Shown: positions 1 to 64,000 of the stretch, piece after piece
Numbering within the stretch: the stretch's first letter is position 1
Layout of the letters: every line of letters begins with the position of its first letter
NCBI RefSeq assembly: GCF_000426685.1
Contig: NZ_AUFV01000016.1
Span: 1 to 64,000 of the forward strand
DNA: 64,000 nucleotides
From: Solimonas flava DSM 18980
GTDB lineage: Bacteria > Pseudomonadota > Gammaproteobacteria > Nevskiales > Nevskiaceae
Direction of reading: 5' to 3'
The notes under the pieces: generated by a model
The model's database searches: none
Told to the model about the DNA's origin: nothing
What the model saw: only the letters and a program-made list of their open reading frames with translations
Translations under genes and position numbers: made by a program

Positions 1-2
1 GC

Positions 3-179
3 CGCGAAGGCCGCTTGCTCTACAGCCGACGCCTCGGCATCGTCGAGCCCGTCTTCGGCAATCTGCACACGCACAATCTGCGGCGCTTCACGCTGCGCTC
101 ACGACGTAAAGTCGATGTGCAGTGGAAGCTGTTTGCGCTGGTGCACAACGTGCAGAAGCTGCGCGACAAGGCGGCGTGA
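3..179 (+). mobile_element. IS1182-type transposase, C-terminal fragment (5' end outside window)
   Basis: The reading frame is open from the window edge and ends in TGA at 177-179, giving 58 residues. It reads YSRRLGIVEPVFGNL and later LVHNVQKL, which match the C-terminal part of IS1182/IS4-like DDE transposases: the Y-R-E signature with the third catalytic acidic residue (E of VEPVFG), then the conserved HN-x-x-KL end. Whether the element is intact cannot be judged because its 5' part lies outside the window. A short hairpin follows the stop codon. Confidence 0.75.
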
Positions 180-181
180 GA

Positions 182-204
182 ATGCACTTGGAAAGCGAGT
201 GCAT
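182..204. repeat. Hairpin just after the transposase stop codon
   Basis: ATGCACT at 182-188 and AGTGCAT at 198-204 form a perfect 7-bp stem with a 9-nt loop, 2 bp after the transposase stop. It could be part of the element's 3' end or a weak terminator. There is no T-run. I see nothing else in 205-350 before the next gene's ribosome-binding site. Confidence 0.35.
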
Positions 205-367
205 GCGCAGTATCGTCAGTCGATCCAAAACGGGCTTCGAGACAACACATGCCTGACAGAGCCATCGCCTTCGCCATGAATCGCTCTGAAGACGCGATCG
301 CAGATAACCGTGTCTCGCGCGGCGTTTTTCTACAGCCTCGTTGGGCACCTAGGAGGTTGGCATCTCG

Positions 368-907
368 ATGAAGATCAGTTCGGCAATAGTCTCGGCGTCT
401 TTGCTCATTGCTGGTCCTGCGTACTGCTGCCAAGCAGACGGAGTGTATGGCTTCGCCTTCGGATCAAAACCTTCTCGGCTGGGTGAGAAGCTGTACGGAA
501 ACTACGCCTCGGTTTGGTACGTCGCCAAAGCTCCCGAACCGGATCCTCGTTTCGACAGTTACGAGGTTCGGCTGGATACAGAAAAGCGAGAGCTATTAGA
601 GGTTGTTGCAGTTAAAAAGACGTACCACTTACCTGCCGACGGCGCCAAGTATTCTCCTGAAGAAGTAAAAGAAGGCAAAAGGCTTTCGCGAGAGTTCGCC
701 GTACAGTTCATCGCCACACTGCCTCCTCGCTTGCAAGCATCCTTGGTTGATAAGTACGGAGCGGGCAACTGGGAGGGAGAGGCTGAGGAGGGGTTTCACA
801 TGAGCGTCAGCGCATCTACTCCGTACAAGGTCACTGTGTCGTGCTTAGACAACAAGAGAGAATGGGCTATCGCGCGTCGAGTCATGCCTGAGTTGTTTAA
901 GAAATGA
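368..907 (+). CDS. Hypothetical secreted protein of lower GC content
   Basis: The 179-residue protein begins with a Lys-containing hydrophobic stretch (residues 1-20, ending AGPAYC), which looks like a Sec signal peptide. A perfect AGGAGG lies 12 bp upstream of the ATG, which supports this start. The rest is hydrophilic, with no recognised domain and three cysteines (C20, C21, C157). Its codons (AAA, AGA, TTA, GAA) and base composition are clearly more AT-rich than the surrounding genes. Together with the adjacent transposase tail this points to horizontal acquisition. I do not recognise a function; export to periplasm or surface is inferred from the signal only. Confidence 0.6.
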   Translation: MKISSAIVSASLLIAGPAYCCQADGVYGFAFGSKPSRLGEKLYGNYASVWYVAKAPEPDPRFDSYEVRLDTEKRELLEVVAVKKTYHLPADGAKYSPEEVKEGKRLSREFAVQFIATLPPRLQASLVDKYGAGNWEGEAEEGFHMSVSASTPYKVTVSCLDNKREWAIARRVMPELFKK

Positions 908-1412
908 GCCGCAGGTCTGAGTGCAGTGGCCCAACCATGCCTACATGGACTCCTCCCGCAAGCCCGCAGATGAAGTGAATCGCTGATCGCTGGCGCACGA
1001 AGGTGGTTGCAGCCGTACATTCGGCTTCGTCGAGGGCCTGCGTTGCAGGCCGAGCCTTCATGGAAATCCGCGCCGGGAGCGCCACACGTTCGCAACGAGC
1101 TTTGCCGCGCTCACGCTGGCTATCGGCTTTGTTTCCCGGACGGTCCGACCGTCTACGCCATGATCCCGCCTCCGGCGGTTCTGCCGCTGAACCTGGGCGT
1201 CGCGGAGCCTCGCCGATCCGTCATGCCATCTCGATAGATCTCACGTCGAGCCCCGTCGACACGCCGAGACCGCGAACGCGCGCATGTCGCTGTGCGAAAT
1301 CAGCGCGCGCCCTTGTCGCCCGGACGCGCAACACTGGAGCGGACCGACGAACGGCGCCGCGCGAACGCATTCGCTGACTATCGTGGCGCCACATTCCGGC
1401 CGGAAGCCCCGC
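908..1412. other. 505-bp gap without a supported gene
   Basis: Short open frames exist in several frames but none has a ribosome-binding site, a family signature or the third-position GC pattern of neighbouring genes. A perfect 7-bp stem with 3-nt loop (GGCCTGC gtt GCAGGCC) sits at 1035-1051. The stretch joins the foreign-looking left end to the resident GC-rich genes and may be degraded insertion debris. It also must hold the promoter of the following beta-propeller gene, but I see no clear promoter. Confidence 0.4.
1035..1051. repeat. Perfect 7-bp stem hairpin in the intergenic gap
   Basis: GGCCTGC (1035-1041), a GTT loop, and GCAGGCC (1045-1051). No T-run follows on either strand, so it is not a standard terminator. 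It resembles the small palindromic units found in intergenic repeats, but I cannot show a second copy in this window. Confidence 0.3.
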
Positions 1413-3068
1413 ATGCGCCAGCCCCTGTTCGTCTTCACCCTCCTGTCGCTGGCGCTGGCGGCCATCGCGCCGCCGGCGGTGGCCGCCGCCTGTGCCGAAG
1501 CGCTCGACGTCGCCGCTCCCGTGCTCGCCAATGGCTTCGCCGCCGACCGGCGCAACACGCGGCGCTATGCCTCGGCGATCACCGCGGACAATGTGGCGAC
1601 GCTGCGGCTCGCCTGGATCGACGTCGCCGCTGGCAGCACCGAAAAGCGCGGCACGCCGGCCGTCACCGAGCAGGCGGTGTTCTTCTCGGCCGGGCGGCGG
1701 ATCGTCGCCGCCGACCGGCGCAGCGGCTGCCGCTATTGGGAGTACGAGATTCCGGCCAAAACCACGCCGCTGGTCGGCAGCAACGCAGTGCGCTCGTCGG
1801 CGATCTACTTCGTTGCTCCCGACGGCGACCGGCCGGCGCTGGTGCTGGCCGGCGACTTCTACGGCAACTTCTACGCGCTGAACGCCGCCGACGGCCGCCT
1901 GCGCTGGTCGCGCTTTCTCGGCACCGAGCGCGATCACCACATGATCACCGGCGCACCGCAACTCGCCGACGGCAAGCTGCTGGTGCCGGTATCGAGCAAG
2001 GAAGTGCTGTCAACGATCGTCGAGCTGCTGCGCCCCTGCTGCAGCAGCCACGGTCTGCTGCAGGCGCTCGACCCGTACACGGGCACGACGCTGTGGACCT
2101 ACCACGCCACCGCCGACGCGAAATACCAGTTCGGCAGCGGCAAGATGGCGCCGAACGGCGTCAGCCTCTGGGGCACGCCGGCCGTCGATCTCGCGCGACG
2201 CCGCATCTACGTCGGCACCGGCCAGAACCTGACGCCGCCGACGACCGACAACAGCGACGCGGTACTCGCGCTCGATCTCGACAGCGGCGCGCCGCTGTGG
2301 ACGTTCCAGGCCACCGCCGGCGACGCCTTCAACGTCGGCTGCGAACTCAACGCGCTGCTCGGTTTCGACTGCGTGCGTCCGGGCGGGCCGGACTTCGATT
2401 TCGGCGCGCCGCCGATGCTCGTGCACACGAGCGCCGGCGACGCGGTGATCGCCGGCGCCAAGAACGGCGTCGTCTACTCGCTCGATCCGGACCGCGGCAC
2501 GCCGAACTGGTCGCGCCGCGTCGGCGCCGGCGGCACGCTCGGCGGCATCCACTGGGGCATGGCCAGCGACGAGGCGCGCGTCTACGTTGCGGTCAGCGAC
2601 GTCACCACGCGCAAAAGCTCGGGCCTCAGCATCGGGCAGCGGCTGGAAAAGGCGCAGATCACGCCGGTCGAGGGCGCGCGGCCGGGCATCTACGCGCTCG
2701 ACGCGGCCAGCGGCGCCTTGCTGTGGGAAACGCATCCGACGCATCTGGCCGACGGCGTGCCGACACCGTCGATCTATTCGGCGGCGCTGAGCCTGAGCAA
2801 TGACCTGCTGTTCGCCGGCGCACTCGACGGCGAGCTGCTCGCCCTGCGCGCCAGCGACGGCACCGAGCGCTGGCGCTACGCGAGCGCGGTGCCGGTCACC
2901 GGCGTCGACGGCAGCGCCGGCAACGGAGGCACGATCGATTCGGTCGGGGCGATCGCCGCCGGCGACAATCTGCTGCTCAATTCCGGCTACGACACCTTCG
3001 GCAGCCGCAACGCCTACCAGGCCGGCCCCGGCAACGCGCTCTACGTCTGGCGCCTGCCGCCGCCGTAG
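1413..3068 (+). CDS. PQQ-binding-like beta-propeller protein (polyvinyl-alcohol-dehydrogenase type)
   Basis: 551 residues with a Sec signal peptide (about residues 1-25, ending AVAA), so periplasmic. Repeated beta-propeller blades (LDxxxGxxLW patterns such as ALDPYTGTTLW and LDLDSGAPLWTFQ) identify the PQQ-dependent quinoprotein fold. An adjacent-cysteine pair at 209-210 (RPCCSSHG) and the GTGQN-TPP segment near 268 match the vicinal cysteines and cofactor region of polyvinyl alcohol dehydrogenases. No heme-binding CxxCH is present, so electrons must go to a separate acceptor. The frame is open further upstream, but the start at MRQPLF directly precedes the signal peptide. Oxidation of an alcohol is inferred; the substrate is unknown. 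Confidence 0.75.
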   Translation: MRQPLFVFTLLSLALAAIAPPAVAAACAEALDVAAPVLANGFAADRRNTRRYASAITADNVATLRLAWIDVAAGSTEKRGTPAVTEQAVFFSAGRRIVAADRRSGCRYWEYEIPAKTTPLVGSNAVRSSAIYFVAPDGDRPALVLAGDFYGNFYALNAADGRLRWSRFLGTERDHHMITGAPQLADGKLLVPVSSKEVLSTIVELLRPCCSSHGLLQALDPYTGTTLWTYHATADAKYQFGSGKMAPNGVSLWGTPAVDLARRRIYVGTGQNLTPPTTDNSDAVLALDLDSGAPLWTFQATAGDAFNVGCELNALLGFDCVRPGGPDFDFGAPPMLVHTSAGDAVIAGAKNGVVYSLDPDRGTPNWSRRVGAGGTLGGIHWGMASDEARVYVAVSDVTTRKSSGLSIGQRLEKAQITPVEGARPGIYALDAASGALLWETHPTHLADGVPTPSIYSAALSLSNDLLFAGALDGELLALRASDGTERWRYASAVPVTGVDGSAGNGGTIDSVGAIAAGDNLLLNSGYDTFGSRNAYQAGPGNALYVWRLPPP

Positions 3069-3111
3069 CCGCGCCTTGCCGCAGCGCGCGCGGCTCGCGG
3101 ACAATGCGCCG

Positions 3112-3381
3112 ATGCGCACCCCCTGTCTCATCTACCGTTGTGCCAAGCAGGACGAGATGTATCTCTACCTGCGCGCCGATCTCAGCCTCGACGACATTCC
3201 GGAAGCGCTGCGCCAGCGCACCGGCCGGTTGACCGAAGTGATGAAGCTGGAGCTGACGCCGGAGCGCCGTCTCGCGCGCGCCGATGCCGCCACAGTCATC
3301 GAGCGCCTGCGCGAAACAGGCTACTACCTGCAGATGCCGCCGCAGGCGCAGATCAAGGCGCAGCTGTACTTCGGCGACTGA
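3112..3381 (+). CDS. ycgL: YcgL domain protein
   Basis: 89 residues. The N-terminal CLIYRCAKQDEMYLYL and the later LPxRLxx-type segment followed by a C-terminal YYLQMPPQ motif match the small gammaproteobacterial YcgL (DUF709) family, whose function is unknown. The start codon lies 43 bp after the beta-propeller stop, so the two may be cotranscribed. The family is nearly restricted to Gammaproteobacteria, which helps to place the organism. Confidence 0.85.
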   Translation: MRTPCLIYRCAKQDEMYLYLRADLSLDDIPEALRQRTGRLTEVMKLELTPERRLARADAATVIERLRETGYYLQMPPQAQIKAQLYFGD

Positions 3382-3482
3382 CGCGCAACGCGGCGACGCG
3401 ACTTGCGGACGCCGGCGTTTGCCGGAACACTGCGGCCGACACCGGCCATCGTTCCGCCCGGCCGGCCCGCCAGGAGACCCGC

Positions 3483-3767
3483 ATGCCGCGCGCCCAGATC
3501 ATCGTCCACCTGCCCTCACACCGGCGCACCGCGCTGAAGATCGAGGGCGACACCCGCGAAGCCGAAGAAACCTACGACGGCCAGATCGGCGCCTATCTGG
3601 AATTCCTGAAGCGCGAGGCGCTGGCCGCCGGCTTCCAGATCGAAACCGACGAGCGCGACTGGGGCCCGATCTTCACCATCGACGAGCTCGACCACGACGC
3701 CAAGAAGGCCGCGCACGACTGGCTGAACACGCAGCCGGACTTCTGGAACTGGCTGCCGTCGGCGTGA
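3483..3767 (+). CDS. Small hypothetical protein
   Basis: 94 residues, soluble, with no signal peptide and no recognised motif. An AGGAGA ribosome-binding site 5 bp before the ATG fixes the start. It has an acidic middle part (DERDWGPIFTIDELDHD) and an aromatic C-terminus (DFWNWLPSA). Its stop codon overlaps the GTG start of the downstream GST (GTGA), so the two are probably translated together. No function can be assigned. Confidence 0.65.
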   Translation: MPRAQIIVHLPSHRRTALKIEGDTREAEETYDGQIGAYLEFLKREALAAGFQIETDERDWGPIFTIDELDHDAKKAAHDWLNTQPDFWNWLPSA

Positions 3768-4432
3768 TCGTCGTCCACCACCTCAACAACTCGCGCTCGC
3801 AGCGCGTGCTATGGCTGCTTGAGGAACTCGGGCAGCCATACGAGGTGCGGCACTATCAGCGCGATCCGAAGACCCTGCTGGCGCCGCCGGCACTGCGCGC
3901 CGTGCATCCACTCGGCAAGTCGCCGGTCATCACCGACGGCCAGGTCACGCTGGCCGAGACCGGCGCGATCATCGAGTACCTGCTGTCGCGCTACGGCAAC
4001 GGCCGCCTGCAACCGGCGGCCGGCTCGCCGGAATGGCTGCGCTACCTGTACTGGATGCACTACGCCGAAGGCTCGCTGATGCCGCTGCTGGTGATGCGTC
4101 TGGTGTTCGGGCGCATCGCGCCGGGCACGCCGGCGCTGCTGCGACCGGTGGCGCGCCTCATCGTGCGCGGCGTCGAGCGAGCCTTCATCGCGCCGAATCT
4201 CGACACGCATCTGGCCTACGTCGACCGCGAACTCGGCCGCGACGGCTGGTTCGCCGGCAAGAAGTTCAGCGCCGCCGACATCCAGATGAGCTTTCCCTGC
4301 GAGGCCGCCGCGGCGCGCGGCGGCCTGCGCGGCCGCTGCCCGCACATCGCCGACTTCCTCGAACGCATCCATGCGCGGCCCGCCTATCTGCGCGCGCTGG
4401 ACCGCGGCGGGCCGTACACCCTGCTCGACTGA
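3764..4432 (+). CDS. Glutathione S-transferase family protein
   Basis: 222 residues. The thioredoxin-like N-terminal domain (about 1-80) carries NSRSQRVLWLLEELG, the cis-proline GKSPVITDG and the glutathione gamma-glutamyl site ETGAIIEYL. The helical C-terminal domain (about 90-215) has the FSAADIQMSF N-capping box. Start is GTG, overlapping the upstream stop; homologs begin at this residue (xIVVHHLNNSRSQR). Expected role is conjugation or reduction with glutathione in the cytoplasm. Substrate not predictable. It is convergent with the VOC gene across an 80-bp gap that shows no clear terminator. Confidence 0.88.
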   Translation: MIVVHHLNNSRSQRVLWLLEELGQPYEVRHYQRDPKTLLAPPALRAVHPLGKSPVITDGQVTLAETGAIIEYLLSRYGNGRLQPAAGSPEWLRYLYWMHYAEGSLMPLLVMRLVFGRIAPGTPALLRPVARLIVRGVERAFIAPNLDTHLAYVDRELGRDGWFAGKKFSAADIQMSFPCEAAAARGGLRGRCPHIADFLERIHARPAYLRALDRGGPYTLLD

Positions 4433-4512
4433 CGCGCGCAACGCGTGCCCGTGCGCGACACGGCCCGACCGGCGCGACGCCGTCGCGCGCGGCCGGCCGC
4501 GGCACGGACGCT

Positions 4513-4884
4513 TCAGCCCTTCATGCAGAAGAAGTTCAGCTTGTTGCCGTCGAGATCTCGGAAATAGCCGGCGTAGAAGCCGCCGCCGCGATCGCCCGGC
4601 GCGCCCTCGTCGCGGCCGCCGAGTTCGAGCGCCTTGCGATACAGGCGGTCGACCGTCGCCGGCGAATCGGCGGCCAGGCCGATCATCGTGCCGTTGCCGA
4701 CCGTCGCCGTCTGGCCGTCGTACGGCTTGGTGACGCCGAAACCGGGCGCCTCCCTGCTGGTTCCCCAGGCGACGAAACGCTCGGTCTGCATCGTCCGCCG
4801 CGCGCCGAGTTCGGCGAACAAGGCATCGTAGAACGCCGCCGCGCGGTCGAGATCGTTGGTGCCGAACAGGGTGTAGCCGATCAT
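4513..4884 (-). CDS. VOC (glyoxalase/bleomycin-resistance fold) family protein
   Basis: 123 residues forming a single pair of beta-alpha-beta-beta-beta modules. Typical landmarks are the N-terminal MIGYTLFGTNDLDRAAAFYD, FGVTKPYDG in the middle and the C-terminal FRDLDGNKLNFF. A GAGGAG site 6-7 bp upstream of this ATG decides the start over an in-frame codon further upstream. Members range from lyases to metal-dependent hydrolases and binding proteins; the substrate cannot be told. Monocistronic as far as visible. Confidence 0.82.
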   Translation of the reverse strand: MIGYTLFGTNDLDRAAAFYDALFAELGARRTMQTERFVAWGTSREAPGFGVTKPYDGQTATVGNGTMIGLAADSPATVDRLYRKALELGGRDEGAPGDRGGGFYAGYFRDLDGNKLNFFCMKG

Positions 4885-4965
4885 GGAAGCTCCTCTGGTT
4901 TTTCGTTCGTGTAATGCCGCCGCGGCGGCGGGCGCCATCGTAGCAGGACGCCCGCGCCGCGCCGC

Positions 4966-5670
4966 TCAGGCTGCCTTCGGCTGTCCGCAGGCGAGATTGG
5001 CCGGCACGGCGATGTCCATCAGCTTGGGGCTGGCGAGCTTGAGTCCGCGCATCAGCGCGACGTAGTCGGCCTCGCCGCGGCCGGCAATGCGCGGGTTGTA
5101 GCGCTTCTCCTCACCGATCGACGACACCGTCCAGCCCTTGTAGTCGTGCGCCGGATAGACCAGCGTCTCGTCGGGCAGACGGAACAGGCGGTTGACGATC
5201 GAATCCCAGGAGCGCTGCGGATCACCGTTCTGGAAATCGGTGCGGCCGGTGCCGCGGATCAGCAGCACGTCGCCGGTGAACACGGCGCGCGGCCGGCCGG
5301 GTTCGAGCACGAAGCTGAACGAATCGTCGGTATGGCCGGGCGTGTAAAGCGCCTGCAGACGCAGGCCGTCGACTTCCAGCACCTCGCCGTCGCCCACGCG
5401 CTGCGACACGCATTCGGCGCGCGTCTGCGCACCCATGACGGTGACGCAGCCGCTGGCATCGCGCAGATCGCCGAGGCCGGTGATGTGGTCGGCGTGCGTG
5501 TGCGTGTCGATCGCGCGCACCAGGCGCAGGCCGAGCTGCTCGACCGCCTGCAGGTACTGCGGCACCTGCTCCTTGACCGGATCGACGATCAGCGCCTCGC
5601 GTCCCGGGGCGGACGCCAGCAGATAGGTGTAGGTCGAGGAAAGCGGATCGAAGAACTGGCGGAAGAGCAT
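4966..5670 (-). CDS. Persulfide dioxygenase (ETHE1-like MBL-fold)
   Basis: 234 residues. The metallo-beta-lactamase iron site is complete: H57-x-H59-x-D61-H62, H113, D134 and H175. The signature GRTDFQ-x-GD (142-150) and the HDYKG segment are typical of ETHE1/Sdo persulfide dioxygenases, which oxidise glutathione persulfide to sulfite in the cytoplasm. I place the start at the ATG that gives MLFRQFFDP, the usual N-terminus. A GTG three codons upstream is the alternative. It could contribute to sulfide detoxification. Confidence 0.87.
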   Translation of the reverse strand: MLFRQFFDPLSSTYTYLLASAPGREALIVDPVKEQVPQYLQAVEQLGLRLVRAIDTHTHADHITGLGDLRDASGCVTVMGAQTRAECVSQRVGDGEVLEVDGLRLQALYTPGHTDDSFSFVLEPGRPRAVFTGDVLLIRGTGRTDFQNGDPQRSWDSIVNRLFRLPDETLVYPAHDYKGWTVSSIGEEKRYNPRIAGRGEADYVALMRGLKLASPKLMDIAVPANLACGQPKAA

Positions 5671-5747
5671 GCAAGGCACTCGCGGGAACCGGCGCGACGG
5701 CCGGCAGGGGCCCCGATCATCGCAGCCGCATCCGCTGCCGCACGATA

Positions 5748-5781
5748 GGCGATCCGCCGACGTCGGCGTCGGCGGATCGCC
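5748..5781. repeat. Perfect 15-bp inverted repeat with 4-nt loop
   Basis: The arm at 5748-5762 is exactly complementary to 5767-5781, around the loop TCGG. It lies 55 bp downstream of the outer-membrane barrel gene and about 78 bp upstream of the persulfide dioxygenase gene, both on the minus strand. No T-run is present, so it may be an mRNA 3'-end stabiliser, a factor-dependent terminator or a palindromic repeat element. Confidence 0.6.
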
Positions 5782-5836
5782 ATCGGCGCGCGCCGCTCAC
5801 CCGGATGCAGGCGCCGGGGTCCCGCGCCGCCGTGCC

Positions 5837-6430
5837 TCAGAAATTGAACTGCAGGTTCAGCGACGCCGCGTCGATCCGCGTCTCGACGTGATCGCCGTCG
5901 AGATCGTAGCGCTCGTATTCGGCGCGCAGGTCGACCGCCTCGCCGAGCGGCACGCGCAGGCCAAGGCCCCAGAAGAAGTCGGTGCCGTCGTCGCTCGCAC
6001 GCAGCGTGTCGCTCAGGCCACCGCGCACGTGCGCGTCGGTGTTCCAGAACAGTGCGCCGGCCTTGGCATATGGCTGCACGTAGCGCAGCGGCAGGTCGGC
6101 GACCAGCGCCGCCGTCCAGCCGTCGGCCTCGGCGCGCGCCGTATTGCTTTCGGCGTCGCCGAAATCGACGTACTGCCCCTCGATCGACAGCACCGGATTG
6201 AAGCGGAAGCCGGCGAGCGCCTTCCACGACACGCGGTCGTCGTCGAAGTCCTCGTCGTCGGTCGGAAAGTCCGCGGTGCTGTAGAACTCGTTCTTGGCAC
6301 GCGTGTAGATCGCGCCGCCACCGGCGAAAAAGCCAGGCTCCTTCTGCGCGTAGTCCTGAGCGGCGGCGGGCAGCGCGACGGCGGCGCCGCCGAGGGCGAG
6401 CAACGGCCAGATCAGCTTGGACGACTTCAT
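5837..6430 (-). CDS. Outer-membrane beta-barrel protein (OmpA/Opa-like 8-strand porin family)
   Basis: 197 residues: a Sec signal peptide (about 1-24, ending PAAAQ), then alternating amphipathic strands with aromatic belts and a C-terminal LNLQFNF ending in phenylalanine, the outer-membrane insertion signal. The N-terminal FFAGGGAIYTRAK and GFRFNPVLSIEGQYVDFGD are typical of the OMP beta-barrel domain. AGGAGG lies upstream of the ATG. The promoter region contains the direct-repeat motif shared with csbD, the BON protein and the LpxO-like gene, which suggests envelope-stress control. A specific function is not predictable. Confidence 0.83.
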   Translation of the reverse strand: MKSSKLIWPLLALGGAAVALPAAAQDYAQKEPGFFAGGGAIYTRAKNEFYSTADFPTDDEDFDDDRVSWKALAGFRFNPVLSIEGQYVDFGDAESNTARAEADGWTAALVADLPLRYVQPYAKAGALFWNTDAHVRGGLSDTLRASDDGTDFFWGLGLRVPLGEAVDLRAEYERYDLDGDHVETRIDAASLNLQFNF

Positions 6431-6507
6431 GGGCAGATTCCTCCTTGAACCGGAATGACGAAACGCGCTTCGCTCGCGAAGCGCCGGATCACCTTGGCCC
6501 GCCGGCT

Positions 6508-6525
6508 CTGAATCGACCCTGAACT
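6508..6525 (-). promoter_or_regulatory. Direct-repeat motif, site 1 (upstream of the outer-membrane barrel gene)
   Basis: Read towards the gene: AGTTCAG, GGTC, GATTCAG, followed by AGCC. It lies 78-95 bp upstream of the start codon. The 7-bp repeats with a 4-bp spacer give an 11-bp period, the layout of OmpR/PhoB-family sites. Three similar sites occur in this window. Confidence 0.5.
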
Positions 6526-6665
6526 CGCCTCGTCGCTGCGCTTGCGCGCAGATGCATGACAGGCGCAGGACCGACGCGCGGCATGCGCGAAACGCCTGTG
6601 ATCCACTGCGCGGCGCACGGCGCGATCCCCTGTGCGACCGCCATCGGGGCTGTCACACTGTGGCG

Positions 6666-7745
6666 ATGCCGCACTCCCCCACCCACGCGCGCGATCCTGG
6701 CGCCGATGCCGACGAACAACGCTTCGTGCAGCGCGTCTATCGGCTGCGCGTGCTCGGCCTCGGCCTCGGGGCCTGCGCGGTCGCCTCTGTCTTTCACGAG
6801 CTCGGCACCGGACCGCTGAGCTGGGCCGGCATGCTCGTGCATGGTCTGATCTGGCCGCATCTGGCGGCCTGGCGCTCGCGCCACGCCGCCCATCCGCAGC
6901 AGGCCGAGTTCCAGAATCTGGTCGTCGACTCGGCGCTCGGCGGCGTGTGGATCGCGATCATGCATTTCATGCTGCTGCCGAGCGTGCTGCTGGCGACGAT
7001 GCTGTCGATGGACAAGCTCGCCGTCGGCGGCTGGCGCTTTCTCGCCCGCACCGCCGCGGCGCAATTCACCTGCGCCGCGATCACCGGCGTGCTGCTCGGC
7101 TTCCCGATCGAATTGCAGGCTTCGCTGGCGGTCGTGGTCGGCGGCCTGCCACTGCTGATCGCCTATCCGCTCGCCGTCAGTTCCGCCACCTACGGCCTGG
7201 TGCGCAAGGTGCGCCGCCAGAACCGGCAGCTCGCCGAGCAGAGCCGTCACGACGCGCAGACCGACCTGCTGAACCGTTCGCACTGGGAGGACGCCGTCGA
7301 GGCCGAACTCGAGCGCATGCACCGCCATGGCGGCACGGCATCGCTGCTGATGATCGACATCGACCTGTTCAAGAACATCAACGACCGCCACGGCCCGGTC
7401 GCCGGCGATCAGGTCGTGCGCGGCGTCGCCACGATCGTGCGCGACAGCATCCGCAGCGTCGACGTCGCCGGCCGCTACGGCGGCGACGAGTTCGCGGTGC
7501 TCCTGGTCGGCACGCCGCTGGCGGGCGCGCTGCAGGTTGCCGAGCGCATCCGCCACCGCGTCATCGAAACCAGCTTCGATGCGGTGCTCAAGGCCAGCTG
7601 CACGGTGAGCATCGGCATCGCCCAGCGCGACGACGCGACCCACAACACGCGCGCCTGGGTCCGCCACGCCGACGCCGCGCTGTACCAGGCCAAAACGCAC
7701 GGGCGCAACTGCGCGAGCGCGATTCCGGCGCCGATCGCCGCCTGA
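6666..7745 (+). CDS. MASE2-GGDEF diguanylate cyclase
   Basis: 359 residues. The N-terminal membrane sensor (about 20-175) matches MASE2: RLRVLGLGLGA, a conserved WPHLA, then NLVVDSALGGVWIA and LSMDKLAVGGWR, with four or five membrane helices. A short coiled linker leads to a GGDEF domain with an intact active site at 272-276 and an intact inhibitory I-site R263-x-x-D266 exactly five residues upstream. It should therefore make cyclic di-GMP and be product-inhibited. AdrA/DgcC of enterobacteria, which activates cellulose synthesis, has the same architecture. I start at the ATG giving MPHSPTH; the region upstream is divergent with the barrel gene. Confidence 0.9.
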   Translation: MPHSPTHARDPGADADEQRFVQRVYRLRVLGLGLGACAVASVFHELGTGPLSWAGMLVHGLIWPHLAAWRSRHAAHPQQAEFQNLVVDSALGGVWIAIMHFMLLPSVLLATMLSMDKLAVGGWRFLARTAAAQFTCAAITGVLLGFPIELQASLAVVVGGLPLLIAYPLAVSSATYGLVRKVRRQNRQLAEQSRHDAQTDLLNRSHWEDAVEAELERMHRHGGTASLLMIDIDLFKNINDRHGPVAGDQVVRGVATIVRDSIRSVDVAGRYGGDEFAVLLVGTPLAGALQVAERIRHRVIETSFDAVLKASCTVSIGIAQRDDATHNTRAWVRHADAALYQAKTHGRNCASAIPAPIAA

Positions 7746-7832
7746 CGCGGCCCGTCCGTTCGCACGAGGCGGCCGTCGCCGGCGCTGCGCACGATGCGCC
7801 CGCGCATGTGCGCGCACAACACGGACCCGCCG

Positions 7833-8741
7833 ATGTCGCGTTCCTGGTCACCGTCCGATATTCCGCCGCTCGCCGGCCGCACCGCCGTGGTCACCGGCGC
7901 CAATCGCGGCATCGGCCGCGAGCTCGCGACCGCGCTGGCGCGCGCCGGCGCGACGGTCGTCGCCGGCTGCCGCGATCCCGCGCGCATGGAGGCGACGATC
8001 GCCGCGATCCGCAGTGCCGCGCCGCAGGCGCGACTGCTGGCGCTGCCGCTCGATCTCGCCGACCTCGCCTCGGTGCGCGCGTTCGCCGCGCGCGTGCTCG
8101 CCGAGCACCCGCAGCTCGATCTGCTGTGCCACAACGCGGCGGCGATCATGGTGCCGCAGGGCCGCACGCACGACGGCTTCGAAACCCATCTCGGCACCAA
8201 TCAGCTCGCGCCGTTCGCGCTGACCGGCCTGCTGCTCGACGCACTCGGTCGTGCGCCGGCGGCGCGCGTCGTCGGCACCGGCAGTCTCGCGCACCGTCTG
8301 ACCCCGGGCCTCGATCTCGACGATCCGCATTTCGAGCGACGGCCGTACCGCGAGATGGACGCCTACGGCGCCAGCAAGCTCGCGGCGCTGGTCTACACGT
8401 TCGAACTCGACCGCCGCCTGCGCCGCGCCGGCTCGCCGATCGTCGCGCTCGCCGCACATCCGGGCTACACGGCGACCAATCCCGACTTCGGCTCGTTCTT
8501 CATGCGCCTGTCGACGCGTCTGTTCGCGCAGCCGCCGGCGGGCGGCGCGTTGCCGGCGCTGTACGCGGCAACCGCCGCCGACGTGCGCGGCGGTGACTAT
8601 TTCGGGCCGTCCGGCTTCAAGGAACTGCGCGGCGCGCCGCGCCGCGTCGAAGCGCGCGCCGAGGCGCACGACGCCGCGCTCGGCGCACGGCTCTGGCAGT
8701 GGTCCGAAGAGGCCACCGGCGTGCGCTATCTCGACGTCTGA
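7833..8741 (+). CDS. Short-chain dehydrogenase/reductase (retinol-dehydrogenase-like)
   Basis: 302 residues with a Rossmann fold: the cofactor motif TGANRGIG at 21-28, a CHNAA variant of the NNAG motif near residue 105, the catalytic serine in VGTGS, and Y178-x-x-x-K182 (YGASK). R25 in the glycine motif and R44 of GCRDPAR favour NADP. Length and C-terminus (YFGPSGFKELRG) resemble RDH/WWOX-type oxidoreductases of bacteria. Starts 87 bp after the cyclase gene. Substrate unknown. Confidence 0.87.
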   Translation: MSRSWSPSDIPPLAGRTAVVTGANRGIGRELATALARAGATVVAGCRDPARMEATIAAIRSAAPQARLLALPLDLADLASVRAFAARVLAEHPQLDLLCHNAAAIMVPQGRTHDGFETHLGTNQLAPFALTGLLLDALGRAPAARVVGTGSLAHRLTPGLDLDDPHFERRPYREMDAYGASKLAALVYTFELDRRLRRAGSPIVALAAHPGYTATNPDFGSFFMRLSTRLFAQPPAGGALPALYAATAADVRGGDYFGPSGFKELRGAPRRVEARAEAHDAALGARLWQWSEEATGVRYLDV

Positions 8742-8785
8742 GCCGCGCCTCGCGCCGGCCTTGCACAGACCCGCGGCGCGCACGC

Positions 8786-8791
8786 TATAGT
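8786..8791 (+). promoter_or_regulatory. Likely -10 element (TATAGT)
   Basis: TATAGT at 8786-8791 with a TTGCAC at 8761-8766 as a possible -35 (spacing 19, long). It stands 47 bp upstream of the DUF4440-type gene and is one of few AT-rich hexamers in this region. Confidence 0.4.
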
Positions 8792-8838
8792 GCCCGCCAC
8801 GGCGCCCTTCGGCGCCGTTGCCGTTTGGGAGGTCTGTC

Positions 8839-9294
8839 ATGCATCTGTCGCTCCGCGCCGGCCTCGCCGCCGCGCTCTGTGTGCTGTCCTGCGCCGCCGC
8901 GGCCGGCGAGACGCGCAGCCCGCGCGAGGACGTCGCCGACACCGAGCGCGCGTTCGCGCGCACGATGGCCGACCGCGATTTCGCCGCGTTCGGCAGCTTC
9001 GTCGCCGACGAAGCGATCTTCGTCGGCAGCGACTGCGAGCCGCTGCGCGGCAAGGCCGCGGTGCTCTCCGGCTGGAAGGCCTACTTTGCCGAAGCGGCGG
9101 CGCCGTTCTCGTGGCAGCCAACGCAGGTCGAGGTGCTCGCGTCCGGCACGCTCGCCATGAGCCGCGGACCCGTGCATGATCCCGACGGCAAGCGCATCGG
9201 CGGCTTCAGCTCGATCTGGCGCCGCGAAGCGCCCGGAGTCTGGAAGATCGTCTTCGACCAGAGCCTCGCGCTGGCGCATTGCACCACCCCCTGA
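8839..9294 (+). CDS. Secreted SnoaL-like/DUF4440 (NTF2-fold) protein
   Basis: 151 residues: a Sec signal (about 1-22), then an NTF2-like alpha+beta cone with the usual opening DTERAFARTMADRDFAAFGSFVADEAIFVG and the ending WRREAPGVWKIVFDQ. Proteins of this fold bind small molecules or act as isomerases and hydrolases; nothing here fixes an activity. A GGGAGG ribosome-binding site before the ATG favours this start over the in-frame codon seven residues earlier. Periplasmic location inferred. Confidence 0.75.
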   Translation: MHLSLRAGLAAALCVLSCAAAAGETRSPREDVADTERAFARTMADRDFAAFGSFVADEAIFVGSDCEPLRGKAAVLSGWKAYFAEAAAPFSWQPTQVEVLASGTLAMSRGPVHDPDGKRIGGFSSIWRREAPGVWKIVFDQSLALAHCTTP

Positions 9295-9312
9295 ACCGAT
9301 ACGGAGAACGCG

Positions 9313-9711
9313 ATGAACGATTCGAAGAGCCATAGCCTGCTGCTCGGCTACGTCCTGTGGATCTTCGGCTTCATGGGCGCGCACCGCTTCTACTACGGCC
9401 GCCAGATCAGCGGCACGATCTGGTTCTTCACGCTCGGCCTGTTCTTCGTCGGCTGGATCGTCGACCTGTTCCTGATTCCCGGCATGGATCGCGACGCCGA
9501 CATCCGCTACCGCAGCGGACCGAAGGACTACTCGGTCGCCTGGCTGCTGCTGACTTTCCTCGGTGTGTTCGGCATCCACCGCTTCTATCTCGGCAAATGG
9601 GTCACCGGTCTGATCTACCTGTGCACCGTCGGCCTGTTCGGCATCGGCATCCTCTACGACTACTGGACGCTCAACGGCCAGGTCGACGAGATCAACGCGC
9701 ACGGCGGCTGA
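9313..9711 (+). CDS. Tandem TM2-domain membrane protein
   Basis: 132 residues with two copies of the TM2 unit. Each copy consists of a helix ending in the GxHRFYxG motif (MGAHRFYYGR near 20, FGIHRFYLGK near 90) followed by a second helix with a D/Y-rich end (WIVDLFLIPGMD, ILYDYWTL). Four membrane helices are expected. A GGAGA site lies 5 bp upstream of the ATG. The role of bacterial TM2 proteins is not known. The gene starts 18 bp after the DUF4440-type gene, so the two are likely cotranscribed. Confidence 0.85.
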   Translation: MNDSKSHSLLLGYVLWIFGFMGAHRFYYGRQISGTIWFFTLGLFFVGWIVDLFLIPGMDRDADIRYRSGPKDYSVAWLLLTFLGVFGIHRFYLGKWVTGLIYLCTVGLFGIGILYDYWTLNGQVDEINAHGG

Positions 9712-9859
9712 GCGCGCGTCCGGTTCGCGCATTCGCGGCGGGAAAATCCCCCAGGCGCGCGCCGAAGGGCTCATCACCGCGGCGAGCCATGACACAATCG
9801 GCGCCATTGCAGCCGCCTGCCGGCCGCGTTCCGACTGCATCCGATTGGGAGTGAAAATA

Positions 9860-11794
9860 ATGAGCGCACCCGCGCCGGCCGTTCCGCAGCTGACGCTGCG
9901 CGCGGTCATCCTGTCCGTGATCCTGGCGATGATTCTCGCCGCCGCCAACGCCTATCTCGGCCTGTTCGCCGGCCTGACGATCGCGACGGCGATCCCGGCG
10001 GCGGTGGTGTCGATGGCGGTGCTGCGCGTGCTCGGCGGCGGGTCGATCCTCGAAAACAACATCGTGCAGACCGGCGCCTCGGCCGGCTCGTCGATCGCCG
10101 CCGGCGTGATCTTCACGATCCCGGCGCTGATCATTCTCGGCTACTGGCAGGACTTCAAATATTCGTGGGTGCTGGCGATCGCCGGCCTCGGCGGCCTGCT
10201 CGGCGTGCTGTTCTCGGTGCCGCTGCGCCGTTCGATGATCGTCGAGGAGCCGCTCGCCTTCCCCGAAGGCAAGGCCGCCGCCGAAGTGCTGAAGGCCGGC
10301 GAGAATCCGGGCCCGGGCATCCGGATCCTCGCGCTCGCCGGCGCGATCGGCGCGCTGGTCAAGCTCGCCGCCGCGTCCGGCCTGCGCGCGATCCCGGACG
10401 CCGCGATCGGCGCCACGTTCTTCGGCCGCTACTTCGCGTTCATGGGCACCAATCTGTCGCCGGCCCTGCTCGGCGTCGGCTACATCGTCGGCCTCAATGT
10501 CGGCATCGTCGTGGTGTCCGGCTCGATCCTGTCCTGGCAGTTCGCGATTCCGATCTACCACGCCTTCTTCCTCGGCAGCGATCCGGCGCTCGCCGAACGC
10601 ATCGCCGGCGCCGACGCGGAGACCGTCGGCTACGCGATCTGGTCGGCGAAGATCCGCTACCTCGGCGTCGGCACGATGCTGATCGGCGGCATCTGGACGC
10701 TGTTCTCGCTGCGCAAGTCGCTGGTCTCCGGCATCCGCTCCGGACTCGCCGCGGCGCGCAAGGGCAGCGGCGCCGTCATCGCCGAAACCGAGCGCGACCT
10801 GCCGATGAAATGGATGCTGGTCGCGCTGGTGCTGTTCGTGCTGCCGCTGGCCTTCCTCTACCAGAAGATCGTCGGCCAGTGGTCGGTCGCGATCCCGATG
10901 ACGATCATCATGATCGTCGCCGGCTTCCTGTTCGTGTCGGTGTCCGGCTACCTCGCCGGCCTCGTCGGCTCGTCGAACAATCCGGTCTCCGGCATCACCA
11001 TCGCCACCATCCTGTTCGCCTCGCTGGTCCTGCTGCTGCTGCTCGGCCGCGGCTCGCCGATCGGTGCCGTCGCCGCGATCATGATCGGCGCCGTGGTCTG
11101 CTGCGCGGCCGCGGTCGGCGGCGACAATCTGCAGGACCTCAAGGCCGGCTACATGGTCGGCGCCACGCCGTGGAAGCAGCAGCTGATGTTGGCGATCGGC
11201 GCGTTCTCGTGCGCGCTGGTGATGGCGCCGGTGCTGAACCTGCTCGCCGCCGCCTACGGCATCGGCGCGCCGACGCCGGAGCATCCGAATCCGCTCGCCG
11301 CGCCGCAGGCGACGCTGATGGCCTCGGTCGCCAAGGGTCTGTTCGGCGGCCAGCTGCCGTGGACGATGATCGCGATCGGCGCCGTGATCGGCGCGCTGGT
11401 CATCGCGCTCGACGAATTCCTCAAGGCGCGCGGCACGCACTTCCGCGTGCCGGTGCTCGGCGCGGCGATCGGCATCTACCTGCCGCTCGAACTGATGGTG
11501 CCGATCTTCCTCGGCGGCCTGCTCGCGCATCTGGTCGAGCGCAAGCACGGCGTGCGCATCGACGATCACGACGCCAGGGATCGCATCCACCGCCCGGGCA
11601 CGCTGTTCTCGGCGGGGCTGATCACCGGCGAGGCGCTGACCGGCATCCTGATCGCGATCCCGATCGTGGTCTCCGGCCGCGCCGACGTGCTGGCGCTGCC
11701 GGCCGGCCTGCAGTTCGGCCAGGCCGTCGGCCTCGTCGTGCTCGCCGCCGTCGCCTGGCTGCTGTACCGCACCGCCGCCAGGACCAAGCTCTGA
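9860..11794 (+). CDS. OPT-family oligopeptide transporter
   Basis: 644 residues, strongly hydrophobic, about 14-16 membrane helices. Family landmarks are the N-terminal LTLRAVILSVILAMILAAANAYLGL, GLTIATAIPAAVVSM, the ENNIVQT-x-ASAG segment and the mid-protein SSNNPVSG. OPT transporters import small peptides or metal-chelate compounds by proton symport across the inner membrane. Its neighbours give no substrate hint. The start follows a GGGAG site; a further ATG five codons upstream is less well placed. Confidence 0.92.
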   Translation: MSAPAPAVPQLTLRAVILSVILAMILAAANAYLGLFAGLTIATAIPAAVVSMAVLRVLGGGSILENNIVQTGASAGSSIAAGVIFTIPALIILGYWQDFKYSWVLAIAGLGGLLGVLFSVPLRRSMIVEEPLAFPEGKAAAEVLKAGENPGPGIRILALAGAIGALVKLAAASGLRAIPDAAIGATFFGRYFAFMGTNLSPALLGVGYIVGLNVGIVVVSGSILSWQFAIPIYHAFFLGSDPALAERIAGADAETVGYAIWSAKIRYLGVGTMLIGGIWTLFSLRKSLVSGIRSGLAAARKGSGAVIAETERDLPMKWMLVALVLFVLPLAFLYQKIVGQWSVAIPMTIIMIVAGFLFVSVSGYLAGLVGSSNNPVSGITIATILFASLVLLLLLGRGSPIGAVAAIMIGAVVCCAAAVGGDNLQDLKAGYMVGATPWKQQLMLAIGAFSCALVMAPVLNLLAAAYGIGAPTPEHPNPLAAPQATLMASVAKGLFGGQLPWTMIAIGAVIGALVIALDEFLKARGTHFRVPVLGAAIGIYLPLELMVPIFLGGLLAHLVERKHGVRIDDHDARDRIHRPGTLFSAGLITGEALTGILIAIPIVVSGRADVLALPAGLQFGQAVGLVVLAAVAWLLYRTAARTKL

Positions 11795-11855
11795 TGCCGC
11801 GCCCCGCGCCGCCGCGTTCAGCGGCGGTGCGGGCGCGCCCGGCACACTGCGCGCG

Positions 11856-12635
11856 ATGAACCTTCGCGCGCTCCTCGCCGCCGCCCTGCTCGGCGCCGCT
11901 CTCGCCCCGCCGGCCCGTGCCGACGCCACGCTCGACTACGTCGATGCCGGCAACGACGCGCCGCAGGGCCGCCTGTTCGTCGGCGGCGGCAAGCTGCGCA
12001 TCGACATCGCCTACGCGCCGGGCCATCACTACGTGGTCGTCGACCCGTCGGCGCGCACGCTGACCCAGATCAACCCGCAGGCGCGGGCGCTGGCGACGGC
12101 CACCGCCGAGCAGGCCCAACAGCTGATCGCCGGCCTCGACGGCGCCGCCGACCCGGCGGCGCAGCCGCTGCTGCAGCTGGCGCTCGGCGGTCTCGATGCC
12201 GAGCAGCGCGCGCAAGCCGAAGCGCTGCTGCGCCAGTCGCGGCGCGAGGCGGCGATCCCGTACGCGAAGACCGGCGCGCGCGAACGCGTCGCCGGCATTG
12301 CCTGCACCCTCTACACGCAAAAGCTCGACAGCGGCGAACAGCGCAGCCTGTGTCTGGCGGACTATCCGGACCTCGGCCTCGACGCCGCCGACGCGCGCAC
12401 GCTGCAGGCGGCGATGGCGCTGCTGCGCCAGACCGGCGGGCCGTGGCTGCCGCTGGCGCGACTGCCGGGCCTGCCGCTGCGCTACGCCGGCAGCTTCGGC
12501 GATCCCGCCTACGCCGGCGCCGGCCGTCTGCGCGCGATCTCGCGCCAGCCGCTGTCCGCCGCCGTGTTCGCCGATCCGCCCGCTTACCGCATCATTTCGC
12601 TGTTCGAGATGCTGGCGCTGCTCGGCGCGCCGTAG
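11856..12635 (+). CDS. Exported protein of unknown function (DUF4412-like)
   Basis: 259 residues with a Sec signal (1-22, ending PARA). The mature part opens with a strand-rich segment (ATLDYVDAG, LRIDIAYAPGHHYVVVDPSARTLTQI) reminiscent of LolA/DUF4412-type periplasmic proteins. A disulfide may link C143 of GIACTLY and C158 of SLCLADY. No catalytic motif is visible. It ends 6 bp from the convergent patatin gene. Confidence 0.6.
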   Translation: MNLRALLAAALLGAALAPPARADATLDYVDAGNDAPQGRLFVGGGKLRIDIAYAPGHHYVVVDPSARTLTQINPQARALATATAEQAQQLIAGLDGAADPAAQPLLQLALGGLDAEQRAQAEALLRQSRREAAIPYAKTGARERVAGIACTLYTQKLDSGEQRSLCLADYPDLGLDAADARTLQAAMALLRQTGGPWLPLARLPGLPLRYAGSFGDPAYAGAGRLRAISRQPLSAAVFADPPAYRIISLFEMLALLGAP

Positions 12636-12641
12636 GCGCGC

Positions 12642-13607
12642 TCAGGCCGGCGGCGCTGCGCCCACCGCCGGCGCCGCGGCCGCAGCGCCGCCCGGCGCAA
12701 CGCCGGTCCACGCGCGGATCTCGGCTTCGTGCAGACGCACGAGCCGCCGTCCCTCGTTGATCGCCTCGTCGGCGCGATGGAAGTCCATCAGCGCGAAGTC
12801 CTCGAGCCGCGGCTGCAGCGTCACCTCCGGCGGATCGCCGGCCATGCGCGAGCGCGTCAGGCGGTCCTGCATGATGTTGACGCTGGAGGCGACCGCGTCG
12901 AAGAAGCTCGGCGTATCGCCGCTGCTGCTCTGCAGATAGGTGACGACCTTGTGCCAGAAGCTGCGGTTCTTCTCGTCGCGCCGCTCTTCCTCGCCGGCTT
13001 CGCGCTGCGCCTCGAGCCGGCTCGCCATCGACATGTGGCTGCCGACCAGCTGCGTGTTGAGGTTGACGGCGATGACGACGTCGGCGCCGAGCGCACGGCA
13101 GGCCGAGACCGGCACCGGATTGACGAGGCCGCCGTCGAGCATCCAGCGCTCGTTGTGCTTGACCGGCGTGAACAGGCCGGGGATCGCGCAGGAGGCGCGC
13201 GCCGCCGCCCATACCGGGCCCTTGCTGATCCAGATTTCGCGGCCGCTCTTCATCTCGGTGGCGACCGACACGAAGCGCTGTTCGAGATCCTCGATGTTCG
13301 GATTGGCGTGCTGCTCGTTGAAGAAGCCGAACAGGCGCTCGCCCTTGACGAAGCCGCCGGAGAACGTGAAGTCCATCAGGCCGACGACGTCGCGCACCGT
13401 GAGCTTGCGCACCCAGTCGGCGAACTCGCGCAGCTGGCCGGCCACGTAGACACCGCCGACCAGCGCGCCGACCGAAGTGCCGGCAACGACCTGCGGGCGG
13501 ATGCCCATTTCCTCGAGTTCGAGAATGATGCCGATGTGCGACCAGCCGCGCGCCGAGCCGCTGCCGAGGGCCAGACCGACGACCGGGACCTGATGTTCGG
13601 ATTTCAT
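12642..13607 (-). CDS. Patatin-like phospholipase (RssA-type)
   Basis: 321 residues. Oxyanion glycine loop GSGSARGWSHIG (15-26), nucleophile in GTSVG (S45) and catalytic Asp in DGG (D158) form the complete Ser-Asp dyad of patatin-family lipid hydrolases. The N-terminal part matches the RssA/YchK group. Beyond residue 200 there is a longer charged tail than in E. coli RssA, ending in an alanine/proline-rich stretch. It probably deacylates phospholipids at the cytoplasmic face. It precedes nothing obviously related; dinB lies 49 bp upstream. Confidence 0.87.
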   Translation of the reverse strand: MKSEHQVPVVGLALGSGSARGWSHIGIILELEEMGIRPQVVAGTSVGALVGGVYVAGQLREFADWVRKLTVRDVVGLMDFTFSGGFVKGERLFGFFNEQHANPNIEDLEQRFVSVATEMKSGREIWISKGPVWAAARASCAIPGLFTPVKHNERWMLDGGLVNPVPVSACRALGADVVIAVNLNTQLVGSHMSMASRLEAQREAGEEERRDEKNRSFWHKVVTYLQSSSGDTPSFFDAVASSVNIMQDRLTRSRMAGDPPEVTLQPRLEDFALMDFHRADEAINEGRRLVRLHEAEIRAWTGVAPGGAAAAAPAVGAAPPA

Positions 13608-13656
13608 GCGCGGATACCGGCGAAGACGCTGGCGCTATTGAAGCAGAAAGCCGCGC

Positions 13657-14757
13657 TCACGAGGCTCGCGCGCCGAACAGGTCGGGCTGCAGCTTCGGAT
13701 CGTCGGCCTCGTGGAAATTGGCCAGGCCGACGCCGACCAGCCGGTACAGCGTGTCGGGCGCCACCGCCGGATCCTCGGCGATGCGCTCGCGCAGCAGCAG
13801 CGCACAGGCGAGCAGATCCTGCGCCGACGCCGGCGGCTGCGGCGGCGTCAGGCTGCGCGTGAGGATGCGGAACTCGCGCGTCTTCAGCTTCAGCACCACG
13901 GTGCGCGCGATGCGCTCGGTCTTGCGCGCCGCCGTCCAGGCCTTGTCGGCGAGTCGCGCAACGTGCGCGTCGAGCGCGGCCAGCGGCAGGTCTTCGGCGA
14001 AGGTGTCCTCGGCCGACACCGACTGCGTCGGCCGGTCCGGCTGCACCGGATGATCGTCGATGCCGCGCGCCAGCTCGGCGAGGCGACGGCCGTAGCGGCC
14101 GAAGCGCGCTTCGAGCTGCGCAGCCGGCAGCGCGCGCAGTTCGGCGACGCTGCGCACGCCGAGCGCGGCGAGGCGCTCGTCCATGACCTTGCCGACCCCG
14201 GGCAGGCGCGCGACCGGCAGCGGCGCGAGGAAATCGAGCACGTCCTTCGGACGGATCACGAACAGGCCGTCGGGCTTCTTCCAGTCCGAGGCGATCTTGG
14301 CGAGAAACTTGTTGGGCGCCACGCCGGCCGAGGCGGTGAGCTGCAGGCGCTCGCGGATCTCGGCGCGGATGCGCTGCGCGACTTCGGTCGCCGACGCCAG
14401 CTGCTGCTTGTTGTCGGTGACGTCGAGATAGGCCTCGTCGAGCGACAGCGGTTCGACCCGGTCGGTATGCGCCAGCATGATCTCGCGCACCTGTCGCGAG
14501 ACGTTGCGGTAGCGCGTGAAGTCGGGCGCCACGAACACCGCCTGCGGACACAGGCGTTCGGCGCGCACCGCCGGCATCGCCGAGCGCACGCCATAGGTAC
14601 GCGCTTCGTAGGAGGCGGCGCAGACCACCGAACGCGCGCCGCGCCAGGCGACGACGACCGGTCGCCCGCGCAGCGCCGGATCGTCGCGCTGCTCCACGGA
14701 CGCGTAGAAGGCGTCCATGTCGACGTGGATGATCTTGCGGACGCGGACCTCGGACAT
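13657..14757 (-). CDS. dinB: DNA polymerase IV (Y-family)
   Basis: 366 residues. Catalytic acidic residues are present (D13 in HVDMDAF; D107-E108 in SLDEAYLD), as are the Y-family fingerprint SAGVAPNKFLAKIASDWKKPDG and the helix-hairpin-helix LPGVGKVMDERL. A C-terminal QPDLF matches the sliding-clamp binding motif. It performs error-prone translesion synthesis. A perfect GCGGGC / GCCCGC hairpin abuts the start codon at 14758-14776. I looked for a LexA box and found none, so SOS control is not supported by the visible sequence. Confidence 0.95.
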   Translation of the reverse strand: MSEVRVRKIIHVDMDAFYASVEQRDDPALRGRPVVVAWRGARSVVCAASYEARTYGVRSAMPAVRAERLCPQAVFVAPDFTRYRNVSRQVREIMLAHTDRVEPLSLDEAYLDVTDNKQQLASATEVAQRIRAEIRERLQLTASAGVAPNKFLAKIASDWKKPDGLFVIRPKDVLDFLAPLPVARLPGVGKVMDERLAALGVRSVAELRALPAAQLEARFGRYGRRLAELARGIDDHPVQPDRPTQSVSAEDTFAEDLPLAALDAHVARLADKAWTAARKTERIARTVVLKLKTREFRILTRSLTPPQPPASAQDLLACALLLRERIAEDPAVAPDTLYRLVGVGLANFHEADDPKLQPDLFGARAS

Positions 14758-14776
14758 GCGGGCGTATGATGCCCGC
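14758..14776. repeat. Hairpin abutting the dinB start codon
   Basis: GCGGGC (14758-14763), 7-nt loop, GCCCGC (14771-14776), directly upstream of the dinB ATG and overlapping the region where its ribosome-binding site should be. Such a stem could limit dinB translation or serve as an operator in the divergent region. Confidence 0.35.
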
Positions 14777-14851
14777 ATGGCGACGATTCAGGAACGGTAC
14801 ATCGCGCCGACACCAGGGTATGGATCGCGCAGGCAGACAGGACTTCGACGA

Positions 14852-16099
14852 ATGTCGCGAAACCGGACCGGCGTGAAGGAAGGCGCGGCACTGCCGTGGC
14901 GCACCGCCATTCCCGTATTCATCGCCTGCAGCCTCGGCGCCTGCGCCGCGCATCGGCCGCCGCCGCAAACACGGCCGGCCCCTGCAGCGCCGGAGATCTC
15001 GCAGGTCCGTCCCGAGCCCGCGACGCCGCCGGCTGCCGACCCCGCGCTCGGCGGACGCGCCGGGCCGCCGCCGCAGTCGGCGCAACCGAAGGTCTACGAA
15101 GCCGACGCGCGCGGCGAGGTGCCGGCCAGCGGGGTCGTGCCGAAGGCGGCGGCGGAAGCGAATGACCCGTCCACGCTCGACCCGAGCCATTTGTGCGACC
15201 AGCGGCCGCCGCAGCTCGAGCAGGCGATCGACACGGCGCGGCGCCGCGTCGAGGAAATGGTCTGCAGCGCTTCGATGTGGTTCGACGGCCTGTTCGGCGA
15301 TCGCTACTACCTGCACGAGTCGCGCCGCGTCTACGGCAGCATCGAGCTGTCGGAGAACTACTCGCAGTTCTACGGCAACAAGGTGCGTCTGCGCTTCGAC
15401 GCGCGGGTCGACCTGCCGAACCTCGACAAGCGCCTGTCGGCCTTCATCGGCCGCGACGACGAGGACGACTTCATCAGCGACCGCTTCGACAACACGACAC
15501 TGCGCAACAATTTTCCGCAGGTGCGCGACCACGACCGCATCTTCGCCGGACTCGGCTACAGCCTGCCGAGCAACCGCCTGCTGCAGACCAGCTTCCGCGT
15601 CGGCGTGCGCGGGCTCGCCAGTCCGGAAGCCTTCGTGCAGGGTCGCCTGCGCTACCTGCCGTACGCCGACGACCGCAACCTGCTGCAGATGCGCGCGACG
15701 CCGTTCTGGACGACCAGCGATCATCTCGGCATCACGCTCGGCGTCGACTACAGCCGTGTGCTCGCCGAGAACTATCTGGCGCGCTGGAGCAACGTCGGCA
15801 CGTTCTCGCAGTCGATCCAGGGCTTCGGCTGGCGCTCGACCTGGACGCTGTATCAGGCGCTGCGCTCGATCAAGAGCGGTCTGGCCTACGAGCTGTTCGT
15901 GCGCGGCGAGACCGGCGACGACGTGCCGCTGCACGAATACGGCGTGCAGACGACGCTGCGCCATCCGCTGCTGAACCAGCGCCTTTACGTCGAATGGGTG
16001 CTCGGCTACAGCTTCCCGCGCGAGAACATCGACGACGACCGCCGCGGCTCGGTGCTGCTCGGCGCCGGCGTGCAGATGCCGTTCGGGCAGCGTCGCTAG
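14852..16099 (+). CDS. Putative outer-membrane lipoprotein with beta-barrel-like body
   Basis: 415 residues. After a short charged N-terminus a hydrophobic stretch ends in the lipobox SLGAC (C31), predicting a lipoprotein. A proline/alanine-rich linker (32-105) leads to a 300-residue part with regular amphipathic strands rich in aromatics (ENYSQFYGNKVRLRFDARVDL, LLQTSFRVGVRG, RLYVEWVLGYSFP). The last strand ends VQMPFGQRR. This looks like a surface barrel. I do not recognise the family. Two cysteines flank residue 110-145 (HLCDQRPP, EMVCSASMWFDGLFGDR). Divergent from dinB; start chosen at the ATG before the signal. Confidence 0.6.
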   Translation: MSRNRTGVKEGAALPWRTAIPVFIACSLGACAAHRPPPQTRPAPAAPEISQVRPEPATPPAADPALGGRAGPPPQSAQPKVYEADARGEVPASGVVPKAAAEANDPSTLDPSHLCDQRPPQLEQAIDTARRRVEEMVCSASMWFDGLFGDRYYLHESRRVYGSIELSENYSQFYGNKVRLRFDARVDLPNLDKRLSAFIGRDDEDDFISDRFDNTTLRNNFPQVRDHDRIFAGLGYSLPSNRLLQTSFRVGVRGLASPEAFVQGRLRYLPYADDRNLLQMRATPFWTTSDHLGITLGVDYSRVLAENYLARWSNVGTFSQSIQGFGWRSTWTLYQALRSIKSGLAYELFVRGETGDDVPLHEYGVQTTLRHPLLNQRLYVEWVLGYSFPRENIDDDRRGSVLLGAGVQMPFGQRR

Positions 16100-16187
16100 G
16101 GATCGTCGAGCGGCGGCACCCCGCGCGGACGCAGAGCGGCCGCGGGATGCTCGCGCACCCCGCGGCCATTCTGCGGTCAGGACATTT

Positions 16188-16352
16188 TCAGGAAGTACGG
16201 CGACGGCCGAAGATCAGCGAGCCGACGGCCAGTACCAGGAAGACGAGGAACAGGATCTTGCCGATCGACGCGGCGCCGGCGGCGATGCCGGAGAAGCCGA
16301 GGAACGCGGCGATCAGCGCGATCACGAAGAACACCAGGGCGTAATGCAACAT
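16188..16352 (-). CDS. DUF1328 (YtjA-type) small membrane protein
   Basis: 54 residues, two membrane helices joined by the [17 protein letters not shown] loop, ending in GRRRTS. This is the whole DUF1328/YtjA fold. These small inner-membrane proteins have no known activity and often sit beside CsbD-type stress genes, as here: csbD ends 17 bp upstream, so they form a small operon. The start is the ATG giving MLHYALVFF. Confidence 0.87.
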
Positions 16353-16369
16353 GGCGCTCGACCCTCCGT

Positions 16370-16588
16370 TCAATGACGGCGCGGCGGCTCGTCGGCCGCA
16401 TCGAGGAAGCGATCGATCTGGCGCTCCGCCTCGTCGCGGGTCAGGCCGTAGCGCTCCTGCACCAGCCCGGACAGCCGCTCGGCATTGCCTTCGATGCGCA
16501 TCAGTTCGTCGTCGGTGAGCTGGCCCCAGGTCTGCTTGGCGCGGCCCTTGAGCTGCTTCCACTGCCCCTTGAGCGTATCGCGGTTCAT
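16370..16588 (-). CDS. CsbD family stress protein
   Basis: 72 residues. The fingerprint [29 protein letters not shown] and a C-terminal [10 protein letters not shown] match the CsbD/YjbJ family: small, soluble, highly expressed under general or envelope stress. A strong AAAGGAGG lies upstream. Its promoter region carries the best copy of the direct-repeat motif (83-100 bp upstream) and an 11-bp tandem repeat. First gene of a two-gene unit with the DUF1328 gene. Confidence 0.9.
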
Positions 16589-16605
16589 GCTGCCTCCTTT
16601 CGCCG

Positions 16606-16636
16606 GATGGCGATGTGATGGCGATGTGATGGCGTG
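16606..16636. repeat. 11-bp tandem repeat in the csbD leader
   Basis: The unit GATGGCGATGT occurs twice in full (16606-16616, 16617-16627) and a third time in part. It lies in the csbD 5' untranslated region, between the ribosome-binding site and the direct-repeat motif. Confidence 0.6.
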
Positions 16637-16670
16637 GATGTCCGCCGCGATCTACCTTCGGCGCACGGCA

Positions 16671-16688
16671 CTGAACTCGTCCTGAACT
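16671..16688 (-). promoter_or_regulatory. Direct-repeat motif, site 2 (upstream of csbD)
   Basis: Read towards the gene: AGTTCAG, GACG, AGTTCAG, then TGCC. The two 7-bp units are identical. A TAGATC hexamer 16 bp downstream is a possible -10. This is the most symmetric of four copies in the window. Confidence 0.6.
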
Positions 16689-16759
16689 CCGGCGTCGACA
16701 TCCGTCGATAAACGTTCATAATGCGGCTCGCCTGCGACGACATAGCCCCCGCATTCATC

Positions 16760-17035
16760 ATGTCCTCGACGATCCGCCCCCGCGCCACGCTCCCCTTCCT
16801 GCTCGCCGCCGCCGGCGCCGCGCTCGCCGCCTGCGCGTCGGCGCCGCCCGCGCCGGTCGCGCCATGCACCGGCGAGTGCAGCTCGCACGACGACGGCTAT
16901 CAGTGGGCGATGCGCGGCACGCTCGACGACGCGCGGGTCTGCGACGAGCAGAAGGCGACGCCGGAGTTCATCCGCGGCTGCAAGGACGCCGTCAACGACT
17001 TCAGCCAGATGCGGCCGGCGTCGACCGGCCTCTGA
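16760..17035 (+). CDS. Small putative lipoprotein
   Basis: 91 residues. Hydrophobic segment with lipobox LAAC (C25), then a short Pro/Ala linker. The globular part has four further cysteines (C36, C40 in CTGEC, one in RVCDEQ and one in RGCKDAV), which could form two disulfides in the periplasm. No recognised domain. An upstream in-frame ATG would add 13 residues before the signal, so this start is preferred. Divergent from csbD; both share a 171-bp regulatory gap. Confidence 0.6.
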   Translation: MSSTIRPRATLPFLLAAAGAALAACASAPPAPVAPCTGECSSHDDGYQWAMRGTLDDARVCDEQKATPEFIRGCKDAVNDFSQMRPASTGL

Positions 17036-17114
17036 GCCCGACCGCAGCGCCGCAAGGCCATTCGCGTCGAACGGCGCGGCGTCGCCGCCCGCAAGGGCAG
17101 CGACGCGCGCAGCT

Positions 17115-18008
17115 TCAGTTCGCCGACGCCGGCGGCAACGTGCGCAGAAACAGCCACAGCGCGCGCAGTTCGGTCTCGTCCATCTTCGCGAAGGCCGGCC
17201 ACGGCATCACCTCGGGCCGCAGCGCGCGGCCGTCGGGCGTGCGGCCTTCGCGCATCACGGTCAGGAAATCGGCTTCGCTCCAGTCGCGCAGCCGGCCGGC
17301 CGGCGTCAGATTGGCCGACGCCGGCGTGCCCGGCGGACCGTTGACGATGCCGCCGGCGAAGTGGCCGCCGTGGCAGCTCAGGCAGGTCGAGGCCACATAG
17401 CGTCCGTAGTCGACGCTCGCCTCCGCCAGCGGCGTCGCCGCGCGTGGCGCGGCATGGTCGATCGCCTCCGCCGAAATCCACGGCGCGCCGGCGTAGGCCA
17501 GCAGCAGCCGCGCGGGCAGATGCAGCTGCGAAGCGCCGGACACGCGATCGACCGGCGGCCGCTGGCGCAGGTAGGCGATCAGCGCGGCGACGTCCTCGTC
17601 GCCGAGCGGGTAGTAGTCCGCCGTCGGCATCACCAGCAGCGAGCGGCCGTCGCGGCGCAGGCCGTGGCGGATCGCACGCGCCAGTTCGGCGTCGCTGTAC
17701 GCGCTCAGCACACCGCCCTGCCCGGCCGTCAGGTTCGACGCGACGATGCGCGCCATCGCATCGTCGATGAAGACCCGGCCGCCGAGATCGGCGCCATGGC
17801 AGTCGACGCAGCCGCGCGTCGCCGCCAGATGCGCGCCGCGCGCCACGCGCGTGTCATCGGCGCCGACCGCGAGCGGCGTCGCCGCCACGTCCCAGCTTCG
17901 CGCCAGACGCGCATCGACCTGGAACCAGGCGTACGCCAGCGCCACGCCGAGCAGCGCGAGCGCGACGAGCAGGACCGCGCCGGCGCGGCGCAGAATTTTC
18001 TTCCACAT
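17115..18008 (-). CDS. Membrane-anchored diheme cytochrome c
   Basis: 297 residues. An uncleaved N-terminal helix (about 10-30) anchors the protein, with the rest in the periplasm. Two class-I cytochrome c domains carry CVDCH (67-71) and CLSCH (209-213). Likely axial methionines lie in LVMPTADYYPL and EVMPWPAF. The architecture is that of the electron-transfer subunit of alcohol/aldehyde dehydrogenases and similar quinoproteins. It could serve a PQQ enzyme such as the 1413-3068 product, which lacks heme, but the genes are far apart, so this is only a suggestion. Confidence 0.87.
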   Translation of the reverse strand: MWKKILRRAGAVLLVALALLGVALAYAWFQVDARLARSWDVAATPLAVGADDTRVARGAHLAATRGCVDCHGADLGGRVFIDDAMARIVASNLTAGQGGVLSAYSDAELARAIRHGLRRDGRSLLVMPTADYYPLGDEDVAALIAYLRQRPPVDRVSGASQLHLPARLLLAYAGAPWISAEAIDHAAPRAATPLAEASVDYGRYVASTCLSCHGGHFAGGIVNGPPGTPASANLTPAGRLRDWSEADFLTVMREGRTPDGRALRPEVMPWPAFAKMDETELRALWLFLRTLPPASAN

Positions 18009-18125
18009 GTTGAATCACCCCGGAAAAACGAAGGCGCGGATTATTCGCAGCCGCGCGGCGCCGGAACGTGAGGTCGATCATGTGGCGCCGGCGCGCGGCG
18101 CGATGACGAGCGCTGCTTCGCAGTT

Positions 18126-18917
18126 TCAGGCGAAGGCGACGACGCTCTGCCGGCTGTAGGCGATCGCGCGACGGTCCGGGCTCCACAGCGTTGCCGTCTG
18201 GCTCAGGTAGCCGCTGTGCGCCGCACTGACTTCGGCATCCATCAGCCACCAGCCGTCGGCGGCGCGCTCGTATTGCGGATGCAGGAGTTCGAGCATCCAG
18301 GTCAGCGAGCTGGCGGCGGCCGGCTGCTTCAGCATCGACAGACCCGGGCTCGGGATCGAATCGGCGAGCGCGATCAGCTGCAGTTCGTCGACCTCGGCCT
18401 CGTCCTTCAGGCGCACGTAGATCTGCGTGCGCGGCTCGCGCGCGCCGGAGAACGGAAAGCCGCCGTGCGCCCAGCGAAAGCCGACGTTCTGCGTGAACGC
18501 CGGCGTCACGCCCTCGATGTACGGCAGCTCGCGCGCCGCATCGGCGGCGAGCGGCACGGCCGGGATCGCCGGCGCCAGCGCCAGCGCCGATTCGCGCGGC
18601 AGGCCGAAGATGCCGAGCGTGCGGCAGGCCAGCTGCTCGCCGTCGTAGAGATCGGCCTCGATGTGCGTCGCCGACTTGCCGCTGCGCAGCACGCGCGCGG
18701 CGACGCGCAGTTCGCCGGCCGGTGCCGGCGCGATGAAGGTCGCCTGCAAGGTGCGCAGCGGCGCCGCGCCCGGCAGCAGGCCACGCATCGCCCGCACGGC
18801 GAGCGCCGCCTGCAGGCCGCCGAACACGGTGCGGCCCTGCAGCCAGTCGTTCGGAACGGGCGCGCGCCAATCGCCGCCCTCACCGTGCATCGCGGCGATG
18901 ACTTCGGAAAACCGCAT
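18126..18917 (-). CDS. TesB-like acyl-CoA thioesterase (double hot-dog)
   Basis: 263 residues with two hot-dog halves. The first contains PVPNDWLQGRTVFGGLQAALAVRAM, the hallmark of thioesterase-superfamily TesB-like proteins; the second ends LWSPDRRAIAYSRQSVVAF. The asymmetric pair normally hydrolyses acyl-CoA in the cytoplasm. A GGAGA site 5 bp before the ATG of MRFSEVI fixes the start, five codons inside the longest frame. Confidence 0.8.
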   Translation of the reverse strand: MRFSEVIAAMHGEGGDWRAPVPNDWLQGRTVFGGLQAALAVRAMRGLLPGAAPLRTLQATFIAPAPAGELRVAARVLRSGKSATHIEADLYDGEQLACRTLGIFGLPRESALALAPAIPAVPLAADAARELPYIEGVTPAFTQNVGFRWAHGGFPFSGAREPRTQIYVRLKDEAEVDELQLIALADSIPSPGLSMLKQPAAASSLTWMLELLHPQYERAADGWWLMDAEVSAAHSGYLSQTATLWSPDRRAIAYSRQSVVAFA

Positions 18918-18978
18918 CGGAATCTCCAGCAATCTGAAAATGGATGCCGCGATTGTGAAGCAAGCGCGCGCCCGACCA

Positions 18979-19006
18979 AAAGGCCGCCCGAGGGCGGCCT
19001 TTTTTT
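18979..19006. terminator. Bidirectional rho-independent terminator
   Basis: Stem AGGCCGCCC / GGGCGGCCT (18981-19000) with T7 on the plus strand and a 4-nt T-run on the minus strand. It lies just past the 3' end of the minus-strand M3 peptidase gene and insulates it from the thioesterase gene. Confidence 0.8.
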
Positions 19007-19025
19007 GTGATCCGGGAAAGCCGGA

Positions 19026-21164
19026 TTACGGCGCTTTCGGCAGCGTCAGGCCACGGCGTTCGAGCAGCGGCGCGATGTCCGGGGCGCGGCCGCGGAAGTT
19101 GCGGAACAGCGTCATCGCCTCCTCGCTGCCGCCGCGCGACAACAGCGCGGCGCGGAAGCGGTCGCCGTTGGCGCGCTGGAGGCCGCCGTTTTCCTCGAAC
19201 CATTTCACGGTGTCGGCGTCGAGCACCTCGCTCCAGATGTACGCGTAGTAGCCAGCGTCGTAGCCGCCCGAGAACACGTGCGCGAAGTAGGTGCTGCGGT
19301 AGCGCGGCGGCACCTGCGGCAGGTCGACGCCGGCGTCGTGCAGCGCCGCCGCCTCGAAGGCGTTGACGTCGGCGACCTCGGCGCGCTCCGGCGGCAGCTG
19401 GTACCAGCGCTGGTCGAGCAGCGCCGCGGCGAGGTATTCGGTGGTCGCGAAGCCCTGGTTGAACTTCTGCGTCGCCAGCACCTTGTCGACCAGCGCCTTG
19501 GGCATCGTCACGCCGGTCTTGTAGTGACGCGCGTAGTGCTTCAGCACTTCGGCGTCGGTCGCCCACATCTCGTTGACCTGCGACGGGTACTCGACGAAGT
19601 CGCGCGGCACGCTGGTGCCGGCGAACATCGGGTACTTCACGTTCGAGAACAGGCCGTGCAGCGCATGGCCGAACTCGTGGAACATGGTGGTGACCTCGTC
19701 GAAGGTCATCAGCACCGGCTGGCCGGCCGAAGGCTTGGGAATGTTGAGGTTGTTGACGACGACCGGCTTGCTGCCGAACAGCGCCGACTGCGAGACGAAC
19801 TCGTTCATCCACGCGCCGCCGCGCTTGGCGTCGCGCTTGAACGGATCGAACAGGAACAGGCCGAGCGGCGAGCCGTCCTCGTTGAAGACCTCGAACACGC
19901 GCACGTCCGGATGGTAGACCGGCAGATCCTTGCGCTCCTTGAAGTCGAGGCCGTACAGGCGGTGCGCGGCATAGAACACGCCGTTCTGCAGCACGCTGTC
20001 CATTTCCAGATACGGCTTCATCTGCGCTTCGTCGAAGTCGTATCGGGCCTTGCGCACCTTCTCGGCGTAGTAAGCCCAGTCCCAGGCGGCGAGCGCGAAG
20101 CCGCCGTGCTGCCGGTCGATCAGCTTCTGCATGTCGGCGATCTCGCGCCGGGCGTTGGCGACCGCCGCCGGCGCCAGGCGCCCGAGCATGCCGTTGACCG
20201 CGTCCGTGGTGCGCGCAGTCTCGTCGGCGAGCACGTAGGCGGCGTGGTTCGGATAGCCGAGCAGCGCCGCACGGCGGGCGCGCAGCGCGACGATCTGCGC
20301 GATCACCGCCTTGTTGTCGTAGTCGTTGCCGTTGTTGCCGCGGCTGATCGAGGCCTTGAAGATGCGCTCGCGCAGCGCGCGGTTGGTGAGGCTGGTCAGC
20401 GGCGGCTGGCCGGTGGTGTTCATCAGCGTGATGACGAACTTGCCGTCGAGGCCGCGCGCCTTGGCGGCCTCGGCCGCGGCGGCGATCTCCTCGCCGCTGA
20501 GGCCGTCGAGCTCGGCGCGCGTGTCGACCACCACCGCCGAGGCGTTGGTGTCCTTCAGCAGGTTCTGCTCGAACTGCGTGTCGAGCTTCGACAGCGCCTC
20601 GTTGATCTTGCGCAGCTCGTCCTTCTGCACCTCGCTCAGCTGCGCGCCGGCGCGCACGAAGTCGGTGTGGTAGCGCTCGAGCAGGCGCAGCGACTCGGCA
20701 TCGAGGTCGAGCAGCCGGCGCGTGTTGTACAGCGCCTGGATGCGCGCGTAGAGGCGCGGGTTGAGGAAGATCGCGTCGCGGTGCGCGGCGAGCTGCGGCG
20801 CGAACTCGGCCTGCAGCTTTTCCAGCGTGTCGTTGGTGTTCGACGAGGTCAGGTTGAAGAACACGCTCGACACGCGCGCCAGCAGGCGGCCGCTCTTCTC
20901 GAGCGCGACGATGGTGTTGTCGAAACCCGGCGCTTCAGGGCTGTTGGCGATGGCGTCGATCTCGCGGCGCTGCTCGGCCATGCCGGCGACGAAGGCCGGC
21001 GCGAAGTCAGCGTCGTGGATGCGGTCGAACGGGGGCAGCTCGTACGGCAGCGTGCTAGGCTGGAAAAAAGGATTGTCGGCGGTCATGGTGTCGGTGGTCG
21101 CGGCGTAGGCGCCGGACGCGAACATCAGGCCGGCGGCCAGCGCCAGTGTAACGGGGGTTTTCAT
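19026..21164 (-). CDS. dcp: M3-family peptidyl-dipeptidase (Dcp-like), exported
   Basis: 712 residues: a Sec signal (about 1-21, ending GAYA), then a thimet-oligopeptidase fold with the zinc motif HEFGH at 496-500 and the downstream glutamate in SQVNEMWATD. Length and signature (NPFFQPSTLPYELPPFDRI; C-terminal DAGYYAYIWSEVLDADTVKWF) fit the dipeptidyl carboxypeptidase Dcp, which removes C-terminal dipeptides. The signal peptide makes it periplasmic, whereas E. coli Dcp has been described in both compartments. A bidirectional terminator follows. Confidence 0.92.
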   Translation of the reverse strand: MKTPVTLALAAGLMFASGAYAATTDTMTADNPFFQPSTLPYELPPFDRIHDADFAPAFVAGMAEQRREIDAIANSPEAPGFDNTIVALEKSGRLLARVSSVFFNLTSSNTNDTLEKLQAEFAPQLAAHRDAIFLNPRLYARIQALYNTRRLLDLDAESLRLLERYHTDFVRAGAQLSEVQKDELRKINEALSKLDTQFEQNLLKDTNASAVVVDTRAELDGLSGEEIAAAAEAAKARGLDGKFVITLMNTTGQPPLTSLTNRALRERIFKASISRGNNGNDYDNKAVIAQIVALRARRAALLGYPNHAAYVLADETARTTDAVNGMLGRLAPAAVANARREIADMQKLIDRQHGGFALAAWDWAYYAEKVRKARYDFDEAQMKPYLEMDSVLQNGVFYAAHRLYGLDFKERKDLPVYHPDVRVFEVFNEDGSPLGLFLFDPFKRDAKRGGAWMNEFVSQSALFGSKPVVVNNLNIPKPSAGQPVLMTFDEVTTMFHEFGHALHGLFSNVKYPMFAGTSVPRDFVEYPSQVNEMWATDAEVLKHYARHYKTGVTMPKALVDKVLATQKFNQGFATTEYLAAALLDQRWYQLPPERAEVADVNAFEAAALHDAGVDLPQVPPRYRSTYFAHVFSGGYDAGYYAYIWSEVLDADTVKWFEENGGLQRANGDRFRAALLSRGGSEEAMTLFRNFRGRAPDIAPLLERRGLTLPKAP

Positions 21165-21287
21165 GTCGTCTCCCGAAGCGGCAGGGGGCCTGCGCGGCCC
21201 CCAAGGTGCGGATCAGCGGGCGATCGTTCCACAGCGACGCGCGCCGGGACAAGCCGGATTGTTCACCAGAACGGCATCGTCATGGCG

Positions 21288-21305
21288 CTTTCATGACGCT
21301 GTCGC
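21288..21305 (+). promoter_or_regulatory. Candidate Pho-box-like direct repeat before the envelope-lipid cluster
   Basis: CTTTCAT, GACG, CTGTCGC: 6/7 and 5/7 matches to the PhoB half-site CTGTCAT with the canonical 4-bp spacer. A weaker third unit follows at 21310-21316, then a 10-bp step to the -10-like TAGATT (21327-21332). The 14-bp palindrome GCTGTCGCGACAGC (21298-21311) overlaps it and is an alternative operator. Confidence 0.3.
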
Positions 21306-21326
21306 GACAGCATCATCACGCGGTCG

Positions 21327-21332
21327 TAGATT
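21327..21332 (+). promoter_or_regulatory. Likely -10 element (TAGATT), possible leaderless start
   Basis: TAGATT ends 9 bp before the GTG start of the flippase-like gene. Transcription from it would begin at about 21339, leaving practically no leader. No ribosome-binding site precedes the GTG, in keeping with a leaderless message. Confidence 0.35.
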
Positions 21333-21341
21333 ACGCACCCC

Positions 21342-22283
21342 GTGAATCCCGCCGCCCCCCGCCTGCGTCCCACCCGTCGCCAGCTCGTCCTCTTGCTGCT
21401 GATCGCAGCCCTTTACGTCGCCGCCGTCGAATGGCTGTGCGGCTGGCAGCGCCTGTCCGAGGCCTGGTCGGCGCTGCCGTGGCGGCTGGTGCTCGCCTTC
21501 GTCGCGGCGATGCTGGCGAGCTACGCGCTGCGCGCCTGGCGCCTGTACCTCGGCGCGCGCGACGTGCTGCCCGCCGGCAGCTACGGCACGACGCTGCGCC
21601 TGCTGTGGCTGCACAACGCCGCCAACCTGCTGCTGCCGGCGCGCCTCGGCGAATTCACGCTGCCGTGGATGCTCGGCCGGCGCTTCAATGTCGCCTGGGC
21701 GCACGGCGGCGGCCTGCTGGTCTGGCTGCGCGTGCTCGATCTGCACTGCGTCGCTGCGCTGGCGCTGGCGGCGCTGGCGCTGCGCCTGCGCCACCTGCTC
21801 GGCCCGGCCTGGCTGGCGATGGCCGTCGCCGTCGCCGTGCTGCCGCTGGCGTTCTATCTGCTGCGCGCGCCGCTGGCCGCGCGTCTGGCCGCGCGGCCGC
21901 GCTGGCGCGACGCGCTGCGCGCGGTGCCGCAGGGCGTGCCGGCGCTGCTGCGCGATCTGGCGCTGACCTGGCTGGCCTGGCTGCTCAAGCTCGCGGTGTT
22001 CGCCGCCGTGCTGCACGTGCTCGCCGGCGCTCCGGCGGCTAGCGCGGTGCTCGGCGCCATCGGCGGCGACGCCAGCACGCTGCTGCCGCTGCACGCGCCG
22101 GCCGGCGCCGGCACCTTCGAGGCCGGCGTGCTGGTCGGCCTCGGCGACGGCCTGTCCGGCGACGCGCTGCGCGCCGCGATCACGCTGCACCTGCTGCTGC
22201 TCGGCAGCGCGCTCGGCGGCGCGCTGCTGGCACTGCCTGAACTGCCCATCCTGATGCAAGGCCATGATGCCGCTGCCCACTGA
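21342..22283 (+). CDS. Flippase-like integral membrane protein (UPF0104/lysylphosphatidylglycerol-synthase TM region)
   Basis: 313 residues, about eight membrane helices. The conserved LRAWRLYLGARD segment and LLWLHNAANLLLPARLGEFTLPWML match the UPF0104/YbhN/AglD-type domain, which is linked to lipid translocation and glycolipid assembly. GTG start; no ribosome-binding site is visible. The 3' end overlaps the GT2 gene by 20 bp, and the next genes follow with overlap or a 12-bp gap. This is therefore the first gene of a four-gene operon for envelope lipid modification. Confidence 0.8.
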   Translation: MNPAAPRLRPTRRQLVLLLLIAALYVAAVEWLCGWQRLSEAWSALPWRLVLAFVAAMLASYALRAWRLYLGARDVLPAGSYGTTLRLLWLHNAANLLLPARLGEFTLPWMLGRRFNVAWAHGGGLLVWLRVLDLHCVAALALAALALRLRHLLGPAWLAMAVAVAVLPLAFYLLRAPLAARLAARPRWRDALRAVPQGVPALLRDLALTWLAWLLKLAVFAAVLHVLAGAPAASAVLGAIGGDASTLLPLHAPAGAGTFEAGVLVGLGDGLSGDALRAAITLHLLLLGSALGGALLALPELPILMQGHDAAAH

Positions 22284-23298
22284 AACCATTGCCACTGTTC
22301 CCGGTGCGACGGCCACCGGCCGCGCGCCGAGCCTGTCGGTCGTCGTGCCGGTCTACAACGAAGAGGACAACGTGCTGCCGCTGGTCGCACGTATCCACGA
22401 AGGCCTCGCCGACTATCGCGGCCGCTGGGAGCTGCTGCTCGTCGACGACGGCAGCAGCGACCGCAGCGCCGCACGCATGGGCGAGGCGATCGCCGCCTAC
22501 GGCCCGCACGTCAAGCGCATCCGTCTGGCGCGCAACAGCGGCCAGACGGCGGCGATGCAGGCCGGCATCGACCACGCCCGCGGCGAGCTGATCGCCACGC
22601 TCGACGGCGACCTGCAGAACGATCCGGCCGATATCCCGCGCATGGTCGACGAGCTGGTCGCCGGCGATCTCGACCTGCTCTGCGGCCTGCGCCTCGACCG
22701 CAAGGACGCCTGGCTGTCGCGCAAGCTGCCGTCGCGCATCGCCAACCGCCTGATCGCGCGCGTCACCGGCGTGCGCCTGCACGACTACGGCTGCAGCCTC
22801 AAGCTGATGCGCCGCGACGTCATCCGCCAGGTGCGCCTGTACGGCGAGATGCACCGCCTGATCCCGGTCTGGGTGGCGACCGTGACCGCGCCCTCGCGCA
22901 TCGCCGAAACGCCGGTCCGTCACCACCCGCGCCTGCACGGGCAGTCGAAGTACGGTCTGTCGCGCACCTTCCGCGTGCTGCTCGACCTGCTGACCGCGTT
23001 CTTCTTCCTACGCTTCCAGGCGCGCCCCGGACACTTCTTCGGCGCGATCGGCCTGGTCGTCGGCGCGGTCGGCACGGTCGCGATGCTGCACCTGGCCTTC
23101 GTCAAGTTCGTGCTCGGCGAATCGATCGGCGGCCGGCCGCTGCTGCTGATCGCGATCCTGATGATGATGTTCGCGGCGCAGTTCATCACCACCGGCATCG
23201 TCGCCGAGATCATGACGCGCGTGCTGCACACGCCGCTCGCCGAACGCCACGCCAGCGCCGACCGCGCGTCCGACGCCTGGAGGGAACCGCATGCCTGA
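22264..23298 (+). CDS. Family 2 glycosyltransferase (ArnC/DPM1-like polyprenyl-phosphate sugar transferase)
   Basis: 344 residues. The GT-A domain has SVVVPVYNEEDNV, the nucleotide-binding D61-D62 (LLVDDGSSD) and the metal motif D114-x-D116 (TLDGDLQNDP). An acceptor-loop signature HGQSKYGLSRTFRVLLDL precedes two C-terminal membrane helices (about 255-315). This is the layout of enzymes that transfer a sugar from a nucleotide donor to undecaprenyl phosphate at the cytoplasmic face. The product would feed the GT39 enzyme encoded next, whose start overlaps by 8 bp. Confidence 0.9.
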   Translation: MMPLPTETIATVPGATATGRAPSLSVVVPVYNEEDNVLPLVARIHEGLADYRGRWELLLVDDGSSDRSAARMGEAIAAYGPHVKRIRLARNSGQTAAMQAGIDHARGELIATLDGDLQNDPADIPRMVDELVAGDLDLLCGLRLDRKDAWLSRKLPSRIANRLIARVTGVRLHDYGCSLKLMRRDVIRQVRLYGEMHRLIPVWVATVTAPSRIAETPVRHHPRLHGQSKYGLSRTFRVLLDLLTAFFFLRFQARPGHFFGAIGLVVGAVGTVAMLHLAFVKFVLGESIGGRPLLLIAILMMMFAAQFITTGIVAEIMTRVLHTPLAERHASADRASDAWREPHA

Positions 23299-24826
23299 GC
23301 GCGCCTGGCTCGTCGTCTTCGCCGCGATCGGCTTCCTGCTCGGCGCCTGGCAGGTGCCGCTGTTCGATCTCGACGAAGGCGCTTTCAGCGAAGCGACGCT
23401 GGAAATGATCGACAGCGGCAACTACGTCAGCACCACGCTCAACGGCGAGCCGCGCTACGACAAGCCGATGCTGAGCTACTGGCTGCAGGCCGCCTCGGTG
23501 CACCTGCTCGGCCGCACCGAGCTGGCGTTCCGCCTGCCGTCGATCGTGTGCGCGACGCTGTGGATGTGGCTGGTCTACGGTTTCGCCCGCGAGCGCGAAC
23601 GTGAACGCGGCGAGGCGCTGGTCGCCGCCGGCGCCGTCGCCTTCGGCCTGATGAGCAGCCTGATCGGCCATGCCGCGACCGCCGATGCGCTGCTCAACCT
23701 GCTGATCGCGTCCGCCGGCCTCGACATCTTCCGCTGGTACGAGCGTCAGCGCCGCACGACGCTGCTGCGCGTGTATCTGGCGATCGGTCTCGGCCTGCTC
23801 GCCAAGGGTCCGGTCGCGCTGGCGATTCCCGGCGCCGCGTCGCTGCTGTTCTTCGTCTGGCAGGGCCGCTTCGGCCTGTGGCTGCGCGCCGTGCTCGATC
23901 CGCTCGGCTGGCTGCTGATGATCACCGTCGTCGCGCCCTGGGTCGCGGCTTCGATCCACAACGACGGCGGCGCCTTCCTACGCCACTTCCTGCTCGACCA
24001 CAACGTCGGCCGCTACACCGAGACGATGCAGAATCACGGCGGCCACTGGTGGTTCTACCTGGCGACGCTGCCGCTGATCGTGCTGCCGTTCACCGGCGTG
24101 CTGCGCGCCGCGTTCGCCGGCGCCTGGCACGAGAGCGAGCCGTTCGACCGTTACGCGCTGGTCTGGTTCGCGCTCGTGCTGGCGCTGTTCTCGGCCTCGG
24201 CGACGCAGCTGCCGCATTACCTGCTGTATGGCTGCACGCCGCTGTTCGTGCTGTTCGGCCGCCATCACGCGCGGGTGCGCTGGCGCCGCTCCGCCCTGCT
24301 GCCGCCGCTGCTGCTCGCCGTCGTGCTGTGCCTGCTGCCCTGGCTGCTGCCGGTGCTGGCGGCCAAGGCGCACCGCGCCTACGAGCGCGGCGTGCTCGAA
24401 CTCGCGGTCGGCCAGTTCGGCGGCCACTATCTGGCCTGGGCCGGCGCCGCGCTGCTGGCGATGCTGCTGGCGTTCGCCGTCGCGCCGCGGCGCTGGCCGG
24501 CGGCGCTGCTGCTGGTCGGCGGCGTGCAGGCGGCGCTGCTCTGGGGCGTGGCCCTGCCGGCTTTCGCCGAGGCCTACCAGCGGCCGACGCAGCTCGCCGC
24601 CTACAAGGCCCGCGAGCTTGGCCTGCCGACGGTGATGTACCGAACCTACCTGCCGACCTTCAGCGTCTATCGTGGGGCACCGACGCCGCAGCGGGCGCCG
24701 CAGCCGGGCGAGCTGGCCTTCATCCGGGCCGATCGCCTGCCTACGCTCCAGAAAGAGTTTCCGCAAGCCGAACTGTCAATGGAATTTCAAATGGGCGGCG
24801 TACTCTTGATACGACGCCGTTCCTGA
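23291..24826 (+). CDS. Family 39 glycosyltransferase (ArnT/PMT-like)
   Basis: 511 residues with about 11-12 membrane helices. The first periplasmic loop contains LFDLDEGAFSEATLEM, the conserved D-E metal/donor site of PMT/ArnT enzymes, and YDKPMLSYWLQAASVHLLGRTELAFRLPS, a typical ArnT segment. These enzymes take a sugar from the lipid carrier made by the preceding GT2 enzyme and attach it to a periplasmic acceptor such as lipid A. Whether the sugar is aminoarabinose cannot be told; no arn synthesis genes are in the window. Confidence 0.9.
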   Translation: MPERAWLVVFAAIGFLLGAWQVPLFDLDEGAFSEATLEMIDSGNYVSTTLNGEPRYDKPMLSYWLQAASVHLLGRTELAFRLPSIVCATLWMWLVYGFARERERERGEALVAAGAVAFGLMSSLIGHAATADALLNLLIASAGLDIFRWYERQRRTTLLRVYLAIGLGLLAKGPVALAIPGAASLLFFVWQGRFGLWLRAVLDPLGWLLMITVVAPWVAASIHNDGGAFLRHFLLDHNVGRYTETMQNHGGHWWFYLATLPLIVLPFTGVLRAAFAGAWHESEPFDRYALVWFALVLALFSASATQLPHYLLYGCTPLFVLFGRHHARVRWRRSALLPPLLLAVVLCLLPWLLPVLAAKAHRAYERGVLELAVGQFGGHYLAWAGAALLAMLLAFAVAPRRWPAALLLVGGVQAALLWGVALPAFAEAYQRPTQLAAYKARELGLPTVMYRTYLPTFSVYRGAPTPQRAPQPGELAFIRADRLPTLQKEFPQAELSMEFQMGGVLLIRRRS

Positions 24827-24838
24827 GTCCTCCAGCCG

Positions 24839-25663
24839 ATGAATACCACCGACTCCCGATCGCAGGACACTCCGCTCATCGCCGGGCGCTGGCTGCTGTG
24901 GACGGCGGCCGTGTTCGCCGCCGCGGCCGCGCTGCTGCTGATCGGCGGCGGCTACGAGGCCGGCTTCTTCGCGATCAACGACGCGGCGCGCGTGGTCAGC
25001 GACGGCGAGCTGTCGCGCCTGACCCAGCTCGGCGACTCGCTGACCGCGCTGAGCCTGTTCCTGCTCTTCGCCTGGCGCTATCCGCGCGCGCTGTGGCTGG
25101 CGGTGCTCGGCGCGCTGATCGCGACCGCGCTGTCGCACGGCATCAAGCCGATCGCCCATCTGGCACGCCCGCCGGCGGTGCTCGACCTCGATCTGTTCCG
25201 CCATCTCGGCCCGCTGTGGAAGCGCGACAGCTTTCCGTCCGGGCACACGGTGACGGCCTTCGTGGTCGCCGGCGCGCTCGCCTGCGAGCTGCGCGTGACC
25301 GGCCGCGTGCTGCTGCTCGGCGCCGCGCTGCTGGTCGGCCTGAGCCGCGTCGCCGCCGGCGTGCACTGGCCGGTCGACGTCTTCGCCGGCGCCGCGCTGG
25401 GCCTGGTCTCGGTGCGTCTCGGCGGCCTGCTGGCACAGCGCTGGCACTGGGGCCTGCGCCCGTTCGGCCATCGCCTGCTGGTGCTCGCACTCGCCGGCTG
25501 CGCGATCGCCGACTTCATCCGCACGCCGTCCTATCCGGAAGCGCAGGTCGTGACGCGGCTGATCGCGGTCGCCGGTCTGGCGCTGAGCTTCTTCCATTAC
25601 ATCGTCCAGCCGCGCCTGCAGGCGCGCGCGCACGGCGCCCGCGCCGCCGCGCAGCCGCACTGA
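24839..25663 (+). CDS. PAP2-family membrane phosphatase
   Basis: 274 residues, five or six helices. All three acid-phosphatase motifs are present: K-x6-RP (KPIAHLARP), PSGH (SFPSGHTVTAF) and SR-x5-H-x3-D (SRVAAGVHWPVD). Such enzymes dephosphorylate lipid phosphates (undecaprenyl pyrophosphate, phosphatidate, lipid A). Placed 12 bp after the GT39 gene it could recycle the carrier lipid released by that enzyme or trim lipid A. Confidence 0.9.
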   Translation: MNTTDSRSQDTPLIAGRWLLWTAAVFAAAAALLLIGGGYEAGFFAINDAARVVSDGELSRLTQLGDSLTALSLFLLFAWRYPRALWLAVLGALIATALSHGIKPIAHLARPPAVLDLDLFRHLGPLWKRDSFPSGHTVTAFVVAGALACELRVTGRVLLLGAALLVGLSRVAAGVHWPVDVFAGAALGLVSVRLGGLLAQRWHWGLRPFGHRLLVLALAGCAIADFIRTPSYPEAQVVTRLIAVAGLALSFFHYIVQPRLQARAHGARAAAQPH

Positions 25664-25696
25664 AGCGGCAACGCGCCCGCTGCGCAGGCGGCGGCC

Positions 25697-25714
25697 AGTT
25701 CAGTCCCGGTTCAC
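25697..25714 (+). promoter_or_regulatory. Direct-repeat motif, site 4 (upstream of the LpxO-like gene)
   Basis: Read towards the gene: AGTTCAG, TCCC, GGTTCAC, then CGCC. It lies 96-113 bp upstream of the start codon and is the only copy serving a plus-strand gene. Its orientation relative to the gene is the same as in the three other sites. Confidence 0.5.
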
Positions 25715-25809
25715 CGCCAACCGCCAAGCTGCGGACACGCCCGGCCGGCGCTTTCACGCGCCGGCCGGCGACGGCAGAATGCCGCGACAAGAACAACACG
25801 GTCCGCGCC

Positions 25810-26610
25810 ATGAACGACACACCGCCCGCGGCTTTCGATCCGCCTTCCGCGGATCTCAACACGCGCGCCCACACGCTCGGCCCCTCGCGCGGCGTGTTCG
25901 CGCGCCTCGGCATCGGCGCGCAGACGCGGCTCGAAAACTTCGTCGCCCGCGTCTCGCGGCTGCCGGATGCGCCGGTCTACGACCAGCGTGACTTCGCGTG
26001 GACGCGGACGCTGGAGGCGCACTGGCCGGCGATCCGCGCCGAGCTCGACCGGGTGCTGCAGTCGCGCGACCAGCTGCCGGCCTTCCATCAGATCCTCGAC
26101 GAGGTGCGCACCATCACCAGCGACGACCGCTGGAAAACCTACTGGCTGCTCGCCGCCGGCGTCGACTGTCGCGAAAACCAGGCGCGCTGCCCGCAGACGA
26201 CGGCGCTGCTGCGGCAGATTCCCGGCGTGCTGACGGCGTTCTTCTCGATCCTCGCGCCGGGCAAGAAGATTCCGCCGCACCGCGGTGCCTACAACGGCAT
26301 CCTGCGCTGCCACCTGGGCCTGATCGTGCCGGAGCCGGCCGAACGGGTCGCGATCCGCGTCGGCAACCGCATCTGCCACTGGCGCGAGGGCGAGGCGCTG
26401 ATCTTCGACGACAGCTTCAACCACGAAGTCTGGAACGACACCGACGGCTGGCGCGTGGTGCTGTTCATCGACTTCGCGCGGCCGCTGCGCCAGCCCTGGC
26501 ACGCGCTGAACCGCCTGTTCCTCGGCATCGCCCGCTTCCTGCCGCTGCTGCGCCGCGCCAACCGCCGTCACCGCGACTGGAAGCGCGCGTTCTACGCGCC
26601 GCGCCCGTAA
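25810..26610 (+). CDS. Aspartyl/asparaginyl beta-hydroxylase family protein (LpxO-like)
   Basis: 266 residues. The 2-oxoglutarate/Fe(II) core is intact: H-x-G in IPPHRGAYNGILRCHLGL, with the distal histidine in FDDSFNHEVWND and the 2OG-binding arginine in WRVVLFIDFARPL. YDQRDFAWTRTLEAHWPAIRAELD resembles lipid A hydroxylase LpxO and human AspH-type enzymes. A C-terminal hydrophobic/basic tail (LFLGIARFLPLLRRANRRHRDWKR) suits membrane contact. It follows an envelope-lipid operon and carries the stress-type direct-repeat motif, so hydroxylation of lipid A acyl chains is the best guess; the precise substrate is inferred. Confidence 0.85.
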   Translation: MNDTPPAAFDPPSADLNTRAHTLGPSRGVFARLGIGAQTRLENFVARVSRLPDAPVYDQRDFAWTRTLEAHWPAIRAELDRVLQSRDQLPAFHQILDEVRTITSDDRWKTYWLLAAGVDCRENQARCPQTTALLRQIPGVLTAFFSILAPGKKIPPHRGAYNGILRCHLGLIVPEPAERVAIRVGNRICHWREGEALIFDDSFNHEVWNDTDGWRVVLFIDFARPLRQPWHALNRLFLGIARFLPLLRRANRRHRDWKRAFYAPRP

Positions 26611-26625
26611 GCAGACCGTCCCGCC

Positions 26626-27825
26626 TCAGCGGGCCGCAGCCGCCGCGCCGGACGCGCGCGGCGCGTCGTCGTCGGCGGCCGCGCCCAGTTCGTGCACGAC
26701 CGGCCGCAGCGTCAGCGCGATCAGCCGGTAGAAGTACGACCAGTCGAAGTGCTTGGCGTGCGACTGCTGGCCGTTCGCGGCGAGCCAGGCCGGAATCTCC
26801 TCGGGCCGGTCGTAGAGCGCCAGCGGAATGCCGGCCGCGGCGCTCTTCTGCGCGGCCAGATCGACGACCACGCGGACGATGAACCACGGCACGCCATGCT
26901 CCTCGCTGGCCAGCACCGCGGCGAAATCCTCCTGATCGACGACGAAGCGCGGCGGCGGCGGCAGGTCGAGGCGCTGCGCGGCCAGTGCCATGCGCCGCTC
27001 GATCGTGCTGCGCGCGTGATGGCTGGTGATGAACTGCGAGCCGCTCGCCGACCAGCCGTCGAGCCACAGCGCGGGCCGGTACGGCGCGACACCGTGGAAG
27101 GCGGCGACCTCGTCGCCGATCGGCGGCAATTCGAGTCCGGCGACGCTGCGGCCGATGCGCGCCAGCAGCGCCGGATCAGGCTGCAGCACCAGCCGCGCGA
27201 CGCGGCCGGCGTCGGACAGCAGCGGCTGGCCGCGCATCTGCCAGCTCAGGCCGGCGAAGGTCTGCCCGCCGTCGAGCGCAAAGTCATACCAGTTGCCCTG
27301 ATCGTGCTGCACGGCCGCAGCCGCGACGATCACGTCGCCGACGCGGGTCGCGCCGCCGCCGCCGGCAATGCCGACGAAGCCGAGCGCGCGCACGTTGAAG
27401 TGCTGCAGCAGCACGGTGGCGCCGATCGCGGCGTTGTCCATGTTGCCGCCGGCGACGCCGGCGACGATGTTGGCGCCGGCCCAGCGGCCGACATGGAACT
27501 CGCGGCCGACGATGCGATACACGGCGTCGATCTGCGCGTCCTCGACGATCGCCGAAATCTCCTGATAGGCCGAAGCCAGCAGCGCGATGCTCGGCGCGTC
27601 CGGCAGGCGCGCCGCATCGGGCAGGCGCACCCAGCCGCGCGCCGCGTCGAGGCCGGGATTGGCCGCGCGCAGCGCGGCGACGCTGACGCCGTGGCGCAGC
27701 GCGATGCGCGCCCAGCTGTCGCCGTCGGCGGCGCGGTACGCGATCGGCACGCCGGCCCAGGCCGGCAGCGCCGCCGAAAGCCCGAGCAGCAGCGCCAGCA
27801 GCAGACCGCCGGCCGCCCGCCGCAT
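26626..27825 (-). CDS. Exported LysM-nucleoside phosphorylase-like protein
   Basis: 399 residues. A Sec signal (1-24, ending PAWA) is followed by a LysM-like repeat (about 28-68: YRAADGDSWARIALRHGVS, ALRAANPGL). The rest matches the PNP/MTA-nucleosidase superfamily: VAGVAGGNMDNAAIGATVLL, VGIAGGG, VGDVIV-x6-QHD. A late QEDFA-x17-VDLA region supplies the usual Glu and Asp; the canonical SD serine is replaced by valine. It would cleave or bind a nucleoside in the periplasm, an unusual place for this fold. Last gene of the amidase operon, 23 bp after amidase 1. Confidence 0.72.
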   Translation of the reverse strand: MRRAAGGLLLALLLGLSAALPAWAGVPIAYRAADGDSWARIALRHGVSVAALRAANPGLDAARGWVRLPDAARLPDAPSIALLASAYQEISAIVEDAQIDAVYRIVGREFHVGRWAGANIVAGVAGGNMDNAAIGATVLLQHFNVRALGFVGIAGGGGATRVGDVIVAAAAVQHDQGNWYDFALDGGQTFAGLSWQMRGQPLLSDAGRVARLVLQPDPALLARIGRSVAGLELPPIGDEVAAFHGVAPYRPALWLDGWSASGSQFITSHHARSTIERRMALAAQRLDLPPPPRFVVDQEDFAAVLASEEHGVPWFIVRVVVDLAAQKSAAAGIPLALYDRPEEIPAWLAANGQQSHAKHFDWSYFYRLIALTLRPVVHELGAAADDDAPRASGAAAAAR

Positions 27826-27848
27826 CACGGTTCCCGGCCGGAGCGTGC

Positions 27849-29399
27849 TCACAGCGGCGGCCGCGTCCAGCCGCCGCTGCGGCCTTCGATGTAGCGCGCG
27901 ACGGCCAGCGCCACGTCCTCGCGCCACGGCGGCGCGACGACCTGGATGCCGATCGGCAGCCGGCCGTCGGCCGAGGCGCCGCAGCGCACGACGACGACCG
28001 GCCAGCCGGTCGAGTTGAAGACGCCGACGTCGCTGAGCATGCCGCGGTAGTCGCCGGGCACCGACGGGTCCCAGTCGATCGGCGTCGCCGGCTCGCCGGC
28101 GACCGGACACAGCAGCACGTCGTACTGCGCGAACCAGCCGAGCAGGCGCGACTTCGCCGCGTCCGACTGCTCCCAGGCTTCGACGAATTCCGAGGAGCGC
28201 AGCGGCTTGATCGCGCGGATCGACTCGTCCATCGTGCCGGACAGATGGTGCGTGCCCCACTTCTGCGCGAGCCGCTGGTACCAGGCCCAGCCGTCGCCCA
28301 TCGACAGCTTGCCGCGCATCTCGTGCAGCACGGCGAGATCGGCGGTCGGGCAGTCCTGGCGCACGTCGGCCGCCACCTCGCCCAGCCAGGCGGCCGCCTG
28401 GCGGATCAGCCGCTGCGTGTCGGCGTCGACCTTCGACAGCCCGTTCTCCGGCCAGAACACGACCTTGAGCGCGGCCAGATCGACGCCGTCCGGATCGGCC
28501 CAGGCGATCGGCACGCAGGCCGCGTCGCGGAAATCCGGGCCGCTGATCAGCGGCGCGATCAGCGCGAGATCCTTGACGCGCCGCGCCAGCGGGCCGATCT
28601 GCTGCCAGGAGTCGAGCACGCCGCCGTAATCGACGATGTGGCCGGTGCGCGGCACGCGCCCGGCCGTCGTCTTGAGACCGGCGACGCCGTTGACGTGCGC
28701 CGGCAGGCGCAGCGAGCCGCCGATGTCGGAGCCGACGTCGAAGGCCGCGCCGCCGGCGGCGACGTTGGCGCCGGCGCCGCCCGAGGAGCCGGACGCGGTG
28801 CGCGTCAGGTCATAGGGATTGTGCGTCGAGCCGTACAGCATGTTGCTCGTGGTGTTGATCGCGCCGACGCCGCCGACCGTGAACTCCGGCGTGTTGGTCT
28901 TGCCGAGCAGGATCGCGCCCTGCGCGCGTAGGCGGCGGACCACGGTCGCGTCGCGCGGCGGCACGTACTGCTGGCGGCCGTAGGTGCCGCCGGTCGAGAT
29001 CACGCCCTCGGTATCGAACGAATCCTTGATCGTCATCGGCACGCCGTGCAGCGCGCCGGCGAAGTCGCCGCGCGCGGCGCGCTGGTCGAGCGCGAGCGCT
29101 TCGGCGCGGGCGCGCTCGTAGCAGCTCATGACCACGGCGTTGAGGCGGTCGTCGATCGCGAGCTGGCGCGCGATGTAGGCGTCGACCACTTCCAGCGCCG
29201 ACAGCTGGCGCGCGCGCAACAGGCCGGCGAGCTTGCTCGCCGACATGTAGAGGATCTCGTCGGAATCGACGTCGGCGGCGACGCGGGCGACGGCCTTGGC
29301 GCTGACCCGGCTGCTCGCCGCCAGCGCCGCGGCGCTGGCGGCGCCGCGCAGGAAGACGCGTCGCGAAACGCGGGCGGCCGAAGAGGAAATCGCGGGCAT
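27849..29399 (-). CDS. Exported amidase-signature hydrolase 1 (Tat signal)
   Basis: 516 residues. The N-terminus SRRVFLRG followed by an alanine-rich stretch (residues 12-34) is a twin-arginine signal. Catalytic triad of the amidase-signature family: K125 (MTIKDSFD), cis-Ser S205 (GSSGG) and nucleophile S228 (GSDIGGSLR). It hydrolyses an amide bond in the periplasm; the substrate is unknown. Closely related in sequence to amidases 2 and 3 (HGVPMTIKDSFDTEG, GRVPRTGHI, a C-terminal GVFNSTGWPVVVV). Fifth amidase gene in transcription order, 14 bp after amidase 2. Confidence 0.9.
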   Translation of the reverse strand: MPAISSSAARVSRRVFLRGAASAAALAASSRVSAKAVARVAADVDSDEILYMSASKLAGLLRARQLSALEVVDAYIARQLAIDDRLNAVVMSCYERARAEALALDQRAARGDFAGALHGVPMTIKDSFDTEGVISTGGTYGRQQYVPPRDATVVRRLRAQGAILLGKTNTPEFTVGGVGAINTTSNMLYGSTHNPYDLTRTASGSSGGAGANVAAGGAAFDVGSDIGGSLRLPAHVNGVAGLKTTAGRVPRTGHIVDYGGVLDSWQQIGPLARRVKDLALIAPLISGPDFRDAACVPIAWADPDGVDLAALKVVFWPENGLSKVDADTQRLIRQAAAWLGEVAADVRQDCPTADLAVLHEMRGKLSMGDGWAWYQRLAQKWGTHHLSGTMDESIRAIKPLRSSEFVEAWEQSDAAKSRLLGWFAQYDVLLCPVAGEPATPIDWDPSVPGDYRGMLSDVGVFNSTGWPVVVVRCGASADGRLPIGIQVVAPPWREDVALAVARYIEGRSGGWTRPPL

Positions 29400-29413
29400 G
29401 GGCAAGGTCCGGT

Positions 29414-30961
29414 TCAGATCGGGGGACGGCGGTAACCGCCGGTGTAGGCTTCGATGTGGCGCAGCGCCGCGATCAGCTGGTCCTCGCGCCAGGGCCGCGC
29501 GATCAGCTGCACGCCGACCGGCAGCGCCGGCTCGCCGGCGGCGCTGCCGGCGCGCACGACACCGGCCGGCCAGCCGTTGGTGTTGTAGATGCCGAGGTAG
29601 TACGGGCTCATCCGCCGCCGCGGCACGGGCGCGGCCGCCGGCGCCGGCTTCGCCGGCGGCGGCAGCGGCAGCGGCGCCGGCCGCTCGCCGATCGGCAGCG
29701 CCGCGCGCGTGCTGGCCGGGCACAGGATCAGGTCGTACTGCTCGAACCACGCCAGCTGCTCGCTGCGCACCGCGTCGAGTTCCTCGGCGTAGCGCGTGAA
29801 ATCGGCGCACGGCAGCTCGTCGCCGCTGGCCGGCGGCAGGCTCGGATACGGCGTCGCGGTGCCGGCGCGCTGCAGCAGGCTGCGCGTCAGATAGCCGCCG
29901 GCGGCGCCGCTGTAGGCGCCGCGCAGGCCGGCCAGCTCGCCCATCTTCGGCGGCATGTCCTCACGCACGCGGCAGCCGGCCTCGGCCAGCGACTGCGCGC
30001 AGCGCCGCACCAGTTCCTGGATCTCGGCGCTCGGCGGGTTCTCGCCGTTCGTCGCATAGACGGCGACGCGCAGGCCGCGCAGGTCGACGGCGTCGGCATC
30101 GCCGAGCGGCACCGGCTGCACCGCCGCGTCGCGCTGGTCGGGGCCGGCGATGATCGGCAGCAGCAGCGCCAGATCCTCGACGCGGCGCACCAGCGGACCG
30201 ATGCCCTGGAAGGCGTCGTAGGCGCCGCCGTAGCCGATGATGTGACCCGTGCGCGGCACGCGGCCGTGCGTCGGCTTGAGACCGACGACGCCGCAGGCAT
30301 GCGCCGGATCGCGGATCGAGCCGTAGAAGTCCGAGCCGAGATCGAAGCTCGCGCCGCCGGCAGCGACGTTGGCCGCCGAGCCGCCCGACGACGCGCCCGG
30401 CTGGTAGTCGGGATGGTAGGGATTGCGAGTGACGCCGTAGACCAGGTTGTCGGTGCCGCGCGGACCGACGCCGAGCGTGAACTCCGGCGTGTTGGTCTTG
30501 CCGAGCAGGATCGCGCCGGCGGCGCGCACGCGGGCGACGACGGTGGCGTCCTGGCCGGGGATGAAATGCGCGCGGCCGAGCGTGCCGCCGGTCGACACCA
30601 GGCCTTCCGTGTCGAACGAATCCTTGATCGTCATCGGCACGCCGTGCAGCGGCCCGAGCGGCTTGCCCCTGGCCTGCGCGGCGTCGGCCTCGCGCGCTTC
30701 GTACAGCGCGCGCTCGAAGCATCGCGCGACGACCGCGTTGAGGCGCGGATGGAGCGCCTCGATGCGGGCGATGTGCAGGCGCACCGCCTCGCTCGCCGAC
30801 AGCTGGCCGGCGCGGATCAGGCCGGCGAGCTTGGTCGCCGACATGAACAGCGGATCGTCGCTGCTGTCGCTCGACACGCGGTAGCGCGGCGCGGCGGCCG
30901 GCAGCGGCGCGGCGCCGAGCAAGGCACGGCGGCTCAGCGCAGGCTTGGACGTGGCACTCAA
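29414..30961 (-). CDS. Exported amidase-signature hydrolase 2 (TTG start)
   Basis: 515 residues if translation begins at a TTG that overlaps the stop codon of amidase 3 (TTGA). GGAG lies 8 bp upstream and no ATG occurs before the signal, so TTG is the likely start. An SRRALLG motif suggests a Tat signal, though the hydrophobic stretch is short. Triad: K113, S191, S215. The nucleophile loop reads GSDFYGS, with Tyr213 where the family has glycine in the oxyanion hole; activity could be altered. A proline/alanine insertion (about residues 420-445) is peculiar to this copy. Confidence 0.87.
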   Translation of the reverse strand: MSATSKPALSRRALLGAAPLPAAAPRYRVSSDSSDDPLFMSATKLAGLIRAGQLSASEAVRLHIARIEALHPRLNAVVARCFERALYEAREADAAQARGKPLGPLHGVPMTIKDSFDTEGLVSTGGTLGRAHFIPGQDATVVARVRAAGAILLGKTNTPEFTLGVGPRGTDNLVYGVTRNPYHPDYQPGASSGGSAANVAAGGASFDLGSDFYGSIRDPAHACGVVGLKPTHGRVPRTGHIIGYGGAYDAFQGIGPLVRRVEDLALLLPIIAGPDQRDAAVQPVPLGDADAVDLRGLRVAVYATNGENPPSAEIQELVRRCAQSLAEAGCRVREDMPPKMGELAGLRGAYSGAAGGYLTRSLLQRAGTATPYPSLPPASGDELPCADFTRYAEELDAVRSEQLAWFEQYDLILCPASTRAALPIGERPAPLPLPPPAKPAPAAAPVPRRRMSPYYLGIYNTNGWPAGVVRAGSAAGEPALPVGVQLIARPWREDQLIAALRHIEAYTGGYRRPPI

Positions 30962-32490
30962 AGCGGAGGTCTCCGGTAGCCGCCGGCGCGGCGTTCGATA
31001 TGGGCCATCGCGGCGAGCACGAGCTCGTCGCGCCAGGGCTGGCCGACGACCTGGATGCCGAGCGGCAGGCCCGGATCGAGGCTCGACGTGCCGGTGCGCA
31101 CGACGCCGGCCGGCCAGCCGTTGTTGTTGAACACGCCGAGATAGGAAATGCCGGCGACGCGCGGCCCCGGCGGTGGCGGCGGCAGGCGTTCGAGGTCGAT
31201 CGGCAGCGCCGCGCGCGTGCCGGCCGGACAGAGGATCAGGTCGTAGCGCTCGATCCACGCGAGTTGCTCGCTGCGGATCGCATCGAGTGCTTCGGCGGCG
31301 CGCGTCAGCTCGGCGACCGGCGCTTCCTCGCCGCCGAGGTAGAGGCCCGGCGAAGCCTGGGTCGTGCCGCTGGCCGCCAGCAGGCGCCGCATCGGGTCGC
31401 TGCCGGGCGCACCGGCGTAGGCGAAACGCGCCGCCGACAGCGCCGCCATCTTCGGCGGCAGGTCCTCGACCACGCGGCAGCCGAGTTCGCGGAACCAGGC
31501 CGCGGCCTGCCGCACCAGCGCCTGGTTCTCCGGCGTCGGCGCGTTGAGGCCGTTGCTCGCGAACCAGGCGACGCGCAGGCGCGACAGCTCGACCGCGGCC
31601 GGATCGCCGAGCGGCACCGGCTCGATCGCCGCGTCCTGATGGTCGGGGCCGGCGATGATCGGCAGCAGCAGCGCCAGATCCTCGACGCGGCGCGCGATCG
31701 GGCCGATGCCCTGGAAACTGTCGTACGGCCCGCCGTAGCCGATGATGTGGCCGCTGCGCGGCACGCGACCGTGCGTCGGCTTGAGCGCGGCGAGCCCGCA
31801 GGCGTTGGCCGGTCCGCGCAGCGAGCCGCCGAAATCGGAGCCGATGTCGAAGCTCGCGCCGCCGGCGGCGACGATCGCCGCCGCGCCGCCCGACGAGGCG
31901 CCCGGCTGGTAGTCGGTGTCGTAGGGATTGCGCGTCAGGCCGTAGACCAGATTGTCGGTGCCCTTCCAGCCGCCGCCGAGCGTGAACTCCGGCGTGTTCG
32001 ACTTGCCGAGCAGGATCGCGCCGGCGGCGCGCGCGCGGGCGACGACGGTGGCGTCGCGCTTCGGCACGAAACCGCGCCGACCCAGCGTGCCGGCGGTCGA
32101 GATCACGCCCTCGGTGTCGAACGAATCCTTGATCGTCATCGGCACGCCGTGCAGCGGGCCGCAGCGCGCGCCGCGCGCCAGCGCCGCATCGGCGGCCGCC
32201 GCTTCCTGCAGCGCGCGTTCGAAGCAGGTCGCGCCGAGCGCGTTGAGGCGCGGATTGACCGCTTCGAGCCGCGCGATGTGCAGACGCACGACCTCGCGCG
32301 CCGACAGCTGCCGGGCGCGGATCAGCGCGGCCAGCCGCGTCGCCGACATGAACAGCGGATCGTCGTCGCCGGGCGCCGCCGCGGCCGGCACCGCGGCCCG
32401 TGTCGCACCCGGCGCGGCGATGCCGGCGACGGCACCGCCGAGCAGCTGGCGGCGGCTCAGCCGCGACGGCGGCACAGGCGGGGTCGTCAT
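30958..32490 (-). CDS. Exported amidase-signature hydrolase 3 (Tat signal)
   Basis: 510 residues. Twin-arginine signal SRRQLLGG with a good hydrophobic stretch (residues 12-35). Triad: K121, S199, S223 in GSDFGGSLR. Highly similar to amidase 2 along its whole length (LPIIAGPD, LAWIERYDLILCPAGTRAALPI, YLGVFNNNGWPAGVV), pointing to recent tandem duplication. Its ATG overlaps the stop of amidase 4 (ATGA), so the two are translationally coupled. Confidence 0.9.
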   Translation of the reverse strand: MTTPPVPPSRLSRRQLLGGAVAGIAAPGATRAAVPAAAAPGDDDPLFMSATRLAALIRARQLSAREVVRLHIARLEAVNPRLNALGATCFERALQEAAAADAALARGARCGPLHGVPMTIKDSFDTEGVISTAGTLGRRGFVPKRDATVVARARAAGAILLGKSNTPEFTLGGGWKGTDNLVYGLTRNPYDTDYQPGASSGGAAAIVAAGGASFDIGSDFGGSLRGPANACGLAALKPTHGRVPRSGHIIGYGGPYDSFQGIGPIARRVEDLALLLPIIAGPDHQDAAIEPVPLGDPAAVELSRLRVAWFASNGLNAPTPENQALVRQAAAWFRELGCRVVEDLPPKMAALSAARFAYAGAPGSDPMRRLLAASGTTQASPGLYLGGEEAPVAELTRAAEALDAIRSEQLAWIERYDLILCPAGTRAALPIDLERLPPPPPGPRVAGISYLGVFNNNGWPAGVVRTGTSSLDPGLPLGIQVVGQPWRDELVLAAMAHIERRAGGYRRPPL

Positions 32491-34064
32491 GGCGTCTCCG
32501 CGTAGTCGAAGCTCTCGCCGGGCAGCGCCGGCGTCAGCGGCGGTGCCCGGCGGCGCTGCGTGCGCGCCTCGTAGCCGCTGGCCAGCCGGATCAGCGTCGG
32601 CTCGGCGAACGGCCGGCCGATCAGCTCGATCGAGAACGGCATGCCGTCCGGCTCGAAATAGCCGCCGGGCACCAGCACCGCCGGCAGGCCGGTATACGCA
32701 TGCAGGCCGTTGCGCATCTCGCGCCGCGCCGTGCCGCCGAGGCTTTCGTCGACACCCGGCGCCGTCACCGTGCGGTACGGCAGTACCAGCGCGTCGAGGC
32801 GGTGGCGCTCCATCAGCGCGAGCAGCGCGTCGCGCAGGCGCGCCTGCTCGCGCAGCGCGGCGAGAAACGGCGGATAGCGGTCGAGCGAGCGGATCGCGGC
32901 GACCTCGCGCAGGTACGGATCGACGGCGTCGCCGCCCTTGCGCAGCATCTCGTCGAGCGAGCGCATCGGCGCACCCGGCGGCAGGCTGCGCAGATAGGCG
33001 TCGGCGGCGATGCCCTGCTCGTAGGTCGCGCTGCTGGCCGCGCCCTGCGCCTGCGGCAGATCGATGCCGCTCAGCACCGGATCGACGAGCACCGCGCCGG
33101 CCGCGGCCATGGCCTTGAGCTCGCGCTCGAACAGCGCGCGCCCGGCGGCGTGCGCCGGACCGCCGCGCACCATCTCGCGCAGCACGCCGATGCGCGCGCC
33201 GCGCAGGCCCTGCGCATCGACGTACGACGCGTACGGCCGCTCGGGCAGGCGGCCGAGACCGGCCAGCGTGCTGAGGTCATCGGGATCGAAGCCGGCGATC
33301 GCGTCGAGCACGGCGGCCGCGTCGTAGACGCTGCGCGTCATCGGCCCGGCCCGCTCCTGCACCGGCGAGTTCCACATCATGCCGCGGCGGCTGACCAGGC
33401 CGCGCGTCGGCGCGATCGCGACCACGGCATTGAGCGCCGCCGGAATCAGCAGCGAGCCGCCGGTGTCGCTGCCGAGCGCGACGCTGCCGAACCAGGCGGC
33501 GGCGGCGACGCCGGAACCGGAACTCGACGCGCCCGGATAGCGCGCGAGGTTGTACGGGCTGCGCACCGGCCCGCCGAGCGAGCTGCCGCTGCCCGACGCG
33601 CTGCCGTACCAGTCGGCGAGATTGAGCTTGGCCAGCACGATCGCGCCGGCCGCGCGCAGGCGCTCGACGACGAAAGCGTCGCGCGCCGGCTGCGAAGTCG
33701 CCATCGGCGCGAAGCCGCCGGTGGTCGGCAGATCGTGCGTGTCGAAGACGTCCTTGACCACCACGACGACGCCGTGCAGCGGCCCGCGCGGGCCCTGCCG
33801 CCGACGCTCGGCGTCGAGCGCGCGCGCCTCGTCGAGCGCGCGCGGATTGAGCGTGAGCACGGCGCCGAGCCGCGGTCCGTCGCGGTCGTAGGCGGCGATG
33901 CGCGCCTGGTACAGCTCGACCAGACGCTCCGAGCTCAGCGCGCCGGACGCGAACGCGGCGTCGAGATCGGCGACGGTCGCCGTCGACAGCTCGAAGTGCG
34001 CGGCCTCGGCCGGCGCGAACGTACCGGCCAGCAGCGCGGCGCAAAGGAATCGTGGCAGGCGCAT
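32487..34064 (-). CDS. Exported amidase-signature hydrolase 4 (peptide-amidase-like, Sec signal)
   Basis: 525 residues with a Sec signal (1-22, ending AEAA). Triad: K104 (VVVKDVFD), S180 in an ASSSGSG loop, and S204 in GSDTGGSLL. The surroundings of the lysine (RGPLHGVVVVVKD, LPTTGG) place it with amidase 5 and with the exported peptide amidase of Stenotrophomonas, which removes C-terminal amides from peptides. That relation is from memory of the family, not a search. Begins 5 bp after amidase 5. Confidence 0.9.
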   Translation of the reverse strand: MRLPRFLCAALLAGTFAPAEAAHFELSTATVADLDAAFASGALSSERLVELYQARIAAYDRDGPRLGAVLTLNPRALDEARALDAERRRQGPRGPLHGVVVVVKDVFDTHDLPTTGGFAPMATSQPARDAFVVERLRAAGAIVLAKLNLADWYGSASGSGSSLGGPVRSPYNLARYPGASSSGSGVAAAAWFGSVALGSDTGGSLLIPAALNAVVAIAPTRGLVSRRGMMWNSPVQERAGPMTRSVYDAAAVLDAIAGFDPDDLSTLAGLGRLPERPYASYVDAQGLRGARIGVLREMVRGGPAHAAGRALFERELKAMAAAGAVLVDPVLSGIDLPQAQGAASSATYEQGIAADAYLRSLPPGAPMRSLDEMLRKGGDAVDPYLREVAAIRSLDRYPPFLAALREQARLRDALLALMERHRLDALVLPYRTVTAPGVDESLGGTARREMRNGLHAYTGLPAVLVPGGYFEPDGMPFSIELIGRPFAEPTLIRLASGYEARTQRRRAPPLTPALPGESFDYAETP

Positions 34065-34069
34065 CGGAG

Positions 34070-35764
34070 TCAGTAGCGGAAGCGCTCGCCGGGCAGCGGC
34101 GGCGTGTGCGTCGGCAGCGGCAGCGGCGGCCCGCCGCGCTCGTAGGCGTCGGCCACGCCGATCAGCAGCGGCTCGCTGAAGGCCGGACCGACGAAGGAGA
34201 TCGAGATCGGCAGGCCGTCGCGGCTGAGGCCGGCCGGCGCGACCAGATCGGGAAAGCCGGTGATGTTGCCGATGTTGGTCAGGCCCACGCCGATCGACTT
34301 CACGCCCGGCGGCGGCGGCGGCACGCCGCGTCCGGTCAGCGGCTCGTCGGCGATGATGCGGTGCGGCGGCCGCGGCCGCGTCGGGTAGACGAGCACGTCG
34401 ACGCGCTGCTGCTCGAAGACGCCGAGCACACCGTCGGCGACCATGGCGATGCCGTGCTCGCGCGCCGAACGGTAGGCGAGCGAATTCATGCCCTGCCCGC
34501 TCGTCACGCGCTTGGCGAGTCCTGCGTAGACGACCGGATACGGCGACCACGCGCCCTGCGGCGCGCGCAGCGCCAGGCCGCGTTCGGCCAGCTCGGCCAG
34601 CGTCTTCGGATAGCCCGGCGCGAGGCGGCCGAGGTAGGCGTCGAAATAGACCGCCTTCTCGGTGTCGCAGACGACCTTGACGATCGCACGGCGCGTCGCC
34701 GGATCGACGACCTGCGGCGGATAGGCGACGTCGACCAGCTCGGCGCCGAGCTTGCGCAGACGCTCGAGCGCTTGCGCGAACGCGGCGTCGACGTCGGCAT
34801 CGGCGCCGCTGCCTTCGCGCAGCACGCCGATGCGCAGGCCGTCGAGCCTCTGGCGGCCGAGGAAGACACGGTAGTCGCGATGCGTCTTGCCGAGGCTGTC
34901 GGCGGTATCGGCGTCGCCGGGCTCGTAGCCGGTCATCGGCCCGAGCATCGCCGCCAGATCGCTGGCGTGGCGCGCCATCGGTCCGGCGGCGTCGTAGCTG
35001 TAGCAGGTCGGAATGATGCCGTCGCGCGACAGCAGGCCGCGCGTCGGCTTCAGGCCGTAGACGCCGCCGACCGAGGCCGGGCTGCGCAGCGAGCCGCCGG
35101 TGTCGGTGCCGAGCGCCAGCGGCGCCAGCCAGGCGGCGAGCGCCGCGCCGGAACCGCCGGACGAGCCGAGCGGCGTGAAGTCCGGATCGTAGGGATTGCG
35201 CGTCTGGCCGTGGATCGAGCTGAAGCCGGCGCCGCCGGCGGCGAAGTCGTCGAGATTGACCTTGGCGAGAATGATCGCGCCGGCCTCGCGCAGGCGGCGG
35301 ATGATCGGCGCGTCGGCTTGCGGCTGCGCGCCGGCGAGCACGAACGAGCCGCCGGTGGTCGGCATCTCGGCGGTGTCGATGTTGTCCTTGACCACGACCG
35401 GAATGCCGTGCAGCGGCCCGCGCGGGCCCTTCTGCCGGCGCTCGCGATCGAGCGCGCGCGCCTCGTCGAGCGCGTGCGGATTGAGCGCAATCACCGCGTT
35501 GATGCGCGGCCCGGCCTGATCGTAGGCCTGAATGCGCTGCAGATAGAGCGAGACCAGCTGCTCGGCGCTGAGCGTGCCGGCCGCGTAGGCGGCGCCGATG
35601 TCGGCGACGCTGGCGCGCGACAGTTCGACGCTGGCGGCGCCGGCGGCGGGCGCGGCGCCGAGCAGCGCCGCGCCGAGCCACAGCGCGGCGCCGGCCGCTG
35701 CCCGCCGCGAGCGGCGCGGCGCGCTGATCGCGCGCGCCGCCGCGCCCGCGTTCAGAAGCGCCAT
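34070..35764 (-). CDS. Exported amidase-signature hydrolase 5 (peptide-amidase-like)
   Basis: 564 residues. A long N-terminus with RRSRR followed by a hydrophobic stretch (about 22-43) is a Tat- or Sec-type signal. Triad: K126 (PVVVKDNID), S201 (GSSGGSG), S225 (GTDTGGSLR). It is the closest of the five to peptide amidase (RGPLHGIPVVVKDNIDTAEMPTTGGS). First amidase gene after the receptor; its start codon lies 13 bp inside the 3' end of the TonB receptor gene, so expression is tied to the receptor. Confidence 0.9.
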   Translation of the reverse strand: MALLNAGAAARAISAPRRSRRAAAGAALWLGAALLGAAPAAGAASVELSRASVADIGAAYAAGTLSAEQLVSLYLQRIQAYDQAGPRINAVIALNPHALDEARALDRERRQKGPRGPLHGIPVVVKDNIDTAEMPTTGGSFVLAGAQPQADAPIIRRLREAGAIILAKVNLDDFAAGGAGFSSIHGQTRNPYDPDFTPLGSSGGSGAALAAWLAPLALGTDTGGSLRSPASVGGVYGLKPTRGLLSRDGIIPTCYSYDAAGPMARHASDLAAMLGPMTGYEPGDADTADSLGKTHRDYRVFLGRQRLDGLRIGVLREGSGADADVDAAFAQALERLRKLGAELVDVAYPPQVVDPATRRAIVKVVCDTEKAVYFDAYLGRLAPGYPKTLAELAERGLALRAPQGAWSPYPVVYAGLAKRVTSGQGMNSLAYRSAREHGIAMVADGVLGVFEQQRVDVLVYPTRPRPPHRIIADEPLTGRGVPPPPPGVKSIGVGLTNIGNITGFPDLVAPAGLSRDGLPISISFVGPAFSEPLLIGVADAYERGGPPLPLPTHTPPLPGERFRY

Positions 35765-37875
35765 TCGGCGCCGCCGTAGACGCCGCGCGGCAGCGCGCGA
35801 TAGCCGTAGACCTGGTCGTAGCTGCGGTCGAAGAGGTTCTCGACGCGCAGCTTCAGCGTCAGCTGATCCCAGAGCTTGTAGCTGGTGTAGATACGGGCGA
35901 CGAGATAGTCGTCGGCGCGGCCGGTGCTCTCGATGCTGTCGTAGGCCGCGTTGGCGCCCATGCCGACGGTCCACACCGGCAGGAGGTCGAGCGAGGTCGA
36001 GGCGTCGATCGAGTGTCGCGGACGGCGCGTCAGGCGCGCGTCGGTGGTGCTGTCGGTGGCGTCGAGGTAGGTGTAGCCGAGGCGCAGGTTCCAGATCGAG
36101 GCCGGCCGCAGCGTCACGCCCAGTTCGGCGCCCTGCGTCTCGGCCTTGGCGCGGTTGACGTACATGCCCGCGTAGGTCGTCAGATCGGTGTACTCCCAGT
36201 CGATCAGATCGCGGAAGCGATTCTGGAAGTAGGTCGCGCTGAGCGTCGCCAGGCCGTCGAACAGCGACTGGTCGACGCCGACGTCCCAGCCCTTCGACTT
36301 CTCGGGCTGGATGTCCGGATTCGGCAACTGGTTCCAGGCCGGCACGCCGTAGCGGTCCGACGAGCCCGGCGCGGCGAAGCCGGTGCCGTAGGTCGCGCGC
36401 AGCTTGGTCTTCGGCAGCACCATCCAGGCTAGGCCGGTGCGCCACGTCGTCGCGCCGCCGACGGTGTCGTAGTCGTCGCGGCGGATGCCGGCGTTGAGCG
36501 TCAGCGTGTCGGTGATCTGGTAGGTGCCGGACAGGAAGCCGGCGACGATCGTGTCGTCGCTGCTCGTCGCGTTGATGTCGTACTTGGACGATTCGTAGTT
36601 CGCGCCGGCGACCAGTTCGAGTCCGTCGAGCGCCTTCCACGCCGTCTGCCAGTCGACGACGGTGCGGCGGTTGGCGAGATCGCTCTTGCCCCAGGAATCG
36701 GTCCAGGTGTAGTCGCGCCGGTGCAGCGCCGCCGAGACGTGCGAGGTCACGCTGTCGCTGGCGCGCCACTCGGCGTAGACGGTGCCGAGATAGTTCGCCG
36801 AATCGACGACGCCGGGCGCGAAGTAGTAGCGCGAGCCGTTCGAGTGATACTCGCCGGACTGGCCGCGAAAGGTCGCGCCGATGTCCCAGTCCGGATCGAG
36901 CGCGTACGACAGGCGCGCCGAATAGTTCTGGCTGTCGTAATCGTTGTTCGGATCGTGATTGTCGGTCTGGTAGTGGTTGAACGAGGCGCTGTAGCCGAGA
37001 TCGCCACTGCTGCCGGTGGTCGCCAGCGAGGCCGAGAAGGTATCGAACGAGCCGCCGGTGACCGACACGCCGCCGGCCGGCTTGGCCGAACCCTCGGCGG
37101 TGTTCATCAGGATCACGCCGCCGATCGCGGCGCTGCCGTACATCGTGCTTTGCGGGCCGCGCAGGATTTCGACGCGGTCGAAGCCGGAGAGGTCGGCGCC
37201 GCCGAGAAAGTTGTCGTAGGTCGCGGCGCGGTCGTTCATGCGCACGCCGTCGACGATGAACAGCGTGTGGTGCGGATACGCGCCGCGGATGTAGACCGCC
37301 GACTGGCCACCGACGGCGCCGGTGTTCATGACCGAGACGCCGGGCTGCTCGGCGAGCGCGCTCTTCAGATCGTCGACCTGCGCCTTCTTCATGTCGGCCA
37401 GCGAGACCACGCTGACACTGCTCGAAGTGTGGCGCGCCGACTGCGGCGTGCGCGACGCCGACACCACGATCGTGTCGATGCCATCGTCGAGCGCCGCGCC
37501 CTTGTCGGCCGCCGGCTCGACCGTCTTCGCCGGCGCCGCCGGAATGATGCCGACCGTCTTGTCGCCGACGGCGTGGAACGCGAGCGGGCTGCCGTCCAGC
37601 ATCGCCGCCAGCGCCTGGCTCAGCGGCATGCGGCCCTGCACCGGCTTGCTGGTCTGTCCGTTGACCAGATCCGAGGGCATCAGGATCTGCACGCCGCTCT
37701 GCTTGGACAGCGCGATCAGCGCGCTGGTCAGCGACTGCGCCGGCACGTTGACCTCGACCGGCTTGGCCAGCACGCCTTCCTGCGCCCCGGCCACGCCCAC
37801 GCCCGCCACACTCAACGCCAGCACGATACCGGCCGACGAACTCATGCTCGCCGCGCCCCGCCAGAACCTACGCAT
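35752..37875 (-). CDS. TonB-dependent receptor with STN signalling domain (FecA-type, BtuB-like barrel)
   Basis: 707 residues: signal peptide (about 1-31, ending AGAQ), STN domain (about 45-112, PAQSLTSALIALSKQSGVQILM), TonB box (near 134, DTIVVSAS), plug (about 145-260, with VYIRGAYPHHTLFIVDGVRM and RVEILRGPQSTMYGS) and a 22-strand-type barrel ending in AEWRF. The STN domain is what contacts a FecR protein, so it is both importer and sensor. The barrel resembles BtuB/CirA more than siderophore receptors. The ligand is unknown; five amidases encoded downstream imply an amide compound. Preceded by its own leader after the fecR terminator. Confidence 0.93.
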   Translation of the reverse strand: MRRFWRGAASMSSSAGIVLALSVAGVGVAGAQEGVLAKPVEVNVPAQSLTSALIALSKQSGVQILMPSDLVNGQTSKPVQGRMPLSQALAAMLDGSPLAFHAVGDKTVGIIPAAPAKTVEPAADKGAALDDGIDTIVVSASRTPQSARHTSSSVSVVSLADMKKAQVDDLKSALAEQPGVSVMNTGAVGGQSAVYIRGAYPHHTLFIVDGVRMNDRAATYDNFLGGADLSGFDRVEILRGPQSTMYGSAAIGGVILMNTAEGSAKPAGGVSVTGGSFDTFSASLATTGSSGDLGYSASFNHYQTDNHDPNNDYDSQNYSARLSYALDPDWDIGATFRGQSGEYHSNGSRYYFAPGVVDSANYLGTVYAEWRASDSVTSHVSAALHRRDYTWTDSWGKSDLANRRTVVDWQTAWKALDGLELVAGANYESSKYDINATSSDDTIVAGFLSGTYQITDTLTLNAGIRRDDYDTVGGATTWRTGLAWMVLPKTKLRATYGTGFAAPGSSDRYGVPAWNQLPNPDIQPEKSKGWDVGVDQSLFDGLATLSATYFQNRFRDLIDWEYTDLTTYAGMYVNRAKAETQGAELGVTLRPASIWNLRLGYTYLDATDSTTDARLTRRPRHSIDASTSLDLLPVWTVGMGANAAYDSIESTGRADDYLVARIYTSYKLWDQLTLKLRVENLFDRSYDQVYGYRALPRGVYGGAEWRF

Positions 37876-37939
37876 ATGCCCCCCGAAAATGGATGGATGC
37901 CGAATTGGTTTTCCGGTAGCTATGACGTACGAGTCCGGC

Positions 37940-37968
37940 GCGGCGGCGCTCGCCGCCGCATTTTTTTT
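37940..37968 (+). terminator. Terminator-like hairpin on the plus strand in the receptor leader
   Basis: Perfect 9-bp stem GCGGCGGCG / CGCCGCCGC (37940-37959) followed by A and T8 (37961-37968). It is oriented to stop plus-strand transcription, opposite to every gene around. On the receptor's own strand it is an A-run followed by the hairpin about 65 bp before the start codon. It might end an antisense RNA or shape the leader. Confidence 0.5.
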
Positions 37969-38000
37969 ACGCTCCGGAGCGCGATCGCTGTGGCGGACAC

Positions 38001-38028
38001 AAAAAAAGGCGCCGCGAGCGGCGCCTTT
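38001..38028 (-). terminator. Rho-independent terminator after fecR
   Basis: Stem GGCGCCGC / GCGGCGCC (38008-38025) extended by three A-T pairs. A 7-nt T-run (38001-38007 read on the minus strand) follows, 18 bp past the fecR stop. It separates the sigma/anti-sigma pair from the receptor-amidase operon, which must then have its own promoter. Confidence 0.8.
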
Positions 38029-38045
38029 GGCAGACAAGCCTTTGT

Positions 38046-39152
38046 TCAGTCGCCGTGCGCGGCGCCGGCGCGCGCCTGGATCACGATGCCACTGCCCTGC
38101 TGCAGCACCTCGACCGGGAACTCGCTCGGCAGCGCGCGCAGCCATTCGTCGGTCGCGGACGTCAGCAGCGTGCCCGAGAAGCGCAGCTTGCCGACGTCGC
38201 CGTGGATGAAGACCGGACGTCGCGTGTAGCGATTGAGATCGGCGATGACGGCGCCGAGCGGCTCGTTGTTGTATTCGAGACGGCCCTCGCGCCAGCCGAG
38301 CACCGCCTGCGGGTCGACGGCACCGACCGTCGGATCCTTCTGACCCTCGTCCCAGCTGACCTGGCCGCCGGCCGAGACGACGACGGCGTCGCTTTCCGCC
38401 GGGGCAGCGGCCAGCGCCCCGGTGCGGTACACCTTGACGACGCCTTCGGTGACGGTGACGACGACCCGGTCCGCTGCGTGCCGCACGTTGAACGCCGTGC
38501 CGACCGCGCGAATGCGGACGTCGCCGGCGGCGACGATGAACGGCCGCCGCGGATTGTGCGCGACCGAGAAGAATCCCTCGCCACTGTCCAGGCTCAGATT
38601 GCGCTGCGCCTCGTCGTAGTGCACGGTCACCAGCGAGTTGGCCGCCAGCTCGACGCGCGAGCCGTCCGACAACGTCGCCGCGTGCACGGTTTCCGTGCTG
38701 GGCGCGACCACGGCATCGTCGTCGAGCAGCGACGGCTCCGACTGGTCGCGCAGCGTCCAGCCCAGGCCAAGTGCCAGCACGCAGGCGCAAGCCGCGCCGA
38801 GCACCGCGACGCGGCGGCGGCGCACGCTCAGCGGCTCGAAGAAATCGAGGGTCGTGGCGACCAGCGTGCCACGCGCGCGGCGCAGCGCGCCGGTGCGGCG
38901 CCGCGGTGCCGCCGGCCGGGCGGCGAGCAGCTCGCCATCGACGACCTCGTCGGCCAGACCGCCGCTCAGCGTCCACAGCTCGCGCACACGCTCGTAGGCC
39001 TGCTGGTTGCGCTCGTCGGCTTCGTACCACTGCACCCAGCTGACGATCTCGGCCTCGCTCGCCGATGCGTCGCGCAGGCGCTCCATCCACTCCGCCGCCG
39101 CCTCGAGGCGCTGCGCGTCGATCTGACTGTGCCGGCGGCCGTCAGGCTTCAT
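38046..39152 (-). CDS. fecR: FecR-family anti-sigma/sigma-regulator
   Basis: 368 residues. N-terminal cytoplasmic domain (DUF4880-like, AAAEWMERLRDASASEAEIVSWVQW), one membrane helix (about 112-132, VAVLGAACACVLALGLGWTL) and the periplasmic FecR domain (about 150-250, TVHAATLSDGSRVELAANSLVTVHY, AVGTAFNVR, VTVTEGVVKVY). A C-terminal STN-like part begins with LGAVIADLNRYTRRPVFI. It relays ligand binding by the receptor's STN domain to the sigma factor. Its ATG overlaps the sigma gene's stop codon (ATGA). Confidence 0.93.
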   Translation of the reverse strand: MKPDGRRHSQIDAQRLEAAAEWMERLRDASASEAEIVSWVQWYEADERNQQAYERVRELWTLSGGLADEVVDGELLAARPAAPRRRTGALRRARGTLVATTLDFFEPLSVRRRRVAVLGAACACVLALGLGWTLRDQSEPSLLDDDAVVAPSTETVHAATLSDGSRVELAANSLVTVHYDEAQRNLSLDSGEGFFSVAHNPRRPFIVAAGDVRIRAVGTAFNVRHAADRVVVTVTEGVVKVYRTGALAAAPAESDAVVVSAGGQVSWDEGQKDPTVGAVDPQAVLGWREGRLEYNNEPLGAVIADLNRYTRRPVFIHGDVGKLRFSGTLLTSATDEWLRALPSEFPVEVLQQGSGIVIQARAGAAHGD

Positions 39153-39745
39153 TGAAATATCCGTTCCTTTGCTTCTGCGCTCGTCAGGCCATCCAGCCGC
39201 AGGCGGCAGTAGGCTACGACACGGCGCAGGTATTTTCTGGTCTGGCTGTCACGCAAGCCCAGCTCCTCGCCGATTTCCTCGACGCTCTTCTCCTCGATCC
39301 GCGACAGCAGGAACGCCCGGCGATAACGCTCGGGCAGCTCCAGCAGCGCCTGCCGTACGATAGCCAGATCCTCGCGCGCCGCATACAGCCGGTCGGGGCT
39401 GAGCGTATCGGTCAGCTCGTCGAGATCGTAGACCTTCTCGATCTGCTCGCCGCGAATCCGGTGCCGCAGGCGATCCTGGGCGATGTTCACCGCGGTGCGG
39501 AACAGGTATGCGCGCAGATAGCTGACCGCGCCCGGTTCGTGCAGCTGCAGCATGCGCACGTACGCTTCCTGTGCGACCTCGCGGGCCTCGGCCTCGGTGC
39601 CGAGCCGGTGCTGCAGCATCGACACCAGCGTGCGGTTGTGGCGCTCGAACAGCTCCGCCAGTTCCGATGCGCGCGGCGGCGCGTCCGCGCGCCGCTCGTC
39701 TCCCGAGGACGGCTCCTCGAGGAGGAAAACACCGTTGATAGCCAT
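39149..39745 (-). CDS. ECF sigma factor, FecI type
   Basis: 198 residues from the ATG giving MAINGVFLL; the frame stays open 55 codons upstream. Region 2 (about 30-100) has LAELFERHNRTLVSML and AQEAYVRMLQL. Region 4 (about 130-185) has LELPERYRRAFLLSRIEEKSVEEIGEELGLRDSQTRKYLRR, a helix-turn-helix for the -35 element. Directly upstream of and overlapping fecR, it should drive the receptor-amidase operon. The acidic N-terminal extension (DERRADAPP) is longer than in E. coli FecI. Confidence 0.9.
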   Translation of the reverse strand: MAINGVFLLEEPSSGDERRADAPPRASELAELFERHNRTLVSMLQHRLGTEAEAREVAQEAYVRMLQLHEPGAVSYLRAYLFRTAVNIAQDRLRHRIRGEQIEKVYDLDELTDTLSPDRLYAAREDLAIVRQALLELPERYRRAFLLSRIEEKSVEEIGEELGLRDSQTRKYLRRVVAYCRLRLDGLTSAEAKERIFQ

Positions 39746-39994
39746 GGACTCCAGCACTGAGGATGAGGCCCCGATCTGGATAAGACGTCCGAGCGCCGGC
39801 TTGCGGCGCTCGCCAACGCAAATCAGTGGAGCGATTGCACTGGCGAATCCATAGTCAAGAATCGTGCCTTGCGCTGTGCGCATGGGCTTGCAGCGCGAGC
39901 GCGCGATCATCCGGCGCCGGCCGCGGCGAACCGCACGGCGGCGCGCGCGAAGGCTCTATTTAGGCGATAAGGAAGCGCCGCGCGCCGCGCCGGC
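39746..39994 (-). promoter_or_regulatory. Leader and promoter region of the sigma factor gene
   Basis: 249 bp between pqiC and the sigma gene. A TTGACT (39853-39858 on the minus strand) is a plausible -35, though no good -10 stands 16-18 bp on. A GAGCGCC / GGCGCTC hairpin (39791-39811) lies in the leader. No gene or Fur-box-like AT-rich palindrome was seen. Confidence 0.3.
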
Positions 39995-40636
39995 TCAGCC
40001 CGGACAGCGCACCGCGGCGCGGTCGCGCTGCGCGGTCTCGACCACGCCGGCGATATCGGCGGCGAGCCGGGCCAGGCCGGTCTGGGCACCGTCGACCAGC
40101 GCGTCGTAGCCGGCGCCGACCGGCGCCGTGACCCGCGTCGAGCAGGTCCAGCGCGCCTTCAGCGCGCCCGGCGCGCTGACGTCGAGCACGGTCCACACCG
40201 CGTCGAGGCGCACGCTGGCGGCGAGCTGCGCATCGAGGCGCTGGACGTCGACGAGCACGCGATAGACCGGCACGCCCGGCGGCGGCGCAACCTGCGAGAC
40301 GTCCTGCGCACCGAGCGCGGCCCCGAGTTCGGCGACCAGCGCACCGCGCACCTCGTCGGGCAGCGGCGCGATCCAGCGCCGCGTCTCGACCAGCGCCACT
40401 TCGCCGTTGCCCTGGCGCACGACCAGCTCCGGCTGGTTGACCTGCGCCGGCACCCGCACCGGCTGCACGTCGAGCGCGAACGCCGCCTGGCCGGCGGCGA
40501 GCGGCGCGACCGGCGTCGGCCGCACCAGCGTGTAGAAGCGCGTCGGCGCCTCGCCGCTGCAGGCGGCGACGCCGAACGCGGCGAGCGCGAGCGCGCCGAG
40601 TCCCCACCGATACCGCTGCCGTGCGCTGCGCATCAC
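39995..40636 (-). CDS. pqiC: PqiC/YmbA-type ABC transport auxiliary lipoprotein
   Basis: 213 residues with a lipobox GVAAC (C26). The mature part starts TRFYTLVRP and continues LDVQPVRVPAQVNQPELVVR, the pattern of the PqiC (DUF330) lipoprotein. With PqiB it is thought to form the outer-membrane end of a lipid-transport tunnel. Its start overlaps the pqiB stop (ATGA), completing a pqiA-pqiA-pqiB-pqiC operon. Confidence 0.87.
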   Translation of the reverse strand: MMRSARQRYRWGLGALALAAFGVAACSGEAPTRFYTLVRPTPVAPLAAGQAAFALDVQPVRVPAQVNQPELVVRQGNGEVALVETRRWIAPLPDEVRGALVAELGAALGAQDVSQVAPPPGVPVYRVLVDVQRLDAQLAASVRLDAVWTVLDVSAPGALKARWTCSTRVTAPVGAGYDALVDGAQTGLARLAADIAGVVETAQRDRAAVRCPG

Positions 40637-42288
40637 TTGCCCTCCTGCTGTCCGTCCTCGCGCGGCTCGGCGGCTTCCGGCGCGCCGAACACCATCGATT
40701 GCGGATGCCGCTTCAGATAGTCGGCGAGCTCGCGCATCGAGCGCGCCATGCGCTCGACCGAGTCGAGCGTGGCCTGCGCATTGCGCTGCAGCGGCGACTC
40801 GCCGGCGATGAAGTTCTGGTTGGCGGCGTCGACCGCCTGGCGCGCGTCGCGCAGCAGGCCGGTGGCCTCCGGCGCGAGCTTGCCGTCGAGCTGCCGGAGC
40901 AGGCTGTCGGCGCTCTGCAGCGTGCTGTTGAGATTGTGGCCGATCTCGCCGAACGGAATCTCGTCGAGCTTGTTGACGATGCTGGCGATCTGCTGCTGGA
41001 TCTCCTCGAGCCCGCCGGTCACGGTCGGCAGCTCGAACGGGCTGGCCTTGGCATCGACCTTGACCGGTGCCGCCTTGCGCTCGAAGTCGAGCGAGACGTA
41101 GAGCTGGCCGGTCAGCAGATTGCCGGGCCGCAGCTGCGCACGCAGGCCGTAGCCGATCATGCGCGTGAAGAATTCGCGGCCGGCGCGCGCCTCGTCGCCG
41201 GACTGGTGGATCTGGCGCTGGAACATGCGGCCGAGACGTTCCGGGTAGATGCGCGCGTCGACCACCGCATAGAGCTTGCGCGCGTCGCGGTCGTAATCGA
41301 GCGCGGCAGCGGTGACGTTGCCGAGCACGACGCCGCGAAAGTCGATCGGCGCGCCGACCGACAGGCCGCGCATCGACTGGTTGAAGTGCATGCGGATATC
41401 CATCGCCAGGCCGTCGGCCGGCGCCAGCGCTGCGCTGCGGTCGTCGAACAGCGTGAAGCGCGCGTTCTCGTCGACCACGCGGCCGTCGTCCTCGAGCGGC
41501 GGCACCTCGAAGGCGACGCCGCCGGCGACCACCGCCGCCAGCGATTCGGTATCGAGCTTGAAGCCGGAGGCGTTGACGGTGACGTCGACGCCGCTGGCAT
41601 TCCAGAAACGCGTGTTGCGGGTCACGAAACGATCGAACGGCGCGTCGACGAAGATCTCCAGCGTCACGCCGCGGCCGTCGGCGCGCAGCTGATGGCCGAC
41701 CACGCGGCCGACCTGCGTGCGCCGGAAGTACAGCGGCGAGCCGATGTCGAGCGAGCCGAGGTCGCTGGCCTCCAGGTAATAGCGCCGTCCCTTCTGGTCG
41801 TTGGTGACGGGCGGCGGCACTTCGAGCCCGTCGAAATCCTTGCGCTCCTCGCGCGACGAGCCGAGATCGACGCCGATGTAGGCGCCGGACAGCAGCGTGG
41901 TCAGGCCCGACACGCCGCCGAGCCCGACGCGCGGCCGCACCACCCAGAACTTCGAGTCCTGCACGGCGATGTTGGACGCGTCGTTGCTCAGCTCGACCTT
42001 GACCAGCACGCTCTTGCGGTCCTCGGTGAGCTGGATGCGGCGCACCTGGCCGACCACCACGTCCTTGTAGCGAACCTCGGTCTTGCCGGCTTCGAGCCCT
42101 TCGGCGGTGTCGAAGCGGATCGTGATCAGCGGGCCCGAGGCGAGCCAGGCGCGGATCACCAGGATCACGCCGGCGAGCGCCGCCACCGCCGGCACCAGCC
42201 AGATCAGCGACAGGCTCCAGCGGCGTCCGCGCCGCACGTCCGGCGGCGGCAGCTCCGTTACGCCGGGCGCGGTTTCGTTCTCGTTCAT
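40633..42288 (-). CDS. pqiB: PqiB, MCE-domain intermembrane lipid transport protein
   Basis: 551 residues. One N-terminal membrane helix (about 26-48) is followed by three MCE domains (starting near 54, 168 and 290; for example ITIRFDTAEGLEAGKTEVRYKDVVVGQV, GSPLYFRRTQVGRV, VGAPIDFRGVVLGNV). A long helical C-terminal part (about 415-540) builds the PqiB needle in E. coli. Three MCE copies are as expected for PqiB. Role: phospholipid transfer between the membranes. Confidence 0.93.
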   Translation of the reverse strand: MNENETAPGVTELPPPDVRRGRRWSLSLIWLVPAVAALAGVILVIRAWLASGPLITIRFDTAEGLEAGKTEVRYKDVVVGQVRRIQLTEDRKSVLVKVELSNDASNIAVQDSKFWVVRPRVGLGGVSGLTTLLSGAYIGVDLGSSREERKDFDGLEVPPPVTNDQKGRRYYLEASDLGSLDIGSPLYFRRTQVGRVVGHQLRADGRGVTLEIFVDAPFDRFVTRNTRFWNASGVDVTVNASGFKLDTESLAAVVAGGVAFEVPPLEDDGRVVDENARFTLFDDRSAALAPADGLAMDIRMHFNQSMRGLSVGAPIDFRGVVLGNVTAAALDYDRDARKLYAVVDARIYPERLGRMFQRQIHQSGDEARAGREFFTRMIGYGLRAQLRPGNLLTGQLYVSLDFERKAAPVKVDAKASPFELPTVTGGLEEIQQQIASIVNKLDEIPFGEIGHNLNSTLQSADSLLRQLDGKLAPEATGLLRDARQAVDAANQNFIAGESPLQRNAQATLDSVERMARSMRELADYLKRHPQSMVFGAPEAAEPREDGQQEGK

Positions 42289-42310
42289 GGTGCGCTCTTC
42301 ACAGGCGGGT

Positions 42311-42988
42311 TCATCGTTCCGGCTCGTCCCAGATCAGGCGCGGATCGAAACTCATCGAGGCCAGCATCGTCAGCACGACGACCGCGCCGAACGCGATCGC
42401 GCCGGGGCCGGCGCGCACCTCGGCGATCGACTGGAAATTGACCAGCGCCACCAGCAGCGCGACGACGAAGACGTCGAGCATCGACCACTGGCCGACGAAT
42501 TCGACGAGCCGGTACAGGCGCGCGCGCCCGCGACGGCGCCAGCGCGAGCGCCGCTGCGCGCTGAGCAGCAGCACGACCAGCGCCACCATCTTCAGCAGCG
42601 GCACGCAGATGCTGGCGATGAACACGATCAGCGCCAGATCCCAGGAGCCCGACAGCCACAGCACGCGCACGCCGCCGAGGATGGTGTCGTTCTCGTTGTA
42701 GACGAGGGTCGAGGTCTGCATGATCGGCAGTGCATTGGCCGGCACGTACAGCAGCATCGCGGCGATCAGGAACGCCCAGGTGCGCCGCAGGCTGTCCGGC
42801 TTGCGCGCGTGCAGCGGCGCCTCGCAGCGCGGGCAGCTGGCGCCCTCCAGGCCGGGCGCGTCGCGGCAGACGAAGCCGCAGGCGTCGCAGGGCAGCAGGC
42901 CGAGCGCGAGCGCGCTCGGCGGCTCGGCCGCGGCCGGCGCGGCGTCGCTCGCCTGACGTCCGTCGAACGCTTCGGCCCGGGCGCTCAT
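42311..42988 (-). CDS. pqiA: PqiA half-protein, second unit
   Basis: 225 residues: a zinc-ribbon (CDACG at 34-38 and CPRC near 53), then four membrane helices with the family motif NALPIMQTSTLVYNENDTILGGVRVLW and ending MSFDPRLIWDE. E. coli PqiA carries two such units in one chain of about 417 residues; here they are separate genes overlapping by ATGA. It lies 22 bp before pqiB. Confidence 0.88.
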   Translation of the reverse strand: MSARAEAFDGRQASDAAPAAAEPPSALALGLLPCDACGFVCRDAPGLEGASCPRCEAPLHARKPDSLRRTWAFLIAAMLLYVPANALPIMQTSTLVYNENDTILGGVRVLWLSGSWDLALIVFIASICVPLLKMVALVVLLLSAQRRSRWRRRGRARLYRLVEFVGQWSMLDVFVVALLVALVNFQSIAEVRAGPGAIAFGAVVVLTMLASMSFDPRLIWDEPER

Positions 42989-43593
42989 GCGTCGAGCGCT
43001 CCGCGCGCGTCCCACAGCAGGCGCAGGTCGAAGGAGTTGATGACCGTCAGCAGGATGGTCAGGACCGCGAACGCGAAGATGCCGACCTCCGGCTTGACCG
43101 AGGCCATGCCGGCGATCTTCACGACCGACACCAGGGTGCCGAGCATGAAGACCTCGACCATGCTCCACGGCCGCATCAGGCGCAGCGCGTGCATGAGGTC
43201 GATGAAGCCGCGCGGCACGCGCCGGCGCAGCAGCGCGGCGAGCACGTAGCCGAACATCACGATCTGCGCGAGCGGAAAGAAGAACACCGTCAGCGCCGCG
43301 AGCACGGCGACCGGGCCGACGCCGGTGTCCCAGGTAGCGCGGATCGCGCCCCACAGCGTGGTGCCGCTCGACACCCCCTGCAGTTCGAGCGTGACGATCG
43401 GATAGACGTTGGCGATGACGAAGACGATCAGGCTGGTGACGGTCAGCGCCAGCATCGTCTGCAGGTCGGCGAACTGGTCGCGGTACAGCTCGGCGCCGCA
43501 GCGCAGGCACAGCGCGCGCTCGTTGCGGCCCAGCGGCCGGCGCGTGTAGACAGCATCGCAATGTTCACAGACGACGTATGGGCTGGCGTGCAT
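42985..43593 (-). CDS. pqiA: PqiA half-protein, first unit
   Basis: 202 residues: zinc-ribbon (CEHCD at 9-13, CLRC near 29), then four helices with NVYPIVTLELQGVSSGTTLWG and ending NSFDLRLLWDARG. It corresponds to the N-terminal half of E. coli PqiA and overlaps the gene for the other half. The encoded pair presumably assembles into the inner-membrane component that works with the MCE protein PqiB. Confidence 0.88.
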   Translation of the reverse strand: MHASPYVVCEHCDAVYTRRPLGRNERALCLRCGAELYRDQFADLQTMLALTVTSLIVFVIANVYPIVTLELQGVSSGTTLWGAIRATWDTGVGPVAVLAALTVFFFPLAQIVMFGYVLAALLRRRVPRGFIDLMHALRLMRPWSMVEVFMLGTLVSVVKIAGMASVKPEVGIFAFAVLTILLTVINSFDLRLLWDARGALDA

Positions 43594-43693
43594 CGCGTGA
43601 CGGCGGGAGTCCCCGCCCGGCTTTCCCTGCGGACGTTCGCAGTCTAGAGCCTGACCGCGCGTTTGGCACCGTCGCCGAAGCCGCCTGCCGTGC

Positions 43694-44080
43694 TCAACCC
43701 TCGCGGTTGCGCATCCAGTCGGCGACCGGCACCAGCGCCTCATGCAGCTCGCGGGCCAGGCCCGGCTCGACGCCGCTGTCGCGCAGCGCGTCGGCCATGC
43801 AGGCCAGCCACTGGTCGCGCTCGCGGCTGGCGATCGCCACCTGCAGATGCCGCGCGCGCAGCCGCGGATGGCCGAAGCGCGCCACGTAATGCGGCTCGCC
43901 GCCGGTCCAGCCGCACAGGAACCAGTACAGCTTGTCGCGCGAACCGTCGAGGCTCGGCGGATGCAGCGCGCGCAGCTCGGCATAGGCCGGATCGCGGTCC
44001 ATGCGGTCGTAGAAGGCGTCGACGAGACGGCGGATGGTCGCCTCGTCGCTGCCGAGGCGTTCATAGAAGCTGGTGATCAT
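43694..44080 (-). CDS. Group II truncated hemoglobin
   Basis: 128 residues on a 2-over-2 globin fold. Landmarks are FYDRMDRDPAYAELRALHPP (B/C region), the proximal histidine in GHPRLRARHLQVAI and the late tryptophan WMRNREG. Group II members bind oxygen or nitric oxide and act in peroxide or NO detoxification. It lies 24 bp after the TlpA-type thioredoxin gene, so it is probably cotranscribed with it. Confidence 0.9.
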   Translation of the reverse strand: MITSFYERLGSDEATIRRLVDAFYDRMDRDPAYAELRALHPPSLDGSRDKLYWFLCGWTGGEPHYVARFGHPRLRARHLQVAIASRERDQWLACMADALRDSGVEPGLARELHEALVPVADWMRNREG

Positions 44081-44104
44081 CGTGCGCCCATCATCGCACG
44101 CCGC

Positions 44105-44692
44105 TCACGATGCCGGCGCCGCGCCGCCCGCCACCGGCCCTGCCGGTGGCAGACGCTGCAGCAGGCTGTTGATCTCGTCGACGATGCGCGGCAGCGAGGT
44201 CTCCGGGTCGTAGCCGGTGTGCGCGTAGGCGACGCGGCCGTCGGCGTCGACGATGAACAGGCGCGGAATCGCTTCGACGCCGTAGCGTGCGCCGATGCGC
44301 CCGCGCGAATCGTGCGTCAGCGTCAGCTGCAGGCCGGCGAGACGGCGCAGGATCTCCTGGTAACGGGCGCGGTCCTCCTTCCAGTTGACGCCGACCACGA
44401 CCAGACGCTCGCGGCCGACGACCTGCTGCAGGCGCTCGAGCAGCGTCAGCTCGCGCAGGCAGGGGCCGCACCAGGACGCCCAGAAAGTGGTCACCAGGAT
44501 GCGGCCGCGGAAATCGCCGACGCGCACCGCGTGGCCGTCGCGATCGTCGCCGAGCGCGTCGGGCGGCACCTCGCCGGGCGCCGGCGCCGCGCCGGCAGCC
44601 GCCGCCGCGAGCAGCGCCGCCCCCGCCAAGGCCACGGCCAGCGCGGCCGACAGCCGGCGGCGACAACGCGGGGCACGGGACAATCCGGTCAT
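44105..44692 (-). CDS. TlpA-family exported thioredoxin
   Basis: 195 residues. Basic N-terminus with RRR and a hydrophobic stretch (about 14-36) is a signal peptide or anchor. The thioredoxin domain has the active site W74-C75-G-P-C78 (TFWASWCGPCLRE) and the cis-proline in AIPRLFIVD. It is a periplasmic thiol reductant, for example in cytochrome maturation or repair of oxidised proteins. It is divergent from cysH. Confidence 0.9.
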   Translation of the reverse strand: MTGLSRAPRCRRRLSAALAVALAGAALLAAAAAGAAPAPGEVPPDALGDDRDGHAVRVGDFRGRILVTTFWASWCGPCLRELTLLERLQQVVGRERLVVVGVNWKEDRARYQEILRRLAGLQLTLTHDSRGRIGARYGVEAIPRLFIVDADGRVAYAHTGYDPETSLPRIVDEINSLLQRLPPAGPVAGGAAPAS

Positions 44693-44734
44693 CGGCGCAG
44701 CTTAGCCGAAGCGGCGCCGGCCGCCGCGGCGTTT

Positions 44735-44752
44735 GGTTATTTGCTTATAACC
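44735..44752 (+). promoter_or_regulatory. Palindrome upstream of cysH (candidate CysB-type site)
   Basis: GGTTAT-TTGCTT-ATAACC, a perfect 6-6-6 palindrome and an AT-rich island in GC-rich sequence. Its centre is about 47 bp upstream of the -10-like TAGAAT (44790-44795). That places it near -60 relative to the likely start, where LysR-type activators usually bind. Confidence 0.45.
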
Positions 44753-44834
44753 TTCCGTGCGGCGCCGGCGCCGGCCCGGACCCTTCCCTTAGAATCGGCA
44801 CCTTGTCGCAGGACCGAGCCGCAGGAAGTTCCAC

Positions 44835-45542
44835 GTGTCGATCGCCCCAGCCGTCATGCCGAGCCCCAACAGCGCGGCGCTCAGCCCGGCCGACATTGCC
44901 GCGCTCAACGCCCGCTATGCGGCGCTCGACTTCGAGCAGCGCATCCGCCAGCTGTACCGCGAGTTCGACGTCGACCAGGTGCTGGTCACCTCCTCGTTCG
45001 CGGCGACCTCGGCCTACTTCCTGCATCTGATCGCGACGATCGAGCCGCGCCAGAAGTTCGCGTTCATCGACACCGGCTACCACTTCCCGGAAACGCTGGC
45101 CTACCGCGACTACCTGATCGAACTGTTCAAGCTGAACGTGTTCAGCGTGCGCGCCGAGGACTGGAAGCACCAGTTCACGATCGACGACAAGACCTACGAG
45201 CGCGACCCGGACTTCTGCTGCGCGATCAACAAGGTCGAGCCGCTCGACGCGATCAAGCCGAACTACCGGATCTGGGTGTCGAGCCTGATGCGCGCCGACA
45301 CCGAGCACCGCGCCCAGCTCGACATCTTCGAAATCCGCAACGGCATCGTGAAGTTCAATCCGATGATCGACGTCACGCACGAAACGCGCGACGCCTACAT
45401 CCGCGAGCACGCGCTGCCGTTCCATCCGCTGGTCGCACGCGGCTACCAGTCGATCGGCTGCATCCACTGCACGGTGCCCGGCGAAGGCCGCAGCGGCCGC
45501 TGGGTCGGCAAGCCGAAGACCGAGTGCGGGCTGCATCGCTGA
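44835..45542 (+). CDS. cysH: Assimilatory (phospho)adenylylsulfate reductase, [4Fe-4S] type
   Basis: 235 residues, GTG start with GGAA upstream. The PP-loop-like fold includes VTSSFAATSAY, FIDTGYHFPETLAY and DVTHETRDAYI. Cluster ligands C128-C129 (DFCCAINKVEPL) and C209-x2-C212 (GCIHC) are complete, as is the catalytic cysteine C231 in the C-terminal ECGLH. Presence of the iron-sulfur cluster points to an APS rather than a PAPS substrate, as in many pseudomonads. It yields sulfite in cysteine biosynthesis. Confidence 0.93.
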   Translation: MSIAPAVMPSPNSAALSPADIAALNARYAALDFEQRIRQLYREFDVDQVLVTSSFAATSAYFLHLIATIEPRQKFAFIDTGYHFPETLAYRDYLIELFKLNVFSVRAEDWKHQFTIDDKTYERDPDFCCAINKVEPLDAIKPNYRIWVSSLMRADTEHRAQLDIFEIRNGIVKFNPMIDVTHETRDAYIREHALPFHPLVARGYQSIGCIHCTVPGEGRSGRWVGKPKTECGLHR

Positions 45543-45567
45543 AGGCGGCCGCGGTACGATGCCGGCG

Positions 45568-45954
45568 ATGAGCGAATCCGTCCGTCTCGACCAGTGGCTG
45601 TGGGCCGCGCGCTTCTTCCGCACGCGCACGCTGGCCAAGGAAGCGATCGAAGCCGGCCACGTGCGCTGCGCCGGCGAGCGCTGCAAAGTGGCCAAGGATG
45701 TGCGCGTCGGCATGTCGCTGACGGTGCGCCGTGCCGGCGACGAGTTCGAGATCGTCGTCGACGGCCTGTCGGCCCAGCGCGGCGACGCGACGGCGGCGCA
45801 GCGCCTCTATCACGAGTTGCCGGACAGCATCGTGCGCCGCGAGCAGGCGCGCACCGCCCGCCAGCTGGCCGGCCAGGCCGTCAGCAGCGAACGCCCGAGC
45901 AAGAAGGGCCGGCGCATGCTCGAACGCTTCAAGCGCAGTCTCGGCGCCGACTGA
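45568..45954 (+). CDS. hslR: Hsp15-type S4 RNA-binding protein
   Basis: 128 residues. The S4 domain starts at once (VRLDQWLWAARFFRTRTLAKEAIEAGHV) and ends near residue 70; the basic C-terminus (SKKGRRMLERFKRSLG) contacts rRNA. Hsp15 rescues stalled 50S subunits carrying nascent chains. It starts 25 bp after cysH and may be cotranscribed. A second ATG three codons upstream is the alternative start. Confidence 0.9.
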   Translation: MSESVRLDQWLWAARFFRTRTLAKEAIEAGHVRCAGERCKVAKDVRVGMSLTVRRAGDEFEIVVDGLSAQRGDATAAQRLYHELPDSIVRREQARTARQLAGQAVSSERPSKKGRRMLERFKRSLGAD

Positions 45955-45982
45955 TCCGGCCCGGCCAGACGACCCGAAACGC

Positions 45983-46011
45983 AAAGGCCCCGCCGCATCG
46001 CGACGGGGCCT
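45983..46011 (-). terminator. Terminator of the BON gene
   Basis: 8-bp stem AGGCCCCG / CGGGGCCT (45985-46011 outer limits) with a short T-run on the minus strand, 16 bp past the BON-protein stop codon. It also separates this gene from the convergent hslR. Confidence 0.6.
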
Positions 46012-46026
46012 CGCCGGAGGTGCGCC

Positions 46027-46362
46027 TTACTCGGTCGCGGTCTTCAGCCGCAGGTCGTTCTTGACGTCCTTCACGCCCTTGACATGACGCGTCACGTCGA
46101 CGGCCTGGTCGATCTGCGCCGACGAGGTCACGAAGCCCGACAGCTGCACCATGCCGTTCTCGGTCTCGACGCTGATGTCGGTGGACTTCAGGCCCTTCTC
46201 GGCGAGCAGCGCCGTCTTCACCTTGGCGGTGAGCGCCGAGTCGGATACGTACTGGGACGCCTCGCTCTTCTGCGCCGGCGCGGCATGGTTCTGGGCCTGG
46301 GCCATCAGCGGCGCGGAACCGAGGGCGATCATCGTGGCGACGAACAGGGGTTTCATCTTCAT
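46027..46362 (-). CDS. Periplasmic BON-domain protein (OsmY-like)
   Basis: 111 residues. Sec signal (1-22, ending AQAQ), then one BON domain (about 40-110: SDSALTAKVKTALLAEKGLKSTDISVETENGMVQLSGFV, VKGVKDVKNDL). BON domains bind phospholipid; OsmY and its kin accumulate in osmotic and envelope stress. AAGGAG lies 6 bp before the ATG, deciding this start over an upstream in-frame codon. The promoter region has the shared direct-repeat motif. Confidence 0.9.
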   Translation of the reverse strand: MKMKPLFVATMIALGSAPLMAQAQNHAAPAQKSEASQYVSDSALTAKVKTALLAEKGLKSTDISVETENGMVQLSGFVTSSAQIDQAVDVTRHVKGVKDVKNDLRLKTATE

Positions 46363-46448
46363 GTCATCTCCTTTTCTTGCGGACGCGCAGGGCGCGTTCC
46401 GTCGCTGATCCGGATCATTCCGGACGCCCTCCATCCTCCGGGCCGGCC

Positions 46449-46466
46449 GTGAATTCGTCCTGAACC
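46449..46466 (-). promoter_or_regulatory. Direct-repeat motif, site 3 (upstream of the BON gene)
   Basis: Read towards the gene: GGTTCAG, GACG, AATTCAC, then GGCC. It lies 87-104 bp upstream of the start codon. The GACG spacer is identical to that of the csbD site. Confidence 0.5.
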
Positions 46467-46520
46467 CAAGCTCGCGCCTTTCACCGTCCGTTCAGACTGT
46501 GCCGCGCGGCAGACGCAACG

Positions 46521-46544
46521 AAAAAGCCCCGCGCGAGGCGGGGC
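46521..46544 (-). terminator. Rho-independent terminator of transaldolase gene
   Basis: Stem GCCCCGC / GCGGGGC (46526-46532, 46538-46544), loop GCGAG, five T on the minus strand (46521-46525), 23 bp past the tal stop codon. Confidence 0.75.
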
Positions 46545-46567
46545 CGGTCCGAAGCGGCGCGGCGGTT

Positions 46568-47695
46568 TCAGCCGCGCATCGCGTCGCGCTTCTTCGCCAC
46601 GGCGGCAAGCAGCTTGTCGTCAGCGTCGACGAACTGCTGCACGCCGTCGACGACCAGGCGCTCGACGATCTCGGTGAACGGCAGCTGCAGCGCGCCGATC
46701 TCGTCGAACACCTGGCGCGCTTCGCCGAGCGCGTATTCGAGCCGCGAGCGCGCCTCGCCGTGATCGCGGAAGGCATCGAGCGTCGCCGGCGGCACGGTGT
46801 TGACGGTGTCGACGCCGATCAGCTCCTCGACGTAGAGCGTGTCCCGGTACGCCGGATTCTTGGTGCCGGTGCTCGCCCACAGCAGGCGCTGCGGACGCGC
46901 GCGATGCTGCTGGGCGAGCTGCTGCCAGCGCGGCTCGCCATAGAGCGACTTGTAGTCCTGATAGGCGAGCCGGGCATTGGCGATGGCGACCTTGCCGACC
47001 AGCGTCTGCAGGCGCTCGGTGTGCACGGCGCCATCGGCGATGCGCCGCATCAGCTCGGCGTCCATCGCCGCGTCGATGCGGCTGACGAAGAAGCTGGCGA
47101 CGCTGGCGACGCTGGCGGCGTCGCCGCCGCGCTGCGTCCATTGTTCGAGGCCGTCGATATAGGCGAGCGCCACGTCGCGGTAGGCCTCGCGCGAGAACAG
47201 CAGCGTGACGTTGACGTTGATGCCCTCGGCGATCAGCGTGCGCAGCGCGTCGACGCCGGCCGGCGTGCCGGGCACCTTGATCATCAGGTTGGCGCGGCCG
47301 ACCGCCTGCCACAGGCGCCGCGCCTGGGCGACGGTGCCGTCGGTGTCGTGCGCCAGCCGCGGCGAGACTTCGAGGCTCACATAGCCGTCGGCGGCGCGCG
47401 TGCGGTCGTAGACCTTGCGCAGCTCGTCGGCGGCGAGGCGGATGTCCTCGATCGCGATCTGCTCGAACAGCTCGGCTGGGTCCTCGACGCCGGCCCGCAC
47501 CAGCGCGCGCAGCGCTTCGTCGTATTCGCTGCTGCCGCCGATCGCCTTCTCGAAGATCGCCGGGTTCGAGGTCAGGCCGCTGATCGCGTCCTCCTCGATC
47601 ATGCGCCGCAAGCCGCCGCCGCTGAGCAGATCGCGGCGGATGTAATCGAGCCAGAGCGACTGGCCCAGCGCGTGGACGGCCTGGAGGCGATTCAT
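46568..47695 (-). CDS. tal: Transaldolase (long, tal2-type)
   Basis: 375 residues. ISGLTSNPAIFEKAI near 38-52 and the Schiff-base lysine K140 in LMIKVPGTPAG are the two transaldolase signatures; INVNVTLLFSREAY follows. It moves a dihydroxyacetone unit in the non-oxidative pentose phosphate pathway. At 375 residues it belongs to the longer group known from cyanobacteria and actinobacteria, not the 317-residue TalB type of enterobacteria. A terminator follows. Confidence 0.92.
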   Translation of the reverse strand: MNRLQAVHALGQSLWLDYIRRDLLSGGGLRRMIEEDAISGLTSNPAIFEKAIGGSSEYDEALRALVRAGVEDPAELFEQIAIEDIRLAADELRKVYDRTRAADGYVSLEVSPRLAHDTDGTVAQARRLWQAVGRANLMIKVPGTPAGVDALRTLIAEGINVNVTLLFSREAYRDVALAYIDGLEQWTQRGGDAASVASVASFFVSRIDAAMDAELMRRIADGAVHTERLQTLVGKVAIANARLAYQDYKSLYGEPRWQQLAQQHRARPQRLLWASTGTKNPAYRDTLYVEELIGVDTVNTVPPATLDAFRDHGEARSRLEYALGEARQVFDEIGALQLPFTEIVERLVVDGVQQFVDADDKLLAAVAKKRDAMRG

Positions 47696-47736
47696 GGTCC
47701 TGGTGGCAGTAGTCGTGAGTGGAAAATTAGATCAGG

Positions 47737-47763
47737 CACAGATTACACAGATTTCACAGACGG
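47737..47763. repeat. 9-bp tandem repeat (TCTGTG-type intergenic repeat)
   Basis: Three consecutive units CACAGATTA, CACAGATTT, CACAGACGG; on the minus strand this reads as repeated AATCTGTG. It is an AT-richer island in the 125-bp gap between the ABC exporter and tal. The same kind of AATCTGTG array occurs in intergenic regions of many environmental bacteria as far as I recall, without a known role. Confidence 0.55.
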
Positions 47764-47820
47764 ACCGCGCGGCGAACGGCCCGCATGTCCGGCCAGGGCG
47801 GGCCGTCCGGACGCCGGGCT

Positions 47821-49622
<1,802 letters not shown>

Positions 49623-49626
<4 letters not shown>

Positions 49627-50372
49627 GCGCCGTTCTCCGCGAAGATGCCGGCCGCGGCTGCGCTCCAGACGCTCCAGCGGTGGCCGCCGTCGCGCTCGCG
49701 GTAATGGCCTTCGGGCAGCAGCGGCGCGATCATCCGCGCCGCCGTCACGAAGCCGTCGTCGCGTCCGCAGACCAGCCAGACGCGGCGCGCGTCCTGCGGC
49801 CGCTGCGCCCAATCGTGGACGACGCGCCAGGCTTCGTGCGGCGGGTTGTCGGCATCGAGCTGCGCCGGCCGCGGCGCCGGCTGCCACGCCGCCGGCCCGC
49901 CCGCCGCCTGCACTTCCTCGACCAGCGCGCCGCGGCCCATGTAGGGCGCGAGCAGCAACAGGCCGTCGAGGCGTCCCGGATGCTCGCGTTCGTACAGGAG
50001 CGCGCCGAGACCGCCCAGCGAGGCGCCGACCATCCACACCTCGCGGTAGCGGCCGCGGGCCGGCTCGATGAGCGCATGCAGGCGCTCGACGAGGCGACCT
50101 TCGAAGTAATACGGCAGCGTCGCGCCGGCGAGCAGCACGTCGGCGTCCGGCCGGCCGCGCTGGATCGCCTCGACGATGCCGGACGCGCGCAGTCCGGCCA
50201 GATCGTCGGCGCGCCCCGGCAGGACCACGACCAGCATCTGCGCCGGCACGCGCGCCGGCACCTGCTGCGTCGGCATCAGCGCCGCCGGCCGGCCCGGCAG
50301 ACAGGCGGCCAGGCCGAGCAGCGGCAGCGCTGCCAGCGCGACCTGCAGGCACCGCGCCAGCCTTCGTTTCAT
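49623..50372 (-). CDS. Lipoprotein alpha/beta-hydrolase
   Basis: 249 residues. Signal with lipobox GLAAC (C24). The hydrolase core has LVVVLPGRADDL, the nucleophile elbow G-x-S-x-G in MVGASLGGLGALL, an Asp in VCGRDDGFV and a final His in DGGHRWSVW, so the triad is complete. An esterase or thioesterase at the periplasmic side of a membrane is likely. GGAGA before this ATG decides the start; two further in-frame ATG codons lie upstream. It is coupled to the ABC exporter gene, hinting at joint lipid handling. Confidence 0.8.
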
Positions 50373-50488
50373 CGGCTTCTCCATAAGCGCCGCATCGTCG
50401 CCCGCGGGCATGCGCACGTCAAAGCGCCGGTTTGGCCGGCCCGGCGCCGGGCGTGATAATGGCGGACGTCCCCCGCCCGAGCGCCGAG

Positions 50489-51838
50489 ATGAAGATCGTC
50501 GATGCCGTCACCGCCGTCGTCACCTGCGGTGACGAACTGCTGATGGTGCAACGCCAGCCGTTCCTCAAGTCCTTTCCGGGCTTCCACGCCTTCCCGGGCG
50601 GCAAGATCGACGCCGAGGACGCCGACGGCGCGCCGCTGCCGGACTTCTGCGCGGGCCACGAGCCTCGTCTGCTGCGCGGCCTGCTGCGCGAGCTGGCCGA
50701 GGAGCTGGCGCTCGACCTGACGCCGTTCGCGGCGCTGCAAGTGCGCGCGCTCGGCGTCGCGCTGACGCCGCCGACGATGCCGGTGCGCTTCAACACCTAT
50801 TTCTATCTCGTCGACCTGCCGCAGCAGCCGCCACTGACAGTCGACACCCGTGAGATCGCCAGCGCCGAATGGGCGCATCCGCGCGAGTGGCTGGCGCGCT
50901 TCCGCGCCGGCGAACTGCTGCTGGCGCCGCCGACGCTGGCGGTGGTCGAGGCGCTGGCGGCCGACCCGCAGGCGACCGAGGTGCCGGGGCTCGATTTCCG
51001 CACGCGCGTCGACTACGAGCTGCCGGTGATCGAGCACGTCTACGGCGTGCGCAACATCCTGGTGCGCTCGCACACCCTGCCGCCGGCCCAGCACACCAAC
51101 TGCTTCCTGCTCGGCGACGCGCAGTCGCACCGCGTGCTGGTCGACCCCTCGCCGGCCGACGCCGACGAGTTCGAGAAGCTCTGCAGCCTGGTGCCGCGCT
51201 TCGGCATCCACGAGGTGTTCCTGACGCACCACCATCCGGACCATCACCAGCAGGCGCCGGAACTGGCGCGCCGCTTCGGCGTGCCGATCGGCATGTCGGA
51301 GGACACGCACCGGCGCCTGCTCGACAAGAAGGGTCACGATTACTTCCACGATCTGGCGATCCACCACTACCGCGAGGGCGACACGCTGTGCCGCTGGCTC
51401 GACCGGCCGGTGCGCGTGCACGAGGTGCCGGGCCACGACGAGGGCCAGCTGGCGCTGATGCCGGAGAACCGCGCCTGGTGCATCGTCGGCGACCTGATCC
51501 AGGGCATCGGCACGGTCGTGATCGCCAAGCCCGAGGGCGACATGCGCAAGTACTACGCGACGCTGGAGCGGATGATCGCGCTCGCGCCGCGCGTGATCAT
51601 GCCCTCGCACGGCATCGCGCTCGGTTCGGTCTACCGCCTGGAGGAAACGCTCAAGCACCGTCGCCTGCGCGAGCAGCAGGTGCTGAGCCTGTGGCGCGAG
51701 GGCCACGATCTCGAATCGATGCTCAGGCTGATCTACGCCGATCTCGATCCGCGCCTGCTCGGCCTGGCGCGGCTGAACATCGAAAGCCACCTCGACAAGC
51801 TGCGCATCGAAGGGGTGCTCGACGGCGCGACGGCCTAG
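50489..51838 (+). CDS. Nudix-MBL fused hydrolase (LACTB2-like)
   Basis: 449 residues with two enzyme domains. Residues 1-165 form a Nudix domain; the box is present as FPGG-KIDAED and RELAEEL (67-73), but with about 15 extra residues between the glycine and the REL-x-EE part. Residues 170-449 form a metallo-beta-lactamase fold with THHHPDHH (246-253), a PGHDEGQ, a GDLIQG and a PSHG, all metal ligands retained and closest to LACTB2-type nucleases. It might clean up nucleotides or RNA ends. The start could also be the ATG ten codons upstream. Confidence 0.85.
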   Translation: MKIVDAVTAVVTCGDELLMVQRQPFLKSFPGFHAFPGGKIDAEDADGAPLPDFCAGHEPRLLRGLLRELAEELALDLTPFAALQVRALGVALTPPTMPVRFNTYFYLVDLPQQPPLTVDTREIASAEWAHPREWLARFRAGELLLAPPTLAVVEALAADPQATEVPGLDFRTRVDYELPVIEHVYGVRNILVRSHTLPPAQHTNCFLLGDAQSHRVLVDPSPADADEFEKLCSLVPRFGIHEVFLTHHHPDHHQQAPELARRFGVPIGMSEDTHRRLLDKKGHDYFHDLAIHHYREGDTLCRWLDRPVRVHEVPGHDEGQLALMPENRAWCIVGDLIQGIGTVVIAKPEGDMRKYYATLERMIALAPRVIMPSHGIALGSVYRLEETLKHRRLREQQVLSLWREGHDLESMLRLIYADLDPRLLGLARLNIESHLDKLRIEGVLDGATA

Positions 51839-51876
51839 GGCCGGCTAACGCCCATGGCGTCGCGCCGCGCCGGCGC

Positions 51877-52629
51877 TCACTTCGGGCCGAGCAGCGCCAT
51901 GCGCAGCTCGACCTTGCCCTTGTTGATGTGCTCGATCTTCACCGGCACGAAGTGGCGCGACGGCGCCAGCCAGTAGCGATACGACTTCTTCGGGTTGTCG
52001 ATGCGCGCGACGCGAATCGTCTCGAAGCGGCCGGCCGGCGTTTCCACCGTCTCGCGCGCCTGGATCTGGAAGCGGTAGAGACGCAGCTTGTCCTCGTCGA
52101 TGAACGAGAACTCCTTTTCGGCGCCGATGCGCTCGGCATTGCCAGCCGCCCACAGGCGCACTGCCTCGCGGATCGAGAAGCGGTCGTAAGTCGGCGCCGG
52201 CGCCTTGAGCTCGACGACGTTGCCGCCGCGGATCATCCTGGCGCGCTCGCCGGCCGCATCGAAGTCGAGCGTGAAGTTGTCGTCGCTGCGCTTGTTGTTG
52301 CGATACTCGAAATGGCGCGGCTGCACGACGCCGTCGACCACGCAGAACGTGCTGCTCTCGCGCGGCGAGCCGTAGGTCCAGCGCACCAGCGCGATCGGAT
52401 CGGTGGTCGAGCTGTAATCGAAGCAGCCGTCGCCGCGCGGCTTGAGCGCGATGGTGCCCTCGCCGAGCGAGATGTCGCCCCACTCGACGCTGTAGCGGTC
52501 GGCGCGCGCCGCCCAGAAAGCGGCATCGTCGGACGGCGGTGCCGGGGCCTGCGCCGCCGCGCCGCCCGCCGCCGCCAGCAGCAGCAAAGCCATCAGGTGC
52601 CGCAGACTGCCGCCTGCCCGGATCTTCAT
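51877..52629 (-). CDS. DUF3108 exported protein
   Basis: 250 residues with a Sec signal (about 1-26, ending AAAQ). Typical DUF3108 strands are SVEWGDISLGEGTIAL, RHFEYRNNKRSDDNFTLDF and RLYRFQIQARETVETPAGRFETIRV, ending YWLAPSRHFVPVKIEHINKGKVELRMAL. Periplasmic, function unknown. Its ATG overlaps the purN stop (ATGA). This purM-purN-DUF3108 order is common in Gammaproteobacteria. Confidence 0.85.
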   Translation of the reverse strand: MKIRAGGSLRHLMALLLLAAAGGAAAQAPAPPSDDAAFWAARADRYSVEWGDISLGEGTIALKPRGDGCFDYSSTTDPIALVRWTYGSPRESSTFCVVDGVVQPRHFEYRNNKRSDDNFTLDFDAAGERARMIRGGNVVELKAPAPTYDRFSIREAVRLWAAGNAERIGAEKEFSFIDEDKLRLYRFQIQARETVETPAGRFETIRVARIDNPKKSYRYWLAPSRHFVPVKIEHINKGKVELRMALLGPK

Positions 52630-53288
52630 CGAAAAGCCTCCTCGACCGCGTCCATTCCGACTGGAGCCGTCAGTATGCGCCCGTGCAGTTCGACGCCGCC
52701 CGCCGTCAGCGCCAGTTCGCCGCGCGCCATCCAGGCGACCGCCTGCGGATAGATCTTCAGTTCGACTTCGGACATCACGCGGGCCGCCAGCGTCTGCGGC
52801 GTATCGTCCGCCCGCACCTTGAACTGCCCCTGAATGACGCGCGGCCCGCCGTCGAGCTCGTCGGTCACGAAGTGCACCGTCGCGCCGTGCTCGGCGTCGC
52901 CGGCGGCGAGCACGGCTTCGTGCGTATGCAGCCCCGGATGGCGCGGCAGCAGCGAGGGATGGATGTTCAGCATGCGGCCGGCGTAGGCGCCGATGAACAG
53001 CGGCGTGAGGATGCGCATGAAGCCGGCCAGCACAACGATGTCCGGCCGGTAGGCGGCCAGGCGCGAGACCAGCGCCGTGTCGTAAGCCTCGCGGCTGGCG
53101 TAATCGCGATGCGACAGCAGCTCGACGGCGATGCCGGCGCGCTGCGCGCGGGCGATGCCGCCGGCCTCGGCGCGATTGCTGAGCACGACGACGATGCGGC
53201 CGTCGATGCGGCCGTCGGCGCAGGCGTCGATCAGCGCCTGCAGGTTGCGGCCTTCGCCGGAGATGAGGACGGCGATGCGCGCCGTCAT
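52626..53288 (-). CDS. purN: Phosphoribosylglycinamide formyltransferase
   Basis: 220 residues. The phosphate loop is VLISGEGRNLQALID (arginine where many have serine). The catalytic triad is present in the sequence MLNIHPSLLPRHPGLHTH, HGATVHFV and DGGPRVIQGQF (Asn, His, Asp). It transfers formyl from 10-formyl-THF to GAR, the third step of purine synthesis. It lies 150 bp downstream of purM, with strong hairpins between. Confidence 0.93.
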   Translation of the reverse strand: MTARIAVLISGEGRNLQALIDACADGRIDGRIVVVLSNRAEAGGIARAQRAGIAVELLSHRDYASREAYDTALVSRLAAYRPDIVVLAGFMRILTPLFIGAYAGRMLNIHPSLLPRHPGLHTHEAVLAAGDAEHGATVHFVTDELDGGPRVIQGQFKVRADDTPQTLAARVMSEVELKIYPQAVAWMARGELALTAGGVELHGRILTAPVGMDAVEEAFR

Positions 53289-53302
53289 ACAAGTTCCCCG
53301 CA

Positions 53303-53346
53303 GCGCCGGCGCAAGGTCGCCGGCGCCGGCCGTCCGCGCGCGGACG
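53303..53346. repeat. Two strong hairpins between purM and purN
   Basis: GCGCCGGCG / CGCCGGCGC (53303-53326, 6-nt loop) and the 16-bp palindrome CGTCCGCGCGCGGACG (53331-53346). Neither has a T-run. They could protect the purM message or reduce read-through into purN. Confidence 0.5.
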
Positions 53347-53438
53347 CAGCGCCGGAACCGCGGCGTCCGCCACGGGACGCGCGCACTCCGGGCTCCGCGC
53401 TCGCGCCGGACGCCGGGCGCAGCGCCTGCCGCGCCGCC

Positions 53439-54470
53439 TCAGGCAAAGCGGACGTCCTGCTTGCCCTTGACGATCTCGCCCATCAGGAACGGCCTGGCGC
53501 CCGACTTCTTCAGCGACTTGAGCGCCGCGTCGGCCTCCAGGCGCGGCACGACGAGGATGAAGCCGACGCCGCAGTTGAACACGCGCCACATCTCGTCCTG
53601 CTCGACGCCGCCCTGCGCCTGCAGCCAGTCGAAGATCGCCGGGCGCTGCCAGGACTGGGTGTCGACCACCGCGGCGATGCCCTTGGCGAAGCAGCGCGGC
53701 AGATTGCCGACGATGCCGCCGCCGGTGATGTGCGACATGCCGCGCACCTTGATGCCCTGTTCGAGCAGCTTGAGCACCGGCTTGACGTAGATGTGGGTCG
53801 GCGCGAGCAGCGCGTCGGCGAGCGTGCCTTTGCCGAACGGCGCGTCGAGATCGGCCTTGGCGCGCTCGAGGATCTTGCGCACCAGCGAGTAGCCGTTCGA
53901 ATGCGGGCCCGACGACGGCAGGCCGATCAGCACGTCGCCGACCTTGATCTTGCTGCCGTCGATGATCTTGCTCTGCTCGGCGACCGCCACGCAGAAACCG
54001 GCGAGGTCGAAGTCGCTGCCGTGGTACATGCCCGGCATCTCGGCGGTCTCGCCGCCGACCAGCGCGCAGCCGGCCAGCTTGCAGCCCTGGGCGATGCCCT
54101 TGATGACCTGCGCGGCGTTCTTCTGGTCGAGCTTGCCGGTCGCGTAGTAATCGAGGAAGAACAGCGGCTCGGCGCCCGACACCAGCACGTCGTTGACGCA
54201 CATCGCGACCAGATCCTGACCGAGGCCCTGCACGCGGCCGCTGTCGATGCCGAGGCGCAGCTTGGTGCCGACGCCGTCGGTGCCGGACACCAGTACCGGC
54301 TTCTTGTACTTCTTCGGCAGGCCGACCAGCGCGCCGAAGCCGCCGACGCCCGCCAGCACCTCGGGCCGCCGCGTCGACTTGACGATCTTCTTGATGTCGT
54401 CGACCAGCGCGTCGCCGGCGTCGATGTCGACGCCCGCGTCGCGGTAGCTCAGCCCGCTGCTCTTCTTCAT
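53439..54470 (-). CDS. purM: Phosphoribosylformylglycinamidine cyclo-ligase
   Basis: 343 residues. The PurM fold shows [73 protein letters not shown] and [17 protein letters not shown], the complete ATP-binding set. It makes AIR in purine synthesis. Divergent from the DUF2066-perM-hda operon; a good -10 (TAAAAT on the minus strand, 54531-54536) lies about 60 bp upstream. Confidence 0.96.
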
Positions 54471-54530
54471 TCGCTTTGCCTTGTGTGCCTGAATGGGAAT
54501 GCGCCGGCCCGGAGCCGGCGCGATCCGGCT

Positions 54531-54536
54531 ATTTTA
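54531..54536 (-). promoter_or_regulatory. Likely -10 element of purM (TAAAAT)
   Basis: TAAAAT on the minus strand, 61-66 bp upstream of the purM start, in otherwise very GC-rich sequence. No good -35 hexamer and no clear PurR operator were found near it. Confidence 0.4.
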
Positions 54537-54641
54537 GCGGGACGCCCCGGCGCTCCGCAGGCGTGCCGGCGATCCGCCCTACCGCCGCCCTGTATCATTT
54601 CGCCGGCCCCGCGCCTTTTCGCCCGAAGACCCGACCCGCCG

Positions 54642-55268
54642 ATGACCCGACTCGCCCGCCTGCTGCTGCCGACCCTTTTGCTCGCCGCCGCCCTGGCCGC
54701 GCCCGTGGCCGCGCAGACCGGACCCGCGGCCGACCCGTACGAGGGCCGCGCGACGGTCGCCGACCAGAGCGCCGCCAGCCGCGACCGGGGCTTGCGCAGC
54801 GCGCTCGCCGAAGTCGTCGACCGCGTCAGCGGCCCCGGCTCGGCGTCCGGCGCGGCGGCGCCGCTGCTGGCGCGGGCCGGCCAGTTCGTGCAGCGCTACG
54901 CCTACGTCACGGACGCCGGCGCCGGCCTGCAGCTAGTCGCGCGCTTCGACCAGAACGCGGTCGACGGCCAGCTGCGCGCGCTCGGCCTGCCGGTCTGGGG
55001 CTACAGCGCGGCGCCGGCCGAGGACCTCGCGGTCAGTGTCGGCGGCGTGCGCTCGGCGTCCGATTACGCGCGCGTGCTGGCGACGCTGCGTGCCGCGTCC
55101 GGCGTGCGCAGCGTCGCCGTGCGCGGCGCCGACGCCGATCGCCTGCAGCTCGCGGTGCGCGCCGACGGTGGCGCCGCGCGCCTCGCCGGGACGCTCGCCG
55201 GCCAGCGTGCGCTGCGCGTCGAGCCCGGCGCATCCGCCGACGGCCTCGCGCTGCAGCTGGCGCACTGA
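54642..55268 (+). CDS. DUF2066 exported protein
   Basis: 208 residues with a Sec signal (about 1-24, ending VAAQ). The DUF2066 start DPYEGRATVADQSAASRDRGLRSALAEVVDRVSG is clear and is followed by QRYAYV and LQLVARFDQNAVDGQLRALGLPVWG. Function unknown; periplasmic. It opens the conserved gammaproteobacterial operon DUF2066-perM-hda, with TGATG overlap to the next gene. Confidence 0.88.
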   Translation: MTRLARLLLPTLLLAAALAAPVAAQTGPAADPYEGRATVADQSAASRDRGLRSALAEVVDRVSGPGSASGAAAPLLARAGQFVQRYAYVTDAGAGLQLVARFDQNAVDGQLRALGLPVWGYSAAPAEDLAVSVGGVRSASDYARVLATLRAASGVRSVAVRGADADRLQLAVRADGGAARLAGTLAGQRALRVEPGASADGLALQLAH

Positions 55269-56407
55269 TGGACGGCCTCGACGACATGGATGCTTCGCTG
55301 CGCCGGCACTGGCCGTGGTATGCCGGCGCGCTGGCGGCGCTGGTGCTGCTGTGGTTCCTGACGCCGATCCTGGCGCCGTTCGTGATCGGCGCCGGCATTG
55401 CCTACCTCGGCGATCCGATCGCCGACCGTCTCGAACGGCTCGGCCTGTCGCGCGCCGCCTCGGTCAGCATCGTCTTCACGGTCTTCGTGTTCGTGCTGCT
55501 GCTGCTGCTCGTGCTGCTGGCGCCGATGCTGTACGCGCAAAGCGTCGCGCTGATCCACAACATCCCGAGCTGGATCGGCTGGATGCTCGACACCGGTCTG
55601 CCAAAGCTCGGCATCGACATCGGCACGCGGCTCGACGCCGACGGCCTGCAGCAGATCGTCAGCGAGCACTGGTCGGAAGCCGGCGACATCGTCAAATCGC
55701 TGTGGCTGCGCGTCTCCGAGTCCGGCAAGGCCTTCGTGACGATGGCCGCGAACCTGCTGATGATCCCGATCGTCAGCTTCTACCTGATGCGCGACTGGGA
55801 TCGCCTCGTCGCCTGGATCGGCACGCTGATCCCGCCGCGCCTGCTGCCGCAGGCGAGCGGCTTCGCGCGCGAGGCCGACGAGGTGCTCGGCTCGTTCATC
55901 CGCGGCCAGCTGCTGGTGATGGCGGCGCTGGCGACGATTTACTCGGCCGGCCTGACGCTGGTCGGCCTCAAGCTCGGCCTGATCATCGGCGTGATCGCCG
56001 GCCTGCTCAGCTTCGTGCCCTATCTCGGTTTCGCGGTCGGCTTCGGCGCCGCGCTGATCGCGATGCTGGTGCAGTCGCACGAATGGCTGCCGCTGGTCTG
56101 GATCTGCCTGGTGTTCGGCCTCGGTCAGGTGCTCGAAAGCGCACTGCTGACGCCGATCCTGGTCGGCGACAAGATCGGCATGCATCCGGTCGCGGTGATC
56201 TTCGCGGTGATGGCCGGCGGCCAGCTGTTCGGCTTCATCGGCGTGCTCGTCGCGTTGCCGGTCTCCGCGGTCATCGCCGTGGCGCTGCGCCACGCCAAGG
56301 CGCAGTGGCTGCTGAGCCCGCTGTACCGGCTCGGCGCGCCGGCCGCGGCGCAGCCCGAAGCGCAGCCCGCGGCGCCGGCCGCCGACGAGCGCCAGCCACC
56401 GGCATGA
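55268..56407 (+). CDS. perM: AI-2E family transporter (PerM)
   Basis: 379 residues, seven or eight membrane helices. Landmarks are LTPILAPFVIGAGIAYLGDPIADRLERLG, PIVSFYLMRDWDRL, GSFIRGQLLVMAALATIYSAGLTLVGLKLGLIIG and the C-terminal ESALLTPILVGDKIGMHPVAVIFAVMAGG, all standard for the family. Transport role uncertain. Starts on the last base of the DUF2066 stop and overlaps hda (ATGA). Confidence 0.92.
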   Translation: MDGLDDMDASLRRHWPWYAGALAALVLLWFLTPILAPFVIGAGIAYLGDPIADRLERLGLSRAASVSIVFTVFVFVLLLLLVLLAPMLYAQSVALIHNIPSWIGWMLDTGLPKLGIDIGTRLDADGLQQIVSEHWSEAGDIVKSLWLRVSESGKAFVTMAANLLMIPIVSFYLMRDWDRLVAWIGTLIPPRLLPQASGFAREADEVLGSFIRGQLLVMAALATIYSAGLTLVGLKLGLIIGVIAGLLSFVPYLGFAVGFGAALIAMLVQSHEWLPLVWICLVFGLGQVLESALLTPILVGDKIGMHPVAVIFAVMAGGQLFGFIGVLVALPVSAVIAVALRHAKAQWLLSPLYRLGAPAAAQPEAQPAAPAADERQPPA

Positions 56408-57104
56408 GAGGCCGCCAGTTGCCGCTCGCCGTGCAGCTGCGCGACACGGCGAGCTTTTCGAGCTATTGGGCCGGCAGCAACGCCGAGACGGTCGCCGCGC
56501 TGCGCGCCCTGCGCCACCCGACGCTGCTCTACGGCCCGGCCGGTTCGGGCCGCACGCACCTGCTGCAGGCGCTGTGCCGCGAGCAGGGCGGCGCCTATCT
56601 GCCGCTCGCCGACCTCCGCGCCTACGGCCCCGAGGCGCTCGACGGCTTCGACGCCAGTCCGCTGCTGTGCCTCGACGATCTCGACGCGGTCGGCGGCGAA
56701 CGCGACTGGGCGCTGGCGCTGCTGCGCCTGATCGATCGCCGCCGCGCCGCCGCGCAGCCGTTCGTGTTCTCGGCGCTGGCGCCGCCCGAGCATCTGGCGC
56801 TGGCCCTGCCCGATCTGCGCACGCGGCTCGCCGCCTGCGTGGTGCTCGGCCTGCTGCCGCTGAGCGACCCCGAGCGCGCCGCGCTGCTGCACGACCGCGC
56901 GCAGGCGCGCGGCCTGGCGCTGCCGGCCGAAGTCGCACGCTGGCTGCTGCAGACCCAGGGCCGCAGCAGCGGCGCGCTGGTCGAGGCGCTCGAACGCCTC
57001 GACCGCGCCTCGCTCAGCGAGAAGCGGCGGCTGACGCTGCCGTTCGTGCAGGCGGTGCTCGGCCGGCCGGGCGCCGAGCGCCGCGCCGGCGACGACAGCG
57101 GCGC

Positions 57105-57108
<4 letters not shown>
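56404..57108 (+). CDS. hda: DnaA regulatory inactivator Hda
   Basis: 234 residues. An N-terminal RQLPLAVQL resembles the beta-clamp binding QL-x-LP-L motif of Hda. The AAA+ domain has a Walker A variant YGPAGSGRTHLLQAL (Arg in place of the usual Lys, as in many Hda) and LLCLDDLDAV as Walker B. Together with the clamp it stimulates ATP hydrolysis by DnaA and prevents re-initiation. No replication origin is seen nearby. Confidence 0.9.
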
Positions 57109-58081
<973 letters not shown>

Positions 58082-58132
58082 CTAGAAGCCCGCAGCGGCG
58101 CGCCGCTGCGCGGGCCGCCACCGGAGACGACG

Positions 58133-58597
58133 ATGCACCCGAATGCGCAGACGATCGAGACCTTCTACCGCGCCTTCCAGCGCCGCGACGCGGCAGCGAT
58201 GGCGGCCTGCTACCACGAGCAGGCACGCTTCTCCGACCCGGTGTTCCCCGATCTCGACGCCGGCGGCGTGCGCGCGATGTGGGCGATGCTGCTCGCCGGC
58301 GGCCAGGATCTGCGCCTGGAGTTCAGCGGCGTCGAGGCCGACGATCAGCGCGGCCGCGCGCACTGGGACGCGCGCTACACCTTCTCGGCGAGCGGGCGGC
58401 CGGTGCTGAACCGCATCGACGCCGAATTCGCGTTCCGCGACGGTCTGATCGTGCGTCATCAGGACCGCTTCGATTTCCACGCCTGGGCCGCGCAGGCGCT
58501 GGGCCTCGGCGGTCGGCTGTTCGGCGGCACTGCCTGGCTGCAACGCAAGGTGCAGGCCCGGGCCGCGCAGCGCCTCGCCGCCTGGCGCCGGCGCTGA
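58133..58597 (+). CDS. NTF2-fold (SnoaL-like) protein
   Basis: 154 residues, soluble. Starts with the standard helix TIETFYRAFQRRDAAAMAACYHEQARFSDPVFPDL and contains HWDARYTFSASGRPVLNRIDAEFAFRDGLIVRHQDRFDF, the repeated strand pattern of SnoaL-like polyketide-cyclase-fold proteins. Homologs are widespread without assigned activity. A C-terminal helix rich in arginine and alanine extends beyond the fold. Confidence 0.85.
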   Translation: MHPNAQTIETFYRAFQRRDAAAMAACYHEQARFSDPVFPDLDAGGVRAMWAMLLAGGQDLRLEFSGVEADDQRGRAHWDARYTFSASGRPVLNRIDAEFAFRDGLIVRHQDRFDFHAWAAQALGLGGRLFGGTAWLQRKVQARAAQRLAAWRRR

Positions 58598-58708
58598 ACG
58601 CTCGCGCACGGCCGGCGCGGGGGCTTCATCATTCAGTCATCTGCAGTTAACCCGGCGTTGACAAAGCCTGTGTTGCAGTGCGGCGGTCCGTCAACGAAAC
58701 CCGTCGCC

Positions 58709-59323
58709 ATGGCTTCCCTCGCCTTCGCCTCCCGCCTGCGCATCCCGCTGTCGCGGGCCCTCGTTGCCGCGCTCGCGGTCGTCATCCTGTTCAACGGCAG
58801 CTACTGGGCGCAGGAAGGGCTGATGCTCGGCGACCTGCTGACGAGCCTCGGCCTGGTGCTGATCGGCATCGCCACCGTCGGCCGCCTGTGGTGCAACCTC
58901 TACATCGTCGGCTACAAGAACAACACGCTGCTGACCACCGGCCCGTACTCGATCTCGCGCAATCCGCTGTACTTCTTCAGCAGCCTCGGCGCGGTCGGCG
59001 TCGGTCTGACCTGCGAGAGTCTGATCGTCACGGCGACGATCGCGCTGCTGTTCGCGGCCACCTACCCGAGCGTGATCCTGGCCGAGGAAAAGCGCCTCGC
59101 CGGCCTGCATGGCCAGGCCTGGAAGGACTACGTCGCCCACGTGCCGCGCTTCTGGCCGAAGTTCGGCCAGCTGACCGAGCCGGAACGCTACACCGTGCAC
59201 CCGCAGCAGTTCCGCCGTCACCTGCTCGATGCGCTGTGGTTCGTCTGGGCGGCGGCGATCGTGCAGCTGATCCAGACGCTGCACGACAGCGGCTGGCTGC
59301 CGGGCTACTGGCACGCCTTCTGA
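58709..59323 (+). CDS. Isoprenylcysteine/phospholipid methyltransferase-like membrane protein
   Basis: 204 residues, five helices. The SAM-binding C-terminal part has LLTTGPYSISRNPLYFF, YPSVILAEEKRLAGLHGQAWKDYVAHVPRFWPKF, which matches the ICMT/PEMT-like methyltransferase group. The acceptor could be a phospholipid or another membrane compound. An open frame extends 17 codons upstream but the ATG of MASLAFAS is better placed before the first helix. Confidence 0.85.
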   Translation: MASLAFASRLRIPLSRALVAALAVVILFNGSYWAQEGLMLGDLLTSLGLVLIGIATVGRLWCNLYIVGYKNNTLLTTGPYSISRNPLYFFSSLGAVGVGLTCESLIVTATIALLFAATYPSVILAEEKRLAGLHGQAWKDYVAHVPRFWPKFGQLTEPERYTVHPQQFRRHLLDALWFVWAAAIVQLIQTLHDSGWLPGYWHAF

Positions 59324-59329
59324 AAACCT

Positions 59330-59721
59330 TCAGCGCGGCCCGCCCGCGGCCGCGTCTTGGCGCACCCAGCCGATACTGAGCACATAACGCGTGCCGCGAC
59401 GCACCGGCGTTACGCGCTGCAAGCAGACATCCGGCCGGAACAGCTTGACGCGCCGGCTCGTCCAGATCGGCGCACGGCATTCGAATTCGCCACCCTCGCG
59501 GGCGCGCCGCAGCACGATGTTGAGGCGATAGCGGCAACCGGCCGACACCGGATCAACGTGCGGCGGAATTTCCAAACCCGGCGGAAAGCGCGGCAGACAG
59601 CCGTCGAACGGCAGCGACCCGTGCCCCTGCACGAGCCGCATCTTGCGTAGCCGGACTGCTGCCGGCCGCGCTGCCAGCGCAGCGCCGTGGCCAGATAGCG
59701 GCGCAGCGGCAGCGATGCCAT
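59330..59721 (-). pseudogene. Frameshifted 2OG-Fe(II) oxygenase-like gene
   Basis: The frame starting at 59721 (TGATG overlap with the transglycosylase stop) reads MASLPLRRYLATALRW-QRGRQQSGY. It then loses homology at about 59646, while the frame from 59641 continues with KMRLVQGHGSLPFDG, LEIPPHVDP, GCRYRLNIVLRRA and TPVRRGTRYVLSIGWV. One missing base between Tyr and Arg codons would join them into one protein of about 130 residues. The HxD iron ligands remain, but the expected distal histidine is glutamine (CLQRV). The gene is therefore probably dead, or the sequence has an error. The second frame alone (103 residues) could still be made. Confidence 0.65.
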
Positions 59722-60308
59722 CAGCTGCGATACCAGCGCCGGTTCAGGGCGTTGACGACCAGCATCGGATAGTCCGGCTTGCCGTAGCTGCCGTTGTAGC
59801 GGCCGAGCGCGCCGATCAGGTTGCCGCGCTCCTTGTCGAGATAGAACTTGAGAATCGTGCAGCCCATGCGCAGGTTGGTGCGCGCATGGAACAGATTGTC
59901 ATCCGGCTTGCCGATTTCCTTAAGCCAGAACGGCATGATCTGCATCAGGCCCTGCGCGCCGGCGCTCGACACGGCGTAGCGGTTGAAGCCGCTCTCGACC
60001 TCGATCACCGCCAGTACCAGCTCCGGCGCCAGCTTGGCGCGGCGTGCCTCGCTGTGCACGAGGCGCAGCAGTTCCAGGCGCTGGCCGGCATCCGGCATGA
60101 AGCGCTGCAGGCGGGCCGACATGTCGACCAGCCAGACCTCGGCATCGAAACGATGTTCGAAGCTGTCGGCGGCGCCGATGTTCTTCGCCAGCAGCGCGCG
60201 CAGCTCGGGCTCCGGCTCGCCGGTCGGCCCGGCGTGCACCGGCAGCGCCAGCGTCGCCGCCAGCAGTCCCGCCAGCCACGCCGCTCCGGCCGCGCTTCCC
60301 CGCCGCAC
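59721..60308 (-). CDS. Lytic transglycosylase (SLT-domain)
   Basis: 195 residues with a Sec signal (about 1-26, ending PVHA). The SLT core has the catalytic glutamate E105 in VIEVESGFNRYAVSSAGAQGLMQIMPFW, a NLRMGCTILKFYLD and a final ALGRYNGSYGKPDYPMLVVNAL. It cleaves murein with formation of 1,6-anhydro-muropeptides. It lies 9 bp after proS, so it is cotranscribed with it. Confidence 0.92.
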   Translation of the reverse strand: MRRGSAAGAAWLAGLLAATLALPVHAGPTGEPEPELRALLAKNIGAADSFEHRFDAEVWLVDMSARLQRFMPDAGQRLELLRLVHSEARRAKLAPELVLAVIEVESGFNRYAVSSAGAQGLMQIMPFWLKEIGKPDDNLFHARTNLRMGCTILKFYLDKERGNLIGALGRYNGSYGKPDYPMLVVNALNRRWYRS

Positions 60309-60317
60309 GCGCGAGGC

Positions 60318-62021
60318 TCAGGCCGACAGGCGCTCGAGCACGGCGGCGCTGGTCGCCGCGATCATCTCGGCCTTCTCGGCGCGACGATGCTTGTACTCGA
60401 ACTGCGCATTGGCGAGGCCCTTGTCGCCGATGACGACGCGGTGCGGGATGCCGATCAGCTCGGCGTCGGCGAACATCGAGCCCGGCCGGTTGCCGCGATC
60501 GTCGAGCGCGACGTCGATGCCGGCGGCGACGAGATCCTTGTACAAGCCCTCGGCCGCCTCCTTCACCGCCGCCGACTTGTCGCTGCCGATCGGGCAGATG
60601 ATGACGCGGAACGGCGCGAGCGCGTCCGGCCAGACGATGCCGTTGGCGTCGTGATTCTGTTCGATCACCGCCGCCGCGAGGCGCGTCACGCCGATGCCGT
60701 AGCAGCCCATCTCCGGCGTCACCGCCTTGCCTTCGGCGTCGAGCACGCTGACGTTCATCGCCTTCGTGTACTTGGTGCCGAGCTGGAAGATGTGGCCGCC
60801 CTCGATGCCGCGGTAGAACTTGATCGTGCCGACGCCGTCCGGGCTCGGATCGCCCTCGGCGATCATGCGCAGGTCGGCGGCCTCCGGCTCGGCGCAGTCG
60901 CGGCTCCAGTTCACGCCCGCCAGGTGATGGTCGTTCTCGTTGGCGCCGCAGACGAAGTCGGCGATCTCGGCCGCCGCGTAGTCGGCGATCACCGGAATCG
61001 GGCAGCCGACCGGGCCGAGATAACCGACTTCGCAGCCGAACACCTTCAGCACATCTTCCGGCGCCGCCATCGTCAAGGGGCTGGCGATCTTCGGATGCTT
61101 GGCCGCCTTGATCTCGTTGAGCTGGTGATCGCCGCGCAGCGCGATGCCGACCAGGCCGCCGTCGGCGCCCTTGACGACCAGCAGCTTGACCTTGTCGGTC
61201 AGCGGCACGTTCATGAACTTCGAAACCTGCTCGCAGGTCTTCTGGCCCGGCGTCGCGACCTTCTCGACGCTCTTCGTTGCCGCCGCGCGCGGCGCGCCGC
61301 TCGGCCTGGTCTCCGCCGCCTCGACATTGGCCGCGTACGTGCCGCCCTGCGCGACCGCGAGCAGGTCTTCACCGGACTGCGCGAGGATGTGGAACTCCTC
61401 CGACATCGCGCCGCCGATGTTGCCGGAGTCGGCCTTCACCGGACGGAACTCGGCGCCCAGCCGCGTGAAGATGCGGATGTAGGCCTCGCGCATGTTCAGG
61501 TATTCGCGATGCAGGTCTTCCGCCGTCATGTGGAACGAGTACGCGTCCTTCATCAGGAACTCGCGCGAGCGCATCACGCCGAAGCGCGGCCGGCGCTCGT
61601 CACGGAACTTGGTCTGGATCTGATAGAAGTTGACCGGCAGCTGGCGGTAGCTGCGGAAGTCCTGGCGGAAGTGATGGCAGATCACTTCCTCGTGCGTGGG
61701 ACCGAGGCAGAAATCGTTCTGGTGACGATCCTTGAAGCGCAGCATCTCGGCGCCCATCTGCTCCCAGCGTCCCGACTCCTGCCACAGCTCGGCCGGCTGC
61801 ACCGACGGCATCAGCAGTTCGAGCGCGCCGGCGCGATTCATCTCCTCGCGCACGATCGCCGCGATCTTGGTCAGCGTGCGCAGACCGATCGGCAGCCAGG
61901 TGTACAGGCCGCTGCCGAGCTGGCGGATATAGCCCGCGCGCAGCATCAGCTGATGGCTGACGACCTGCGCGTCGGCCGGCGTCTCTTTGGTCGTGGACAG
62001 CGGGAATTGCGAAAGGCGCAT
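60318..62021 (-). CDS. proS: Prolyl-tRNA synthetase (bacterial type with editing domain)
   Basis: 567 residues. Class II motifs: motif 1 around [34 protein letters not shown], motif 2 around [25 protein letters not shown], motif 3 in [17 protein letters not shown]. The inserted editing domain (about 225-405) contains [22 protein letters not shown]. An anticodon-binding domain completes it. ATG giving MRLSQFPL is the usual start; a longer open frame upstream is not coding. Confidence 0.97.
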
Positions 62022-62353
62022 GGCGAAATCGTTCGTGTACGGAAGGCGCGGATTGTACCTGCGGGCGCGCCGCCCGGCGCCACATCGCGAACGTACGGAC
62101 GCTCCGGCACGACGGTCGTACGCGGCACGTCGTGCCCTGCGCGATGCGAGCCGCGGCGCGCACGTGATGCAGCGCTGCGCGCGAGGACTTTGCTTACGTC
62201 GCGGCGATACGATAGCTTTCGCTCGCTGTGTGGTGTTGCGAACGCGCGGACTCGACGTTGTGCGGTATCGGCGGCGAAATCGGAGCGGTCGGCATGCACT
62301 CAAACAGGACGTTCTGAAGACCACAGTTGCACAACATTCGAGGGAGTTCATCG
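62022..62353. promoter_or_regulatory. 332-bp divergent region between proS and the H1-like gene
   Basis: No open frame with coding character. It must hold promoters for both genes. The best candidate towards the H1-like gene is TTGCTT (62190-62195) with a 17-bp spacer and TAGCTT (62213-62218). No T-box was expected or found for proS in this phylum. Confidence 0.3.
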
Positions 62354-62686
62354 ATGGGTACCGAAACCACGCCGGGACCGGCGAAAGCCGCGCCGACCAT
62401 GACCGAACCGGCGAAGCCGGCGAAGAAGGTCGCCAAGAAGGCGAAGAAGGTGGCCAAGAAGGCCGTGAAGAAGGTCGCCAAGAAGGCTGCCGCAAAGAAG
62501 GCTGCCGCCAAGAAGCCGGCGGCGAAGAAGGTCGCCAAGAAGGCCGTGAAGAAGGTGGCCAAGAAGGCGGCGAAGAAGGTCGCCAAGAAGGCCGCCGCCA
62601 AGAAGCCGGCTGCGAAGAAGGCGACGGCGAAGAAGGCCGTGAAGAAGGTGGCCAAGAAGGCCGCCAAGAAGGCGAAGAAGAAGTAA
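62354..62686 (+). CDS. Lysine/alanine-rich histone-H1-like protein
   Basis: 110 residues. After a 30-residue Pro/Thr start the chain consists almost wholly of [14 protein letters not shown] and KKPAAKK repeats, as in the C-terminal tail of eukaryotic H1 and the AlgP/Hc1-like bacterial proteins. Such tails bind DNA non-specifically. The DNA is correspondingly a near-perfect array of AAGAAGGTCGCC-type units. ATG at 62354 has a GGGAG site; a TTG nine codons earlier is unlikely. A strong terminator follows. Confidence 0.85.
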
Positions 62687-62691
62687 GCGCG

Positions 62692-64000
62692 CTACGGCGT
62701 CGCCTCAAGCGGCGGACCCTCGGGGTCCGCCGCTTTTTTTGTATGCGCCACATGGCATGTGCGCATGTCGATCGGCCGCGGCACCACGGCGGCGTCGGCG
62801 ACGTGCCAGGCCGAGCGGCAGGCCAGACGCGCGGCGATCGTCGCCGGATCGCGCTGCTCGAGCGCCAGCGGCCACAGGCGCGCGACGCCGTCGCGGCCGC
62901 TGCTGAAGATCGCCGCACCGTCCGGCGCGAAACGCGCGCGACGCCACGGCACCAGGCCGTCGTGCGCCATGAAGGAATCCAGCAATTCGCCGCGGCGCGC
63001 ATCCCAGAGCTTGACGACCCCGTCCTGGCCGGCACTCAGCAGCAAATCGCCCGACGGATCGAAGGCCACCGAATCGACCGACGCGGTGTGGCCGGCCAGC
63101 GTGCGCAGGCGGTTGTCGGCCAGACGCCAAAGGCGCGCCGAGTTCGACCAGTCGCCGAGCGCCACCTGCGTGCCCTGCGCATCGAAGGTGCCGACGTTGA
63201 AGTAGGCCGAGGACGGATCGTCGAGCCGCTGCAGGATGCGGCCGTCGGTGGCGTCGAGGATGAAGGCCCGCGCGCGCTGCGCCGTCGCCAGCAGCCGCTG
63301 GCCGTCGCCGCTGAACGCGAGCACGGTGACGTTGGCGTCGGCATCGTTGTCGATCGGCAGTTCGACCGTCCAGCGCGCGGCGCCGGCCGGCGCATCGTAG
63401 AGGCGCACGACGCCGTGCTGGCCGATCGCCAGCAGCGGCGCCACCGGCGAGAACGCCGATGCATGGACCTCGCCGGACTCGTAGCGCAGCAGCGAGGCGC
63501 CGCTCGTCGTATCCCAGAGTTGCAGGCCATCGCCTTCGATGTCGGCGGCGAGATAGCGGCCGGAAAGATCGAACTGCAGTGCGGTCGGACGCCCGCCGAC
63601 CTCGGCATAGCGATGGCGCACGCGCCCCGCCGGCAGCTCGACGAGCGCGACGGCCCGCCCGTATGAACCGGTCGCGAGCAGCGACTGGTCACGGCTCAGC
63701 GCGGCGACGCTGAGCACGCCCTCGCCCTGTGCGTAGTCCCCGAGCCGGCGCAGCGGCTGGCGCTGCCAGAGCGTGCCGCCGCCACGCGCCTCGCCGACGA
63801 ACAGGCGCGCACCGTCGACGCTGAACGCCGCGGCCGGCGCGACATCCGGCGGCGCCGAACCGAGTTCCACCGGCGCCAGGTCCGGCAGCGCCCAGATCAC
63901 CAGCGCGCCGTCGGCGCCGCCGCTGATCAGCCGCGACGCATCCGCCGCGAAATGGAACGTGTTCGGCGCGCCGAGATGGCCGTCGAGGGTATAGGCCTCC
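62692..64000 (-). CDS. WD40-repeat protein, partial (5' end outside window)
   Basis: The frame is open through the window edge at 64000 and gives at least 436 residues. It contains six or more WD40-type blades, for example [66 protein letters not shown] and [24 protein letters not shown]-terminal cap with two cysteines ([22 protein letters not shown]) follows the last blade. No enzymatic domain is in the visible part; WD40 propellers act as binding platforms, and the missing N-terminus may hold a kinase or membrane segment. Its stop is 5 bp from the convergent H1-like gene. Confidence 0.87.
62707..62740 (+). terminator. Strong rho-independent terminator of the H1-like gene
   Basis: 12-bp perfect stem AGCGGCGGACCC / GGGTCCGCCGCT (62708-62734) with a 3-nt loop and seven T. 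It lies entirely inside the 3' coding end of the convergent WD40 gene, where it encodes DPEGPPLEA. Confidence 0.85.

What the first reader, a model, noticed from the sequence alone, without database searches (positions are those of the whole stretch)
26626..39745. Self-inducing TonB uptake locus with five tandem exported amidases and a periplasmic nucleosidase
Seen: sigma (FecI type)-fecR-terminator-TonB/STN receptor, then five amidase-signature genes and a LysM-nucleoside phosphorylase-like gene. The genes are joined by a 13-bp overlap, a 5-bp gap, an ATGA overlap, a TTGA overlap, a 14-bp gap and a 23-bp gap. All six enzymes have Tat- or Sec-type signals. Established: STN receptors with FecIR switch on their own operon when ligand binds, and amidase-signature enzymes use a Lys-Ser-Ser triad, intact in all five. 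Inference: the cell senses, imports and dismantles an amide-rich compound in the periplasm. Adding an N-glycosidase-fold protein makes a peptidyl-nucleoside (antibiotic) or an amidated peptide a testable ligand. I know of no described locus with this gene set.
Basis: partly seen in the sequence, partly recalled or inferred. Interest (0 to 1): 0.82.

Follow-up and report, generated by a model that had tools for sequence, protein, structure and literature searches.

The report
TonB-linked cassette of exported amidases
A bacterium carries a self-contained 13-kb gene cassette that pairs an outer-membrane uptake receptor and its signalling switch with five amide-cutting enzymes that look exported, and it is the small sibling of a much larger locus, with seventeen such enzymes, in the same genome and in related bacteria.

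Summary
In detail: minus-strand genes for an ECF sigma factor, FecR, an STN-type TonB receptor, five amidase-signature (AS) enzymes with intact triads and signal-like N-termini, and a LysM-nucleosidase-like protein, with the stated spacings.

New: (1) The block is an island. In three other genomes of the genus its neighbours (Asp-hydroxylase, pqiC) lie side by side, 7 bp apart in G003 (probably Solimonas soli). One close relative has it too; its nucleosidase occurs in 2 of 85 order genomes searched. (2) The same genome has a ~49-kb locus with FecI, FecR, two TonB receptors, 17 AS genes, two asparaginases, a formamidase-like gene, an unknown membrane protein (U18) and an RND pump. Whole or partial relatives occur in Solimonas, Hydrocarboniphaga, and Nevskia and Steroidobacter metagenome records. 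Among 58 family genomes, the 13 with U18 have 12 to 23 (a cap) AS matches; the other 45 have 1 to 10.

So TonB receptors with exported-looking amidases recur, with distantly related receptors. Self-induction, ligand and chemistry remain inference. The peptidyl-nucleoside idea is weak: the nucleosidase was found in two genomes only. Nine searches of the held literature showed no description in the rows listed.

The parts
26608..39985 (.). island: the whole cassette, absent from the corresponding place in three other genomes of the genus
   Evidence: aligned flanks 7 bp apart in G003; 165 and 178 unaligned bases in G008 and G001; no shared 12-mer between the two ends
39149..39757 (-). ECF sigma factor of FecI type (ATG alternative at 39745)
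   Evidence: Pfam Sigma70_r2, Sigma70_r4_2 above cut-off; NCBIfam TIGR02937 above cut-off, FecI-specific models below theirs
38046..39152 (-). FecR-type anti-sigma regulator
   Evidence: Pfam FecR and DUF4880 above cut-off
38005..38028 (-). intrinsic-terminator-like hairpin between fecR and the receptor gene
   Evidence: 5 terminator-like sites in the scanned region, 3.0 expected; this one has 10 pairs and a T run; stem conserved in G007 with one T fewer
35752..37875 (-). TonB-dependent receptor with STN signalling domain (707 aa)
   Evidence: STN, Plug, barrel; best NCBIfam model TIGR01779 (BtuB) 241.4 bits, cut-off 599.7, not met; start read
34070..35764 (-). AS amidase 1, Sec-like signal, closest solved relative peptide amidase
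32487..34064 (-). AS amidase 2, Sec-like signal, closest solved relative peptide amidase
30958..32490 (-). AS amidase 3, Tat-like signal
29414..30961 (-). AS amidase 4, weak Tat-like signal, TTG start
27849..29399 (-). AS amidase 5, Tat-like signal, closest solved relative urethanase UMG-SP3
26626..27825 (-). LysM + MTA/SAH-nucleosidase-like protein with Sec-like signal
   Evidence: Pfam LysM, PNP_UDP_1; PDB MTA/SAH nucleosidases; in 2 of 85 order genomes

Best explanation
The island is an acquired, surface-signalling catabolic (or detoxifying) cassette. A TonB receptor with an STN domain brings an amide-rich compound into the periplasm and signals through FecR to its ECF sigma factor, which switches on the receptor-amidase operon. 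Five exported AS amidases of two subfamilies (peptide-amidase-like with Sec-like signals: 1 and 2; urethanase-like with Tat-like signals: 5, with 3 and 4 in the same part of the tree) then cut its amide-type bonds, and the nucleosidase-like protein may cut a glycosidic bond. It is a smaller sibling of a large locus that combines the same plan with seventeen amidases, asparaginases and a formamidase-like protein. Shown here: gene content, order, intact catalytic residues, island structure, and recurrence of receptors with AS arrays. Inferred: export, self-induction, import of the substrate, and the nature of the substrate.
For: Gene content, spacing and triads. The island is one unit with an empty site in three genomes. 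The same genome holds a second FecI-FecR-receptor-amidase locus whose receptors match the island's at only 26-27% over parts and which has 17 further AS genes, all with signal-like N-termini by eye on my own gene starts, whereas the C2 and C16 AS genes outside the clusters have none. Relatives in G003, G010, G012, G018 and named loci. Ton-type gene set beside the receptors in G010 (Pfam) and in L040 (tblastn), and by order and first residues in G012 and G018. U18 tracks AS matches: at least 11 in 13 of 13 U18-positive and 0 of 45 U18-negative family genomes. Closest solved relatives. Precedent for receptor + sigma/anti-sigma + amide-bond hydrolase: lasso-peptide isopeptidase clusters (PMC9266682, passages); Fec signalling (PMC8144685, passages).
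Against: No expression or activity data. The receptor's best family model is BtuB, though far below its cut-off, and the large-locus receptors score best, weakly, against siderophore-receptor models. No inner-membrane importer for products is in the island. The island is known from two genomes only. One U18 locus (L039) has a receptor but no amidase in the held DNA, and four distant U18 loci have none of the sought genes. Solved-structure scores for amidase 5 are close together for urethanases, GatA, ClbL and biuret hydrolase, so they hardly fix its chemistry. Structure prediction could not be obtained.
Confidence: 0.55

Rival explanations
1. Nitrogen scavenging: the enzymes mainly strip ammonia from primary amides (peptide C-terminal amides, Asn/Gln side chains, simple amides) in the periplasm, and the receptors bring in mixed peptides rather than one compound.
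For: Closest solved relatives of amidases 1 and 2 are peptide amidases; the large locus adds two asparaginase-family proteins, one of them a type II asparaginase by NCBIfam, and a formamidase/acetamidase-family protein.
Against: Amidase 5 is closest to urethanases, with biuret hydrolase and NylA also near; more than twenty enzymes seem excessive for this; nitrogen-regulated promoters were not looked for.
Confidence: 0.2
2. Detoxification or envelope editing: the amidases destroy an amide antibiotic or toxic peptide that enters the periplasm, or act on the cell's own envelope.
For: RND efflux genes lie at the large locus in own C17 (Pfam) and, by blastp, in G003, G010, G012 and G018; LysM on the island's last protein may bind peptidoglycan.
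Against: The number of enzymes and the TonB receptors fit use better than defence (inference). No defence or resistance library was searched.
Confidence: 0.14
3. Coincidental neighbours: an iron- or cobalamin-type FecIRA unit that happens to have landed next to an amidase array.
For: BtuB-like and siderophore-receptor-like scores.
Against: 13-bp overlap of receptor and first amidase; whole block present or absent as a unit; second association with distantly related receptors in the same genome and in several genera; no Rfam family at gathering score in the window, so no known cobalamin riboswitch, and nothing relevant below it before the receptor.
Confidence: 0.11

Closest known systems
FecI/FecR/FecA-type cell-surface signalling (ferric citrate uptake of E. 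coli)
   Same: ECF sigma, FecR, STN receptor; fecIR followed by a terminator-like hairpin before the receptor operon
   Different: cargo genes are AS amidases instead of an iron ABC importer
Lasso-peptide isopeptidase clusters of proteobacteria (astexin, sphingopyxin)
   Same: TonB-dependent transporter plus sigma/anti-sigma pair next to a hydrolase of an amide-type bond (PMC9266682, passages)
   Different: the isopeptidase is a beta-propeller/alpha-beta hydrolase with a Ser-His-Glu/Asp triad and sits with lasso biosynthesis genes; here several AS enzymes
Peptide amidase Pam (PDB 1m21, 1m22, 5ac3)
   Same: closest solved relative of amidases 1 and 2
   Different: no NCBIfam cut-off met for amidase 1 among the rows shown; an array of paralogues beside a TonB/sigma unit
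UMG-SP urethanases, NylA, biuret hydrolase
   Same: among the closest solved relatives of amidase 5
   Different: the metagenomic urethanases are known as single enzymes (recalled; only the start of the abstract of PMC11708778 was seen, in the listing); here a multi-gene array with export signals
Polysaccharide- or carbohydrate-utilisation loci with TonB receptors (recalled)
   Same: outer-membrane receptor, regulator and many degrading enzymes in one locus
   Different: amide-bond hydrolases instead of glycosidases

Membership tests
FecIRA-type surface signalling | ECF sigma + FecR + TonB receptor with STN domain, in this order | tested here: met
FecIRA-type surface signalling | ligand-dependent induction of the receptor operon | not testable with these tools
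   needs transcription data; a terminator-like hairpin and, in two near-identical genomes, a conserved stretch before the receptor gene were seen
Amidase signature (AS) family | PF01425 above cut-off | tested here: met
   five of five
Amidase signature (AS) family | Lys, cis-Ser, Ser triad | tested here: met
   86 of 87 aligned AS proteins, including all five of the window; the exception is a 224-aa fragment (G003_17)
Peptide amidase (Pam) | closest solved relative by sequence | tested here: met
   amidases 1 and 2; not amidase 5; amidases 3 and 4 not searched
Peptide amidase (Pam) | removes C-terminal carboxamides of peptides | not testable with these tools
   no assay
BtuB cobalamin receptor | TIGR01779 above cut-off | tested here: not met
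   241.4 bits against 599.7; no Rfam match at gathering score
MTA/SAH nucleosidase | NCBIfam equivalog cut-off | tested here: not met
   best model NF004079, 68.8 bits against 169
MTA/SAH nucleosidase | catalytic Glu, Glu, Asp (positions 12, 174, 197 of the E. coli enzyme, recalled) | tested here: inconclusive
   identical residues align to 1jys, but the stretch with the last two scores only 3.3 bits
Lasso-peptide isopeptidase cluster | prolyl-oligopeptidase-like isopeptidase in the locus | tested here: not met
   no such family among the island proteins scanned
Large U18/asparaginase/amidase locus (this report) | U18, asparaginase pair, formamidase-like gene | tested here: not met
   none of them in the island; the amidase families and the FecI-FecR-receptor plan are shared

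The most novel reading that the evidence does not exclude
A class of TonB-linked 'amide-utilisation loci' exists in Solimonas, Hydrocarboniphaga, Nevskia and their kin, equivalent in plan to polysaccharide-utilisation loci: receptors, sigma/anti-sigma control, sometimes their own ExbB-ExbD-TonB set, and batteries of up to about twenty exported amidase-signature enzymes plus asparaginases that take apart one complex amide material in the periplasm. The window island is an acquired, minimal version with its own receptor.
Probability: 0.45. Interest if true: 0.78.

Novelty: new variant of a known kind. Interest (0 to 1): 0.6.

Why it matters
AS amidases with export signals in such numbers beside TonB receptors and sigma/anti-sigma pairs would imply an unrecognised environmental amide substrate and a periplasmic pathway for it. 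The loci are a source of exported peptide-amidase-like and urethanase-like enzymes, and the island with its empty site makes the ligand question testable by simple expression and growth experiments.

Tried and rejected
Plasmid records hold no relatives of the nucleosidase, the receptor or amidase 1 at E limits 1e-15, 1e-60 and 1e-80. Within the family the nucleosidase (E 1e-10) and the receptor (E 1e-80, at most 20 candidates scored per genome) were found in 2 of 58 genomes each; within the order the nucleosidase in 2 of 85; in a phylum sample amidase 3 matched at E 1e-110 in 1 of 398, this genome (at most 3 candidates scored per genome). A recent duplication of the large locus as origin of the island was judged unlikely: amidases 1, 3, 4 and 5 branch outside groups that span several genera, while amidase 2 pairs with a single G012 protein (one alignment, FastTree, one fragment dropped). 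Terminal repeats: no shared 12-mer. Foreign composition: not clear (G+C 72.5% against 69.9% and 70.8% in the flanks; third-position G+C like the rest). U18 neighbours in planctomycete loci gave no clue (by eye, no family search). Gene calling on the distant loci crashed and was replaced by tblastn. Literature: nine searches; two returned nothing; of the others only the listed rows were seen (20 of 32; 15 of 17; 12 of 1002; 1 of 1; 12 of 279; 10 of 94; 1 of 1), and none of those titles or abstract starts describes such a locus.
Full report
OBSERVATION. I place the receptor start at ATG 37875 (sequence, translation) and the terminator-like hairpin at 38028-38005. Five of five AS proteins pass PF01425 and keep Lys, cis-Ser and Ser. 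Export is judged from N-termini by eye; amidase 4 has the weakest signal.

THE ISLAND. Homologues of the left neighbour (Asp/Asn hydroxylase, window 25894-26610) and of pqiB on the right (40633-42288) were sought in 11 genomes of the genus. In two (this genome and G007) the island lies between them. In three (G003, G008, G001) hydroxylase, pqiC and pqiB are neighbours without it: the aligned flanks are 7 bp apart in G003 and leave 165 and 178 unaligned bases in G008 and G001. In G010 the two genes lie on different contigs. The other five have no close homologue of one of the two genes (hydroxylase at most 45% identical or not found, or no pqiB match), so they say nothing. The inserted stretch, about 26608-39985, is just the reported genes. 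G007 carries all nine at 96-100% identity in the same order. The island's nucleosidase was found in 2 of 85 order genomes and its receptor in 2 of 58 family genomes. I read this as gain of one functional unit, though loss elsewhere is not formally excluded.

THE LARGER LOCUS. The same genome has 25 AS genes by my count of 29 match rows: five here, 17 on contig C17, and three elsewhere (C8, C16, C2). C17 carries, within about 2.3-51.3 kb, FecI, FecR, two TonB receptors (the first with an STN-like N-terminus by eye), 12 AS genes, the unknown membrane protein U18, two asparaginase-family proteins (one scanned and above the NCBIfam type II cut-off), a formamidase/acetamidase-family protein, five more AS genes, and an RND pump with its fusion protein. 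All 17 have signal-like N-termini by eye on my own gene starts; the C16 and C2 genes do not; the C8 gene was not read. Related loci were mapped in G003, G010 (two places), G012 and G018. In G010 a gene set with DUF3450, ExbB, ExbD, TonB and TPR matches follows the receptors (six of its seven genes scanned); G012 and G018 have genes of the same order and first residues there, and L040 matches the set by tblastn.

DISTRIBUTION. U18 found 17 loci in the named genome collection. In 12 of 17 the held DNA also has AS, asparaginase or formamidase-like genes; one (L039) has FecI-like and receptor matches but no such gene; four distant ones (37-40% identity; three planctomycete records and L052) have none of the sought genes. 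In 58 family genomes 13 have U18; their AS match counts are 12 to 23, a cap, against 1 to 10 in the other 45 (Mann-Whitney P 2e-8, relatedness not corrected). In a class sample U18 was found in 1 of 369 genomes, this one (at most 3 candidates scored per genome).

RELATION OF THE TWO. Island amidases are sister branches to amidase groups of the large loci: amidase 1 to the C17_08 group (support 0.825), amidase 2 to G012_11 (0.999), amidase 5 to the C17_23 group (1.0), and amidases 3 and 4 form a pair (0.999) that is sister to the C17_22 group (0.914). Best identities to own C17 proteins are 40-65%. Sigma and FecR are 33% and 31% identical to their C17 counterparts over 82% and 55% of their length; the receptor matches the C17 receptors at 26-27% over parts. 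So the same amidase families are joined to distantly related receptors, which argues for a functional link of TonB uptake and these amidases.

CHEMISTRY. Amidases 1 and 2 are closest to peptide amidases among solved structures. Amidase 5 is closest to UMG-SP3 urethanase, with an unnamed amidase, GatA, ClbL, biuret hydrolase and other UMG-SP enzymes close behind, then NylA. Family membership does not fix the substrate: for the three amidases scanned against NCBIfam (1, 4 and 5) no cut-off was reached among the 25 rows shown of 26 each. The last gene resembles MTA/SAH nucleosidases; the alignment places Glu, Glu, Asp at the recalled catalytic positions, but the second half aligns without significance.

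WORKING MODEL. Ligand binding to the STN receptor signals via FecR to the sigma factor (as in the Fec system, PMC8144685, passages); the receptor operon is induced; the compound enters the periplasm and is cut there. The nearest described plan is the lasso-peptide isopeptidase cluster (PMC9266682, passages), where a TonB-dependent transporter and sigma/anti-sigma pair accompany one amide-bond hydrolase. The multiplicity of AS enzymes, the asparaginases and the Ton-type sets seem new; nine literature searches showed no description in the rows listed, but the library lacks most subscription papers.

VERDICT. New variant of a known kind (surface-signalling TonB locus), interest 0.6.

Noticed in passing
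L001:2271 to L003:11273 (contig C17 of the same genome): Large locus with FecI/FecR, two TonB receptors, 17 exported-looking AS amidases, two asparaginase-family genes, a formamidase-like gene and an RND pump.
   Followed up: yes
L002:13562-15289 (U18): Conserved ~550-aa membrane-like protein without a Pfam match above cut-off, with conserved His/Trp/Asp-rich motifs; distant relatives also in planctomycete records without the sought genes.
   Followed up: partly
L001:10050-12074, L001:15557-17506, L002:4542-6848, L002:6980-9235, L002:11052-13340: Long AS proteins (649-768 aa) in which the Pfam amidase match is split or covers only part, suggesting an insertion or extra domain.
   Followed up: no
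L022:1542-7100: Set of DUF3450, two ExbB, ExbD, a second ExbD-like gene (not scanned), TonB and TPR genes following the receptors in the G010 version of the large locus.
   Followed up: partly
L039:715-10747: U18 locus with FecI-like and TonB-receptor matches but no amidase in the held DNA: a possible variant with other enzymes.
   Followed up: no
G012:C5:1015-1028 kb (L029): Genes that by their first residues resemble flavin monooxygenases and a nitrilase lie next to further AS genes; recalled resemblance, not checked with a family search.
   Followed up: no
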